Made by a program: the position numbers and the translations under genes
In this document: piece after piece, positions 1-38,436 of the stretch
Layout of the letters: each line of letters begins with the position of its first letter
Position numbering within the stretch: position 1 is the first letter of the stretch
Notes under the pieces: model-generated
Told to the model about the DNA's origin: nothing
The model's database searches: none
The model's input: only the letters and a program-made list of their open reading frames with translations
Origin: Myxococcus sp.
Lineage (GTDB): Bacteria > Myxococcota > Myxococcia > Myxococcales > Myxococcaceae
Assembly: GCA_014879945.1 (NCBI GenBank)
Contig: JACSRE010000189.1
Span: 1 to 38,436 of the forward strand
Length of the DNA stretch: 38,436 bases
Direction: 5' to 3'

Positions 1-198
1 TCCTCGACGCTGCCGGGCGGCACGAGGCTCGAGTACCACGTCGACGCGAGGGGCCGGCGCGTCGGCAAGCGGCGCGACGGCGTGCTGGAGAAGGGCTGGC
101 TGTACGACGGGCAGCTTCGCGTGGTGGCTGAAACCGACTCCACCGGAGCCGTCTCGGCCGCTTCGTCTATGGCCCGGCCGCGCAGGGGTACACCATGA
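1..198 (+). CDS. RHS-repeat protein, 3' end only, probably frameshifted
   Basis: The open frame entering at base 1 encodes an RHS/YD-repeat core end: LPGGTRLEYHVDARGRRVGK, then a WLYDGQLRVVAE segment. RHS proteins are large secreted or surface shells, often carrying a toxin at the C-terminus. In this frame the protein ends at TGA 196-198 after a non-RHS tail (SAASSMARPRRGTP). The expected next motif, RFVYGPAAQGYTM, is present in a different frame from base 159. This suggests an indel near 155-160 (two bases extra or one missing). The stop overlaps the start of the next small gene as ATGA. The gene extends beyond the left window edge. The RHS identity is fairly secure; whether the shift is real or a sequence error is not. 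Confidence 0.65.
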   Translation, partial: SSTLPGGTRLEYHVDARGRRVGKRRDGVLEKGWLYDGQLRVVAETDSTGAVSAASSMARPRRGTP

Positions 199-470
199 GG
201 CGTGGCCGGCTGGCGCCACTTGGCTGTGGCCTTGCCATCTCATCTGCCGTTGCTGGGCTCGTGTATGTCTACTGCGCCGCGTGGATGGTTCTCTTCTTGC
301 CGCAGTGCGGCCGGCTCGAGCTCCAGGCGCGCTGCGCCACTGTTCGCGTGGCTGCTCAGGTCGCTCTTGCCGTCGCGCTCGTAGGGCTGGCGGGCGCCGG
401 GCTCGTCACCGTGAGGCTTGTCGTGGAGCGCGCCCGCCGAGGCCGTTCCCGCTCCTCCGCGGAGCCTTGA
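195..470 (+). CDS. Small hypothetical membrane protein downstream of RHS gene
   Basis: This 91-residue frame starts at an ATG overlapping the RHS stop codon (ATGA, 195-198) with a CAGGGG ribosome-binding-like sequence just upstream. Two hydrophobic segments are visible, about residues 10-33 and 52-75, with a Cys-containing loop between (LPQCGRLELQARC) and a basic tail (VERARRGRSRSSAEP). A small membrane protein directly after an RHS gene could be an immunity-type partner, but I recognise no family. The same frame also runs continuously from the RHS-like segment RFVYGPAAQGYTM, so its ATG could equally be internal to a frameshifted RHS reading. Function unknown. Confidence 0.45.
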   Translation: MRRGRLAPLGCGLAISSAVAGLVYVYCAAWMVLFLPQCGRLELQARCATVRVAAQVALAVALVGLAGAGLVTVRLVVERARRGRSRSSAEP

Positions 471-537
471 CTCTCCTCCCAGGTCCATCACGTCGACGGG
501 CGGATGCGACCGCGACGGACGACGCGCCGAGGCGAGG

Positions 538-1959
538 TCACTGGAAGCTGCGGGCAAAGCTCCAGTCCTGTACCACCGAGAGCTGCCCGACCTGCAGCGA
601 GAAGCCCCTCTCCTCGAAGTAGAGCGGGTCGGGCAGCGGCTGCTCCTGAAACGACGTCGTCGTGTCGGTGCCGAAGATGAACGCGAGCCCGTCGAAGTCG
701 CGCGTGGTCTCGGTGCCGGTGCTCCTGGAGCGGCAGCGCGCAGGCACGCTGAGCGAGACCGTGCCGTTGAAGGAATACGTCTTCGGGTCCTTGGTGATGC
801 CCATCGCCCCGTACAACCCCTCCTTCAGCGACGGCGAGACGGTCGCGTTGCCGCGCGGCTTGCACGACTCGCTGAGGCCCTCGAAGCCCCACGTCAGCAC
901 GTCGATGCGCGAGTCGGCCGCCTCGAGATCGTAGTTGGCGCTGGTGGCGTCATCGCTGGTGCGCAGGAAGAGCACCTCGGCGCGCGCCTGGAGCGTCGTC
1001 GCCTCGATCGCGGAGCCTCCCCTCGCGATGGCCGTCAGCCGCACCGTGCCGAGGTAGCCCAGGGTCTTGGTGATCCTCACCCGCGCGATGAGAATCTCTT
1101 TCGCTCTGCCGGTCGTCATCTCGACGCTGACCTCGACGGTCTCGGGCGTCGGCACCTCCTCGGGCGCGGTGAAGGTGGCCCCGTGCGTCTCGACGTTCGA
1201 GATCTTCCCCAGGGTCGGGTTGCCGCCGGCCACCCCGTTGACCGCCCACGAGCCCACCGCCGACGGGGCGCGCGAGTTGGTGCAGTCGTAGACCGACAGC
1301 GAGGTGATCGTTCCGCCCATGCCGTCGTCGTACTCCTTGAGATCGCAGCTCTTGATCAACAGGTTCTTCGAGTGGCCGGCCCGCACCTGCGAGCTGCCGG
1401 GCACCAGCTGCCACCCGCTCATGTTGGCCCAGTCGCTGAAGCCCGTGGTGGTGACCGACAGGGTCTTGTTGGCGGCATCGACGGTGGGCACGAAGGCCTC
1501 CCAGGTGGTGTCGGGGCGCTGCCGGGCGATGTGGAGCCCGCTGAGCGGGCGGCCCTCGAGGTCGGCGCTGGCGTAGGCGAAGCGCACCGTCACCGGCTGC
1601 GCGAACGTCACCCCGTCGGGCTTGGTGAGGCGGTAGGCGGGGCCGAAGCCGCCCGGCACGTGGTTGGTGATGGGCGTGGCGGTGATGACGGTGCCGGCCG
1701 GCGCGGCGCCAGCGGGGATGATGACGGTGAGGCCCTCATCGGGCGTGACGAGGGTGCCTCCATCGGCGCCCACCGTGATGGAGGTCGCCGGCCCGAAGGC
1801 GCGGCCGACCGCCGTCTTCGCCGGCGTCGTTGGCACGGCCTGCGGCGGCGGCAGCGTCAACGGCTTGGGCGTTCCTTCGTCTCCGGGCGGCGGTCCGCAG
1901 GCGATGACGGTGAGGGTCGACAGCGCAAGCAACGCAGCAGAGAGGACGGGACGCATCAT
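538..1959 (-). CDS. Putative lipoprotein with Ig/ZU5-like region
   Basis: 473 residues. I chose the ATG at 1959 because it gives a clean lipoprotein signal, MMRPVLSAALLALSTLTVIAC, with lipobox V-I-A-C at Cys21; an upstream start would add nine non-signal residues. After a Pro-rich linker comes a beta-rich stretch (GGTLVTPDEGLTVIIPAGAA, then a segment on the text 'PVTVRFAYA') of the kind found in ZU5-like domains of myxobacterial surface lipoproteins. An FSDW motif and several further beta-rich modules follow. No catalytic motif is visible. It probably sits on the outer or inner membrane facing the periplasm or the outside. It stands alone; neighbours suggest no pathway. Confidence 0.8.
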   Translation of the reverse strand: MMRPVLSAALLALSTLTVIACGPPPGDEGTPKPLTLPPPQAVPTTPAKTAVGRAFGPATSITVGADGGTLVTPDEGLTVIIPAGAAPAGTVITATPITNHVPGGFGPAYRLTKPDGVTFAQPVTVRFAYASADLEGRPLSGLHIARQRPDTTWEAFVPTVDAANKTLSVTTTGFSDWANMSGWQLVPGSSQVRAGHSKNLLIKSCDLKEYDDGMGGTITSLSVYDCTNSRAPSAVGSWAVNGVAGGNPTLGKISNVETHGATFTAPEEVPTPETVEVSVEMTTGRAKEILIARVRITKTLGYLGTVRLTAIARGGSAIEATTLQARAEVLFLRTSDDATSANYDLEAADSRIDVLTWGFEGLSESCKPRGNATVSPSLKEGLYGAMGITKDPKTYSFNGTVSLSVPARCRSRSTGTETTRDFDGLAFIFGTDTTTSFQEQPLPDPLYFEERGFSLQVGQLSVVQDWSFARSFQ

Positions 1960-2068
1960 GGCGCGCACCGTAGCGCAGCCCTCCATCGACGTGCGTCTGG
2001 CTCCCTGGCGGAGCAGCTGTTTCTTCGCCGCGAGAATTTTCTACCGCGTCTCGACGCCGGCCCACCCT

Positions 2069-2248
2069 TCACGGCCCGACGATCTCGGGCCTGACGGTGC
2101 TGAAGCACGCAGGGCAGCTCAAGCTGAAGCGCACCGCGCCGGTGGCCAAGCCGACGCCCACGCAGGCGGCGTCGAGCTCATCGACCGGCACGAAGCACGC
2201 GGTCATCACCACGGCGGCGGAGGCGACGCTGAAGCGCAGCAGGCTCAT
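2069..2248 (-). CDS. Small putative Cys-containing lipoprotein
   Basis: A 59-residue frame beginning MSLLRFSVASAAVVMTAC, a short lipoprotein signal with M-T-A-C lipobox at Cys18, followed by a Cys-containing mature part (AACVGVGL, LSCPACF). The lipobox, small size and position in an otherwise empty gap favour a real gene. The lack of a clear ribosome-binding site and of any recognised family argue for caution. It lies divergent to the FadL-like gene that starts at 2345. Function unknown. Confidence 0.45.
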   Translation of the reverse strand: MSLLRFSVASAAVVMTACFVPVDELDAACVGVGLATGAVRFSLSCPACFSTVRPEIVGP

Positions 2249-2344
2249 GACGCAGCACCATCTCACGATGGGCCTCGGGGTCGACACCCGCGCGGCCAGC
2301 GCATAAGGCGCGTCCTCCGTCATTCCTTGCAGGGGGAAGTCCAC

Positions 2345-3889
2345 ATGCCGCGTCTGCTCGTCTCGTGCCTGTTCGTCGTCGCCGCCTCGACCGCCCACGG
2401 GTCGGGCTTCTACTTCGGAGACAACGGCGCCAGGGCCATGGTGCAGGGCGGCGCGTTCACCGCCCAGGCCGACGACCTCTCGGCGATGCAGCACAACCCG
2501 GCGGGCCTCACCCAGGTGCGCGGGCTGTCGCTCCTCGTCGACGGCAACTTCATGAACAACGAGGTGACGTTCTGGCGGCAAGACCCGGGCTGGAACCCCA
2601 ACGCCCCGTCGAACCTGATGGAGAAGGTGGCCCGCACCGGCAGCAACATCAGCCCCGGCGGCACGGTCTTCATCTCGCCGATGTTCGGCGCCTCGTACGG
2701 CTTCGACCTCTTCGGCCGCGCCTTCACCGTCGCGCTGGGCTTCTACGTGCCGCCGGCCGTCGGCCTCAACGAGTACCCGGTGCCCGACTACACGAAGGAC
2801 TCGACCGGCAAATACAACCGCAACCCCAAGCGCTTCTCGCCCAACCGCTACATGCTGGTGAAGCAAGACATCATCATCGCCTTCCCCACGCTCGCCATCG
2901 CCTACGACTTCCACCCCATGGTGCAGGCCGGCGTGTCGCTGCAGCTGGTGACGTCGCACTTCGACTTCAACCAGGCGGTGTACAGCGGGCTGACCGACCC
3001 GACGAAGTCGTCTGAAGAAGACGCCTCGTTCGACTCGGTGGTGCGCGCCAACCTCGACGGGCTCGTCGGCTTCACCGCGGTCGCCGGCGTCATGGTGCGC
3101 CCCACCAGCGCGCTCTCGTTCGGCGCCTCGCTGCGCCCGCCGGTGCCCATTCGCGCGCGCGGCAAGCTGACGTTCGACCTCGGCGAGACGCCGCGCTCCC
3201 TCAACACCACCGTGATGGGCGACGAGGGCCAGCTCGAGTTCACCATGCCGCTCGAGGTGCGCGTCGGCGCGCGCTACTCGCCCTCGAAGACGTGGGGCGT
3301 CAACGCCGACTTCGTCTACCAGGGGTGGAACTCGCTCGACGCGCTCACCCTGACGCCGCTGGGGGTGACGCTCGCCATCGGCTCCGCCGCGCCCACGCCC
3401 GTCGCGCCCTTCAAGGTGCCGAAGAACTGGGTGGGCACTTTCTCGGGCCGCCTCGGCGGCAGCTACCGCCCCTGGAAGTGGACGTCGTTCTCGGCCGGCG
3501 TCTGGTACGAGACCTCGGCCCAGCCCTCGCCGTACTTCGCGCTCGACTTCCCGCACCCCAGCCGGCTCTTCCTCACCGGCGGCGTCACCGGCCACCTCGG
3601 CCCCATCGAGCTCATCGCGGGCTTCGTCTACACGCCCACCACGACGCTCAACATCACCGACAGCAACCAGCGCCAGGGCTCCACCGGCGGCACCGACATC
3701 AACACCATGATGCCGCTGCAGGGCGGCGTCGTCGGCAATGGGCAGTACACGGTGGGCGGGTGGATCGTGTCGTTGGGCCTGCGCGGCAACCTGCTGTTCG
3801 ACGCGCCGAAGCCTGCGCCTGCGCCCGTCGAGCCGCCCGCGCCCGCGCCCGCGCCGGCGCCCGTTGAGTCCGTGCCCGCGGCCACCTGA
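2345..3889 (+). CDS. FadL/OmpP1-family outer-membrane protein
   Basis: 514 residues. ATG 2345 is preceded by AGGGGGAAG and followed by a signal peptide (MPRLLVSCLFVVAASTAHGS). The mature N-terminus, SGFYFGDNGARAMVQGGAFT followed by ADDLSAMQHNPAGLT, is the hallmark of the OmpP1/FadL/TodX family: an N-terminal plug leading into a 14-stranded barrel that passes hydrophobic compounds such as long-chain fatty acids across the outer membrane. Later segments alternate in barrel fashion (RVGARYSPSKTWGVNADFVY). The C-terminus is unusual: instead of ending at the last strand it carries a tail of Pro-Ala repeats (about 30 residues from APKPAPAPVEPP), which would sit in the periplasm or contact peptidoglycan. 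The substrate cannot be told from sequence. Confidence 0.88.
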   Translation: MPRLLVSCLFVVAASTAHGSGFYFGDNGARAMVQGGAFTAQADDLSAMQHNPAGLTQVRGLSLLVDGNFMNNEVTFWRQDPGWNPNAPSNLMEKVARTGSNISPGGTVFISPMFGASYGFDLFGRAFTVALGFYVPPAVGLNEYPVPDYTKDSTGKYNRNPKRFSPNRYMLVKQDIIIAFPTLAIAYDFHPMVQAGVSLQLVTSHFDFNQAVYSGLTDPTKSSEEDASFDSVVRANLDGLVGFTAVAGVMVRPTSALSFGASLRPPVPIRARGKLTFDLGETPRSLNTTVMGDEGQLEFTMPLEVRVGARYSPSKTWGVNADFVYQGWNSLDALTLTPLGVTLAIGSAAPTPVAPFKVPKNWVGTFSGRLGGSYRPWKWTSFSAGVWYETSAQPSPYFALDFPHPSRLFLTGGVTGHLGPIELIAGFVYTPTTTLNITDSNQRQGSTGGTDINTMMPLQGGVVGNGQYTVGGWIVSLGLRGNLLFDAPKPAPAPVEPPAPAPAPAPVESVPAAT

Positions 3890-3909
3890 GCGTCCGCTAT
3901 GGTCGGCCC

Positions 3910-6102
3910 ATGACGACGCCGACAGCCGGGCCTCAGCGGTACGGCACCTTCGCCGGCGTCTTCACGCCGACGCTCCTCACCATCCTCGGCGTCATCATGT
4001 ACCTGCGGCTCCCCTGGGTGGTGGGGAACGCGGGCCTCGCCAAGGGCTTGCTGGTGGTGGGGTTGGCGGTCGCCATCACCGCGCTCACCGGGCTCTCGTT
4101 GTCGTCCATCGCCACCAACACCCGGCTCGGCGCCGGCGGCCCCTACGCCATCATCTCGCGCTCGCTGGGCCTCGAGGTGGGCGGGAGCGTCGGCTTTCCG
4201 CTCTACCTCTCGCAGGCGCTCGCGGTGGCCATGTACATCTTCGGCTTCCGCGAAGGCTGGAACTGGATTTTTCCGAAGCACCCGCCGCTCGTCGTCGACT
4301 TCGCCGTCTTCGCGGTGGTGTTCGCCATCGCCTACGTCAGCGCCGGCCTCGCGTTCCGCATTCAGTACGTGGTGATGGCCGTCATCTTCGCGTCGCTGGT
4401 GGTGGTGCTGGGCAACCCCGAGGTGTGGACGGCCGACGTCGCCATCAACCCGCTCGAGAGCCCGTACCGCGGCGCGCCCGAGACGGGCTTCAAGGGCACC
4501 GACTTCTGGGGCGTCTTCGCCGTCTTCTTCCCCGCCGCCACCGGCATCCTCGCGGGCGCGAACATGTCGGGCGAGCTCAGAGACCCGCGCAGGTCGATTC
4601 CCCTCGGCACGCTCTCGGCCATCGCGCTGTCGGCGGTGCTCTACGTCGTGCTCGCGGTGTGGGCCTCGCGCGCGGGCACCACCGCCGAGCTGACGTCGAA
4701 CTACATGGTGATGGTGGACAAGGCGCGCTTCCCGCCGCTGGTGCTGGCCGGCGTGCTGGGGGCCACCTTCTCGTCGGCCCTCTCGTCGCTGGTGGGCGCG
4801 CCGCGCATCTTGAAGGCGCTGGCGAGAGACCGGCTGGTGCCGTTTCACGAAGGGCTGCAGGTGACGGCGGCCAACGGAGAGCCCCGCCGGGCCATGCTCA
4901 TCACCGGCGTCATCGTGCTGGTCGGCCTGCTCGCCCGAAACCTCAACGCCATGGCGCCGCTCATCACGATGTTCTTCCTCATCACCTACGCCGTCATCAA
5001 CGTGGTGATGCTGGTGGAGTCGTCGCTGGGGCTGGTGTCGTTCCGCCCGACGCTGCGGCTGCCGCGCGTGGTGCCGCTGCTGGGCGCGCTGGGCTGTCTG
5101 TTCGCGATGTTCATCGTCAACCCCACCTTCAGCCTCGTCGCCTGGGGCCTGGTGGTGGCCGGCTACCTGTGGATGATGCAGCGAAGGCTGGGCAAGCCGG
5201 GCGAAGACGTGCGCAGCGGCATCTTCGTGGCCTTCGCCGAGTGGGCCGCCAGCCGCGTCACGGCGCTCGAGCTGGGCACCGCGCGCGCGTGGAAGCCGAG
5301 CTTCCTGGTGCCCGTCGTCGACGGCGCGGAGCTGCGCGGCGAGTTCAAGCTGCTCACCGACCTGTGCAAGCCCGCCGGCGCGCTCAAGCTGCTCGGCATC
5401 GCCGACCAGACGAGCGTGAGCGACCTCTCGCCGCGCGTCGAGAAGCTGGGGCAGGAGCTGCGGAAGGTCGTCTTCACCACCTGGTCGGTCATCGACTCGG
5501 CCGGCTACGTGACGGGCATCCTCGCGGGGCTGCAGGCGCTGCGCGGCGCGTTCTTTCGCCCCAACGTGCTCTTCCTGAGCGTGCCGGTGGAGCCCGCCCG
5601 CGCGCAGGAGACCGCCGTGCTCCTCTCCGAGGCCCGGCGGCTCGAGGTGGGCGCCCTGCTGCTGGCCATGCACCCGACCGCGGGCCTCGGCCGCGCGGCG
5701 GTGGTGAACCTGTGGGTGCGCCCGCCCGACGCCGGCGCCACCGTCGAGCAGGAGCTGGCGCGCGGCAACAGCAACCTCGCCATCCTCTGTGCCTATCGCC
5801 TCGCGCGCGCCTGGAAGGCCGAGCTCAACCTCATCAGCGCGGTGGCCGACCCGCTCCAGGCGCAGCTGGCGCGCAGCTACGTCGACGAGCTGCGCGACCT
5901 CACCCGCATCCCCAACAGCGCCAACACCGTCGTGGTGGTGGGCACCATGGAAGAGGCCATCGCCCAGGTGCCCCAGTCCGACATGGACATCTTCGGCATG
6001 CCCAACAGCGGCGACCTCGCCTTCGCGGCGAAGATGGTGACGCTCACCCGCTCGTCGTGCCTCTTCACCATCGACTCCGGGCAAGAGAGCGCGCTGGCCT
6101 GA
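3910..6102 (+). CDS. APC-superfamily transporter resembling SLC12 cation-chloride cotransporters
   Basis: 730 residues. The N-terminus (YGTFAGVFTPTLLTILGVIM, YLRLPWVVGNAG) and the following NTRLGAGGPYAIISRSLGLE are typical of cation-chloride cotransporters (SLC12 type) rather than ordinary amino-acid permeases. About 12 membrane segments occupy residues 15-430. A cytosolic C-terminal half of about 300 residues follows, with SLC12 C-terminal-like alternation (LVPVVDGAELRGEFKLL, NLAILCAYRLARAWKAELNL). The length and large C-domain fit prokaryotic CCC homologues. Presumed function is electroneutral symport of Cl- with Na+ or K+ across the inner membrane; some bacterial relatives may move amino acids. 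It starts 20 bases after the FadL-like gene but with a poor ribosome-binding site. Confidence 0.8.
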   Translation: MTTPTAGPQRYGTFAGVFTPTLLTILGVIMYLRLPWVVGNAGLAKGLLVVGLAVAITALTGLSLSSIATNTRLGAGGPYAIISRSLGLEVGGSVGFPLYLSQALAVAMYIFGFREGWNWIFPKHPPLVVDFAVFAVVFAIAYVSAGLAFRIQYVVMAVIFASLVVVLGNPEVWTADVAINPLESPYRGAPETGFKGTDFWGVFAVFFPAATGILAGANMSGELRDPRRSIPLGTLSAIALSAVLYVVLAVWASRAGTTAELTSNYMVMVDKARFPPLVLAGVLGATFSSALSSLVGAPRILKALARDRLVPFHEGLQVTAANGEPRRAMLITGVIVLVGLLARNLNAMAPLITMFFLITYAVINVVMLVESSLGLVSFRPTLRLPRVVPLLGALGCLFAMFIVNPTFSLVAWGLVVAGYLWMMQRRLGKPGEDVRSGIFVAFAEWAASRVTALELGTARAWKPSFLVPVVDGAELRGEFKLLTDLCKPAGALKLLGIADQTSVSDLSPRVEKLGQELRKVVFTTWSVIDSAGYVTGILAGLQALRGAFFRPNVLFLSVPVEPARAQETAVLLSEARRLEVGALLLAMHPTAGLGRAAVVNLWVRPPDAGATVEQELARGNSNLAILCAYRLARAWKAELNLISAVADPLQAQLARSYVDELRDLTRIPNSANTVVVVGTMEEAIAQVPQSDMDIFGMPNSGDLAFAAKMVTLTRSSCLFTIDSGQESALA

Positions 6103-6211
6103 GCCGGCGGCAGCGCGTCACCGCCGCGCGCTCGTTTGGCGCGGGGGCTTGCCCGCAGCCCGTCAGCCGCGAGACAGTCGCGCGAGCACCGCCCCCGGTG
6201 TCGAGGCCGCC

Positions 6212-7738
6212 ATGAACGAAGACGCGCTGACCGAGCAGCTCGCCGCGAGCCAGGCGCGCTACCGGGCGCTCTACGATGGCACGCCCTCGATGCTGTTCAC
6301 CGTGGCCGACGACCACACGGTCGCCTCGGTCAACTGCTTCGCGCTCGAGCGGCTCGGGTACGAAGCGCACGAGCTCGTCGGTCACCCCTTGAAGGGCGTC
6401 TTCGTCGCCGAGGACCGCGAGGGCCTCACCCAGCAGCTCGCCCGCTGCTTCGCCAACCCGGGGCAGGTCTTCAAGTGGGAGGCCCGCAAGGTGCGCAAGG
6501 ACGGCGGCGTCATCACCGTCAAGGAGTGTGCGCGCGCGGGCCCGGGCGAGGGGGGCCGGCTCGCCGCGCTCATCGCCTGCGAAGACGTCACCGAGCAGAA
6601 GGCCGCCGAGCAGGCGCTGCTGCAGGCGCAGAAGCTCGAGACCCTCGGCGTGCTCGTCGGGAGCATCGCCCACGACTTCAACAACCTGCTGGGCACCATC
6701 GTCGGCAACACCGAGCTGGCGCTGCTGCGCCTGCCCCCGGAGTCCCCCGCGAAGGAGCCGATGCAGCTGGCGGCGCGCGCCTCGCTCCGCGCCGCCGAGG
6801 TGGTGAAGCAGCTGCTCATCTACTCGGCCAGGGCCCCCGTCATTCGGGAGCGCGTCGACCTCAACGCGCTGGTGCGCGAGATGGCCGAGATGTTGAGCCT
6901 CACCGCGACCCGGCGCGTGCGCGTGGAGCTTGAGCTCGACGAGGCCACGCCGGCGGTGGTGGCCGACCCGACGCAGCTGCGGCAGGTGCTGATGAACCTG
7001 GTGCACAACGCCGCCGACGCCATGGAGGGGCGCGACGGCGCGGTGCGCGTGAAGACCTCGGGCGTCACGCTCGAGCAGGTGCCGGGCGCGCTGCTGGGCG
7101 CCGGCAGCTACGCCTGCCTCGAGGTCCTCGACCGCGGCGTCGGCATGACGACCGAGACGCTGGGGCGCATCTTCGACCCGTTCTTCACCACCAGGGCCAC
7201 GGGCCGGGGGCTGGGGCTGGCGGCGGTGCGCGGCATCGTGCACCGGCACGGCGGCAGCGTGCAGGTCGACAGCGTCGTCGACGAGGGCTCGCGCTTCAGG
7301 GTGTTGCTGCCGGCCGCCGCCGTGGCCAGCGCGCCGGCCGAGGCGGGTGACGCCGGCCCGCTCCCTGAGCTCCCCAGGGGCGCGGTGGTGCTCATCGTCG
7401 ATGACGAGCCCTCGGTGCTGCACACCCTCGCAGAGCTGGTGCGTGAGTTCGCGCTCTCGCCGCTGTTGGCCGACGGCGTGGCGCGCGCCAGAGACCTGTT
7501 CAGCGCGCACCCCGAGCTTCGGTGCGTGCTGCTCGACCTGACGATGCCCAACGGCGGAGGCGGGCCGCTGGCCCGCGAGTTCCACGCGCGGCGCCCAGAG
7601 GTGCCGGTGCTGTTGATGAGCGGGTTCGCCGCCGCCGACGTCGTCGAGTCGCTGCGCGGCGTGTTGGCCGGCTTCCTCGCCAAGCCCTTCACGCCGCTCC
7701 AGCTGAAGGCGGCGCTCGCGAAGGTGCTCCAGGCCTGA
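6212..7738 (+). CDS. PAS hybrid sensor histidine kinase with C-terminal receiver
   Basis: 508 residues. ATG 6212 (MNEDALTEQLAASQARYRAL) is preferred over an upstream TTG because a GAGG lies just before it and the protein then begins with the helix leading into the PAS domain. Domains in order: PAS (about 15-130); HisKA with the H-box SIAHDFNNLLGT (His154, HDFNNLL type as in NtrB-like and many myxobacterial kinases); HATPase with N-box NLVHNAADAM, G1 DRGVGM and G2 GRGLGLAAV; receiver (about 392-505) with acidic pair in IVDDEP (Asp397), phospho-acceptor in LLDLTMP (Asp442) and Lys491 in LAKPF. No membrane segment, so it is a soluble cytosolic sensor. No separate response regulator is adjacent, so the output may go through a distant partner. 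Confidence 0.92.
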   Translation: MNEDALTEQLAASQARYRALYDGTPSMLFTVADDHTVASVNCFALERLGYEAHELVGHPLKGVFVAEDREGLTQQLARCFANPGQVFKWEARKVRKDGGVITVKECARAGPGEGGRLAALIACEDVTEQKAAEQALLQAQKLETLGVLVGSIAHDFNNLLGTIVGNTELALLRLPPESPAKEPMQLAARASLRAAEVVKQLLIYSARAPVIRERVDLNALVREMAEMLSLTATRRVRVELELDEATPAVVADPTQLRQVLMNLVHNAADAMEGRDGAVRVKTSGVTLEQVPGALLGAGSYACLEVLDRGVGMTTETLGRIFDPFFTTRATGRGLGLAAVRGIVHRHGGSVQVDSVVDEGSRFRVLLPAAAVASAPAEAGDAGPLPELPRGAVVLIVDDEPSVLHTLAELVREFALSPLLADGVARARDLFSAHPELRCVLLDLTMPNGGGGPLAREFHARRPEVPVLLMSGFAAADVVESLRGVLAGFLAKPFTPLQLKAALAKVLQA

Positions 7739-7753
7739 GGCGCGCTCCGGGCG

Positions 7754-8857
7754 TCAGTCGCCGAAGCAGACGCCGATGTCGCGCCCGGTGGCGATGGTGT
7801 CGCACTCGAGCGGCACGGCCTTCATGCGCCCGGCCACCTGCTCGAGCGGCACGTACTGCACGTTGGGGTGCGCGAGGCTGACCATCACGTCGGTCATGCC
7901 CTCTTCGAGCGCCCGCACCGCGGCGGCCCCGAAGCGCAGCGCCGCGAGCCGGTCGAACGAGGTGGGCGACCCGCCGCGCACCAGGTGGCCGAGCACCACC
8001 GTGCGGGCCTCTTTGCCCGTCTTCGCCGAGAGGGCGCGCGAGACCAGCTCGCCGATGCCCCCGAGGCGCTCGGCCTGGCCCGCCTCGGCCTGGGCCAGCA
8101 CCGCGTGCTGCCCGTCGATGACGCGCGCGCCCTCGGCCACGACCACCAGCGAGTAGCCGCGGCCGTACTCGTCGCGCTGCCGAATCTTCTCGGCCACCTT
8201 GTCGAGGTCGAAGGGAATCTCGGGGAGGAGGATGGCGTGGGCCCCGCCCGCGATGCCCGAGTGCAGCGCGATCCACCCGGCGTAGCGGCCCATCATCTCG
8301 ACGACGATGAGGCGCTGGTGGCTCTCGGCGGTGGTGTGCAGCCGGTCGAGGCACTCGGTCGCGAAGGACACGGCGGTGTCGAAGCCGAAGGTGGTGAACG
8401 TCTTGTCGAGGTCGTTGTCGATGGTCTTCGGCACGCCGATGACCTTCAGGCCCAGCTTGCCCAGCGCGTGCGCGATGGTGAGCGAGCCGTCGCCGCCGAT
8501 GCTGATCAGCGCGTCGAGGTGCTTCTTCGCGAAGAACTCGACGATCTCTCCCGACCGGTCGATCTCCTTGGTGGTGCCGTCTGGCAGGTGCAGCGGGAAG
8601 GACAGCGGGTTGCCCTTGTTGGTGGTGCCGAGCATGGTGCCGCCGAGGTGGGCGATGCCGCGCACGCGGTCGCGGGTCAGGCGCATCAGCCCGCCGTCTT
8701 CGTAGCGCTCGGGGAAGAAGACGCCGTTGAAGCCGTCGCGCAGGCCGTAGCACTCCCAGCCGCGGTTGATGGCGGCGAGCGTGCAGGCGCGAATGACGGC
8801 GTTGAGGCCCGGGGCGTCTCCGCCGCCGGTGTTGATGGCGATACGTCGAATGCTCAT
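7754..8857 (-). CDS. pfkA: 6-phosphofructokinase (PfkA family, group III-like)
   Basis: 367 residues. Catalyses phosphorylation of fructose 6-phosphate to fructose 1,6-bisphosphate in cytosolic glycolysis. Motifs: INTGGGDAPGLNAVIR at the N-terminus, IGGDGS at 120-125, PKTIDNDL at 143-150 with the catalytic Asp147, EMMGR (fructose-6-phosphate site), and HLVRGG near the C-terminus. Established residue rules: Gly at the position of E. coli Gly104 (here Gly124 in GGDG) favours ATP, whereas Asp there favours pyrophosphate. Lys at the E. coli 124 position (here Lys144) is typical of PPi enzymes but also of actinobacterial ATP-PFKs. The Gly/Lys combination therefore suggests ATP use within the mixed group III. 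It begins 9 bases after the Sir2-like fragment and converges on the kinase gene. Confidence 0.93.
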   Translation of the reverse strand: MSIRRIAINTGGGDAPGLNAVIRACTLAAINRGWECYGLRDGFNGVFFPERYEDGGLMRLTRDRVRGIAHLGGTMLGTTNKGNPLSFPLHLPDGTTKEIDRSGEIVEFFAKKHLDALISIGGDGSLTIAHALGKLGLKVIGVPKTIDNDLDKTFTTFGFDTAVSFATECLDRLHTTAESHQRLIVVEMMGRYAGWIALHSGIAGGAHAILLPEIPFDLDKVAEKIRQRDEYGRGYSLVVVAEGARVIDGQHAVLAQAEAGQAERLGGIGELVSRALSAKTGKEARTVVLGHLVRGGSPTSFDRLAALRFGAAAVRALEEGMTDVMVSLAHPNVQYVPLEQVAGRMKAVPLECDTIATGRDIGVCFGD

Positions 8858-8866
8858 GACGAGGTT

Positions 8867-9277
8867 CTACCCGGGGCCGGGCCGGCGCGACGGGAAAGTG
8901 GCGGCGACGCCGGCGGCCTCGGCCAGCTTCGGCAACACCACCTCGGCCCCTTCGTTCAGCTCGGCCACCCCTGGAAACGGCGCCCGCTCGGGGTTCACGT
9001 TGACCACCCGCGCGCCCGACACCTGCGCCGAACGAATCGCGAGGCTGGTGACGCCTACCGAGAACGAGGTGCCGACGAAGACGAGCACGTCGGCGTCGTC
9101 GAGCAGCCGCCGCGCGCGGTGCGCCTGAAACGCCTCGTGCCAGTCGTAGTACTCGTCGAAGAGCAGCACGAGCGGCCGCATCGGCGCTCCGCAGTGGGGG
9201 CACCTGGGGAACTCGCCCTCGTCGAGCCGCGAGAGGTCGACGCGCTCCACCGCGGCGTCGACGCCGCGACACGTCAC
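8867..9277 (-). pseudogene. C-terminal fragment of a Sir2-family (sirtuin) protein
   Basis: The readable part (136 residues from a GTG at 9277) matches the C-terminal half of Sir2 NAD-dependent deacylases: a zinc-ribbon half with CPHCGAPMRP, the LLFDEYYDWHEAF stretch, FVGTSFSVGVTSLAIR and VVNVNPE for the NAD pocket. The N-terminal Rossmann motif (GAGxS), the TQNxDxLH motif with its catalytic histidine and the first zinc Cys pair are all missing. Upstream, in another frame, an apparently coding stretch (RFRDSLRREVEVGRLEDLA, then EHRGAKVT) runs into the fragment, and one base removed near 9284-9289 would join the two. Even joined, the catalytic core is absent. I read it as a decayed or internally deleted gene. 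A divergent but functional short form cannot be excluded. Confidence 0.55.
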
Positions 9278-9507
9278 CTCGACGCGTCACCTTGGCGCCG
9301 CGATGCTCCAGGTCGCGCGCCATGGCTTCGCCAGCGAGGTCCTCGAGACGCCCGACCTCAACCTCGCGGCGCAGTGAGTCACGAAAGCGTTGCGGAGGGG
9401 CTTCGCTTTTCGCAACGGCTGCACGACGGTTCCACCTCCCGCCCCTGATCAGGTTGGCCCCGCGATTGCTGTCTTTGCGGGCGGGTTCTCTTCTTCAGGG
9501 GGTCTTC

Positions 9508-9915
9508 ATGAAGCCAGACGTGCTCGTGGTCGAGCCAGACCTCGTTGCCTTCGCGCTCGCCGAGAAGCGCCTCCATGACGGCTTCCACCTGGTGTGGGCG
9601 CAGTCGTACGAGGTCGCCAGGGCCGCGCTCGAGGCGAGGCCCTTCGACGCCGTGCTGGTGCGCGCGGAAGACGAGCCTGGCCTGGCCTTCATCTCGAGGG
9701 TCACCGTCGAGCACCCCGGCCTCGCGCTCGTGGCCATCGCCCCGTGGGAGGTGCAGGGAGACCGCGCCCGCGCGTGCGGCGCCAGGGAGTGGGTCTCGGC
9801 GCCCGTCAACTACCCGCGCCTTGCGGCGCTGCTCGACTTCCTCTCCATCGAGTCGCGCCAGGCGCGCGAGGCGCACGGGGGTGGGGCGGCGAGAATGGTC
9901 GAAGCGCCTGCCTGA
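9508..9915 (+). CDS. Degenerate receiver-like protein
   Basis: 135 residues. ATG 9508 follows CAGGGGG. The fold pattern is that of a response-regulator receiver: DVLVVEPDLVAFALAEKRL, then ARAALEARPFDAVLVRAEDE, GLAFISRVTVEHPGLALVAI and a final helix. However, the acidic pair at the start is replaced by EPD and the phospho-acceptor position (usually LLD) reads VLVRAED, so conventional phosphorylation is doubtful. The usual conserved Lys is replaced by a SAPVNYPRL segment. It probably works, if at all, as a phosphorylation-independent interaction module. It stands alone between the Sir2 remnant and the converging membrane reductase gene. Confidence 0.65.
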   Translation: MKPDVLVVEPDLVAFALAEKRLHDGFHLVWAQSYEVARAALEARPFDAVLVRAEDEPGLAFISRVTVEHPGLALVAIAPWEVQGDRARACGAREWVSAPVNYPRLAALLDFLSIESRQAREAHGGGAARMVEAPA

Positions 9916-9942
9916 GCGGCGACGCGGTCACCTCGAGGGCCT

Positions 9943-10683
9943 TCACCACAGCCCCGGAATCAACGCGCGGCGCGAGGCCGGGTAGTCGGGGAACCGCTCC
10001 CGGTACCAGCGGTGATGGGCGCGCGCGCGCGGCGCGAGGTTGGCGAAGGTGAAGACGGCGAACGCCAGGCCCGCCAGCGACCAGGCCGCCAGGGCGAACC
10101 CGAACCACTCGAGCAGCTCCCCCAGGTAGTTGGGGCAGCTGATCAGCTCGTAGAGGCCGCCGCGGGGAACGCGGTAGCCCGACTCTCCCGGAGCGCGCAG
10201 GCCGCGCAGCACCGCGTCAGCCCACCAGTTGATGCCGAGGCCGAGGAGGAACACCGCCGCGCCGATGAGGAAGCGCGGGTCGAGCAGCCAGCTGGCCGGG
10301 TAGCGGTCGGCCACCGACAGCCAGCGGCCGTTGAGCGCCGCGTTGAAGACGTTGAAGCCGAAGGCCAGCCCCGCGACCAACACCGGCATGGTACCGCCGC
10401 CCCGCATGCGCAGCGGGAAGACGAAGGTGCGCTGCAGGTAGTGGAGCAGCCACAAGCCCAGCAGCACCAGCGCGCCCGGCTGGGTCGGCGCCTCGCCCGA
10501 GAAGAAGAAGGCCAGCAGCCCGAAGACCGCGGGGCTCTCCATCACCACCCAGCCCCAGCGGGCCGGGACGGTGGGCCCGAAGCCCTCACGACGGTGTCGC
10601 CCATACGGCGCGACGATGAAGGACACCGCGAGGAACGTCACCGCGGCGAGCCCGAACATCGTCCACACCGCAACTTCACTCAT
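9943..10683 (-). CDS. Membrane protein of the steroid 5-alpha-reductase (SRD5A)/methyltransferase-like fold
   Basis: 246 residues from ATG 10683 (MSEVAVWTMFGLAAVTFLA); an upstream in-frame start would add 12 residues with no signal. About six hydrophobic segments are present. The C-terminal half carries the family signature: YRVPRGGLYELISCPNYLGE followed by WFGFALAAWSL, then RAHHRWYRERFPDYPASRRA. These match the NADPH-binding C-terminal domain of 3-oxo-5-alpha-steroid 4-dehydrogenases, and the P-N-Y and R-x-x-Y-x-x-x-F-P-x-Y-P residues are visible. The reaction is probably reduction of an enone double bond in a lipid, sterol or polyprenoid at the inner membrane. It lies downstream of the glycyl radical operon on the same strand, but an 84-base gap with hairpins separates them. 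Confidence 0.82.
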   Translation of the reverse strand: MSEVAVWTMFGLAAVTFLAVSFIVAPYGRHRREGFGPTVPARWGWVVMESPAVFGLLAFFFSGEAPTQPGALVLLGLWLLHYLQRTFVFPLRMRGGGTMPVLVAGLAFGFNVFNAALNGRWLSVADRYPASWLLDPRFLIGAAVFLLGLGINWWADAVLRGLRAPGESGYRVPRGGLYELISCPNYLGELLEWFGFALAAWSLAGLAFAVFTFANLAPRARAHHRWYRERFPDYPASRRALIPGLW

Positions 10684-10689
10684 GCGTGG

Positions 10690-10740
10690 GCGCGACCATG
10701 CCACCCGGGCCGGTCGCACCGAGAGCGGAAAAGCGCTCCG
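10690..10740 (-). terminator. Possible terminator hairpins after the glycyl radical operon
   Basis: Two inverted repeats lie between the end of the activase gene (10768) and the next minus-strand gene (10683). GAGCG (10723-10727) pairs with CGCTC (10734-10738) around a six-base loop that reads CTTTTC on the minus strand. GCGACC (10692-10697) pairs with GGTCGC (10712-10717). There is no U-tract. Their position in the only real gap on this strand makes a terminator or processing site plausible. Confidence 0.3.
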
Positions 10741-10767
10741 TGGGCGCCCAGCTCGACTGAGGAGCGC

Positions 10768-11499
10768 CTACCCGGCGATGCGCGCCGCCAGGCCGTGACG
10801 CTCGACTTCCGCCGCGTGCGCGTGCATCGCCGCGGGTGACGGCGGCTCCACCTGCTCGCAGCGCGCCAAAAGCCCCAGCTGCGCGTACTTGCCGAGGTAG
10901 GTGCGCTGGTAGGGCACCAGGTGGAGCGCGCCCACGCCGAGGCCGCGAACGAAGGCCGCCGTGCGCGCCAGGTCCTCGGCGGCGTCGGTGAGGCCCGGCA
11001 CGATGGGCACGCGGAACTCGACCTGCCGCGCCCCCGAGGCCGCCAGCGCGGCGTTGGCGAGAACGCCCTCGTTGCCTCGCCCGGTGAGCGCCAGGTGCCG
11101 AGCCGGGTCGAGGTGCTTGAGGTCGAACTGCACCAGGTCAACCACCTCGAGCACCGCGCGCAGCGCCGCTTCGTCCACCGCCCCCGACGTCTGCAGGCAG
11201 GTGTGCAGCCCCGCCGCGCGCGCGCCCGCGCACAGCTCGACCACGAACGGCGCCTGCAGGAGCGGCTCGCCGCCCGACACCGTGAGCCCGCCGCCGGTCG
11301 CCTCGTAGAAGGCCCGGTCTTCGAGCACCTCGCGCAGCACCTCGCGCGCCTCGACGCTCCGCGCCGTCTGGCCCGAGAACGCCTCGGGGTTGTGGCACCA
11401 CGCGCAGCGCAGCGGACAGCCGGCGAGGAAGACGGTGGTGCGAATGCCGGGGCCGTCGTGCACGCAGCAGCGCTGCACGTCGAAGACGCGGCCCTTCAC
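10768..11499 (-). CDS. Glycyl radical enzyme activase (radical SAM, compact form)
   Basis: 243 residues from a GTG at 11499 that overlaps the stop of the glycyl radical enzyme (GTGA, 11496-11499), so the two are translationally coupled. It installs the glycyl radical on its partner using S-adenosylmethionine and a [4Fe-4S] cluster. Motifs: family N-terminus FDVQRCCVHDGPGIRT, cluster motif CPLRCAWCHNPE (Cys28, Cys32, Cys35) and the SAM-binding GGEP at 76-79. The region between the cluster motif and GGEP is short, with no CxxCxxC ferredoxin-type insert. This matches the pyruvate formate-lyase activase layout and not the usual two-extra-cluster form of dehydratase and decarboxylase activases. 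Cytosolic, active anaerobically. Confidence 0.92.
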   Translation of the reverse strand: MKGRVFDVQRCCVHDGPGIRTTVFLAGCPLRCAWCHNPEAFSGQTARSVEAREVLREVLEDRAFYEATGGGLTVSGGEPLLQAPFVVELCAGARAAGLHTCLQTSGAVDEAALRAVLEVVDLVQFDLKHLDPARHLALTGRGNEGVLANAALAASGARQVEFRVPIVPGLTDAAEDLARTAAFVRGLGVGALHLVPYQRTYLGKYAQLGLLARCEQVEPPSPAAMHAHAAEVERHGLAARIAG

Positions 11500-14042
11500 A
11501 AGGCCACCTCGGCGCGCGCGATGAGGTCGTCTTGAATGCTCGGGCCCAGCCGCGTGAAGTAGGCCGAGTAGCCCGACACCCGCACGATGAGGTCGGGGAA
11601 GTCCTGGGGGCGCTGTTGGGCCGCGCGCAGGGTCGCCGCGTCGGCGGTGTTGAACTGCACGTGGAACCCGCCGTTGCCGAAGTAGGCGCGCAGCAGCCCC
11701 GCCACCGCCTCCTGGCCCTTCTCCGAGCCGACCAGCCCGATGGGCAGCCGCATGTTGAGCGAGTTGCCGTAGCCGATGGCCGTCTGGTCGATGCGCGAGA
11801 CCGAGTTGAGCGCCGCCGTGGGGCCCTTCGTCTCGGCGCCGTTGCTGGGCGACATGCTGTTCGACAGCGGCGCGCCGGCGAAGCGCCCGTCGGGCGTGGC
11901 GGGCTCGAGCGCGCCCTCGTACACGTTCAGCCCGTACGAGATGAGGCTCGCCTTGAAGTGGCCGCCGGTGACGGTCGGCTGGGCGCGCACCAGCTCGCAG
12001 AAGCGGGCCACCACCAGCGCCGCCAGCGCGTCCACATGGGGGTCATCGACGCCGAAGCGCGGCCCGGCCCGCAGCCGCAGCCGCAGCGCCTCGTGCCCGC
12101 GGAAGTTGCAGGCGAGCGCCGCGAGGAGCTCATCCATCGACACCGCGCGCTGCTCGAAGACGAACGCCCGCACCGCCGCCAGCGAGTCGACGGCCGTGCC
12201 CAGGCCGCCGCCGCCGACCGCCCCGAAGTTGTAGCGCGCGCCTCCGCGGGTCATGTCGCGCGCGCGCTCCACGCAGCCGTCGATGGTGCTGCTGATGAGC
12301 GGGTTGTGGAACCGCTCGGCCCAGATGGCGTCACGCAGCCGGGTGGCCTCGGTCACCTGCGCCACCATCACCTCGAGCTGCCGGAAGTAGGCCGCGAGGA
12401 GCTCGTCGAACGAGCCGAAGCGCCGCGGGTCGCCGGTGTCGGGCCCATCCTGGTTGCCGAAGAACGTGGTGCGCCCGCGGTTGAAGACGAGGTCGAGCGC
12501 GGTGGGGAAGTACACCTTCGAGCCGCCGGTCGCGCCGAAGGTGTCGCCGTTGCCGCTCGGCTCGACGCAGCCCACCAGGCAGTAGTCGCGCGCGTCCTCC
12601 AGCGAGTAGCCGTCTCGCCTCAGCGTCGCGATGGCCGTCTCGTCCGAGAGGAAGGCGGGCGAGTTGGTGCGGCGGTGCATCTCGACGACGCGGCGCACGT
12701 ACTCCGGCGGGCTCTTCTTCGAGACGCGGAACGACGCGGTGGTGGCGAGGTTGGTGTTCTCGATGGCCTCGATGAAGAGCCACGAGAGCGCGTTGGTGGC
12801 GTCGGCGCCCTGTCGATCGACGCCGCCGATGGTGAGGTTCTCGACGTCGGAGCCGAGGTGGTTGAGCTCGACGCCGCCGATGTTCGGCCAGATGACGACG
12901 TTGTCGTTGAGCTTGATGACGAGCTCCTCGAGCAGGCGCAGCGCGTGGGCGCGGTCGAGGGCGCCCTTCGCGACGTCGGCCTCGTAGAAGGGCAGGAGCA
13001 GCTGGTCGACGCGGCCCGGGGTGATGCCGCTGCCCGCGCCGTAGCTGATGATGGCGGCGTTCTGCACGAACCACAGCGCCTGCACCGCCTCGGCGAAGGA
13101 GCGGGGCGGGAGCCACGGCACGCGCTCGCACCGCTGGGCCAGCTCGAGGAGCTCGCCCCGACGCTCGGCCGCGCAGCCCCCTTCTGCCTCGGCGCGGGCC
13201 AGGGTGGCGAAGCGCCGCGAGAAGGCGCGCATGGCGTCACAGGTGAGGAGCACCGCCTCGAGGAAGTGGCGCTCGTCGTCGGTGCCGGCGCGCGCGAGCC
13301 TCGCCTCGGCCTGCGCGCGAATCCCCGAGAAGCCGAGCGCCAGCACGTTCTTGTGGCCCGGCACGATGTGCGCCTGGGTGTCGGTGCAGCGCCCGCGGCC
13401 CTTCACGTTGTCGCTCGCCCCCGCGCGGATGGCCCCCAGCAGCCGCGGGAGCCGGCGCAGCAGCGGCTCGCTGGTGCCGCCCCTCGGCGTGAGGAGGCGG
13501 CCGAGCGCGCGGGGGCCGAAGGCGCGCAGCTTGCGCACCAGCTCGGCGGGCGAGGCGTTGGGCGGGCTGTCGAGGTGGTGCGCCTGCAGCGCCGCCACCT
13601 TCGCGTCGCGCACCGTGCGGCCCGCCCACCAGGGGATGAGCTCCTCGAGCAGCTCGGCCTTGTCCTCGGGGGTGATGCGGTAGCCGAAGGCCAGCAGGTC
13701 TTCGAGCAGGTAGCGGAACACGAAGGTGAAGTCGCCGCGCTCGGGCGCGATGGGCGGCGCGATGGGCTTCGAGGCGCGGTTGCCGACGAGCAGCTCCTCG
13801 GGCTCGAGGCGCAGCGTCATCTTCTCGAACACGTTGGCCAGGGCCCGGGCCGCGCGCAGCGACGGGTGCAGCCCCTCGGTCTGCCGCCACACCTCGGTGG
13901 TGTAGCGCGCGCGCTCGATGCACAGCCAGTGCTCGGCGGTGAGCAGCCGCTGCTTGAGCGCCGCGTTCTTCGGGTGGAGCGCCGTTCTCGGGGCCGAGCC
14001 AGCGCTCCCGGGCAGCGTCACGGCGGGGCGTTCGAGCTGCAT
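11496..14042 (-). CDS. Glycyl radical enzyme of the pyruvate formate-lyase superfamily
   Basis: 848 residues. The N-terminal PFL domain starts near residue 25 (LKQRLLTAEHWLCIERARYT, TEGLHPSLRAARAL). The thiyl-radical site is in DYCLVGCVEPSG, with Cys492 and a Glu two residues on (Glu494). The glycyl-radical loop is RVSGYSAYF with Gly824, near the C-terminus as expected. A single Cys followed by V-E-P, not Cys-Cys, excludes a true pyruvate formate-lyase. C-x-E occurs in glycerol and propanediol dehydratases, choline lyase, hydroxyproline dehydratase, isethionate lyase and arylacetate decarboxylases, so the substrate is open. The gene starts 2 bases after the TetR gene and overlaps the activase gene. 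No microcompartment genes are in the window. The enzyme would be oxygen-sensitive. Confidence 0.92.
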   Translation of the reverse strand: MQLERPAVTLPGSAGSAPRTALHPKNAALKQRLLTAEHWLCIERARYTTEVWRQTEGLHPSLRAARALANVFEKMTLRLEPEELLVGNRASKPIAPPIAPERGDFTFVFRYLLEDLLAFGYRITPEDKAELLEELIPWWAGRTVRDAKVAALQAHHLDSPPNASPAELVRKLRAFGPRALGRLLTPRGGTSEPLLRRLPRLLGAIRAGASDNVKGRGRCTDTQAHIVPGHKNVLALGFSGIRAQAEARLARAGTDDERHFLEAVLLTCDAMRAFSRRFATLARAEAEGGCAAERRGELLELAQRCERVPWLPPRSFAEAVQALWFVQNAAIISYGAGSGITPGRVDQLLLPFYEADVAKGALDRAHALRLLEELVIKLNDNVVIWPNIGGVELNHLGSDVENLTIGGVDRQGADATNALSWLFIEAIENTNLATTASFRVSKKSPPEYVRRVVEMHRRTNSPAFLSDETAIATLRRDGYSLEDARDYCLVGCVEPSGNGDTFGATGGSKVYFPTALDLVFNRGRTTFFGNQDGPDTGDPRRFGSFDELLAAYFRQLEVMVAQVTEATRLRDAIWAERFHNPLISSTIDGCVERARDMTRGGARYNFGAVGGGGLGTAVDSLAAVRAFVFEQRAVSMDELLAALACNFRGHEALRLRLRAGPRFGVDDPHVDALAALVVARFCELVRAQPTVTGGHFKASLISYGLNVYEGALEPATPDGRFAGAPLSNSMSPSNGAETKGPTAALNSVSRIDQTAIGYGNSLNMRLPIGLVGSEKGQEAVAGLLRAYFGNGGFHVQFNTADAATLRAAQQRPQDFPDLIVRVSGYSAYFTRLGPSIQDDLIARAEVAL

Positions 14043-14044
14043 GG

Positions 14045-14653
14045 CTACCGCCCTCCTTCGAGCTCGGCGAGGAGCAGGTGCGCCACCTTGCGCACGTGGC
14101 GCTTGCGCGCGGCGAGCGCGGCCGGTGAGAACGGGTCCTTCCCGGTGAGGCGGCGCAGCACCTCGCCGTAGGTGAACCAGGTGACGACCATGCCGTAGAC
14201 GGTGGCGAGCACGTTCACCGCGTCGAGGTCGCGCGGCGGCTTGTCGAGCGCCTCACCCATCCACGCCACGCCGAGCTGGAACATCGGCAGCGTGCGCTCG
14301 ACGATTCGCTCGACGTGCCTGCCGCTGGCCACCTCGCGCTGCACGATGCGGCTGAAGGCGCGGTGCTCGGCGAGGAAGTCGGCGTAGGTGTCGAGCAGGT
14401 GGTCCACCTGCGCCGTCAGCGAGGCGCGCGGCGTGGCCAGCGAGGCCTGCAGCGCCGCCCCCAGCTTCGCGTAGGCGCCCTCGAGCAGCGCCTCGAGCAG
14501 GTCGTCCTTGGTGCCGAAGTGGTAGTGAATGAGGGCCTTGTTGACGCCCGACCGCTCCGCGATGTCGCGGGTCGTCGTCACGTCGAAGCCCAGCGCTCCG
14601 AACAGCCCGTCCGCCGCCTCGAGGATTCTCTGCTTCGTCTCGTTCGCGTCCAT
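14045..14653 (-). CDS. TetR-family transcriptional regulator
   Basis: 202 residues. The N-terminal helix-turn-helix (KQRILEAADGLFGALGFDVT, TTTRDIAERSGVNKALIHYHF) is a textbook TetR DNA-binding domain, roughly residues 7-52. The C-terminal ligand domain is unremarkable and gives no substrate clue. It is the first gene of an operon with the glycyl radical enzyme (stop TAG at 14045-14047, enzyme start at 14042) and its activase, so it very probably regulates that operon and itself. Encoding the regulator in the same direction as its target is typical of autoregulation. Confidence 0.9.
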   Translation of the reverse strand: MDANETKQRILEAADGLFGALGFDVTTTRDIAERSGVNKALIHYHFGTKDDLLEALLEGAYAKLGAALQASLATPRASLTAQVDHLLDTYADFLAEHRAFSRIVQREVASGRHVERIVERTLPMFQLGVAWMGEALDKPPRDLDAVNVLATVYGMVVTWFTYGEVLRRLTGKDPFSPAALAARKRHVRKVAHLLLAELEGGR

Positions 14654-14783
14654 GTCGTCTCCGGTTGGGCGTTGGGTTTAGGCGCTTGGTCAACTTCTGG
14701 CCCACGCCAGCGGGGGTTGCCTTGACAATCCGCAAGCTGCGGCGCGAGGGCGGGTGACAGGGTGCCTCGCATCGTCTGCCCGT
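14654..14783. promoter_or_regulatory. Divergent intergenic region with candidate TetR operator
   Basis: This 130-base gap separates the minus-strand TetR operon from the plus-strand lipoprotein gene. It holds a TTGACA -35-like hexamer at 14722-14727 without a convincing -10. Two related half-site-like sequences are present, TTGGTCAA (in CGCTTGGTCAACTTC) and CCTTGACAA. A short imperfect dyad TTGC-N11-GCAA (14717-14735) overlaps the -35-like box. These are the only dyads I see here, so this is where a TetR operator would be sought; the assignment is an inference. Confidence 0.25.
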
Positions 14784-15899
14784 ATGCGACCGCGCCTTCC
14801 TTCCTCGTCACCCGGGCCCACCCGCCGTGGGAGCGGCGCGGCGTGCGTGCTGCTCCTCGTCGCCGGGTGCGTGGTGCTGCCGAACCCGAAGGGCGCCCCG
14901 TGCTCACAGAGCGGCGCGTGCCCTGACGGCTACACCTGCTTCCCCGACGCCCGCTGCTACCCCTACGACGCGCACCCGCCGTGCAACCCGCCCTGCTACG
15001 GCGCAGAGCCGCTCTGCGACCAGGCGGCGCTGCGGTGCGTGGAGTGCCTCGCGGACGGTGACTGTGAGGCGGGCTTCGTCTGCGCGCTCCAGGTGAAGCG
15101 GTGCACGCCGGGGTGTACCGCCGCGCGCCCCGAGTGCCCCATGGGGCAGCGCTGCGACGTCGAGGCCGGCACGTGCGTCGGTCAGGGCTGCACCGACGAC
15201 ACCGCCTGCACGATGGCGGGGCGGCCGCGGTGTGACGTGCGCACCGGCCTGTGTGTGCCGTGCCTGCCCGGCGGCGCCGATTGCTCCGCGGGCACCTTCT
15301 GCACCGCCTCGAGCGGCACCTTCCGCTGCGTTCAAGGCTGCAACACCGTCTCGGACTGCCCCGCCAACGGGCCCAACCAGGTGCCGGCGTGCTGCGACCA
15401 CCGCTGCGTCGACGTGCTGGCCTCGGCCGAGCACTGCGGGGCGTGCGGCAACCCCTGCCAGAACAACGACAGCTGCTGCGACGGCGTGTGCTTCGACCTC
15501 ACCCGGAGCGCCGAGCACTGCGGTGGCTGCGGGCGCAGCTGCTACCTCCCCAACGTCACCGGCGTGCGCTGCGCCGACTCGAAGTGCTCGAACCAGGGCT
15601 GTGAGCAGTACTTCGGCAACTGCGACGGCAACCTGCAGAGCAACGGCTGCGAAGAGAACCACTCGTTCTCCTCCCTCCACTGCGGCAACTGCTTCCACCC
15701 GTGCCCCGGCCAGCCCAACCGCCCCGGCGTCTGCGTGCTGCTCTCGTGTCGCCCGGGGCCGTGCGCGGCCGGCTGGGAGGACTGCGACGGCCAGGCTTTC
15801 AACGGCTGTGAGCGGCGCCTCGGCACCACCACCGACTGCGGGGGCTGCAACAGGCCCTGCGCCCCGAACCAGACCTGCGTGGACGGAGCCTGCCGATGA
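14784..15899 (+). CDS. Cysteine-rich surface lipoprotein
   Basis: 371 residues from ATG 14784. The N-terminus has a basic, Pro/Ser-rich lead and then CVLLLVAGC, a lipobox V-A-G-C at Cys29. The mature part is packed with cysteines in short repeats: CSQSGACPDGYTCFPDARCY, then C-x-x-x-C-x-x-G-x-x-C blocks, and later near-repeats SAEHCGACGNPC / SAEHCGGCGRSC / TDCGGCNRPC. Such Cys-rich, EGF-like or Stig1-like lipoproteins are very common in Myxococcota and are probably disulfide-stabilised surface proteins. No catalytic site. Its stop overlaps the start of the next gene by ATGA (15896-15899), so the two are co-translated and may act together on the cell surface. Confidence 0.85.
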   Translation: MRPRLPSSSPGPTRRGSGAACVLLLVAGCVVLPNPKGAPCSQSGACPDGYTCFPDARCYPYDAHPPCNPPCYGAEPLCDQAALRCVECLADGDCEAGFVCALQVKRCTPGCTAARPECPMGQRCDVEAGTCVGQGCTDDTACTMAGRPRCDVRTGLCVPCLPGGADCSAGTFCTASSGTFRCVQGCNTVSDCPANGPNQVPACCDHRCVDVLASAEHCGACGNPCQNNDSCCDGVCFDLTRSAEHCGGCGRSCYLPNVTGVRCADSKCSNQGCEQYFGNCDGNLQSNGCEENHSFSSLHCGNCFHPCPGQPNRPGVCVLLSCRPGPCAAGWEDCDGQAFNGCERRLGTTTDCGGCNRPCAPNQTCVDGACR

Positions 15900-18838
15900 A
15901 GAGACGAACGTGGGTCGCGGCGCTCTGGCTGTCGTTGCTGCTGCCGGTGACGGCGGCGAAGGCCGCGGCGCCTGCCGGCGACGACGCCGTGCTGGCAGAG
16001 ATTGAGCGCCACTTCCCCGCCGCGAAGAAGTGGTTCGGCATGGTGAAGGACCTGCAGTTCGACCGCGACGCCGACGGCGCGCTCACGCCCCGCTACTCGA
16101 CGCTCAAGTCCGCCTTCGTCCTCCCGAAGGACCCCGCGGGCCAGGTGGTGATGGCGCGCCTGCCCGCGTTCGCCTCCGGCGGCATGCAGGTGTGGGCGGT
16201 CGGCAATGAGCGGCTCTGGGTGCGCACCCGTGAAGACGGAGCGCCACGCCGGCCGGCCGAGGTGCTGCGGGGGGTGGTCGTCTACCGCAACGCCGTCGCG
16301 GGCGGCGACCTCCTCTACAAGCTGACGCCGACCCACGTCGACGAGTACCTCTACCTCCGCGCGCCGCCGCCACACCTGCGCCGCGTCTTCACTGTCGAGC
16401 TGGGCCCCGAGGCCATGGCGCTGCGCCAGGCCGGCGACACGCTCGAGCTGCTCGGCCACGACGGCGCGGCGCGGCTGCGCGTCTCGGCGCCGGTCGCCAG
16501 AGCGGCCGACGGCACCCGCCGCACCGGCACCATTCGGGTCGACGGCGTGCACCTCGTCGAAGAGCTCGACCTGCGCGGGCTGGTCGCGCCGGTGCTGGTT
16601 GACCCCGACTGGACGACCACCGGCACGATGCCCGTCTCGCACCTGGCCGACGTCGGCTGGCGCCTCGACCGGGGCTCGGTGATGGCCGTCGGCGGCTGCG
16701 CGCTCGCCGCGTGCCCGCTGGGCCTGGTGGGTGAAGCCTGCTCGCAGGTGGTGCCCAGCACCTCGGTGTGGCGCGCGTCCTCCCAGACGTGGACCTTCGG
16801 CCCCACCATGCTCACGGCGCGCTACTCGTTCGCGTCGGTGGTGCTGCCGAGCAACGAGCTCTTCGTCGCTGGCGGCTGCACCGGCTCCGACTGCCGCTCC
16901 ACCACCGCCGCCGCCGAGCGGTACTCGAGGGCGACGCAGCGGTGGGTGCCGGCTGGTGCGCTCTCGAGCAGCCGCGCGCGCGTCGAGGCGGCGTTGCTGC
17001 CCAACGGCGACGTGGTGCTCCCCGGCGGCTGCGACGCCTTCCGTTGCCTCACCGAGGTCGCCCGCTACCAGGTAGCCGCCGACCGGTGGACGACGCTCGC
17101 GCCGCTGCCTTCGCCTCGGGGGTTCGCCACCACCACCGCGCTGGCCGACGGCTCGCTGCTGGTGCTGGGGGGCTGCGCCGACCCGCGGTGCGCGACGGTG
17201 CTCGACGACGCGCTCCGCTACGACCCGGTCGCCAACCAGTGGAGCCCCGCCGGCACCATGAAGCTCGCCCGCGCCGCCCACACCGCCACGCTGCTCAACG
17301 ACGGCACCGTCTTCATCGCCGGCGGGTGCCAGAGCGCCGAGTGCCGCGGCGCGACGCTCGACACCACCGAGCTCTTCCGGCCGGGCGTCACCCCGCCCTT
17401 CGTCGACGGGCCGGTGATGCGCTCCCCCCGCCACCACCACACCGCGACGCTGATGGAGAGCGGGCTGCTGCTCCTCGCCGGCGGCACCGACCGCGTCGAC
17501 TCGACCCGCGGCACCGCCGAGGTCTACCTGCCCGTCTCGAAGCGGCTCGCCGAGATGCCACGCATGGCCATGCCGCGCGCGTTCCACATCGCGGTGAGCC
17601 TCGAGTCGGGCGAGGTGCTCGTCGGCGGCGGGTGCAACGCGGCGACGTGCCTGCCGTGGGCCGAGGTGTTCGACCCGACCGGCCTGCCGATGGAGCGGGT
17701 GACCGACGCCGGCGTGGTGGTGACGACCGACGGTGGCGTCACGCTCGACGCTGGCCTCCCGCCGGTGGTGCTCGACGCTGGCGCCGAGCCTCCGCCCATC
17801 GACACCACGCCGTTCCTCGCCCGAGGTGGGCCGCACCCCAGGCTCTTCCGCACCGGCGCGGTGGCGTGCGCCGACGACCAGGGCTTCGACCGGCCGTGTC
17901 CCGTGCCCGGCTGGCGCGCGCAGGACGCCGACTTCCAGCCCAACACGCACCCCTTCGTGCCGCTGCCCAACGACGAGGTGCGCGACGACGCCAGCGGGCT
18001 CATCTGGCAGGCGCGCGCCGACGGGCAGCTCCGCGCGCAGGCCGACGCGGTGGCGGCCTGCGCGGCGCTCGAGACCGAGGGCGCCCCCGCGGGCACGTGG
18101 CGGCTCCCGTCGGTCGTCGAGCTCGCCACCCTCGTGCACTACGGGCGCGCCGACCCGGCCATCGACCAGGCCTTCCCCGAGACCCGCGACGCCAACTACT
18201 GGGCCTCGACGCCGGTGGCCAACGCCGCCACCATGGGGTGGTCGGTGCGCTTCGGCGTCGGCGAGGTGATGCCGATGCTCGCCACCAACCCGGCGCCGTC
18301 GCGGTGCGTGCGCGGGGCGCTCAAGCGCGCGGCCGTCGACGGCACGGTGCGGCTCGCGGGCGCGCTGACGGCGCTCCCCGAGACGGTGAAGGACGAGGCC
18401 AACGGGCTCGAGTGGCAGCGGCTCGACGACGGGCGCAAGCGCACCTGGCGTGAGTCGCTCGACGCCTGCGCGCAGCTCTCCCTCGCTGGGAACGCGGACT
18501 GGCACCTGCCCAACGTGCTCGAGCTGATGAGCCTGCTCGACTACGCCGCGCTCGAGCCGGCGAAGACCGACGGCGTCTTCGAGACGGCGCGGCCCGAGCT
18601 CTACTGGTCTTCGTCCTTCAGCCAGAACACCCCCGGGCTGGCGTGGGGCGTGGCCTTCAACCTCGGCGCGGTCGACGCCGTCAGCGTGAACGGGCGCGCC
18701 TTCGCGCGGTGCGTGCGGCACCTCCCGTCGCCGCCGCCGCCCTGCCGGTGCGGGACCGATGGCGCGGGCGCGATGGCGTGGGGCGCGGTGGCGGTGCTCG
18801 GGCTGCTTCGCCGCGCGCGGACCGCGAGGCGGCGATGA
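15896..18838 (+). CDS. Secreted Kelch-repeat protein with two DUF1566 domains and MYXO-CTERM tail
   Basis: 980 residues. A signal peptide (MKRRTWVAALWLSLLLPVTAA) is followed by an N-terminal domain to about residue 235. A Kelch/beta-propeller-like region (about 240-600) has repeated blades such as LPSNELFVAGGC, LPNGDVVLPGGC and LADGSLLVLGGC, many with a GGC containing an unusual Cys. After an Asp/Pro linker come two DUF1566 (Lcl C-terminal-like) domains: NDEVRDDASGLIWQARADG and TVKDEANGLEWQRLDDG, each ending in a RCVR motif. The C-terminus (950-980) is Cys-x-Cys, a short hydrophobic stretch and RRARTARRR, resembling the MYXO-CTERM sorting signal handled by myxosortase. The protein is therefore probably anchored and exposed on the outer surface. 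It is coupled to the Cys-rich lipoprotein before it. Confidence 0.88.
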   Translation: MKRRTWVAALWLSLLLPVTAAKAAAPAGDDAVLAEIERHFPAAKKWFGMVKDLQFDRDADGALTPRYSTLKSAFVLPKDPAGQVVMARLPAFASGGMQVWAVGNERLWVRTREDGAPRRPAEVLRGVVVYRNAVAGGDLLYKLTPTHVDEYLYLRAPPPHLRRVFTVELGPEAMALRQAGDTLELLGHDGAARLRVSAPVARAADGTRRTGTIRVDGVHLVEELDLRGLVAPVLVDPDWTTTGTMPVSHLADVGWRLDRGSVMAVGGCALAACPLGLVGEACSQVVPSTSVWRASSQTWTFGPTMLTARYSFASVVLPSNELFVAGGCTGSDCRSTTAAAERYSRATQRWVPAGALSSSRARVEAALLPNGDVVLPGGCDAFRCLTEVARYQVAADRWTTLAPLPSPRGFATTTALADGSLLVLGGCADPRCATVLDDALRYDPVANQWSPAGTMKLARAAHTATLLNDGTVFIAGGCQSAECRGATLDTTELFRPGVTPPFVDGPVMRSPRHHHTATLMESGLLLLAGGTDRVDSTRGTAEVYLPVSKRLAEMPRMAMPRAFHIAVSLESGEVLVGGGCNAATCLPWAEVFDPTGLPMERVTDAGVVVTTDGGVTLDAGLPPVVLDAGAEPPPIDTTPFLARGGPHPRLFRTGAVACADDQGFDRPCPVPGWRAQDADFQPNTHPFVPLPNDEVRDDASGLIWQARADGQLRAQADAVAACAALETEGAPAGTWRLPSVVELATLVHYGRADPAIDQAFPETRDANYWASTPVANAATMGWSVRFGVGEVMPMLATNPAPSRCVRGALKRAAVDGTVRLAGALTALPETVKDEANGLEWQRLDDGRKRTWRESLDACAQLSLAGNADWHLPNVLELMSLLDYAALEPAKTDGVFETARPELYWSSSFSQNTPGLAWGVAFNLGAVDAVSVNGRAFARCVRHLPSPPPPCRCGTDGAGAMAWGAVAVLGLLRRARTARRR

Positions 18839-19023
18839 AGCCGAGCGCGCCGTCATCGGTCGAGGTCGGCCGCGGTGCCGTGCACGGCGAGGGCGCCGCG
18901 TCGAAGCGCAGCGCCCGGTCGTGGTCGCGCCGCGCGGGCGGCCTTGCCGCGCACGCTGGACGCGCGGTGTCGTGGTCGCGCCGCTCGAGCTGCGTCGCCC
19001 TGGAGACGGAGAGGCTCCGATGA
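18835..19023 (+). CDS. Possible 62-residue bridging ORF
   Basis: A short frame whose ATG overlaps the stop of the Kelch gene (ATGA 18835-18838) and whose stop overlaps the start of the cytochrome lipoprotein (ATGA 19020-19023). It is Ser/Arg-rich with no signal or domain. It contains two copies of a 16-base direct repeat (18918-18933 and 18969-18984) that encode WSRR-type repeats. It could be a real tiny protein or only a translated leader keeping ribosomes coupled through a 180-base gap. Composition argues against a structured protein. Confidence 0.3.
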   Translation: MKPSAPSSVEVGRGAVHGEGAASKRSARSWSRRAGGLAAHAGRAVSWSRRSSCVALETERLR

Positions 19024-20396
19024 AGCGCGCGGTGATGGCTCTGGTGGTGGCAGCGTGTCTCGGCTGTACGGTCGAGGGCCCCGAGGGGCCCATCGGTCCT
19101 GCGGGGCCCCCCGGCGTGTCTGGGGGCAAGGGTCCGGTCGGTCCGCAAGGCGACGCCGGCGCGCAGGGGCCGCCCGGCGCGCCCGGCGCGTTCATCGTGC
19201 TCTCGGAGCGCGCGCGCCGGGGCCTCGAGGTCGCGCCGGTGAAGCTGACGCTCGAGGGCCTCACCAGCGCGCAGGTCGAGCGGGTCGGCGCCGGCAGCTA
19301 TCTCGTCAACGCGGTGGCCGACTGCGGCGCGTGTCACGACGCGCAGGGCGCTGACGGCGGGCGCCGCGCCCTCGCGGGCGGGCAGCGCTTCACCCTCGCG
19401 CCCGCGCTCGGCACCGAGGTCTACGCGCGCAACCTCACGCCCGACGCGAACACCGGGCTGACGCTCAGCGAAGACCAGTTCCTGCTCATCATGCAGACCG
19501 GCACCGACAAGAAGAACCCCAGCTCGTCGCTGCTGGTGATGCCCTGGTTCGAGTACCGGTGGATGACGGTGGACGACCTCAAGTCCATCTACGCGTACCT
19601 GAAGGCCGTCCCGCCCGAGAACAACGACGTCCCCGGCGACGTGAAGAACGACATCCCCAAGGTGACGATGCCTTTGGCCTTCGGCGACGGCGACGTGCCG
19701 CGCCCGCTGCTCCCCGAAGCGACGCGCGACGCCGACGGGGTGCTGCGCGGCTTCACCATTCAGCCGCTCGCGCAGCCTGACCTCGGCGCGTGGCCCGCCA
19801 ACGTGCAGAGCCTCTTCGGGCGCGGGAGCTACCTCGTCAACGCCGTGGGCCGGTGCAACGAGTGCCACACCAACCCGGCGCGAGACCCGACGACGCACCG
19901 AATCAACACCGCGGGCTACCTCGCCGGAGGCATGGTCTTCACCGACCCTACGGGCCCGCACGCCCCGGCGTCGCTCAAGCGGTCGATGAGCCGAAACCTC
20001 TGCGGCGCCACCAACGGCTACACCGCGCCCTTCACCGACTTCGCCGCGTCGCTCGCGTCGGGGCTGCGCGCGGGCCGCTCACCCTCAGAGAGCCTGGCCT
20101 GGCCGATGCCGACGTGGGCGCTCTCGAACCTCACCACCCAGGACCTCGAGGCCCTCTTCACCTACCTGCGCCTGGTGCCCCGCCGCATGGGCGCGGACGA
20201 CAAGCCGACGGTCGGCGCAGTCACCGCCTGCAGCGCGAGCGTGGCCTGCCCGGGGGCGCAGCGCTGCAACCTCAGCGCCGGAGAGTGCGAGGGGGCCTGC
20301 GACGCGCTCACCCCGTGCCCCGCGTGTCAGCGCTGCGTGGCGGGGGCGTGCGTGGCGCCGGCCGCCAACGACGCGTGCCTGACGTCGGGGCTCTGA
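19020..20396 (+). CDS. Diheme cytochrome c lipoprotein with collagen-like segment
   Basis: 458 residues. GGAGACGGAGAGG precedes ATG 19020. The N-terminus MKRAVMALVVAAC is a lipoprotein signal (lipobox V-A-A-C, Cys13). Residues 20-58 form 13 uninterrupted collagen-type Gly-X-Y triplets (GPE GPI GPA GPP and so on). Two class I cytochrome c domains follow, with heme motifs CGACH (102-106) and CNECH (279-283), each introduced by GSYLVNAV. This is the arrangement of diheme dehydrogenase-type cytochromes. A Cys-rich tail (from about 400) ends the protein. The rod-like spacer would hold the hemes away from the membrane. Directly upstream of the Rieske gene, it probably exchanges electrons with the bc complex. 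Confidence 0.88.
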   Translation: MKRAVMALVVAACLGCTVEGPEGPIGPAGPPGVSGGKGPVGPQGDAGAQGPPGAPGAFIVLSERARRGLEVAPVKLTLEGLTSAQVERVGAGSYLVNAVADCGACHDAQGADGGRRALAGGQRFTLAPALGTEVYARNLTPDANTGLTLSEDQFLLIMQTGTDKKNPSSSLLVMPWFEYRWMTVDDLKSIYAYLKAVPPENNDVPGDVKNDIPKVTMPLAFGDGDVPRPLLPEATRDADGVLRGFTIQPLAQPDLGAWPANVQSLFGRGSYLVNAVGRCNECHTNPARDPTTHRINTAGYLAGGMVFTDPTGPHAPASLKRSMSRNLCGATNGYTAPFTDFAASLASGLRAGRSPSESLAWPMPTWALSNLTTQDLEALFTYLRLVPRRMGADDKPTVGAVTACSASVACPGAQRCNLSAGECEGACDALTPCPACQRCVAGACVAPAANDACLTSGL

Positions 20397-20406
20397 AGGA
20401 GGCCGC

Positions 20407-20928
20407 GTGAAGGACGACCGACCGCCGACGCTGTGGACCCGACGCGACGTGCAGACGCGCTCGGCGTGGGCGCTGTTGGGCGCGAGCCTGGTGGCGATGG
20501 TGGGCGCGTTCGTGCGGCTGCTCTTCCCCCGGGTGCGCGCGGAGCCGCCGACGAAGGTGGTGCTCGGCAGCCCCGAGGCCTTCGCCGTCGGCGAGGTGAG
20601 CGAGCGGTACAAGCGCACGCACCGCTTCGTGCTCGTGCGCGAGGCCGCCGGCTTCTACGCGCTGCGCTCGGTCTGCACCCACCTGGGCTGCGTGCCGGCG
20701 TGGAGCGCGGGCCAGGAGAAGTTCAAGTGCCCCTGTCACGGGAGCGGCTTTCACCGCGACGGCGTGAACTTCGAGGGCCCGGCCCCGCGCCCGCTGGAGC
20801 GCCTGGCCATCGCGCTCGACGCCGAGAAGAACCTCGTCGTCGACACCGCGGTGGTGCTGCGGCGCGAGCGCGGTGAGTGGAGCCGCGCCGACGCCTTCCT
20901 CCCGTACCCGTCGGCGGGCCACCCATGA
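20407..20928 (+). CDS. Rieske iron-sulfur protein of the bc complex
   Basis: 173 residues. An N-terminal membrane anchor (about 18-42, SAWALLGASLVAMVGAFVRLL) is followed by the Rieske fold with both cluster motifs: CTHLGC (Cys90, His92, Cys95) and CPCHGSGF (Cys108, Cys110, His111). Cys95 and Cys110 would form the usual disulfide. It takes one electron from quinol at the Qo site of the cytochrome b below. AAGGAGG ends a few bases before the ATG, a strong ribosome-binding site. Its stop overlaps the cytochrome b start (ATGA, 20925-20928). Confidence 0.95.
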   Translation: MKDDRPPTLWTRRDVQTRSAWALLGASLVAMVGAFVRLLFPRVRAEPPTKVVLGSPEAFAVGEVSERYKRTHRFVLVREAAGFYALRSVCTHLGCVPAWSAGQEKFKCPCHGSGFHRDGVNFEGPAPRPLERLAIALDAEKNLVVDTAVVLRRERGEWSRADAFLPYPSAGHP

Positions 20929-21731
20929 GCGACGCGCCCCCGCCCTCGACGCGCGAGGGCCCTCCCCCCGGGCTGGTGAAGGAGGTGGTGCGGTCGGCGT
21001 TGCGCGTCGAGAACGTCGACACCCCGAGGAACCGGGTGCTCGCGGTCGCGCACACCGTGTGGCTGCACCTGCACCCCACCAAGGTGCCGCGCTACTCGGT
21101 GCGCTTCAGCTTCACCTGGGGCGCCGGTGGCATCAGCTTTCTGCTCTTCCTCGTCACCGTGGTGACCGGCGTGGTGCTGATGTTCGTCTACCGCCCGACG
21201 CCCGAGCACGCCTGGCTCGACGTGAAGCGGCTCGACTTCGACGTGCCCTTCGGCATGTTGAACCGCAACATGCACCGCTGGGCGGCGCACGCGATGGTCA
21301 TCGTGGTGTGGGTGCACCTGCTGCGTGTCTTCCTGACGGGCTCGTACAAGGCGCCGCGGCAGTTCAACTGGGTCGTCGGCGTCGGGCTGCTCACCTTGAC
21401 GATGCTGCTCTCGTTCACCGGCTACCTGCTGCCGTGGGACCAGCTGTCGATGTGGGCGGTGACGGTGGGCACCAACATGGCCGCGGCCGCGCCCGTCATC
21501 GGCCACGAAGGCCCCTTCGCGGCGCCGGGCCTGAGCGCGACCAACGACGTGCGCGCGCTGCTGCTCGGCGGCCCCACGGTGGGGAGCGCGGCGCTCCTGC
21601 GCTTCTACATCCTCCACTGCGTGGCGCTGCCGATGGCCCTGGGCCTGGGCTGCATCGTCCACTTCTGGCGGGTGCGCCGCGACGGCGGCATCAGCGGGCC
21701 CGGCACCTCGGGGCCGAAGGGAGCGCCCTGA
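20925..21731 (+). CDS. Cytochrome b N-terminal subunit (b6-like)
   Basis: 268 residues with four membrane helices: the two-heme half of a split cytochrome b. Heme-ligand histidines are His117 and His131 in helix B (14 apart) and probably His231 and His246 in helix D. The 15-residue spacing in helix D is that of cytochrome b6, not mitochondrial cytochrome b. The motif SFTGYLLPWDQLSMWAVTVG is the classic Qo-side stretch. A polar 50-residue N-terminal extension precedes the first helix. It forms the core of the quinol-oxidising complex with the Rieske protein and the following subunit. Confidence 0.94.
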   Translation: MSDAPPPSTREGPPPGLVKEVVRSALRVENVDTPRNRVLAVAHTVWLHLHPTKVPRYSVRFSFTWGAGGISFLLFLVTVVTGVVLMFVYRPTPEHAWLDVKRLDFDVPFGMLNRNMHRWAAHAMVIVVWVHLLRVFLTGSYKAPRQFNWVVGVGLLTLTMLLSFTGYLLPWDQLSMWAVTVGTNMAAAAPVIGHEGPFAAPGLSATNDVRALLLGGPTVGSAALLRFYILHCVALPMALGLGCIVHFWRVRRDGGISGPGTSGPKGAP

Positions 21732-22637
21732 GTGGAGCCGCTCCTCCACATCCTCCTCAAGCCCGACAACGTGCCCATCGTGCTGATGGTGCCGCTCTTC
21801 GCCGGCATCCTGCTCCACTGGTGGCGCGCGGCGCGGCGCCACGACCGGCTGCTCGTCGAGGGCGGAGAGGCCGCCGTCCGCCGTGAGCTCGACGGGCCGC
21901 TGCCCGAGGGCACGCCGGAGCCGAAGCTCCACACCTGGCCGTACCTGCTGCGCGTCGAGCTCATCGCAGCGCTCGCCACGGTGGTGGTGCTGCTGGTGTG
22001 GTCCATCACGCTCGACGCGCCGCTCGAGCAGCTCGCCGACCCGACGCGCACGCCCAACCCCAGCAAGGCGCCCTGGTACTTCCTGGGGCTGCAGGAGCTG
22101 CTCGTCTACTTCGACCCGTGGGTGGCGGGCGTGGCGCTGCCGCTGCTCATCATCGCGGGCCTCTGCCTCATTCCGTACCTCGACGTGAACCCGGCCGGGA
22201 GCGGCTTTCACTCGTGGCGCGGCCGCCGCTTCGCCGTCTCGGTCTTCCTCTTCGGCTTCGTCGGCCTCTGGCTGGGGTTGATCCTCGTGGGCACCTTCTG
22301 TCGCGGCCCGGGGTGGAACTGGTTCTGGCCGTGGGAGCCGTGGGACCGCGCGCGCGCGGTGGAGCTCGCCACCCGTGACTGGCCGGCGCTCTTCGGGGTC
22401 TCTCCCGGGCCGGGCGCCTCGCTGCTGGGCGGCGCGACGGTGCTGGGCTGGTACGGCCTGGGGCTGGTCGGCTGGCGGCTCCTGCGCCACCGGCCCGCGC
22501 TGCAACGCCTCGGCGGCTCGCGCTACGCGGTGGTGGCGTTCCTGCTGCTCACCATGCTCGCGGTGCCGGTGAAGATGGCGCTGCGGCTGGGCTTCTCGGT
22601 CAAGTACGTGTGGACGACGCCGTGGTTCAACCTGTGA
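21732..22637 (+). CDS. Cytochrome b C-terminal subunit (subunit IV-like, enlarged)
   Basis: 301 residues from a GTG that directly abuts the preceding stop. It carries the C-terminal half of cytochrome b. The Qo motif, classically PEWY, reads A-P-W-Y at 113-116 (KAPWYFLGLQELLVYFDPWV), so the usual Glu is missing and proton exit from quinol must use another residue. The text PYLDVNPAGSGFHSWRGRRF follows, as in many non-phototrophic bacterial complexes. About six hydrophobic segments make it longer than plant subunit IV (about 160). Two extra helices at the C-terminus may dock the octaheme cytochrome. Its stop overlaps the next start as GTGA (22634-22637). Confidence 0.92.
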   Translation: MEPLLHILLKPDNVPIVLMVPLFAGILLHWWRAARRHDRLLVEGGEAAVRRELDGPLPEGTPEPKLHTWPYLLRVELIAALATVVVLLVWSITLDAPLEQLADPTRTPNPSKAPWYFLGLQELLVYFDPWVAGVALPLLIIAGLCLIPYLDVNPAGSGFHSWRGRRFAVSVFLFGFVGLWLGLILVGTFCRGPGWNWFWPWEPWDRARAVELATRDWPALFGVSPGPGASLLGGATVLGWYGLGLVGWRLLRHRPALQRLGGSRYAVVAFLLLTMLAVPVKMALRLGFSVKYVWTTPWFNL

Positions 22638-24838
22638 AGCCCGGCGGCCGCGCGGCGGAGTCCACCAGCTACCGGGCGCCGTTCCTTCTCCTCTGCGCGC
22701 TCCTCTTCCTCTCGACGCTCTGGGCCCTCTGGGACGAGGGCTGGGGGCGGCGGCCGTGGAAGGCGACCCAGGCGCGCTTCAACGAGGTGCTCGCGCAGCG
22801 AGGGCTGCCGCCGGTGGACGAGGGCCTCAGGCAGGTGACGATTCCCGCGCTCGACGTCGCCGACCGCTGCCAGTCCTGCCACCTCGGCGTCGATCGGCCC
22901 GGCCTCGAGAGCGACGAGGTGCCGCGCGTGCTGCGCACACACCCGCGCCGTGACGAGCTGCTCGGCCGACACCCGGTGGAGCGCGTGGGCTGTACGCCGT
23001 GCCACGCCGGGCAGGGGCTGCAGACCAAGGGCGTCGGCGGGGCGGCCTTCGCGCACGGGCGTGACGACCCGTACTGGGAGCAGCCGCTGCGCTCGAGGCC
23101 CTTCATCGAGTCGAGCTGTGTCGCCTGTCACGCCAGCGAGCGCGAGGTGCCAGGGGCGCCGTTGTTCAACCGCGGGCGCGCGCTCTTCGAAGACCGCCGC
23201 TGCTCGGCGTGTCACTCGAGCCGGTACGTGACGACGCCCGCGCCCGCGGCGCCTCCGCTCGACCGGTTGAGAGAGAAGACCTCCGAGGCCTTCGTGGTGG
23301 CGTGGCTGCGCGACCCGGTGAAGCTGCGGGCCGGCACGCGCATGCCGGCGTTCTGGCCGGAGGCAGGCGCGCGGCGCGAGCAGGAGCCGGTGGCCATCGC
23401 CGCCTTCCTCGGCAGCGTGAGCGAGGCCGCGAGCGCGCCGGGCAGCGCCCCGCCGACCCGGGAGGAGGTCGAGGCCGGCAAGGCGCTGTTCGACGCCGTC
23501 GGGTGTCGCGGGTGTCATCAGCTCGCAGACGAGGCCGCCGGCCCGCCCGAGGCGGGCTTTGGCCCCCGCCTCGACGGCATCGGCGCGCGCGCGACGCGGG
23601 CGTGGCTCCAGGCGTGGCTGAAGAACCCGCGCGCCCAGTTCGCAGACGCGCGCATGCCGGACCTGCGCTTGAGCGACGACGAGGCCGCCGCGCTCGCCGC
23701 CTTCCTCGCGTCGCAGGTGCCGGCCGGTGAGCAGCCGCTCGAGCCGCGCTGGTCCACGCCCGACGCCGCGCTCGTCAGCCAGGGCCGGCAGGCGGTGCTC
23801 CGCTACGGCTGTCAGGCCTGTCACCGCATTCCCGGGCTGACGCCGGCCGGGCGCCCAGGCCCCGACCTCGACGACTTCGGCGACCTGCCGCCGGAGCGGG
23901 TGGAGTGGGGTGAAGGCCGGCCCGCCTGCGACTTCACCGAGCGCGAGTGCTGGACGCTGGCGAAGCTCCGCCACCCCCAGGCCCTGCGTCGGCCCGGGCT
24001 CGACCTGGTGATGCCGCGCTTCGACCTGTCCGACGACGAGGCGTTGGCGCTCTCGGTGTTCCTCCTCTCGAACCGCGCGCAGCCCGCGGTGCCCCGTCAG
24101 GTGAGCGAGGCGTCGGCGGCCATCGCGGCGGGCGAGCAGGTGATGGCGCGGCACAACTGCGCGGGGTGCCACGAGGTGGCGCGTGAGGAGCGCCGCGTCG
24201 GCGACGAGGTGCAGACGACGGTGCGCGGCGGGCAGATTCGCCGGTTCTACGACGACGACGCGCTCGCGCCGCCGCCGCTCTCGCGGGCCGGCCAGAAGTT
24301 CCAGCTCCGGTGGCTGTTCGACTTCCTCCACCAGCCGCGTCGGGTGCGCCCGTGGCTCTCCGTGCGCATGCCGACGTTCGCGCTCGAGGACCGCGAGGTC
24401 GAGGCGCTCCTGCGCTCCTTCGCCGCGCGCAGCGGCCAGCCCTTCCCCTTCGAGCGCGAGGCGCCGCTCCTGGCAGGCCCCGGCGAGCGCGCCGACGCCA
24501 CCTTCCTGCTCGAGAAGATGCAGTGCGCGCGCTGCCACGCCGTCGGCGCCGGAAGAGACGTGAAGCCCGCCGAGCGCGCGCCCGACCTGACGCTCGCCGC
24601 CGGCCGCCTCAAGCCCGGGTGGATGCGCGCGTGGCTGCTCGACCCGCAGGCGCTGCAGCCCGGCACCCGCATGCCCGCCTACTTCTTCCTCACCGACGAC
24701 GACGACCCGACGAGCTGGAGCACGCCGTACCCCAACGTGCTCGGAGGAAACGCCACGCGTCAGGTCGACGCGCTGGTCTGGCTCACCACCGAGCTGGGGC
24801 GGCAGGCCCCGGCGCACCCCGAAGGAGCACCCCGATGA
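22634..24838 (+). CDS. Membrane-anchored octaheme cytochrome c of the bc operon
   Basis: 734 residues from GTG 22634, which overlaps the stop of the cytochrome b C-terminal gene. An N-terminal anchor (YRAPFLLLCALLFLSTLWAL) is followed by eight CXXCH motifs: CQSCH, CTPCH, CVACH, CSACH, CRGCH, CQACH, CAGCH and CARCH. Five MP-containing loops (RMPAF, RMPDL, VMPRF, RMPTF, RMPAYF) look like axial methionine ligands of class I cytochrome c folds. The first hemes seem to form a multiheme N-terminal module, the rest at least four cytochrome c domains in tandem. This replaces the single-heme cytochrome c1 or f of textbook complexes. It would carry electrons from the Rieske protein through a long periplasmic heme wire. 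Confidence 0.93.
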   Translation: MKPGGRAAESTSYRAPFLLLCALLFLSTLWALWDEGWGRRPWKATQARFNEVLAQRGLPPVDEGLRQVTIPALDVADRCQSCHLGVDRPGLESDEVPRVLRTHPRRDELLGRHPVERVGCTPCHAGQGLQTKGVGGAAFAHGRDDPYWEQPLRSRPFIESSCVACHASEREVPGAPLFNRGRALFEDRRCSACHSSRYVTTPAPAAPPLDRLREKTSEAFVVAWLRDPVKLRAGTRMPAFWPEAGARREQEPVAIAAFLGSVSEAASAPGSAPPTREEVEAGKALFDAVGCRGCHQLADEAAGPPEAGFGPRLDGIGARATRAWLQAWLKNPRAQFADARMPDLRLSDDEAAALAAFLASQVPAGEQPLEPRWSTPDAALVSQGRQAVLRYGCQACHRIPGLTPAGRPGPDLDDFGDLPPERVEWGEGRPACDFTERECWTLAKLRHPQALRRPGLDLVMPRFDLSDDEALALSVFLLSNRAQPAVPRQVSEASAAIAAGEQVMARHNCAGCHEVAREERRVGDEVQTTVRGGQIRRFYDDDALAPPPLSRAGQKFQLRWLFDFLHQPRRVRPWLSVRMPTFALEDREVEALLRSFAARSGQPFPFEREAPLLAGPGERADATFLLEKMQCARCHAVGAGRDVKPAERAPDLTLAAGRLKPGWMRAWLLDPQALQPGTRMPAYFFLTDDDDPTSWSTPYPNVLGGNATRQVDALVWLTTELGRQAPAHPEGAPR

Positions 24839-25560
24839 CCGCCACCCGCTTCCTTGCCGTCCTCCTCCTCCTCGCGTCGCCGCTGGCCCTCGCCGAAGAC
24901 GCCGTGGGTGTGGTGCGCGGCACCGTGACGCTCAAGGGCACGCCCCCCAAGGCGCCCGAGGTGAAGCTGCCCGCCGACCTGGCCGAGAAGGACCGCGCGT
25001 TCTGCACCGCGAAGCCGTCGCTGGTGCCGCCCTTCTACGTCACCGACAAGGCCGCCCACCTCAAGGACGTGGTGGTGTGGCTCACCGGGGTGAAGGGCGC
25101 CGCCGGCCCCGCCACGCCGCGCTCGCTGGTGAACGCCGACTGTCGCTTCGAGCCGCACGTGCAGGCGGTGACGGTCGGCGACGAGCTCAAGGTGGTGAAC
25201 CGCGACCCGCTGCTGCACAACACGCACCCGGTCTACCTGGGCGACCAGAGCACGATGTTCAACATCGCGCTCCCCGAGCAGGGCCAGGAGGTGAAGAAGA
25301 AGGTGAAGAAGCCCGGCGTGCTGAAGGTGCAGTGCGACGCGGGCCACGTGTGGATGCGGGCCTTCGTGCACGTCTTCGACCACCGCTTCCACGCCGTCAC
25401 CGGCGCCGACGGGGCCTTCGCCATCGCCGACGTTCCCCCCGGCAAGTACACGCTCAACGCGTGGCACGAGGCGGCGGGCACGCAGACGCGAGAGGTGGAG
25501 GTCACCGCGACCACGCCGAGCCAGAGCGACTTCAGCTTCGAGGTGAAGCCCGTGCCCTGA
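24835..25560 (+). CDS. Periplasmic cupredoxin-like protein with carboxypeptidase-regulatory-like domain
   Basis: 241 residues, ATG overlapping the previous stop (ATGA). The signal peptide is MTATRFLAVLLLLASPLALA. The central domain has the makings of a type 1 copper site: H-N-T-H at 128-131, then VQCDAGHVWM (Cys167, His171, Met174). Families of this kind usually read CDxHPWM; here one residue is inserted. A terminal beta-sandwich (VTGADGAFAIADVPPGKYTL, NAWHEAAGTQ) is of the CarboxypepD_reg type. Last gene of the bc operon, it may be a copper electron carrier taking electrons from the octaheme cytochrome or a structural subunit. Copper binding is inferred. Confidence 0.82.
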   Translation: MTATRFLAVLLLLASPLALAEDAVGVVRGTVTLKGTPPKAPEVKLPADLAEKDRAFCTAKPSLVPPFYVTDKAAHLKDVVVWLTGVKGAAGPATPRSLVNADCRFEPHVQAVTVGDELKVVNRDPLLHNTHPVYLGDQSTMFNIALPEQGQEVKKKVKKPGVLKVQCDAGHVWMRAFVHVFDHRFHAVTGADGAFAIADVPPGKYTLNAWHEAAGTQTREVEVTATTPSQSDFSFEVKPVP

Positions 25561-25617
25561 GCCGAGCGTGGGCCACACGCACTCCGCCGCGGCTCACTCC
25601 CACGGGGTGCGTGGCCC
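25558..25617. terminator. Bidirectional terminator-like inverted repeats between convergent operons
   Basis: Between the cupredoxin-like gene and the converging diheme cytochrome gene, TGAGCCG (25558-25564) pairs with CGGCTCA (25590-25596), and the stop codons of both genes lie in these arms. A second, overlapping repeat pairs GGGCCACACGCAC-type sequence (25570-25583) with GGGGTGCGTGGCCC (25604-25617), with a two-base bulge. There is no T-tract. The location between converging stops supports a shared terminator. Confidence 0.4.
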
Positions 25618-26355
25618 GAAGAGCCAGCGGAAGAAGCCGGGGCTGCGCGAGAGCGAGCGCACGTAGTGAACGAGGGCCCAGCGGTCCTCCTCGCTGGGCA
25701 GGCTGTCGCCGTACGAGGGCATCGGCGTGCCGTCGAGGCCGGTGACGAAGGTGCGGTACACGTCCTGGGGGGTGGAGCCGCCCTTGTAGAGCCCGACGGT
25801 GAAGTCGAGCGGCGCGGTGCTCTCGCCGTGGTCGTCCACCGCCGTCGCCGCGGCGGGCCCGTCGCCGCGCCCCTCGGGGCCGTGGCACTGGCCGCACTTG
25901 AGTGACTGGTAGAGCGCGCGGCCGCGCTCCCTCGCGGCGGGCGTGTCGGGCAGCGGCCGGAGCTCTCCTGCGGGCGGCACGACTCGCTCCGGGGGCTCAC
26001 CCTTCGGCCCGAAGGCGAGCACGTAGCCGGCGACGGCCTTGAGGTCGGTGGGCGACAGGAGCGGCCCGAACGCCGTCATCCACGTGCCGCGAACACCGGT
26101 GGAGACGGTGCGCATCACGTCGCTGAGCAGCGGGCGCTCGCCCGACTCGGTGCTGCGGAACTTGAAGGCGCCGGTGACGAAGTTGCGCGGCTTCGGAGAG
26201 AGCGCCGCCGCGCCCGGGCCGCGCCCGTCACCCTCGCGCCCGTGGCAGCTCTCACAGGCGTCGCGGTAGACGACGCCCCCGCGCACGAGGTCGGGCGGCT
26301 CGTCGCCCCACGCGCTCACCGCCAGCAGCAGCGCCACCGCCAGGCCCGCGCGCAT
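25594..26355 (-). CDS. Periplasmic diheme cytochrome c
   Basis: 253 residues. A signal peptide (MRAGLAVALLLAVSAWG) is followed by two cytochrome c domains with CESCH (34-38) and CGQCH (154-158). Each is followed by a G-x-G-D-G-x-G loop (HGREGDGRGPG, HGPEGRGDGPA) and has a Met ligand candidate (TWMTAFG, TPMPSYG). Its ATG directly follows the TAG of the cytochrome-porin gene, so it is in the same operon. It is a likely shuttle between the inner-membrane bc/octaheme complex and the outer-membrane cytochrome-barrel. The two operons converge here. Confidence 0.92.
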   Translation of the reverse strand: MRAGLAVALLLAVSAWGDEPPDLVRGGVVYRDACESCHGREGDGRGPGAAALSPKPRNFVTGAFKFRSTESGERPLLSDVMRTVSTGVRGTWMTAFGPLLSPTDLKAVAGYVLAFGPKGEPPERVVPPAGELRPLPDTPAARERGRALYQSLKCGQCHGPEGRGDGPAAATAVDDHGESTAPLDFTVGLYKGGSTPQDVYRTFVTGLDGTPMPSYGDSLPSEEDRWALVHYVRSLSRSPGFFRWLFGPRTPWE

Positions 26356-27501
26356 CTAGAGGAACCCGTGGAGCTGAACGACGAAGAAGTCTCCGCGCCC
26401 CTGCACCCGCTGCGGAATGTCGTCGCGCATCACGTAGGTGGCCGTGACGCGAAGGAAAGGAATGGGGAACACCTCGACCGTCAGCGCGAGGCGGGTGCGG
26501 TGGTCCTGGGCGACCTTCAGGTTGGCGTCGTGGTACCCGAAGGCCGCGCGCACCCCGACGCCGCGGGTGATGAGCAGGTCGGCCTCGGCGTGCGCCGCCA
26601 GCTCGAAGCTCTGCGTGCGCTCACCGCCCTTGGGCCGCGCGGTGTCGACGATGAGGTCCACCTCGGAGAGGAGCGTCAGCCGGCCGAAGTTCGCCGCCGC
26701 GAAGCCGCCGCCGACCTGCCGCACCGACAGGCCCGCGGGCGTGGTGCCGTCGTTCCACGAGTACGAGGCGCCGACGCGCCCCCAGCGCGCCTTCACGCCG
26801 GCCGACGCGGTGAGCTGCTTGCGCTCGTTGTCGTCGGTGCCGCCCAGGGTGCCGTTGCTCAACGCGGCGGTGATGAAGGCCGGCCCCGGCTCGGCGCCCA
26901 CCTCGACGCCGAGGTCCTGGTTGCCGAAGTTGAAGCCCGTCGCCTGGCGCACGAAGGCCTCGTCGTCGGCGAGCCGCAGCCCGTACGGCAGGAGGATGCG
27001 CCCGGCCTTCGCGTAGCCCCCGTAGGGCAGGCCGTAGAGCAGAATCATCGCCTCGCGCGCCGACGCGCCCTCGGGGCCAAGCTTCTCGTCGAGGTAGAGG
27101 GCCAGGTGGTCCTTCACGACGGTGAGCTCTCCGTAGAGGTTGGCCTGGGGTACGCGCAGGGTGTTGCCGCCGGGCGCCACCAGCCACTCGCCCTCGAACT
27201 GCGTGCGCACCGTCTCGACCGTCACGTGCTGCACGCGCACGTCGGCGCCCACCGACACGTATTCGCCGAGGTTGGGGCTGACGACGCCCAGCCGCGTGGT
27301 GTCGGAGCCTGGCCGCCACAGCGGGAGCGCGGTCTGCGAGTAGTTGGCCCCGAAGGCGTTGCGTTTGCCGCCGCCGGCGCGGTTGACGTGGCACTGGCTG
27401 CAGAGAAAGCCCTCGCGCACGGCGAGGTGCGGCTCGGCGTTCGCGGTGAGGGCGAGCAGCGTGAGGGAGAGCGCGGCGCGCGCGAGGGAGCCGTCAGTCA
27501 C
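26356..27501 (-). CDS. Monoheme cytochrome fused to outer-membrane beta-barrel (Cyc2-like layout)
   Basis: 381 residues from GTG 27501, chosen because it overlaps the upstream stop by 8 bases, has GGAG nearby and starts a clean signal peptide ending TANA|EPH; an upstream TTG is possible. Right after the signal lies one heme motif, CSQCH (34-38), in GFLCSQCHVNRAGGGKRNAF. The remaining 320 residues look like a beta-barrel: alternating strands with short turns (EYVSVGADVRVQHVTVETV, GVGVRAAFGYHDANLKVAQD) and a final strand DFFVVQLHGFL ending in Leu after Phe. One heme at the mouth of a porin is the architecture of Cyc2 iron oxidases, though sequence homology is not shown. It probably passes electrons across the outer membrane. 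Confidence 0.82.
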   Translation of the reverse strand: MTDGSLARAALSLTLLALTANAEPHLAVREGFLCSQCHVNRAGGGKRNAFGANYSQTALPLWRPGSDTTRLGVVSPNLGEYVSVGADVRVQHVTVETVRTQFEGEWLVAPGGNTLRVPQANLYGELTVVKDHLALYLDEKLGPEGASAREAMILLYGLPYGGYAKAGRILLPYGLRLADDEAFVRQATGFNFGNQDLGVEVGAEPGPAFITAALSNGTLGGTDDNERKQLTASAGVKARWGRVGASYSWNDGTTPAGLSVRQVGGGFAAANFGRLTLLSEVDLIVDTARPKGGERTQSFELAAHAEADLLITRGVGVRAAFGYHDANLKVAQDHRTRLALTVEVFPIPFLRVTATYVMRDDIPQRVQGRGDFFVVQLHGFL

Positions 27502-28060
27502 GCGGCGCTCCGCGAGCAATCCACGCGCGAATCGCCTCGAGCTTCTCGGCCGAGAGGTACGGCGGCTCGTTCAACGGCATGCGCTCTCCGACCCGGCGGG
27601 GATCCGACGGAATCACCTTGAGGTAGAGGTAGCTGTTCAGCGGGTCGCCGGGCTTGATGAGTGTCAGGGCTGGCACCTCGACGGACTTCACGCCGACGAT
27701 GCGCTGGTAGGCGTTGACCGCGTCGAGCTGCATGCCCTTGGGCGCGCTGGCGCCGCGATGGCAGTACGCCGCGCAGGTCTGGGTGAAGATGTTCTTCTGA
27801 ATCCACCCGTAGCGCGCGCGCTCGTCGACGACGCCCGCGTCGACCTCGGCCACGCCGCCGTCGTCGCTGGCGCCGCCGTCGTGCACGCCCGCGTCGCGCG
27901 GCAGCTCGTTGTTCCCGCCCGCGTCCACCGCGAGGCCCGCGTCGCGTCGCGGCCGGCCCTCGACGTCGAGGTCTTCGCCGGTGCCGGCGCAGGCCGCCGC
28001 AGTCGCGAGCAACAGCGCCGTCGCCCAGGCCTTCCATGCGTCGAGCGAGCGCGCCGTCAT
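27494..28060 (-). CDS. Lipoprotein with CX3CH cytochrome-like domain
   Basis: 188 residues from ATG 28060. Signal MTARSLDAWKAWATALLLAT leads into AAAC (Cys24), a weak lipobox. An acidic Asp/Gly-rich linker (about 25-80) precedes a domain resembling planctomycete-type cytochrome c-like modules: IFTQTCAAYCHRGASAPKGM, then KPGDPLNSYLYLKVIP, GERMPLNEP and a C-terminal helix. The heme-type motif is C-A-A-Y-C-H (Cys96, Cys100, His101), i.e. CX3CH instead of CX2CH. Met161 could be an axial ligand. First gene of the cytochrome-porin operon (8-base overlap). A surface or periplasmic partner for the barrel is likely; heme attachment at CX3CH is uncertain. Confidence 0.8.
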   Translation of the reverse strand: MTARSLDAWKAWATALLLATAAACAGTGEDLDVEGRPRRDAGLAVDAGGNNELPRDAGVHDGGASDDGGVAEVDAGVVDERARYGWIQKNIFTQTCAAYCHRGASAPKGMQLDAVNAYQRIVGVKSVEVPALTLIKPGDPLNSYLYLKVIPSDPRRVGERMPLNEPPYLSAEKLEAIRAWIARGAPRD

Positions 28061-28201
28061 CGAGGTGCGTGGTTCTGGCCATGCCTCGGTCGTCACGCAA
28101 GACCGGCGCAGGCGTGCTTGTCGCGGATCAACGCGCCAGCCGCGGGGCCGCACCGCCTCGACGAACTCGAAGCGCCGTTGAGTCGGGTGCGCTGGCCGCC
28201 G

Positions 28202-28414
28202 CTACGCCTCGCGCTTCCCGCCGACGAAGAGCCCGGTCACACCGGCCACGAGCAGCGTCACGCCGCCGATGATCAGCCACATCGAGCGGTCGGTCGGGGT
28301 TCCGGTGAAGACGCGGCTGACGTCGGAGCTGAACGACTCGGAGGCGCTGACGCCGTAGACGGTGAGCGCGATGCCCGCCGCCACGACGGCGAGCGCGATG
28401 GCGCGGGCGATCAC
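28202..28414 (-). CDS. DUF3185-family small membrane protein
   Basis: 70 residues from GTG 28414 that overlaps the stop of the ice-binding gene (GTGA, 28411-28414). Two hydrophobic helices (about 5-22 and 45-64) flank a polar loop containing SESFSSDVSRVFTGTPTDRS, the conserved signature of DUF3185. Family function is unknown; members are small inner-membrane proteins. Translational coupling to the ice-binding lipoprotein is notable but may reflect only the compact genome. Confidence 0.85.
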   Translation of the reverse strand: MIARAIALAVVAAGIALTVYGVSASESFSSDVSRVFTGTPTDRSMWLIIGGVTLLVAGVTGLFVGGKREA

Positions 28415-29172
28415 GGCTGCACCACCGTCGCGGCGTCCAGGACGACCGCCGTCTGGGCCAGCAGGCGGCCCGTCACCGATGCGCCAGTGCGCAGCGCGAT
28501 CGCCGTCTGCGAGAGCACGACGCCCTCGAGGTGTGAAGCGGTGCCTAGCTCAACCCGACCGGCGACCTGCCAGAAGACGTGCCTCGGCTGCGCGCCGCCC
28601 GAGAGCAGCACCTTCACGCCGTTGCTCACCGTGAGGTCCTGCGCGACTTGAAAGACCCAGACGTCGGTCGCCGTGCCTCTGAGCGTGACCTCGGCGGGGA
28701 TGAGGAGCCCGGTGCCCCACCGGTAGACCCCTGCCTCGATCGTCATGCCGCCGATGTTGCCAGCGCCCAGCTCGGTGACCGCTGCGGGGCGACCTGCGGC
28801 GGCGGTGAAGGCGAGCTCCATGTCACCGACCGCGGCGGTGAGACGGCTGGGCGTCGGCGGCGTGTCGTCGGACGCGTAGATCCTCCCGGTCACCTGGGTC
28901 GAGGTGGAGAAGGTGTTCGTCGCGTCGGCGGTGCGCGAGAAGCCTGTGACGAAGGTCGCGGCGGCGGGGCTCAGGCCGACGTCTCCGGTGATGGCCGAGG
29001 CCGGGACCGTCGAGACGCCGCTCTTGGCGAGGATGACGAAGGCGCTCGCGGCGCCGAGGTTCACCGGGTCGGCGGGCGGGTTGCCGCCATCGGGGAGCCT
29101 GCCGCCGCCGACGGGACCGCACGCCGTGAGCGCAAAGACGACAGAGAACAGCGAGTGGGTGGAGTGGTTCAT
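28411..29172 (-). CDS. Ice-binding protein (DUF3494 family) lipoprotein
   Basis: 253 residues. Signal MNHSTHSLFSVVFALTAC with lipobox L-T-A-C (Cys18), then a short Gly/Pro linker. From residue about 39 the sequence follows the DUF3494 ice-binding fold throughout: NLGAASAFVILAKSGVSTVP, SAITGDVGLSPAAATFVTGF, NTFSTSTQVTGRIYASD, ELGAGNIGGMTIEAGVYRWG, QPRHVFWQVAGRVELG and GRLLAQTAVVLD. This fold is an irregular three-sided beta-helix whose flat face binds ice in fungal and bacterial antifreeze proteins. The lipid anchor would display it on the cell surface, as an ice adhesin or freeze protectant. Homologues also exist in mesophiles, so ice binding itself is inferred. Confidence 0.9.
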   Translation of the reverse strand: MNHSTHSLFSVVFALTACGPVGGGRLPDGGNPPADPVNLGAASAFVILAKSGVSTVPASAITGDVGLSPAAATFVTGFSRTADATNTFSTSTQVTGRIYASDDTPPTPSRLTAAVGDMELAFTAAAGRPAAVTELGAGNIGGMTIEAGVYRWGTGLLIPAEVTLRGTATDVWVFQVAQDLTVSNGVKVLLSGGAQPRHVFWQVAGRVELGTASHLEGVVLSQTAIALRTGASVTGRLLAQTAVVLDAATVVQP

Positions 29173-29451
29173 TCTCCCCCAGCAGCAGCATTGGGGCCAT
29201 CGTGGGTGCGGCGCCTCATTGCCGCGACTTGTCTCGCCCGCGTAGGTCAGCGGCCATCAACTCGAACGAAGGTGCGCTCGATTTGATGCGCGCTCTGACC
29301 GGGTCGCGTCGGGGCGCCGCGCCCACGAGAAGAGGCCTCTCCGATTTGACTGCTCGGGCCAGCGCATCGGCGAACGCGCTGACGCCTCAGGTGGTAGGGA
29401 GGGCCTACGTCAGCTGCACGTCAGGGCGCCCACGCACGACGAAGGAGACGT
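29173..29451. other. Intergenic divergent region between ice-binding gene and hflK
   Basis: The largest gap in the window (279 bases). It must hold the promoters of the minus-strand ice-binding pair and of hflKC. I see a TTGACT -35-like hexamer (29346-29351) without a clear -10, and a small dyad GTAGG-GAGGG-CCTAC close to 29394-29408. No convincing gene, RNA or repeat is present. Confidence 0.4.
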
Positions 29452-30462
29452 ATGAACGAGAACGACATCGCGGACCTGTTTCGCAAGGGGAACGCCCGCC
29501 TCGGCGAGCTGAAGCCCGGCAGCGCGTCGAGGGCCGTGTTGCTCGCGGCCCTGGTGCTGCTGCTCGCCGTCGCCGGCTGGTCGGCCTTCTACACGGTGCC
29601 CAGCGACTCGGTCGGCGTCGTGCAGCGCTTCGGCCAGTACCACGACCAGGTGCCGCCGGGTCTGCACGTGAAGCTCCCCTTCGGCCTCGACCGCGCGAGC
29701 GTCGTGCCGGTGAAGCGGCAGCTCAAGCAGGAGTTCGGCTTCTCGACGCCTGGCGCCAGCGACCCCTTCCAGAGCCCGGGCCCCAAGGACCGCGGGCGCG
29801 AGACGCAGATGGTGACGGGCGACCTGAACTCGGCGTTGGTCGAGTGGGTGGTGCAGTACCGCGTGTCCGACCCGGTGAAGTACCTCTTCGAGGTGCGGGC
29901 GCCGAGCGAGACGCTCCGCTACGTCTCGGAGTCCGTCATGCGAGAGGTGGTGGGCGACCGCACCGTCGACGAGGTGATCACCATCGGCCGCCAGGAGATC
30001 GAGTCAGAGGCGCTGGTGAAGATGCAGGCGCTGGCGACCAAGTACGAGATGGGCCTGAGCATCGACCAGGTGCAGCTGAAGGACATCAACCCGCCGCTGC
30101 CGGTGCAGGCGTCCTTCAACGAGGTGAACCAGGCCCAGCAAGAGAAGGAGAAGCTCATCAACGAGGCGCGCCGCGACTACAACAAGGTCATTCCCCTCGC
30201 TGAGGGCGAGCGCGACCAGCGAATTCGAGAGGCCGACGGCTACCGGCTCAAGCGCATCAACGAGGCCGAGGGCGACGCGGCCCGCTTCACGGCGCTGCTG
30301 ACCGAGTACCTCAAGGCGCCCGAGGTCACGCGCCGCCGCATCTACCTCGAGACGCTGCAGGGCGTGCTGCCTGGGGTGAAGTCGAAGGTCGTCGTCGACG
30401 AGCGCGCGAGCGCCAGGCCGCTGCCGCTGTTCAACCTCAACCCGAAGGAGGTGGCGCCATGA
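29452..30462 (+). CDS. hflK: HflK, FtsH protease modulator
   Basis: 336 residues. AAGGAGACGT before the ATG is a strong ribosome-binding site. A cytosolic N-terminus is followed by one membrane helix (about 27-45). The SPFH/band-7 domain (FYTVPSDSVGVVQRFGQYHD, QVPPGLHVKLPFGLDR) comes next, then a long coiled-coil (about 225-285, NEVNQAQQEKEKLINEARRD). HflK and HflC form a ring-like cage around the FtsH protease at the inner membrane and limit its access to membrane substrates. The Gly-rich N-terminal region of E. coli HflK is missing. The stop overlaps the hflC start (ATGA, 30459-30462). Confidence 0.94.
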   Translation: MNENDIADLFRKGNARLGELKPGSASRAVLLAALVLLLAVAGWSAFYTVPSDSVGVVQRFGQYHDQVPPGLHVKLPFGLDRASVVPVKRQLKQEFGFSTPGASDPFQSPGPKDRGRETQMVTGDLNSALVEWVVQYRVSDPVKYLFEVRAPSETLRYVSESVMREVVGDRTVDEVITIGRQEIESEALVKMQALATKYEMGLSIDQVQLKDINPPLPVQASFNEVNQAQQEKEKLINEARRDYNKVIPLAEGERDQRIREADGYRLKRINEAEGDAARFTALLTEYLKAPEVTRRRIYLETLQGVLPGVKSKVVVDERASARPLPLFNLNPKEVAP

Positions 30463-31457
30463 GCCGCCGCGTGCAGTTCGTCGCCCTCGCGGTCCTCCTG
30501 CTGGCGGTGGTGGTCGCCGCGAACTCGCTCTACACGGTGAGCGAGGTCGAGCAGGTGATCATCACCCAGTTCGGCAAGCCGGTCGGCAGCCCGGTGGTGA
30601 CCGCGGGGCTCAAGGTGAAGGTGCCCTTCACGCAGCAGGTCAACCCCATCGACAAGCGCGTGCTCGAGTGGGACGGCAACCCGTCGGACATGCCGACCAA
30701 GGACAAGCTGTACATCTCGGTCGACCTCTTCGCCCGCTGGCGCATCGTCGACCCCCTGCAGTACTTCCTGCGGCTCCGCGACGAGCGCAGCGCGCAGTCA
30801 CGGCTCGACGACATCCTGGGCAGCGAGACGCGAAACGCCGTCGCCAAGCACGAGCTCATCGAGCTCATTCGCACCACGAAGGACCGGGTGCCGCTGCGTG
30901 ATGGGCTCCTCACCGAGACCGAGCGTGACCAGAAGCTCGGCGCGCTGGTGCCCATTCAGAAGGGGCGCAAGCTCGTGGAGCAGGAGATCTTCGCGGCCGC
31001 CGCCGAGAAGGTGCGCGTGTTCGGCATCGAGCTGCTCGACATCCGCTTCAAGCGCATCAACTACAACGAGAGCGTTCGACCGAAGATCTACGACCGCATG
31101 ATCAGCGAGCGGCGGCAGATCGCCGAGCGCTTCCTCTCGGAGGGCAACGGCGAGGCCGCCCGCATTCGGGGCAACCGGGTGCGCGACCTCGACAAGATCC
31201 AGTCCGAGGCGTACCGCGAGGTGGAGCAGATCCGCGGCCTGGCCGACGCGAAGGCGACCGAGATCTACGCGAACGCGTACTCGAAGAACCCCGAGTTCTT
31301 CGAGTTCACGCGCACCATGGAGGCCTACAAGGCCATCCTCGCCGAGAACTCGACGCTGGTGCTCTCGACCAACAGCGACCTCTTCAAGTTCCTCGAGGGC
31401 ATGTCGCCCGACGGGTCGATGAGCAGAGCCCAGCGGCCGAGAAGGCCCGGGCCCTGA
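30459..31457 (+). CDS. hflC: HflC, FtsH protease modulator
   Basis: 332 residues. An N-terminal helix (VQFVALAVLLLAVVVAANSL) leads into the SPFH domain (YTVSEVEQVIITQFGKPVGS) and a typical HflC core: DKRVLEWDGNPSDMPTKDKL, then DDILGSETRNAVAKHEL, and YDRMISERRQIAERFLSEGN. This last segment, with GEAARIRGN following, is the diagnostic HflC coiled-coil. It is the partner of HflK, translated in a coupled fashion, and its gene pair has its own upstream region. The C-terminus (SRAQRPRRPGP) is basic and slightly extended. The pair stands apart from ftsH, which is not in the window. Confidence 0.94.
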   Translation: MSRRVQFVALAVLLLAVVVAANSLYTVSEVEQVIITQFGKPVGSPVVTAGLKVKVPFTQQVNPIDKRVLEWDGNPSDMPTKDKLYISVDLFARWRIVDPLQYFLRLRDERSAQSRLDDILGSETRNAVAKHELIELIRTTKDRVPLRDGLLTETERDQKLGALVPIQKGRKLVEQEIFAAAAEKVRVFGIELLDIRFKRINYNESVRPKIYDRMISERRQIAERFLSEGNGEAARIRGNRVRDLDKIQSEAYREVEQIRGLADAKATEIYANAYSKNPEFFEFTRTMEAYKAILAENSTLVLSTNSDLFKFLEGMSPDGSMSRAQRPRRPGP

Positions 31458-31481
31458 GGTCGACGTCGTGGACACCTGCGG

Positions 31482-31691
31482 TCAGCCCGGCTGGCGGTAG
31501 TACCGACAGAAGCGATGCTGACAGCTGCGCGGCTCCTCGGGCCTGGGGCCGCAGGCGAACCGGGGCGTGGCGCAGTTGGTGAGCAGCGCCGCCGCCGGCG
31601 CCAGCACCAACAGCTCACGCCGGGTGACGGCCGGTGACGTCGGCGCGTCGACGGGCCCGGGGTCGGCCTCTGGCGAGAAGGGATCGTTCAT
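31482..31691 (-). CDS. Small Tat-type Cys-rich lipoprotein
   Basis: 69 residues. Its ATG overlaps the stop of the FAD oxidoreductase (ATGA, 31688-31691). After a 24-residue acidic lead comes a twin-arginine-like signal with lipobox, TRRELLVLAPAAALLTNC. The mature peptide is only about 26 residues with four further cysteines including the lipidated one in CATPRFACG, RSCQH and RFCRYY. It might be a metal- or cluster-carrying or disulfide-bonded peptide exported folded. No family recognised. Third gene of the minus-strand operon. Confidence 0.65.
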   Translation of the reverse strand: MNDPFSPEADPGPVDAPTSPAVTRRELLVLAPAAALLTNCATPRFACGPRPEEPRSCQHRFCRYYRQPG

Positions 31692-33145
31692 GTCAGTCGC
31701 GAGACGACCTCCGCAGCCGCAGCGTGGCCCGAGGCGACCGCGCCTTCCATGCAGATGAGGTCCACCTCGTTGCGCACCCAGTCGCCCGCGAGGAAGAGGT
31801 TGTCGAAGGGCGTGCGCGCGCCGGGGCGGAACTGGTTCACGCCCGGCTCGCACAGCAACAGCCGCTGGTGGTCGGAGCGGTTGCGGTGCAGCTCAACCTC
31901 ACCCAGCCCCGCGGCGCGCAGGTCGCCCACCTGCGAGGCGCGGCTGAAGTGGTCGAGCGTCGCGCTGGCGATCTGCGAGTCGGTCCAGTCCTCGAAGCCG
32001 CGCTCCTGCCCGACGAAGTCCAGCACGCTGCCGACGTTCGGGTCGTCGCGGTACTCGTCCCAGTAGGGCTTCATGTTCACCACGATGCCGAGCGGCGCTG
32101 GAAAGCCGAACACGGGCCCGGGCTTCTGCAGCACCGGCTGCTTCGTGGTGACCGTCATCGCCACCGTCGCCGCCGAGCGCAGGTTGAGCAGTCGCTTGAA
32201 GAAGGGCGAACGCCACATGCGCTCCTCGTCGCGGTTCATCTTCACGAAGACGGCGTGAGGCACCGTCGAGATGACGAAGTCGAAGCCCACGAGCGTTCGT
32301 TCGGTGCCCGGCAGGCCCTTCACCTCGGGCGTCCACGGGCGGGTGCCGTCTCCGTGACCGGCGCTGTCGGGGCGCGCCACCCGCACGCCGGTGATGCGCG
32401 TGCCGCTCCACACCCAGTCGGTCGCGAGCGTGAAGGGCTCGAGCTGCGCGCCCAGCTTCAGCAGGTAGCGGGCGATCGGCTCCCACACGACCTCTGACCA
32501 GGGCCCCGTGCAGACGAAGGCCTCGGCCCGCGCAGGCGAGCTCATCAGCCGCATCGACTGGAGCACGTGGTACGCGCTGATCTGCTCTGGGAAGTTGAAG
32601 TACGCCTCGCGCAGGAACCGGAACACCGAGAGCTTCGTCAGGTGCGGCCGAAGGCCCAGCTCGGTGGCGAAGGTGTCGAAGCAGAGATCGTCGTGGCGGG
32701 TGAGGTCGCGGCCGCTGAAGGCCTCGAGGAAGGCCTGCGACATCGCCCACGCGTAGTTGCCGCGATCGGCGAACGGCAGGCCGTCGTACATCGCGAACCG
32801 GCCGGCGAAGTTGACTGCGTCGCCGCTGCCGTCGAGGGTGTGGATGCGTCGGCTCCACGCCTCGTAGGGGTGGCTCTGGCCCTTCATCGTCTTGAAGACG
32901 TCGCGGTCGTTCACGCCGGCGCGCCGCAAGAGGGCCCGGAGGCGATCGTAGAAGCCGACCACCATGTGCCAGCCGTGCTCGACGAAGCGACCCGACGGCA
33001 GGCGCCGAGACGAGGCCTTCCCTCCGAGGTGGTGGCCCTGGTGCACCAGCTTCACCTCGAGCCGCTCGGGCGCGAGCTCGAGCAGTCGGGTGGCCGCTGC
33101 CAGGCCCGCCGGACCCGCGCCGATGACCAACACCCTGCGCTTCAC
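31688..33145 (-). CDS. FAD-dependent oxidoreductase, phytoene desaturase-like
   Basis: 485 residues from GTG 33145 (preceded by GGGTGGA). The N-terminal dinucleotide fold reads VLVIGAGPAGLAAATRLLE (Gly9, Gly11, Gly14), followed by the GG motif in HLGGKASSRRLPSG and an EHGWHMVVGFYDRLRALL segment as in carotenoid and zeta-carotene desaturases. The C-terminal FAD motif is DNLFLAGDWVRNEVDLICME. It is probably a flavin amine-oxidase/desaturase-superfamily enzyme acting on a hydrophobic polyene or lipid; substrate unknown. As written the frame is open upstream for another 212 codons into the preceding outer-membrane gene. I treat this as an artefact of one extra base there. Confidence 0.8.
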   Translation of the reverse strand: MKRRVLVIGAGPAGLAAATRLLELAPERLEVKLVHQGHHLGGKASSRRLPSGRFVEHGWHMVVGFYDRLRALLRRAGVNDRDVFKTMKGQSHPYEAWSRRIHTLDGSGDAVNFAGRFAMYDGLPFADRGNYAWAMSQAFLEAFSGRDLTRHDDLCFDTFATELGLRPHLTKLSVFRFLREAYFNFPEQISAYHVLQSMRLMSSPARAEAFVCTGPWSEVVWEPIARYLLKLGAQLEPFTLATDWVWSGTRITGVRVARPDSAGHGDGTRPWTPEVKGLPGTERTLVGFDFVISTVPHAVFVKMNRDEERMWRSPFFKRLLNLRSAATVAMTVTTKQPVLQKPGPVFGFPAPLGIVVNMKPYWDEYRDDPNVGSVLDFVGQERGFEDWTDSQIASATLDHFSRASQVGDLRAAGLGEVELHRNRSDHQRLLLCEPGVNQFRPGARTPFDNLFLAGDWVRNEVDLICMEGAVASGHAAAAEVVSRLT

Positions 33146-33781
33146 ATCGTCCACCCGAAGCCCACCAGGGCACCTGGGCGCAGCAGGCTCCCAAGCCGAC
33201 GGAAGCACGGCCCACACCAGCTGGCCTTCGCCGCGCAGGAACAGGTGCGAGGTGATCGCCACCTCGAGCGCGACGCCTGGCACCACCACGGGCGCTGCCT
33301 GCCGCCGTGAGGTGAAGAGCTCAGCCGCCACCAGTCCGGCGTCGACGTAGAGGCTGAGGTCGACGCGGCGGTAGGGCGCGACGTGCACCGCGACGCCCAG
33401 GCGAGCGGTGGCGAGGTGGCTGCGCTCCGCAGCGAAGTGGGTGAGCTCGGAGGCGACCACCCCCCGCACGGCGAGGAACGAGAGGTGCATCGACTCGGCG
33501 GTGACCTGCCCGAGGAGCTCGAGCGCGCTCGTCAGCCCCCCGAGCGCGAAGAGGCGCAGCTGCCCCTTGCCGGGGCCGACCTCGGACTCGACCGGCGCCC
33601 GGTACTCGGCGGCGAAGGGGTCGGCCGGGGACCCGGCGTCGAGCTCGAGCGCGGCCGGGCCTGCGTCGCTCACGCGCGCCAGCGCGGTCACCTCGGGCGG
33701 CTCGAGCGAGACGGGGCCGTCGCTCCCGGTGGCGGTGAAGACGAGCAGCAACGCGGCGGCGGTCACCACGCTCGCGGGCAT
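33142..33781 (-). pseudogene. Outer-membrane beta-barrel-like protein, frameshifted at its end
   Basis: Starts at ATG 33781 with AGGG upstream and a signal peptide (MPASVVTAAALLLVFTATGS). The mature part alternates like a small barrel (VTAESMHLSFLAVRGVV, ATARLGVAVHVAPYRRVDLS, GVALEVAITSHLFLRGEGQL). Read literally it runs without stop into the FAD enzyme. Removing one base from the CCC run at 33190-33192 (GGG on the coding strand) changes the end to LPSAWSLLRPGALVGFGWTM and a TGA at 33142-33144. That is a normal outer-membrane C-terminus, and it overlaps the FAD gene start as GTGA. Either a sequencing error or a real recent mutation; a natural 697-residue fusion is the less likely reading. Function unknown. 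Confidence 0.6.
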
Positions 33782-33975
33782 ACCACCCTGACGAAGCAGA
33801 AACCCTGGCGCTGGCCCTTCTCGGACCCCCAGCTCCGAAGCGCAGGCCCCACGAGATGTTCCACGAGCTGGCGGGGGGCGCGCGCAAGGAGGGCAGCGTC
33901 GTCAGCCCAGGTGCGCCTTCTGACGAGCGTGGCCCCGGAGTAGAACCGGCGCCCCTCTTCGAAGGAGTCCTCCTG

Positions 33976-35724
33976 ATGTTCGACCTGCTCATCCGCGGTG
34001 GCACCGTCGTCGACGGCACCGGCGCCGCGCCCCGCACCGCCGACGTCGCCGTGAAAGACGGCCTCATCGTCGAGGTCGGCTCGGTCTCGGGCCCGGCGAG
34101 AGAGACCGTCGACGCCCACGGCGCGTGGGTGACGCCCGGCTTCGTCGACATCCACACCCACTACGACGGCCAGGCCTCGTGGGATGAGGAGTTCTCGCCC
34201 AGCATTCACCACGGCGTGACGACGCTGATGATGGGCAACTGCGGCGTGGGCTTCGCGCCGCTCCAGCCCGGCCACCAGGACGACCTCATCAAGCTGATGG
34301 AGGGCGTCGAAGACATTCCCGGCGTCAGCCTCGCCGAGGGCGTGAAGTTCAACTGGGAGACGTTCCCCCAGTACATGGACGCGCTGGCCGCGATGCCGCA
34401 CAGCCTCGACTTCCTGGTGCAGGTGCCGCACGACCCCGTGCGCATGCTGGTGATGAAGGAGCGCGCGCTCGCCAAAGAGGCCGCCACCCCCGACGACATC
34501 GCCGCCATGCGCCAGGTGGTGCGCGAGGCGCTGCTCGCAGGCGCCGCTGGCTTCTCGACGGGCCGCACCGACAACCACCGCACCGCCGAAGGCAAAGAGA
34601 CGCCCGCGGCCGAGGCCAGCACCGCCGAGCTCATCGGCCTGGCCAGCGCCTTCGAGGGCCTCTCGCACGGCGTGGTGCAGCTGGTGAGCGACTTCGACCT
34701 CTTCCGCGGGCCCGCGCACTTCGACGCCGAGTTCGACGTCGTCGAGCAGCTCGCCGTCGCCAGCAAGCGGCCGGTGTCCACCACGTGGCTGCAGCGCGAC
34801 CCGGGCGGAGAGCAGTGGAAGGCGATTCAGGCGCGCGTCGAGGCGGGCGTCGCGAAGGGCCTGCCGTTGTTCCTGCAGACCGCGGTGCGCGGCATCGGCG
34901 TCATCATCGGGCTCGACGCCAGCTTCCACCCCTTCATGGGCTTCCCCGCGTTCAAGGAGGTGGCGGGCCTGCCGCTCGCCGAGCGCGCCGCGGCCTTGCG
35001 GGAGCCCGCGCGGAAGGCCCGGCTGTTGTCGCAGAAGTCCGAGCCGATGGCGGGCGACGGCACCGCGGTGCCGCCGCTGGTCGACCTGCTGCTCTCGCGG
35101 GTGGAGCAGATCAGCGGCCGCATGTTCCCCCTGGGCGCGACGCTCGACTACGAGCCCGCCGTCACCGACAGCTTCTACGTGCGCGCGAAGCAGCGGGGCG
35201 TGACGGCGCTCGAGGCGCTCTTCGACTACCTCGCCGAGGGCGACGGCTCGAACCTCATCTACTTCCCCATCTTCAACTACAACGACGGCAGCCTCGAGAC
35301 CGTGCGCACCATGCTCGAGCACCCGCGCGCGCTGCAGTCGCTGAGCGACGCTGGCGCCCACGTCGGCACGGTGTGCGACGCGAGCTTCACCACCTTCATG
35401 TTGACGCACTGGGTGCGCGACCGCGCCACGCGAAGGCTCCCGCTCGAGCGCGCCGTCGAGATGATGACCAGCCGCAACGCGAAGTACCTGGGCCTGAAGG
35501 ACCGCGGCGTCATCGCCCAGGGCCTGCGCGCGGACCTGAACGTCATCGACCCGAAGCGGCTGAGCGTCGGCGTACCGAAGCTGGTGCGAGACCTGCCTGC
35601 AGGCGGCAAGCGCTTCTTGCAGAAGGCCGTCGGCTACGTGGGCACCTGGGTGGGCGGCGTGTGCGTGCAGCGCGAGGGTGAAGTCAGCGCCGCCAGGCCC
35701 GGGCGGCTGGTGCGCCTGAAGTAG
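33976..35724 (+). CDS. N-acyl-D-amino-acid deacylase-family amidohydrolase
   Basis: 582 residues from ATG 33976, with GAAGGAG nine bases upstream. The start LIRGGTVVDGTGAAPRTADV is the typical amidohydrolase strand. Metal ligands: FVDIHTHYDGQ (His60, His62), with the family-specific GNCGVGFAP loop following, and LSDAGAHVGTV near the C-terminus carrying the catalytic Asp. This pattern is that of D-aminoacylases and related N-acyl-D-amino-acid/D-glutamate deacylases (zinc hydrolases removing acyl groups in the cytosol). At about 580 residues it belongs to the longer subgroup of uncertain substrate. It lies divergent to the outer-membrane/FAD operon. Confidence 0.9.
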   Translation: MFDLLIRGGTVVDGTGAAPRTADVAVKDGLIVEVGSVSGPARETVDAHGAWVTPGFVDIHTHYDGQASWDEEFSPSIHHGVTTLMMGNCGVGFAPLQPGHQDDLIKLMEGVEDIPGVSLAEGVKFNWETFPQYMDALAAMPHSLDFLVQVPHDPVRMLVMKERALAKEAATPDDIAAMRQVVREALLAGAAGFSTGRTDNHRTAEGKETPAAEASTAELIGLASAFEGLSHGVVQLVSDFDLFRGPAHFDAEFDVVEQLAVASKRPVSTTWLQRDPGGEQWKAIQARVEAGVAKGLPLFLQTAVRGIGVIIGLDASFHPFMGFPAFKEVAGLPLAERAAALREPARKARLLSQKSEPMAGDGTAVPPLVDLLLSRVEQISGRMFPLGATLDYEPAVTDSFYVRAKQRGVTALEALFDYLAEGDGSNLIYFPIFNYNDGSLETVRTMLEHPRALQSLSDAGAHVGTVCDASFTTFMLTHWVRDRATRRLPLERAVEMMTSRNAKYLGLKDRGVIAQGLRADLNVIDPKRLSVGVPKLVRDLPAGGKRFLQKAVGYVGTWVGGVCVQREGEVSAARPGRLVRLK

Positions 35725-35933
35725 GCAGCGCGGGAGCAGGGTGCACCCCGAGCCGCGCCCGCCACCGTCACCGTCGAGCGGGGCTCGTCCCGGCGCAGGT
35801 CGCCCGAAGCCGCGCGAGGCGCAACCGGTGAACGTGGCCGTCGGGGCGTCGCTGCTGGTGGGGCGGCCGGCGCTCGCTGTCGAGTCGCGTGTCGACCCGA
35901 CGCGGACTGTGGGCGCTGTGTCATCTTTGGCCC

Positions 35934-37328
35934 ATGACGACCCGCGCTGAGAGAGACACCTTCGGCCCCATCGACGTGCCCGCCGCGCGGCTGTGGGGCG
36001 CCCAGACGCAACGCAGCCTCGCCTTCTTCAGCGTCTCGACCGAGCGCATGCCGCGCGAGGTGGTGCGGGCGCTGGCGCAGGTGAGGGCCGCGGCCGCGCG
36101 CGTGAACGCAGCCCTCGGAGGGCTCGAGCCCGCGAAGGCCGACGCCATCGCGCGCGCCGCCGCCGAGGTGCTCGCCGGCCAGCACGAGGCCGAGTTCCCG
36201 CTCTCGCTCTGGCAGACGGGCAGCGGCACCCAGACGAACATGAACGTGAACGAGGTGCTGGCCAACCGCGCCAGCGAGCTGCTCGGCGGGCCGCGGGGCG
36301 AGGGCCGCCTCGTGCACCCCAACGACGACGTCAACCGCTCCCAGTCGAGCAACGACGTCTTCCCCACCGCCATGCACCTGGCCGCCGTCGAGGCGCTGGA
36401 GCGGCAGGTGCTGCCCGCGCTCGACGGCGCCGCCGCGGTGTTGCGAGAGAAGGCCCGGCGCTACGCGAGCGTGGTGAAGCTCGGGCGCACCCACCTGCAA
36501 GACGCCACGCCCCTCACCGTGGGCCAGGAGCTGTCGGGCTGGGCCTCGCAGCTCCTCCACGCGCGGGCGCACCTGGCGCACACGCTCCCGCACCTCAAGG
36601 AGCTGGCCATCGGCGGCACCGCGGTGGGCACCGGCCTCAACGCACCTCCAGGGTGGCCCGCGCAGATGGCGGCGCGGCTCTCGGAGGCGACGGGGCACGC
36701 CTTCGTTCCGGCGCCCAACCCCTTCGAGGCGCTCTCGGCGAGCGACGCGCTGGTGGCCTCGCACGGCGCGCTCAAGGGCCTCGCCGCCGCGCTCTTCAAG
36801 GTGGCCAGCGACGTGCGGCTCCTCGCCTCGGGGCCGCGCGCCGGCCTCGGCGAGCTGGTGCTGCCAGAGAACGAGCCGGGCTCGAGCATCATGCCCGGCA
36901 AGGTGAACCCCACGCAGGCCGAGATGCTGACGATGGCGTGCGCGCGGGTGATGGGCAACGACGCCACCATCGGCTTCGCGGGCGCCTCGGGGCACCTGCA
37001 GCTCAACGTCTTCCGGCCGTTGATCATCGACGCCTTCCTGCAGTCGTGCCGGCTGATGGCCGATGGGCTGACGAGCTTCACCCGCCACTGCCTCGAGGGC
37101 CTCACGCTGAACGAGGCGCGCATTCGCGAGAACGTGGAGCGCTCCCTCATGCTGGTGACGGCCCTGGCGCCACACCTGGGCTACGACGCCGCCGCCCGCA
37201 TCGCCAGGCACGGCCACGCCACGGGCCTCAGCCTCAGAGACGCGGCCGTCTCGCTGGGCCTGGTGACGCCCGAGGACTTCGACGCGTGGGTGCGGCCCGA
37301 GGCGATGGTGGGCGCCTTCGAGCCCTGA
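35934..37328 (+). CDS. fumC: Class II fumarate hydratase
   Basis: 464 residues, full family length. Converts fumarate and water to L-malate in the TCA cycle without an iron-sulfur cluster. Motifs in order: [20 protein letters not shown] at the N-terminus, [55 protein letters not shown] and the signature [11 protein letters not shown] (316-326) with its catalytic Ser loop. The last, GSSxMPxKxNP, is shared by the fumarase/aspartase superfamily. The T-x-S-G-T and the WGAQTQRS start mark fumarase. ATG 35934 gives the standard N-terminus; an upstream in-frame start would add 15 non-conserved residues. Confidence 0.96.
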
Positions 37329-37335
37329 CGCAGGC

Positions 37336-37355
37336 CTCCCGTCGCGCCGCGGGAG
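37336..37355 (+). terminator. Possible hairpin after fumC
   Basis: CTCCCG (37336-37341) pairs perfectly with CGGGAG (37350-37355) around an eight-base loop, a few bases after the fumC stop, with partial extension by flanking GGC and GCC. No T-tract follows. It may be a terminator or an mRNA stabiliser ahead of the thioesterase gene. Confidence 0.3.
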
Positions 37356-37411
37356 CCGGCCTTCGCAGGCGCGGTTGACCCGACGGCGCTGCCGCGTCAA
37401 AGGGCGACGAC

Positions 37412-37849
37412 GTGACGATTCAGACGCTCATCGCGCAGGCCCGCACCAGCGGCGACTGGCAGCCGGTGCTCCAGGCGGTGCCGTACTTCCGCTTCCTAGG
37501 CATCACGCTGGCGTCGAAGGACGGGCGCCTCGAGGCCCGCATGGGCTTCTCGGAGCACCTCGTCGGCAACCCCACGCTCCCGGCGCTCCATGGGGGCACC
37601 CTGGGCGCGCTGCTCGAGGCGGTGGCGCAGTGCGAGCTGCTCTACCGCGCCGAGTCCATCGTGCTGCCGAAGACCATCACCCTCACCATCGACTACCTGC
37701 GCTCGGGAAAGCCGGTCGACACCTTCGCGGTGGCGCAGGTGCTCAAGCACGGCCGGCGGGTCGCCACGGTGCAGGCCCGCGCCTTTCAGGCCGACGAAGC
37801 CGCGCCCATCGCGGTGGCCACCGTGCACCTGCTGGTGCGGCCCGACTGA
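37412..37849 (+). CDS. PaaI-like hotdog-fold thioesterase
   Basis: 145 residues from GTG 37412. The hotdog signature is present: LPALHGGTLGALLEAVAQCE (His60, Gly61, Gly62; Glu69 on the central helix). Then come the beta-strands TITLTIDYLRSGKPVDTFAV, AQVLKHGRRVATVQARAF and VATVHLLVRP. Such proteins hydrolyse acyl-CoA or aryl-CoA thioesters in the cytosol; the exact substrate is not readable. It ends 6 bases before the DUF1636 gene, which makes a two-gene unit likely. Confidence 0.88.
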   Translation: MTIQTLIAQARTSGDWQPVLQAVPYFRFLGITLASKDGRLEARMGFSEHLVGNPTLPALHGGTLGALLEAVAQCELLYRAESIVLPKTITLTIDYLRSGKPVDTFAVAQVLKHGRRVATVQARAFQADEAAPIAVATVHLLVRPD

Positions 37850-37855
37850 GCGCGC

Positions 37856-38197
37856 ATGGCCCGGCCCGTGCTCACCATCTGTCGGCGCTGCGAGCCCGAC
37901 GACGCCGACGGAGACGACGCGCTGAGCGGCGAGGCGCTCTTCCAGCGGGTGAAGGCGCTGCGCAAGGCGCGCGGGTTGAAGGCCGTCTTCAAGCTCGAGG
38001 GCGTGAAGTGCCTGTCGCTGTGCCGGTGGGGCTGCAACGCGATGCTCGAGGGCAAGAAGCGCTCGACGTACACGCGCAGTGAGCTGCACGCCGAGCGCGA
38101 CGCCGAGGCGCTGGTCGAGGCGGCCTGCGCGTACGCGAAGCTCGCGCCCGGCCAGGAGCTGCCGGAGCGGAGGCTCCCCGGCGTCAGCGGCGACTGA
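37856..38197 (+). CDS. DUF1636-family putative metal-binding protein
   Basis: 113 residues. The cysteine pattern matches DUF1636: an early C-x2-C (ICRRC, Cys9 and Cys12) and a later cluster VKCLSLCRWGCNAML (Cys52, Cys56, Cys60), on a small thioredoxin-like ferredoxin-type scaffold. Members often sit beside cobalamin or metal genes and may bind a [2Fe-2S] cluster or zinc; no such neighbours are visible here. It follows the thioesterase gene by 6 bases. Confidence 0.75.
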   Translation: MARPVLTICRRCEPDDADGDDALSGEALFQRVKALRKARGLKAVFKLEGVKCLSLCRWGCNAMLEGKKRSTYTRSELHAERDAEALVEAACAYAKLAPGQELPERRLPGVSGD

Positions 38198-38215
38198 CGG
38201 CGGCGTCAGCGGCCC

Positions 38216-38436
38216 TCGGCCCCGGTGGCGAGCAGTGGCGCACGCATCCGGTGGCGAGCAGAGGCGCACGCCTCAGTCGGACGGCGAGCGGTGGCGTACG
38301 CGTCACTCGGTGGCGAGTGGCGCACGCATCCGTCGGTCGGTGAGCAGTGGCGCACGCCTCACTCGGACGGCGAGCGGTGGCGCACGCATCCGTCGGACGG
38401 CGAGCGGTGGCGCACGCATCCGTCGGTCGGCGAGCG
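38216..38436. repeat. 30-bp tandem repeat array, runs off the window end
   Basis: About seven and a half head-to-tail units after the DUF1636 gene. The best units are exactly 30 bp (38277-38306, 38333-38362, 38363-38392, 38393-38422); 38363-38392 and 38393-38422 are identical, while earlier copies are diverged or shortened (26 bp at 38307-38332). The shared core is GGTGGCGCACGCATCC. There are no unique spacers, so it is not a CRISPR array. Units are free of stops in more than one frame, but the 26-bp unit breaks any single frame across the array, so coding is unlikely here. The full extent lies beyond the window. Confidence 0.85.

Follow-up and report, generated by a model that had tools for sequence, protein, structure and literature searches.

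A collagen-like tract between the probable lipid anchor and the hemes of a Myxococcus diheme cytochrome, with similar tracts on OmcA/MtrC-type decaheme cytochromes

Models of extracellular electron transfer cover the crossing of the outer membrane, and say less about how the outermost cytochromes are held and spaced. The AdhB-like cytochrome subunits of membrane-bound dehydrogenases carry three hemes, on three CxxCH motifs. In PgcA of Geobacter sulfurreducens, a predicted surface lipoprotein cytochrome, tripeptide Pro-rich repeats of the PTx/PAx type lie between three hemes (PMC5732950); in the accessible part of that paper collagen is mentioned once, in a discussion of proline-induced secondary structure. 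In the available part of another paper (PMC5244752) the word occurs in a domain table only. According to the accessible text of PMC7682875, the (GAS)n tract of Bucl8 gives a triple-helix signal in circular dichroism without hydroxyproline. A full-text literature search returned no description of a collagen-like tract on a c-type cytochrome; its coverage of subscription journals was thin, so this is weak evidence.

The window analyzed here is a 38,436-nucleotide stretch of DNA from Myxococcus sp. (contig JACSRE010000189.1, from an assembly of 448 contigs). One of its genes encodes a probable lipoprotein in which a collagen-like tract stands between an N-terminal Cys and two c-type heme domains:

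19020-20396, + strand: gene of the putative collagen-stalked diheme c-type cytochrome lipoprotein; ATG at 19020, 458 amino acids, Pfam matches to Cytochrome_CBB3, Cytochrom_C and Collagen
19020-19067, + strand: short signal peptide up to the probable lipidation Cys (C16; C13 possible), predicted from the sequence
19077-19193, + strand: collagen-like tract of 13 Gly-X-Y triplets, residues 20-58, from the translation; Pfam Collagen on residues 20-56
19290-19613, + strand: first cytochrome c domain, residues 91-198, CGACH at 102-106; Pfam PF13442/PF00034, PDB relatives 8hdd, 7w2j and 8gy2
19806-20189, + strand: second cytochrome c domain, approximately residues 263-390, CNECH at 279-283; CxxCH motif and a weak PDB match of residues 266-438 to 9jqa
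20229-20378, + strand: Cys-rich C-terminal tail, residues 404-453; 10-11 Cys follow the second heme in 10/10 orthologues

The translated tract reads GPE GPI GPA GPP GVS GGK GPV GPQ GDA GAQ GPP GAP GAF. Gly is kept in unbroken register at residues 20, 23, 26 and onward to 56, and Pro occupies 7 of the 13 X positions and 3 of the 13 Y positions. The first-pass annotation had placed thirteen uninterrupted triplets at residues 20-58 (19077-19193) of a diheme cytochrome; translation reproduced these coordinates exactly, and the two CxxCH motifs together with the Pfam cytochrome c domains bear out the diheme assignment. Both hemes are common to all 10 full-length orthologues. The Pfam Collagen model matched residues 20-56 with an E value of 3.8e-5 and 23.8 bits in hmmscan, below the 27.2-bit cut-off, and with 27.1-27.5 bits, flagged as above the cut-off, in the genome search. 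The NCBIfam models SclA, SclB and Lcl match weakly over the tract; eleven PHROGs families also match there, of which ten are phage tail proteins. Among solved structures, the closest in sequence are the cytochrome subunits of dehydrogenases acting on glucose, fructose and alcohol (8hdd, 7w2j and 8gy2; E 1.5e-15 to 6e-13). Identity with the triheme AdhB subunit was rejected, as the window protein has two CxxCH motifs, and no gene for a membrane-bound dehydrogenase partner was found among the neighbors examined. A single-chain AlphaFold model built from a four-row alignment was unusable (mean pLDDT 30.3). No promoter was found by the promoter scan, and none of 119 plasmid records covered 80% of the query, all being below 60% identity.

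Two residues of the window protein are candidates for lipidation, C13 in VVAAC and C16 in CLGC, and lipidation is likely on this evidence. The lipobox claimed at first pass stands in part: each of the four collagen-form orthologues has a Cys directly before the tract, but none of their short signal peptides matches the strict PROSITE lipobox pattern, which does match in all six tract-less orthologues. In M. xanthus lipoproteins, Lys at +2 acts as an inner-membrane signal and Ala at +7 as an extracellular-matrix signal, according to the accessible part of PMC3222651. Counted from C16, the window protein has Thr at +2 and Glu at +7, neither of the M. xanthus signals, which would assign it to the outer membrane by default. 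The tract-less orthologues begin C-D-D, which is inner-membrane retention by the E. coli rule; thus the cellular location may vary.

Matches at 1e-15 were found in 33 of the 96 family genomes, and full-length orthologues in 10; the matches in the remaining 23 genomes are weaker and lie mostly over the first heme domain. Records taken to hold the same genes (L003, L022 and L043; L004, L021 and L044; L020 and L052) were each counted once, and the three named related records are MAGs. Four orthologues have the collagen form, with 13 triplets in G000, G006 and G064 and 12 in G010. The other six, all of genus g15, are tract-less, with acidic and Pro-rich linkers, or in G088 (L055) a TDGG tandem repeat instead. 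From the Cys to the first conserved GxGSY motif there are 71-74 residues in the collagen forms and 42-46 in the tract-less forms, or 68 in G088, where the TDGG linker gives a distance near that of the collagen forms. The first-pass expectation that orthologues would keep the repeat at a constrained length therefore divides: length is near-constant (12-13 triplets in 4/4 collagen forms) and does not drift inside the collagen clade, but 6/10 full-length orthologues lack the repeat. A FastTree tree separates collagen from tract-less forms, with split supports of 0.957 (collagen forms grouped) and 0.973. The tract is absent from the examined segments of the outgroup rows used, so that the simplest assumption is that the collagen lineage gained it once.

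Codons of the tract were compared in the six pairings of the four collagen forms, a small sample in which the mutation rate was unmodelled. Among 75 pairs of Gly codons, 25 were identical, 50 differed synonymously and 0 non-synonymously, and non-synonymous differences were counted at 9/75 X and 20/75 Y positions. All four Gly codons appear across the orthologues at the fixed Gly positions. Because 50 synonymous and 0 non-synonymous Gly differences were found in 75 pairs, the tract is, as judged from codons, under selection for Gly-X-Y and not a product of chance. Gly makes up 9.07% of the protein outside the tract; with this background, 13 in-register Gly would be expected by chance at about 3e-14 per start position. 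A chance or low-complexity artefact of GC-rich DNA, in which GGN and CCN codons are common, is ruled out by the codon test and by this estimate, and we consider it hardly conceivable. Amino-acid identity is 0.333 in the signal peptide (residues 1-15), 0.947 in residues 16-37, 0.812 in residues 38-58, 0.771 and 0.714 in heme domains 1 and 2, and 0.581 in the tail. Of the stretches compared, the one covering the first third of the tract is thus the best conserved, above the heme domains. The segment CTVEGPEGPIGPAGPPGVSG is identical in 4/4 collagen forms, and X and Y are strongly conserved in the first six triplets. Such strong conservation argues for an ordered or recognized element.

The cytochrome gene lies in a conserved block with these neighbors:

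14754-15899, + strand: Cys-rich secreted protein (MXAN_6577-like / STIG1-like), start of the conserved block
15896-18838, + strand: kelch protein with two Lcl_C-matching stretches, upstream of the cytochrome
20407-20928, + strand: Rieske protein
20877-21731, + strand: cytochrome b
21732-22637, + strand: C-terminal part of cytochrome b
22610-24838, + strand: octaheme c-type cytochrome with 8 CxxCH, adjoining the bc module
24835-25560, + strand: secreted protein with a CarboxypepD_reg-like domain
25594-26355, - strand: diheme c-type cytochrome
26356-27519, - strand: putative outer-membrane barrel (heme-porin), judged a barrel by eye, with the N-terminal heme motif CSQCH
27494-28153, - strand: small lipoprotein with CxxxCH

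The order, from the Cys-rich gene through kelch/Lcl_C, collagen cytochrome, Rieske, cytochrome b, its C-terminal part and octaheme to the CarboxypepD_reg-like gene, with the diheme, putative porin and small lipoprotein genes on the opposite strand, is complete in L022/L043; the short contig L020 covers part of it. Elsewhere in the window, a glycyl-radical enzyme with its activase was recognized by eye (10768-14042, - strand), followed by a TetR-type regulator (14045-14653), and a tandem repeat of about 30 bp occupies the contig end (38223-38436). Three products of the block, namely cytochrome b, the cytochrome b C-terminal part and the octaheme protein, have matches to ExtP, ExtQ and ExtS, models for selenite/tellurite operons, in each case below the cut-off.

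In G010 (L021/L044), Rid-like and sigma-factor-like reading frames, identified by eye, replace the Rieske, cytochrome b and octaheme genes, and the flanking genes stay; a search of this genome for an octaheme match returned none. Since G010 keeps the collagen cytochrome without the bc module, the module is dispensable and the electron route proposed below is not obligatory. The cytochrome as an obligatory subunit of the bc complex is ruled out on the same ground, that G010 has it without the bc module at the locus.

Among the 96 genomes, heme-porin orthologues at 67-81% identity were found only in G000, G064, G006 and G010, the last with its copy divided between two contigs; G015 has relatives of 51% and 36%. 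Long kelch/Lcl_C orthologues (68-77%) were likewise confined to G000, G064, G006 and G010, other matches being partial and at most 43%. The collagen form thus travels with both genes and the tract-less form does not; the neighbors seen in the window were absent beside two g15 loci over 20 kb (L045, L046) and within about 4 kb of the other four. The heme-porin N-terminus is conserved as AEPHLAVREGF.CSQCH.NR.GGGKRNAFG, and the protein had no Pfam, NCBIfam or PDB match. The product of 26356-27519 appears to represent a heme-porin family of its own, which we take to resemble the Cyc2-type cytochrome-porins. A G015 frame beside a porin relative carries CAQCH, which suggests that the lipoprotein at 27494-28153 is probably another heme protein of the block. 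Lcl_C takes its name from the C-terminal domain of Lcl, a collagen-like adhesin of Legionella, and here the kelch/Lcl_C gene adjoins a gene with a collagen tract; this may be a coincidence, because kelch relatives are common in the family. The Lcl_C region had no match among PDB sequences.

The source genome gave 19 Collagen matches in 11 open frames; C418, with a GQQ-type repeat, was left out, and the other ten frames were considered by inspection. In 10/10 the tract follows an N-terminal Cys, with a small Cys-containing segment between in L049, and 4/10 are heme proteins, namely the window gene and three others:

L047:3249-6050: OmcA/MtrC decaheme protein with tract; 354.5 bits against a cut-off of 209.3
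L048:5759-7759: eight-CxxCH protein with 24 triplets and a CarboxypepD_reg domain
L049:2610-5480: nine-CxxCH protein with an NGT-rich tract; 166.2 bits, below the cut-off

In the first of these, a single chain has matches to OmcA (4lmh) as well as to collagens or BclA. On its contig (C121) the gene lies near frames with 23, 12, 5 and 3 CxxCH motifs, and this cytochrome cluster is likely an extracellular electron transfer locus. Another collagen frame, L051:4168-5616 (+ strand, contig C122), encodes a lipoprotein that combines 13 Gly-X-Y triplets with a C-type lectin domain (Lectin_C) at the C-terminus, a layout like that of a bacterial collectin.

Tracts of this kind were also found on decaheme cytochromes. 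The OmcA/MtrC model TIGR03507 matched in 60 of 193 Myxococcota genomes, and the best-scoring 30 loci were read, with poly-Gly excluded and the frame chosen by overlap with the match. In 25 of these best 30 loci, 5-32 uninterrupted Gly-X-Y triplets occur within 12 residues of a Cys, in 22 of the 25 at 1-8 residues after it; in three (L094, L096, L099) the tract follows a small Cys hairpin and not the anchor Cys directly. Poly-Gly or comparable linkers stand in the remaining five. In a second phylum (that of G194, reached through L023 and, by record title, Acidobacteria), the model matched in 30 of 199 genomes, and of the best-scoring 30 loci, 16 carry a tract, 12 do not and 2 (L145, L147) have no readable frame. 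Eight of the 12 tract-less loci have no Cys in the N-terminal segment examined, which suggests that the tract goes with the lipid-anchor Cys; of the rest, a Cys lies within the hydrophobic stretch of L138 and L139, and in L118 and L132 the segment misses the N-terminus. By these sequences, tract length is free across the decaheme loci and nearly fixed in the clade of the window gene. A phylum-wide Collagen survey, usable in part and not drawn on for any conclusion, gave a readable frame in 22 of 30 loci and at least two CxxCH in 3 of the 22; a lipobox-like Cys lies nearby in about 12 on reading the rows (13 by script, some flagged rows not being lipoboxes and the unflagged L165 read by eye). 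The search for Gly-X-Y repeats joined to cytochromes that the first-pass annotation had proposed was therefore productive in the source genome and in the decaheme loci of both phyla, and the singularity it had implied does not hold: the same genome has three more collagen-plus-multiheme lipoproteins, besides the 25 of the best 30 Myxococcota decaheme loci.

From sequence and gene content we infer lipidation, an outer-membrane location, an electron route and a stalk role for the tract. The product would be an outer-membrane-type lipoprotein cytochrome whose tract would act as a stalk: placed between lipid anchor and the two AdhB-like heme domains, it would lift these domains off the membrane and bring them within reach of partners beyond, to exchange electrons with them. 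If triple-helical, the stalk could extend up to about 11 nm, as estimated from the rise per residue of the triple helix. Electrons from the inner membrane might be fed in by the quinol-oxidizing Rieske/cytochrome b module and the octaheme cytochrome, with the diheme carrier next, followed by the outer-membrane cytochrome and the heme-motif porin. It is probable that the partners are encoded alongside the cytochrome, and gene content suggests the route. We consider the stalk reading the probable one, with considerable room for doubt, because the tract is conserved, the gene block is conserved and the same layout recurs on OmcA/MtrC decaheme cytochromes. Against it, the strict lipobox pattern fails in 4/4 collagen forms, and six orthologues do without the tract, on linkers that are shorter or different. 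The cytochrome might instead be a periplasmic subunit of the adjacent bc complex, its tract spanning the periplasm from the inner membrane to a partner and not pointing outward. In the window, L022 and L020, its gene does directly precede those for the Rieske protein, cytochrome b and the octaheme cytochrome, and the C-D-D start of the tract-less orthologues is the E. coli inner-membrane signal; yet the +2 residue of the collagen forms is Thr, and G010 keeps the collagen cytochrome with the kelch, Cys-rich, diheme and heme-porin genes in the absence of a bc module, so that we hold this arrangement to be unlikely.

Within the stalk reading, the state of the tract is a separate question, on which a triple helix of three chains is a tentative answer, at somewhat less than an even chance, and a plain spacer is nearly as likely. 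The winding of three chains into a rod that bundles six hemes on one stiff stalk, as the first-pass annotation proposed, is quite possible, if short of an even bet: an unbroken Gly register under purifying selection, a near-constant length and strong conservation at X and Y over the first six triplets are easier to reconcile with a folded element than with a loose spacer, and Bucl8 (GAS)n, in the accessible text of PMC7682875, is a precedent for the folding of short bacterial tracts. On the other side, the tract has only 13 triplets, one of them GGK, and no KGE/KGD stabilizing motif; no trimerization domain was identified in the window protein, and the AlphaFold model lends nothing usable. We know of no trimers among the related dehydrogenase cytochrome subunits. 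A flexible or polyproline-II spacer, for which any unstructured linker of similar length would serve and Gly-X-Y would be a lineage habit, is a plausible minority reading. Orthologues place acidic/Pro-rich or TDGG linkers at the same site, poly-Gly serves in other decaheme lipoproteins, the best 30 Myxococcota loci vary in tract length between 5 and 32 triplets, and the PTx repeats of PgcA (PMC5732950, accessible part) set a precedent. Such a spacer should drift, however, and this tract is more conserved than the heme domains, with no Gly change in 75 codon comparisons, albeit among four sequences only.

In a broader sense, collagen triple helices could serve generally as stalks of surface c-type cytochromes, both in Myxococcota and in the second phylum; a stiff outer-membrane rod would carry six hemes in the present protein and thirty in members of the decaheme family. 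We regard this generalization as rather doubtful; if true, trimeric redox stalks would bridge the gap to minerals, partners or neighboring cells. In two phyla the tract recurs at the foot of surface-type cytochromes, where it could set their oligomeric state, reach and spacing, and a named family, OmcA/MtrC, appears to carry the architecture with no description found in the literature searched.

Among known systems, Scl1/SclA, Lcl and Bucl8 share uninterrupted Gly-X-Y with the window protein, but have adhesin or efflux heads, and in the accessible parts of the sources none was found described with a heme. The membrane-bound sugar and alcohol dehydrogenase cytochrome c subunits (8hdd, 7w2j, 8gy2) have a cytochrome domain homologous to that of the window protein. 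PgcA is, like the window protein, a predicted surface-type lipoprotein cytochrome with a tripeptide repeat spacer; its PTx/PAx repeats, however, lie between hemes, whereas Gly-X-Y precedes the first heme here. The window protein is not a member of the OmcA/MtrC family, having no TIGR03507 match and two hemes instead of ten. The OmcA/MtrC decaheme proteins of Myxococcota and Acidobacteria are nevertheless like it, at 25 and 16 of the 30 loci read in each, in being Cys-anchored c-type cytochromes with Gly-X-Y between anchor and hemes, and differ in carrying ten hemes in MtrC-type domains where the window protein has two AdhB-like domains. The architecture thus looks like a recurring way to hold electron carriers off the membrane, and not a single oddity.

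Follow-up and report, generated by a model that had tools for sequence, protein, structure and literature searches.

Among fused monoheme cytochrome-porins Cyc2 is the main one recognised, and it serves as a marker of iron oxidation. In Cyc2 and Cyt572 a cytochrome and a porin share one chain (PMC8406198, PMC7029218); the motifs of Cyc2 are AXPXFAR[Q/K][T/Y] upstream of CXXCH and PXL four residues after CXXCH, and OprP and OprO have been reported as its structural relatives (PMC8406198). The MtrCAB, MtoAB and PCC3 systems combine an outer-membrane barrel with periplasmic and surface cytochromes, and in them a separate multiheme cytochrome is enclosed by a large barrel of 26 strands. In the selenite/tellurite ext cluster of Geobacter, the porin ExtI contains a single Cys and lacks a heme motif, and its deletion lowers selenite and tellurite reduction (PMC5877670).

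Here we describe a three-gene operon on the minus strand of a 38,436-nucleotide stretch of Myxococcus DNA, the whole of which we call the window, from a genome of 7.7 Mb that is 98.7% complete and whose closest named relatives are Myxococcales/Myxococcaceae MAGs. Judged by motif, the operon encodes two monoheme proteins and one diheme protein. Its features, in the order in which the genes are read, are as follows.

27494-28060, minus strand: heme lipoprotein of about 188 aa, with a lipobox (...AAAC) and the motif CAAYCH (CX3CH)
27758-27775, minus strand: CX3CH heme motif (CAAYCH) of the lipoprotein
26356-27501, minus strand: putative fused monoheme cytochrome-porin of 381 aa with a GTG start, signal peptide ...LTANA|EPHL and predicted porin fold over residues ~66-381
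27388-27402, minus strand: CSQCH heme motif, residues 34-38, in AEPHLAVREGFLCSQCHVNRAGGGKRNAFG
26368-26370, minus strand: codon of His378, the third residue before the C-terminal one
25594-26355, minus strand: periplasmic diheme cytochrome c of 253 aa (CESCH, CGQCH), with two Cytochrome_CBB3 stretches (E 6.6e-20)

The lipoprotein and barrel genes share 8 nt (GTGACTGA) at the stop of the one and the start of the other, and the ATG of the diheme gene comes right after the TAG stop codon of the barrel gene. Judged from these frames, the barrel gene is translationally coupled both to the heme lipoprotein upstream and to the diheme cytochrome c downstream. Third-position GC is 0.88-0.96 in all three frames and all three genes are kept in homologues, so the frames are not due to chance. 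Like the MtrCAB type, the window system pairs an outer-membrane barrel with periplasmic and surface cytochromes; unlike it, the barrel is small (about 16 strands predicted) and carries its own single heme motif.

The barrel protein had no match in Pfam, NCBIfam or PDB sequence searches, and for the Pfam porin families Porin_4 and Porin_O_P no match of the window protein reached the gathering cut-off, weak matches being confined to single relatives. AlphaFold2 models, for which only four sequences were eligible and which are accordingly of low confidence, gave a mean pLDDT of 51 (pTM 0.52) with the signal peptide and 57.8 (pTM 0.60) without it, the latter with about 16 predicted strands. Foldseek matched the model to OprP (2o4v, E 8e-11), PorB (3wi4, E 4e-10) and OmpF, and VIA gave Z-scores of 22-24 over 274-304 residues at an rmsd of 3.1-3.8. 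These matches are all 16-stranded porins, with OprP/OprO the nearest; those porins share the predicted fold and carry no heme. With low confidence, then, the models suggest a 16-stranded outer-membrane porin fold, with heme motif and porin in one chain. An earlier reading made from the sequence alone (the sequence-only reading) had grouped the barrel gene with a CX3CH lipoprotein and a diheme cytochrome, and had given the middle gene a signal peptide, a single CSQCH and a barrel-like C-terminal region; the coupled frames, the company kept in homologues and the two low-confidence models all agree with it. A soluble beta-propeller, which that reading had named as the alternative to a barrel, is not the fold that the models give, which is of OprP/OmpF type. 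It had also looked to structure prediction for a heme peptide in the lumen or at the mouth of the barrel; the barrel was predicted, while the peptide (residues ~23-65) was essentially unmodelled and so could not be placed, because only four sequences were eligible.

With the single protein as query we obtained matches in 18 of 195 Myxococcota genomes, and a profile search extended the superfamily to 63 of the 195 and to a few Pseudomonadota. Via the N-terminus, the superfamily profile also drew Cyc2-type proteins from Pseudomonadota genomes, which were told by AXPXFARQT...CXXCH...PXL. The superfamily has three branches, whose barrels are mutually homologous (hhalign probability 99.1-99.9%). 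The window's branch has the pattern REG...CXXCH.N..GGG; the AYP branch (AYPxMIRHGYxxCxxCHVDPSGGG) is common in the bacterial family of the window's host; and the third carries two N-terminal hemes (C..CH...C..CH..GGG) ahead of the barrel (loci L077, L079, L085 and L046). A second fused heme-porin, of the AYP branch, lies in the window's own genome (G000:C86, locus L103, 6969-8132), where the gene after the barrel encodes a monoheme protein whose tail is MYXO-CTERM-like. In 18 of the 22 AYP-branch loci the barrel is followed by a monoheme protein of about 150 residues that ends in a Cys-transmembrane-Arg tail of the surface-sorting type; its scores lie below the MYXO-CTERM cut-offs (TIGR03901/TIGR03382, 13.8-16.0 against 20 and 14.7 against 15.85 bits), and the likeness is one of resemblance only. 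Taken with the lipoprotein of the window's branch, this partner means that a heme-porin stands with a separate surface-type monoheme protein in two branches, the partners being different.

The sequence-only reading had hinged on conservation of CXXCH among homologues, and the motif is intact in all 34 aligned superfamily members. Equally invariant are Gly43, Gly51, Arg89, Gly167, Gly174, Arg185, Gly244 and Glu280, with Arg149 (32 of 34) and His378 (31 of 34) nearly so; His378 has no counterpart in the Cyc2 set. In outer-membrane barrels the terminal residue faces lipid. Counting back by strand alternation, His378 would face the lumen near the periplasmic end, and it is therefore a candidate for the sixth, axial ligand of the heme.

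Comparison with Cyc2 gave different answers for the two parts of the chain. The ~37-residue heme segments of the window's barrel protein and of Cyc2 align in hhalign with a probability of 97% (E 5e-11, which like our other hhalign E-values refers to a single comparison of short heme segments), whereas in a control the heme segments of the diheme cytochrome and of the AYP-branch partner score only 18-61% against Cyc2. The barrel parts score 0.1-0.4% against the Cyc2 barrel, far from the values between the new branches; homology below detection is conceivable. PXL is absent: VNRAGGGKRNAFG follows CSQCH, and none of the eight rows of the window's branch has PXL at that place. The upstream motif is only partly kept, since the window's AEPHLAVRE matches AXPX and the following A and not FAR[QK][TY] as a whole. 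The window protein shares with Cyc2 a signal peptide, a single N-terminal CXXCH, a related heme segment and, in the low-confidence models, a C-terminal OprP/OprO-like 16-strand porin. It differs in having a glycine-rich NxxGGGxRNxFG instead of PXL, no detectable barrel homology, and, in its family, a conserved C-terminal His and a constant heme-lipoprotein partner. These sequence comparisons place the window protein in a family of its own, as a fused cytochrome-porin that is Cyc2-like and not Cyc2: the heme segment is related, the barrel is not detectably so, PXL is missing and AXPXFAR is incomplete. Identity with Cyc2 is rejected on the same points. The earlier statement that heme and porin lie in one chain, as in Cyc2, is thus right for the architecture and the heme segment and finds no support in the motifs and the barrel sequence; likewise, the profile comparison with Cyc2 and porin families that it proposed supports the heme segment, with the barrel and the Pfam porins falling short. 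The architecture class is already known from Cyc2. The superfamily, its barrel, its motif and its partners are apparently new, as no description of them was found in the open-access literature searched, where absence is not proof.

The partners of the barrel are themselves conserved. In 12 of the 14 loci of the window's branch, which lie in Myxococcota and in Pseudomonadota, the gene immediately upstream of the barrel encodes a homologue of the lipoprotein. The lipoprotein motif reads CX3CH for the window and its three closest relatives, while one pseudomonadotal locus (L115) has CX4CH and the others have CXXCH; the CX2CH, CX3CH and CX4CH variants share one aligned position (window; L026, L028, L031, L032, L033, L115). 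Such variation within one small family provides a natural test series for the specificity of heme attachment. The two Cytochrome_CBB3 stretches of the diheme protein mark it as class I cytochrome c. Its homologue adjoins the barrel in nine loci, eight found by tblastn and one, pseudomonadotal, by reading, and is missing from five pseudomonadotal loci. In the pseudomonadotal locus L118 (G679, 1929-8539), genes for a four-heme protein, a two-heme protein, a diheme cytochrome, a heme lipoprotein and the barrel are consecutive.

The operon converges on a plus-strand cluster, as the sequence-only reading had it when it described a bc complex with an octaheme cytochrome and a cupredoxin-like protein. 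The ends are 33 nt apart, and a search between the two operons for consensus sites resembling a terminator or a promoter found none.

19020-20396, plus strand: diheme lipoprotein with collagen-like GPP repeats after the lipobox, first gene of the cluster
20407-20928, plus strand: Rieske [2Fe-2S] protein (PF00355, E 2.2e-10; CTHLGC...CPCH)
20925-21731, plus strand: cytochrome b, b6/ExtP-like (PF00033, E 1e-39)
21732-22637, plus strand: subunit IV/ExtQ-like membrane protein, the split cytochrome b partner in the cluster
22610-24838, plus strand: octaheme cytochrome c (8 CXXCH)
24835-25560, plus strand: cupredoxin-like protein with a carboxypeptidase-regulatory-like domain (PF13620, E 1e-8; weak pseudoazurin match, E 0.04)

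The barrel adjoins the bc cluster in three genomes. In G016, from another family of the phylum, the eight genes for lipoprotein, barrel, diheme, Rieske, b, subunit IV, octaheme and cupredoxin proteins form a collinear series in which neighbours overlap or lie apart by ~15 nt at most, and G150 keeps the window's convergent arrangement. The collagen-repeat lipoprotein is kept in G150 and G067, and in G147 it lies near the barrel operon. An octaheme match is present in six of the seven Myxococcota genomes with the window's branch, as against 23 of 195 overall (hypergeometric 9e-6, uncorrected for relatedness). The co-occurrence that the sequence-only reading proposed to check is real in this sense, yet the Rieske/cytochrome b/octaheme/cupredoxin cluster recurs in Myxococcota usually without a superfamily barrel alongside. 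Seventeen genomes have the octaheme protein and no barrel of the window's branch, so the bc cluster does not need the barrel; nine further octaheme regions (L119-L127), of which some are short or truncated where a contig ends, contained no superfamily barrel, and the Pseudomonadota loci that were read showed no bc cluster close to the barrel. The dependence is not mutual, and the link is real but local. That cluster and barrel form one obligatory system is rejected, since many genomes have the cluster by itself. The window also encodes, at 10768-14042 and thus about 5 kb away from the bc genes, a pyruvate-formate-lyase-like glycyl radical enzyme and its radical SAM activase, which suggest anaerobic metabolism.

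The observed gene order, motifs, family conservation and synteny, together with the modelled barrel fold, point to an arrangement in which we infer heme attachment, the plug position, the role of His378 and the electron partners. The mature N-terminus would be a short covalent-heme peptide on a 16-stranded porin, most likely plugging the periplasmic mouth of the barrel, where conserved barrel residues could hold it: His378 as candidate axial ligand, and Arg89, Arg149, Arg185 and Glu280. On one side the pore heme may exchange electrons with the periplasmic diheme cytochrome, which would join the bc/octaheme branch of the quinol chain; on the other, its partner may be a soluble outside molecule reached by way of the pore, or the heme lipoprotein. 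Entry of a soluble molecule into the pore is the model proposed for Cyc2 (PMC8406198). As a whole, this reading (a Cyc2-like cytochrome-porin of a separate family, with a heme plug at the periplasmic mouth, the diheme inside, and an outside molecule or the lipoprotein as partner) has in our estimate a probability of about 60%. The barrel protein, with its own predicted heme, probably passes electrons across the outer membrane. For the outer-membrane electron conduit of the sequence-only reading, the barrel, heme motif and cytochrome partners are in place; as one heme alone is not enough to bridge the membrane, conduction is something we still infer. Tentatively, the three proteins might form a minimal single-heme relay, with a surface-anchored monoheme protein, a monoheme peptide in a small porin and a periplasmic diheme, distinguished by a barrel separate from that of Cyc2, the lack of a multiheme wire, a wide spread in myxobacteria and a barrel His as sixth ligand.

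As to direction, outward flow from quinol to an outside acceptor is mildly favoured over inward flow. The neighbouring bc-type quinol oxidase, the glycyl radical enzyme pair with its hint of anaerobic growth, and the lack of a RuBisCO large subunit among the genes found in the genome all speak for export. In the case of uptake, proposed for Cyc2, the pore heme would oxidise a soluble reductant, Fe(II) for example, and the diheme would hand the electrons on to terminal oxidases. The homologous heme segment, the diheme partner and the genome's three matches to haem-copper oxidase subunit I fit uptake. We consider it rather doubtful: besides the missing RuBisCO, the operon contains no oxidase gene, the PXL of Cyc2 is missing, and a bc complex normally oxidises quinol.

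It is also conceivable, but unlikely, that the barrel is an oxyanion port with a reductase partner, an OprP-like anion pore that admits an oxyanion, toxic or respirable (selenite, tellurite, arsenate or similar), to the periplasmic cytochromes, with the pore heme donating electrons as part of a system like the Geobacter ext cluster. There too a porin gene is clustered with a Rieske protein, an ExtP/Q-type cytochrome b and multiheme cytochromes; the nearest NCBIfam models for the window's b, IV and c proteins are ExtP, ExtQ and ExtS; and the OprP/OprO-like fold, the invariant arginines and the effect of ExtI deletion are in keeping with such a port. All three Ext matches, however, fall below the curated cut-offs (258 against 290 bits for ExtP, 57 against 150 for ExtQ and 69 against 100 for ExtS), ExtI has no heme motif where the window protein has CSQCH, and the pseudomonadotal barrels lie apart from any bc cluster in the loci read. 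That the protein is an ordinary porin whose CXXCH is structural or metal-binding and holds no heme would suit a single motif on a very short N-terminal domain, heme being predicted from the motif, and is highly improbable given the invariance of CXXCH, its Cyc2-like surroundings and the c-type cytochromes nearly always beside the barrel.

If the preferred reading of a separate-family cytochrome-porin is correct, Cyc2 would be joined by a second large family of its architecture, in which the heme peptide is related to that of Cyc2, the barrel looks unrelated and a heme lipoprotein is the constant partner, and the known routes for electrons through outer membranes would then reach into the myxobacteria. 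A heme peptide like that of Cyc2 is not by itself enough to call a protein an iron oxidase. With small-protein partners this constant, the system can be put to the test with only three genes. Adjoining the cytochrome operon, at 28411-29172 of the window, is a lipoprotein with an ice-binding-like domain (PF11999).

Follow-up and report, generated by a model that had tools for sequence, protein, structure and literature searches.

The window, the whole stretch of 38,436 nt of Myxococcus sp. DNA that was analysed, carries a gene for an ice-binding-type protein (IBP) that overlaps the start of a gene for a small membrane protein of the DUF3185 family, and the same overlapping pair recurs in a second genus of the Myxococcota. 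This recurrence indicates that the pairing is real. The pair was probably gained laterally from an Archangium-like lineage. Our leading interpretation, to which we assign a probability of about 40%, is that the two genes form a laterally moving envelope-protection pair, consisting of an ice-adsorbing IBP at the outer membrane and a co-translated two-helix DUF3185 protein belonging to the envelope-stress repertoire. The genome had been described in advance as myxobacterium-like, and a myxobacterial origin was supported.

The gene pair and its products

The relevant features are as follows, where G109 is an Archangium sp. metagenome-assembled genome (MAG) and G006 a congener of the window's genome.

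27494..28153, minus strand: lipoprotein gene with a CAAYCH haem-c-like motif, next downstream of the cassette and in the block syntenic with G006
28202..28414, minus strand: DUF3185 (PF11381) gene, 70 aa, two-helix membrane protein (profile match, hydropathy, conservation)
28411..28414, minus strand: GTGA stop/start overlap, the IBP TGA lying over the DUF3185 GTG start
28411..29172, minus strand: IBP gene, 253 aa, DUF3494 (PF11999), with a probable lipoprotein signal (profile match and solved-chain similarity)
28423..29034, minus strand: DUF3494 ice-binding-like domain (profile match)
29119..29172, minus strand: signal peptide and lipobox, MNHSTHSLFSVVFALTA-C18, with Gly at +2 (sequence, hydropathy, homologue)
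29173..29180, minus strand: purine-rich GGGGGAGA, immediately 5' of the IBP start codon
29452..31457, plus strand: SPFH/Band_7 gene pair, divergent from the IBP gene and not by the cassette in G109

The preliminary description had assigned a full DUF3494 domain to the product of 28411-29172, and this is borne out by the PF11999 Ice_binding profile, which covers residues 47-250 over nearly its whole length (profile positions 1-207 of 208) at 235.9 bits, relative to a cut-off of 28.7. The closest solved chains, 9li0, 9lhn and 4nu3, are all DUF3494 proteins and match residues 33-252 with E values of 1e-73 to 1e-77. At 221.1 bits the protein lies below the cut-off of 400 for the NCBIfam equivalog NF045625 (IBP_CFB) and is without membership of that family. 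Its similarity to these solved chains suggests the beta-solenoid fold of the family, in which a flat face would bind ice. The reading frame has its first usual start at the ATG at 29172, and the purine-rich GGGGGAGA preceding it, which has a similar counterpart, AGGGAGGGGGGT, in G109, is a putative ribosome-binding site; no sigma-70-like promoter was detected by consensus search. A second IBP, from another clade, is encoded elsewhere in the window's genome (G000:C43:27673-28284, L017) within a 588-aa ORF that has a lipobox.

The DUF3185 product matches PF11381 at 64.1 bits (cut-off 25.3; profile positions 1-58 of 59), and its two hydrophobic stretches, at about residues 6-22 and 48-64 by hydropathy, flank a conserved polar loop carrying FTGxxTD. 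It therefore resembles other small membrane proteins of the family in its whole profile, its two hydrophobic helices and its loop but, unlike the window's gene, members of the family do not usually lie beside an IBP gene. No special RNA fold was found at the IBP/DUF3185 junction (z -0.61).

A lipoprotein signal on the DUF3494 protein, also proposed earlier, is probable. The N-terminus, MNHSTHSLFSVVFALTAC-G, includes a lipobox, LTAC, ending in Cys18 and preceded by an h-region with a mean hydropathy of 2.25, and the n-region, MNHSTHS, carries two His and no Lys or Arg. A basic residue in the n-region is usual for Sec/SPII lipoproteins without being strictly defining, and it is for want of such a Lys or Arg that a strict lipobox rule misses the window IBP. 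Its closest homologue, from G109, has Lys in the n-region (MNSK) and a clear LAGC lipobox (SLAG-C-D, with Asp at +2). The assignment was made because of the LTAC lipobox, the LAGC lipobox of G109 and the pattern throughout the clade, where 90 of the 115 distinct related IBPs whose 5' end is intact (at least 78%) pass the strict rule, a lower bound since several more IBPs, and the window protein itself, appear lipoprotein-like to the eye yet fail the rule. Among other genes of the same loci it is passed by 27 of 298 (9%).

The lipid anchor had been presented as unusual for a DUF3494 protein. This view was abandoned, and the anchor rejected as a novelty, given that a lipobox is the norm for the clade and that a Flavobacterium study describes an IBP-like protein of the Sec/SPII type for which recrystallisation inhibition was measured (PMC13413566). 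Lipoproteins of the Myxococcus xanthus inner membrane tend to carry Lys at +2 and those of the extracellular matrix Ala at +7, while outer-membrane lipoproteins show no clear signal (PMC3222651). Since the window IBP has Gly at both positions, the outer membrane is its most likely location.

DUF3494 domain and lipid anchor are each of known kinds. The window IBP shares the full-length domain with bacterial ice-binding proteins such as 4nu3 and 9li0, and differs from proteins of that type in being a single domain set on a short linker behind the lipobox, in having a gene coupled to that for DUF3185, and in that its ice activity is a prediction. The antifreeze-like Sec/SPII protein PL002-1792 from Flavobacterium sp. 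PL002 likewise combines a lipoprotein signal with a predicted ice-binding beta-solenoid for which surface anchoring was proposed, but it has 402 aa and derives from another phylum, and the accessible part of that report mentions no DUF3185 partner (PMC13413566). Surface-held ice-binding domains also occur in the Ig-tethered ice adhesins of the Marinomonas primoryensis and Shewanella frigidimarina types (PMC9957290), whereas the window IBP is without an Ig-like tether and would be separated from its lipid anchor by a short linker of about 17-29 residues. In the literature searched, which falls short of the whole literature, DUF3185 or PF11381 is unmentioned and there is no earlier description of a coupled DUF3494-DUF3185 pair.

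Recurrence and origin of the pair

When DUF3494-DUF3185 neighbours were sought in a survey of 195 Myxococcota genomes, in which DUF3185 was present in 72 and IBPs in 39, the overlapping pair was found in two genomes only, the second being G109 (contig JAUXRX010000034), which belongs to another genus and has the genes in the same order. The GTGA overlap that had been noted between the two genes at the outset is kept there within an identical junction context of 14 nt, GTGCAGCCGTGATC, and a stop/start overlap retained in a relative is what a translationally coupled pair would show. The proteins of the two loci are 77% (IBP) and 70% (DUF3185) identical. At the DNA level, 9 kb from the window and the G109 locus share 898 bp at 83% similarity, corresponding to mature IBP and DUF3185, and otherwise one match of 32 bp. 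The flanks are unlike: the window has the SPFH pair and cytochrome genes, G109 RND-efflux-like and other genes, as read from the sequence. Estimates of dN/dS (NG86) between window and G109 are about 0.30 for the IBP and 0.47 for DUF3185, which indicates that purifying selection acts on both. Because a second genus shows the same junction and gene order, the pairing is considered to be more than chance, and the two coupled pairs probably share one origin. The DUF3185 link suggested at the outset, which a lack of co-occurrence in other genomes would have refuted, has withstood that check.

Several lines of evidence bear on the history of the window's copies. In the IBP tree the window copy groups with those of G109, G021 and G110 (support 99/91), and in the DUF3185 tree with those of G109, G107, G021 and G110 (98/97); these four genomes all belong to one Archangium-like genus (g16). 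DUF3185 was found in none of six congeners of the window's genome. Between window and G109 the mature IBP is 82% identical, as against 70% for FumC. Moreover, positions 19077-28006 are syntenic with G006 at 79-80%, and the synteny stops at about 28006, shortly before the cassette is reached; in G006 the downstream block is present but the cassette is absent, and other genes occupy its position. Lateral acquisition is likely in view of the trees, the lack of DUF3185 in congeners, the higher identity of the mature IBP and the break in synteny.

The same IBP and DUF3185 lineages sit apart in G021 and G110. In G021, the DUF3185 gene overlaps a different upstream frame, again by GTGA, near a YflT-like (YflT/DUF1269) gene, and it is chiefly because of this arrangement that DUF3185 need not serve an IBP.

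With regard to the flanking genes of the window, the two SPFH/Band_7 genes overlap one another, are HflK/HflC-like and begin about 280 bp from the IBP gene; no match to the second was found in G109, G021 or G107. A run of c-type cytochrome and CxxCH genes (27494-28153, 26356-27519, 25594-26355 and 22610-24838) is conserved with G006 in 19077-28006.

Occurrence and neighbourhoods in other lineages

Among the Myxococcota, co-presence of DUF3185 and IBPs is not significant (19 genomes, 14.4 expected, P=0.065, kinship ignored). In 149 genomes of the class to which an Ignavibacteria record belongs, DUF3185 occurs in 9, IBPs in 23 and both in 7, against 1.4 expected (hypergeometric P=2.6e-5, a value that ignores kinship). 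Where both lie on one contig they are separated by 1.8 kb (L189), about 6 kb (L186), about 10 kb (G376) and about 24 kb (G273), and the L189 stretch also carries CsbD, three BON domains, OmpA, DUF6600 and DUF883 genes. Of the 80 best IBP loci in the genome collection, three only have DUF3185 within 8 kb, and a plasmid search revealed no DUF3185 relatives.

OmpA-like genes reach 20.4 per Mb at these 80 loci and 1.6 in controls (P=0.0005), and other envelope-stress families 19.4 and 3.3 per Mb, respectively (P=0.0035, or 0.009 without query-source loci), the controls being 58 stretches from the same or related genomes. Across phyla, the families rich around IBPs are OmpA, CsbD, DUF4398 and BON. 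These figures are exploratory because the query proteins were chosen from such neighbourhoods.

DUF3494 genes, in many cases as tandem copies, were also seen beside OmpA, BON, CsbD, DUF4398, LapA and sll1863-like stress genes in records of Gallionella type (L183, L187, L194), Lentisphaerae (L202) and Ignavibacteria (L186, L189), a hint that unrelated phyla share an envelope-stress island of a general kind to which IBPs belong. In two putative viral contigs from IMG/VR (L207, L208), the encoded IBP domains share 65-71% identity with that of the window, and DUF3494 domains 55-57% identical to it occur on haloarchaeal plasmids of Halomicrococcus and Natribaculum (L313:4845-7799, NZ_CP100466.1; CP095393.1), one of them next to agl glycosylation genes. 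A haloarchaeal plasmid is an unexpected place to find an ice-binding domain.

DUF3185 could be a passenger, in which case the pair would be no more than an expression unit of two general stress proteins, and DUF3185 would be functionally unconnected with ice and with the IBP. We regard this as a credible possibility, if not the favoured one, given the different upstream frame in G021, the 53 of 72 DUF3185-bearing Myxococcota genomes that are without an IBP, and the Ignavibacteria, in which DUF3185 sits with CsbD, BON, OmpA, DUF6600 and Dps/Usp-like genes and not directly beside IBPs. It accounts less readily for exactly two genes having moved or persisted together between unrelated settings, and for the purifying selection on IBP and DUF3185 alike.

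Possible role of the pair

In the proposed envelope-protection pair, the IBP would be exported via Sec, lipidated at Cys18 and, with Gly at +2 where inner-membrane lipoproteins of Myxococcus have Lys, directed to the outer membrane. Its beta-solenoid would adsorb to ice at the cell surface, where it could restrain recrystallisation or keep the cell at the edge of the ice. At the IBP stop codon, ribosomes may reinitiate on DUF3185, such that the membrane protein would be made in step with the IBP, and DUF3185 may then act in support at the membrane, within the general or envelope-stress repertoire, freezing being an osmotic stress too.

Ice as the target is uncertain, because of the haloarchaeal relatives and because DUF3494 has also been described as substrate-binding and adhesive (PMC12337378). 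The domain might recognise a surface polymer, an envelope component or neighbouring cells and function in adhesion or general envelope stress, and the envelope-stress genes around IBPs would accord with this. We consider such a target rather unlikely, since proteins named ice-binding or antifreeze are found among the nearest solved relatives and the isolate names of many related records, as we read them, suggest fen, lake and north-Siberian samples. More doubtful still is the idea that lipoprotein IBP and DUF3185 together make up a module dedicated to freezing tolerance that reaches across the envelope, with DUF3185 required for the IBP phenotype. An accidental, functionless joining of two reading frames is very improbable: the overlap is confined to two genomes and the orthologues in G021 and G110 lie apart, but junction and order are identical in two genera with unrelated flanks, dN/dS is below 1 for both genes, and DUF3185 and IBPs co-occur in a separate class, the Ignavibacteria.

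For DUF3185, these results provide a concrete context, in its overlap with an ice-binding-type lipoprotein gene in the Myxococcota and its genome-level co-occurrence with IBPs in the Ignavibacteria; a dedicated freezing-tolerance module, if true, would represent the first function for the family. For DUF3494, they suggest that most proteins of this clade have a lipid anchor and that their genes often lie in envelope-stress neighbourhoods, a pattern relevant to whether their role is that of surface antifreezes, ice adhesins or general envelope-stress proteins.
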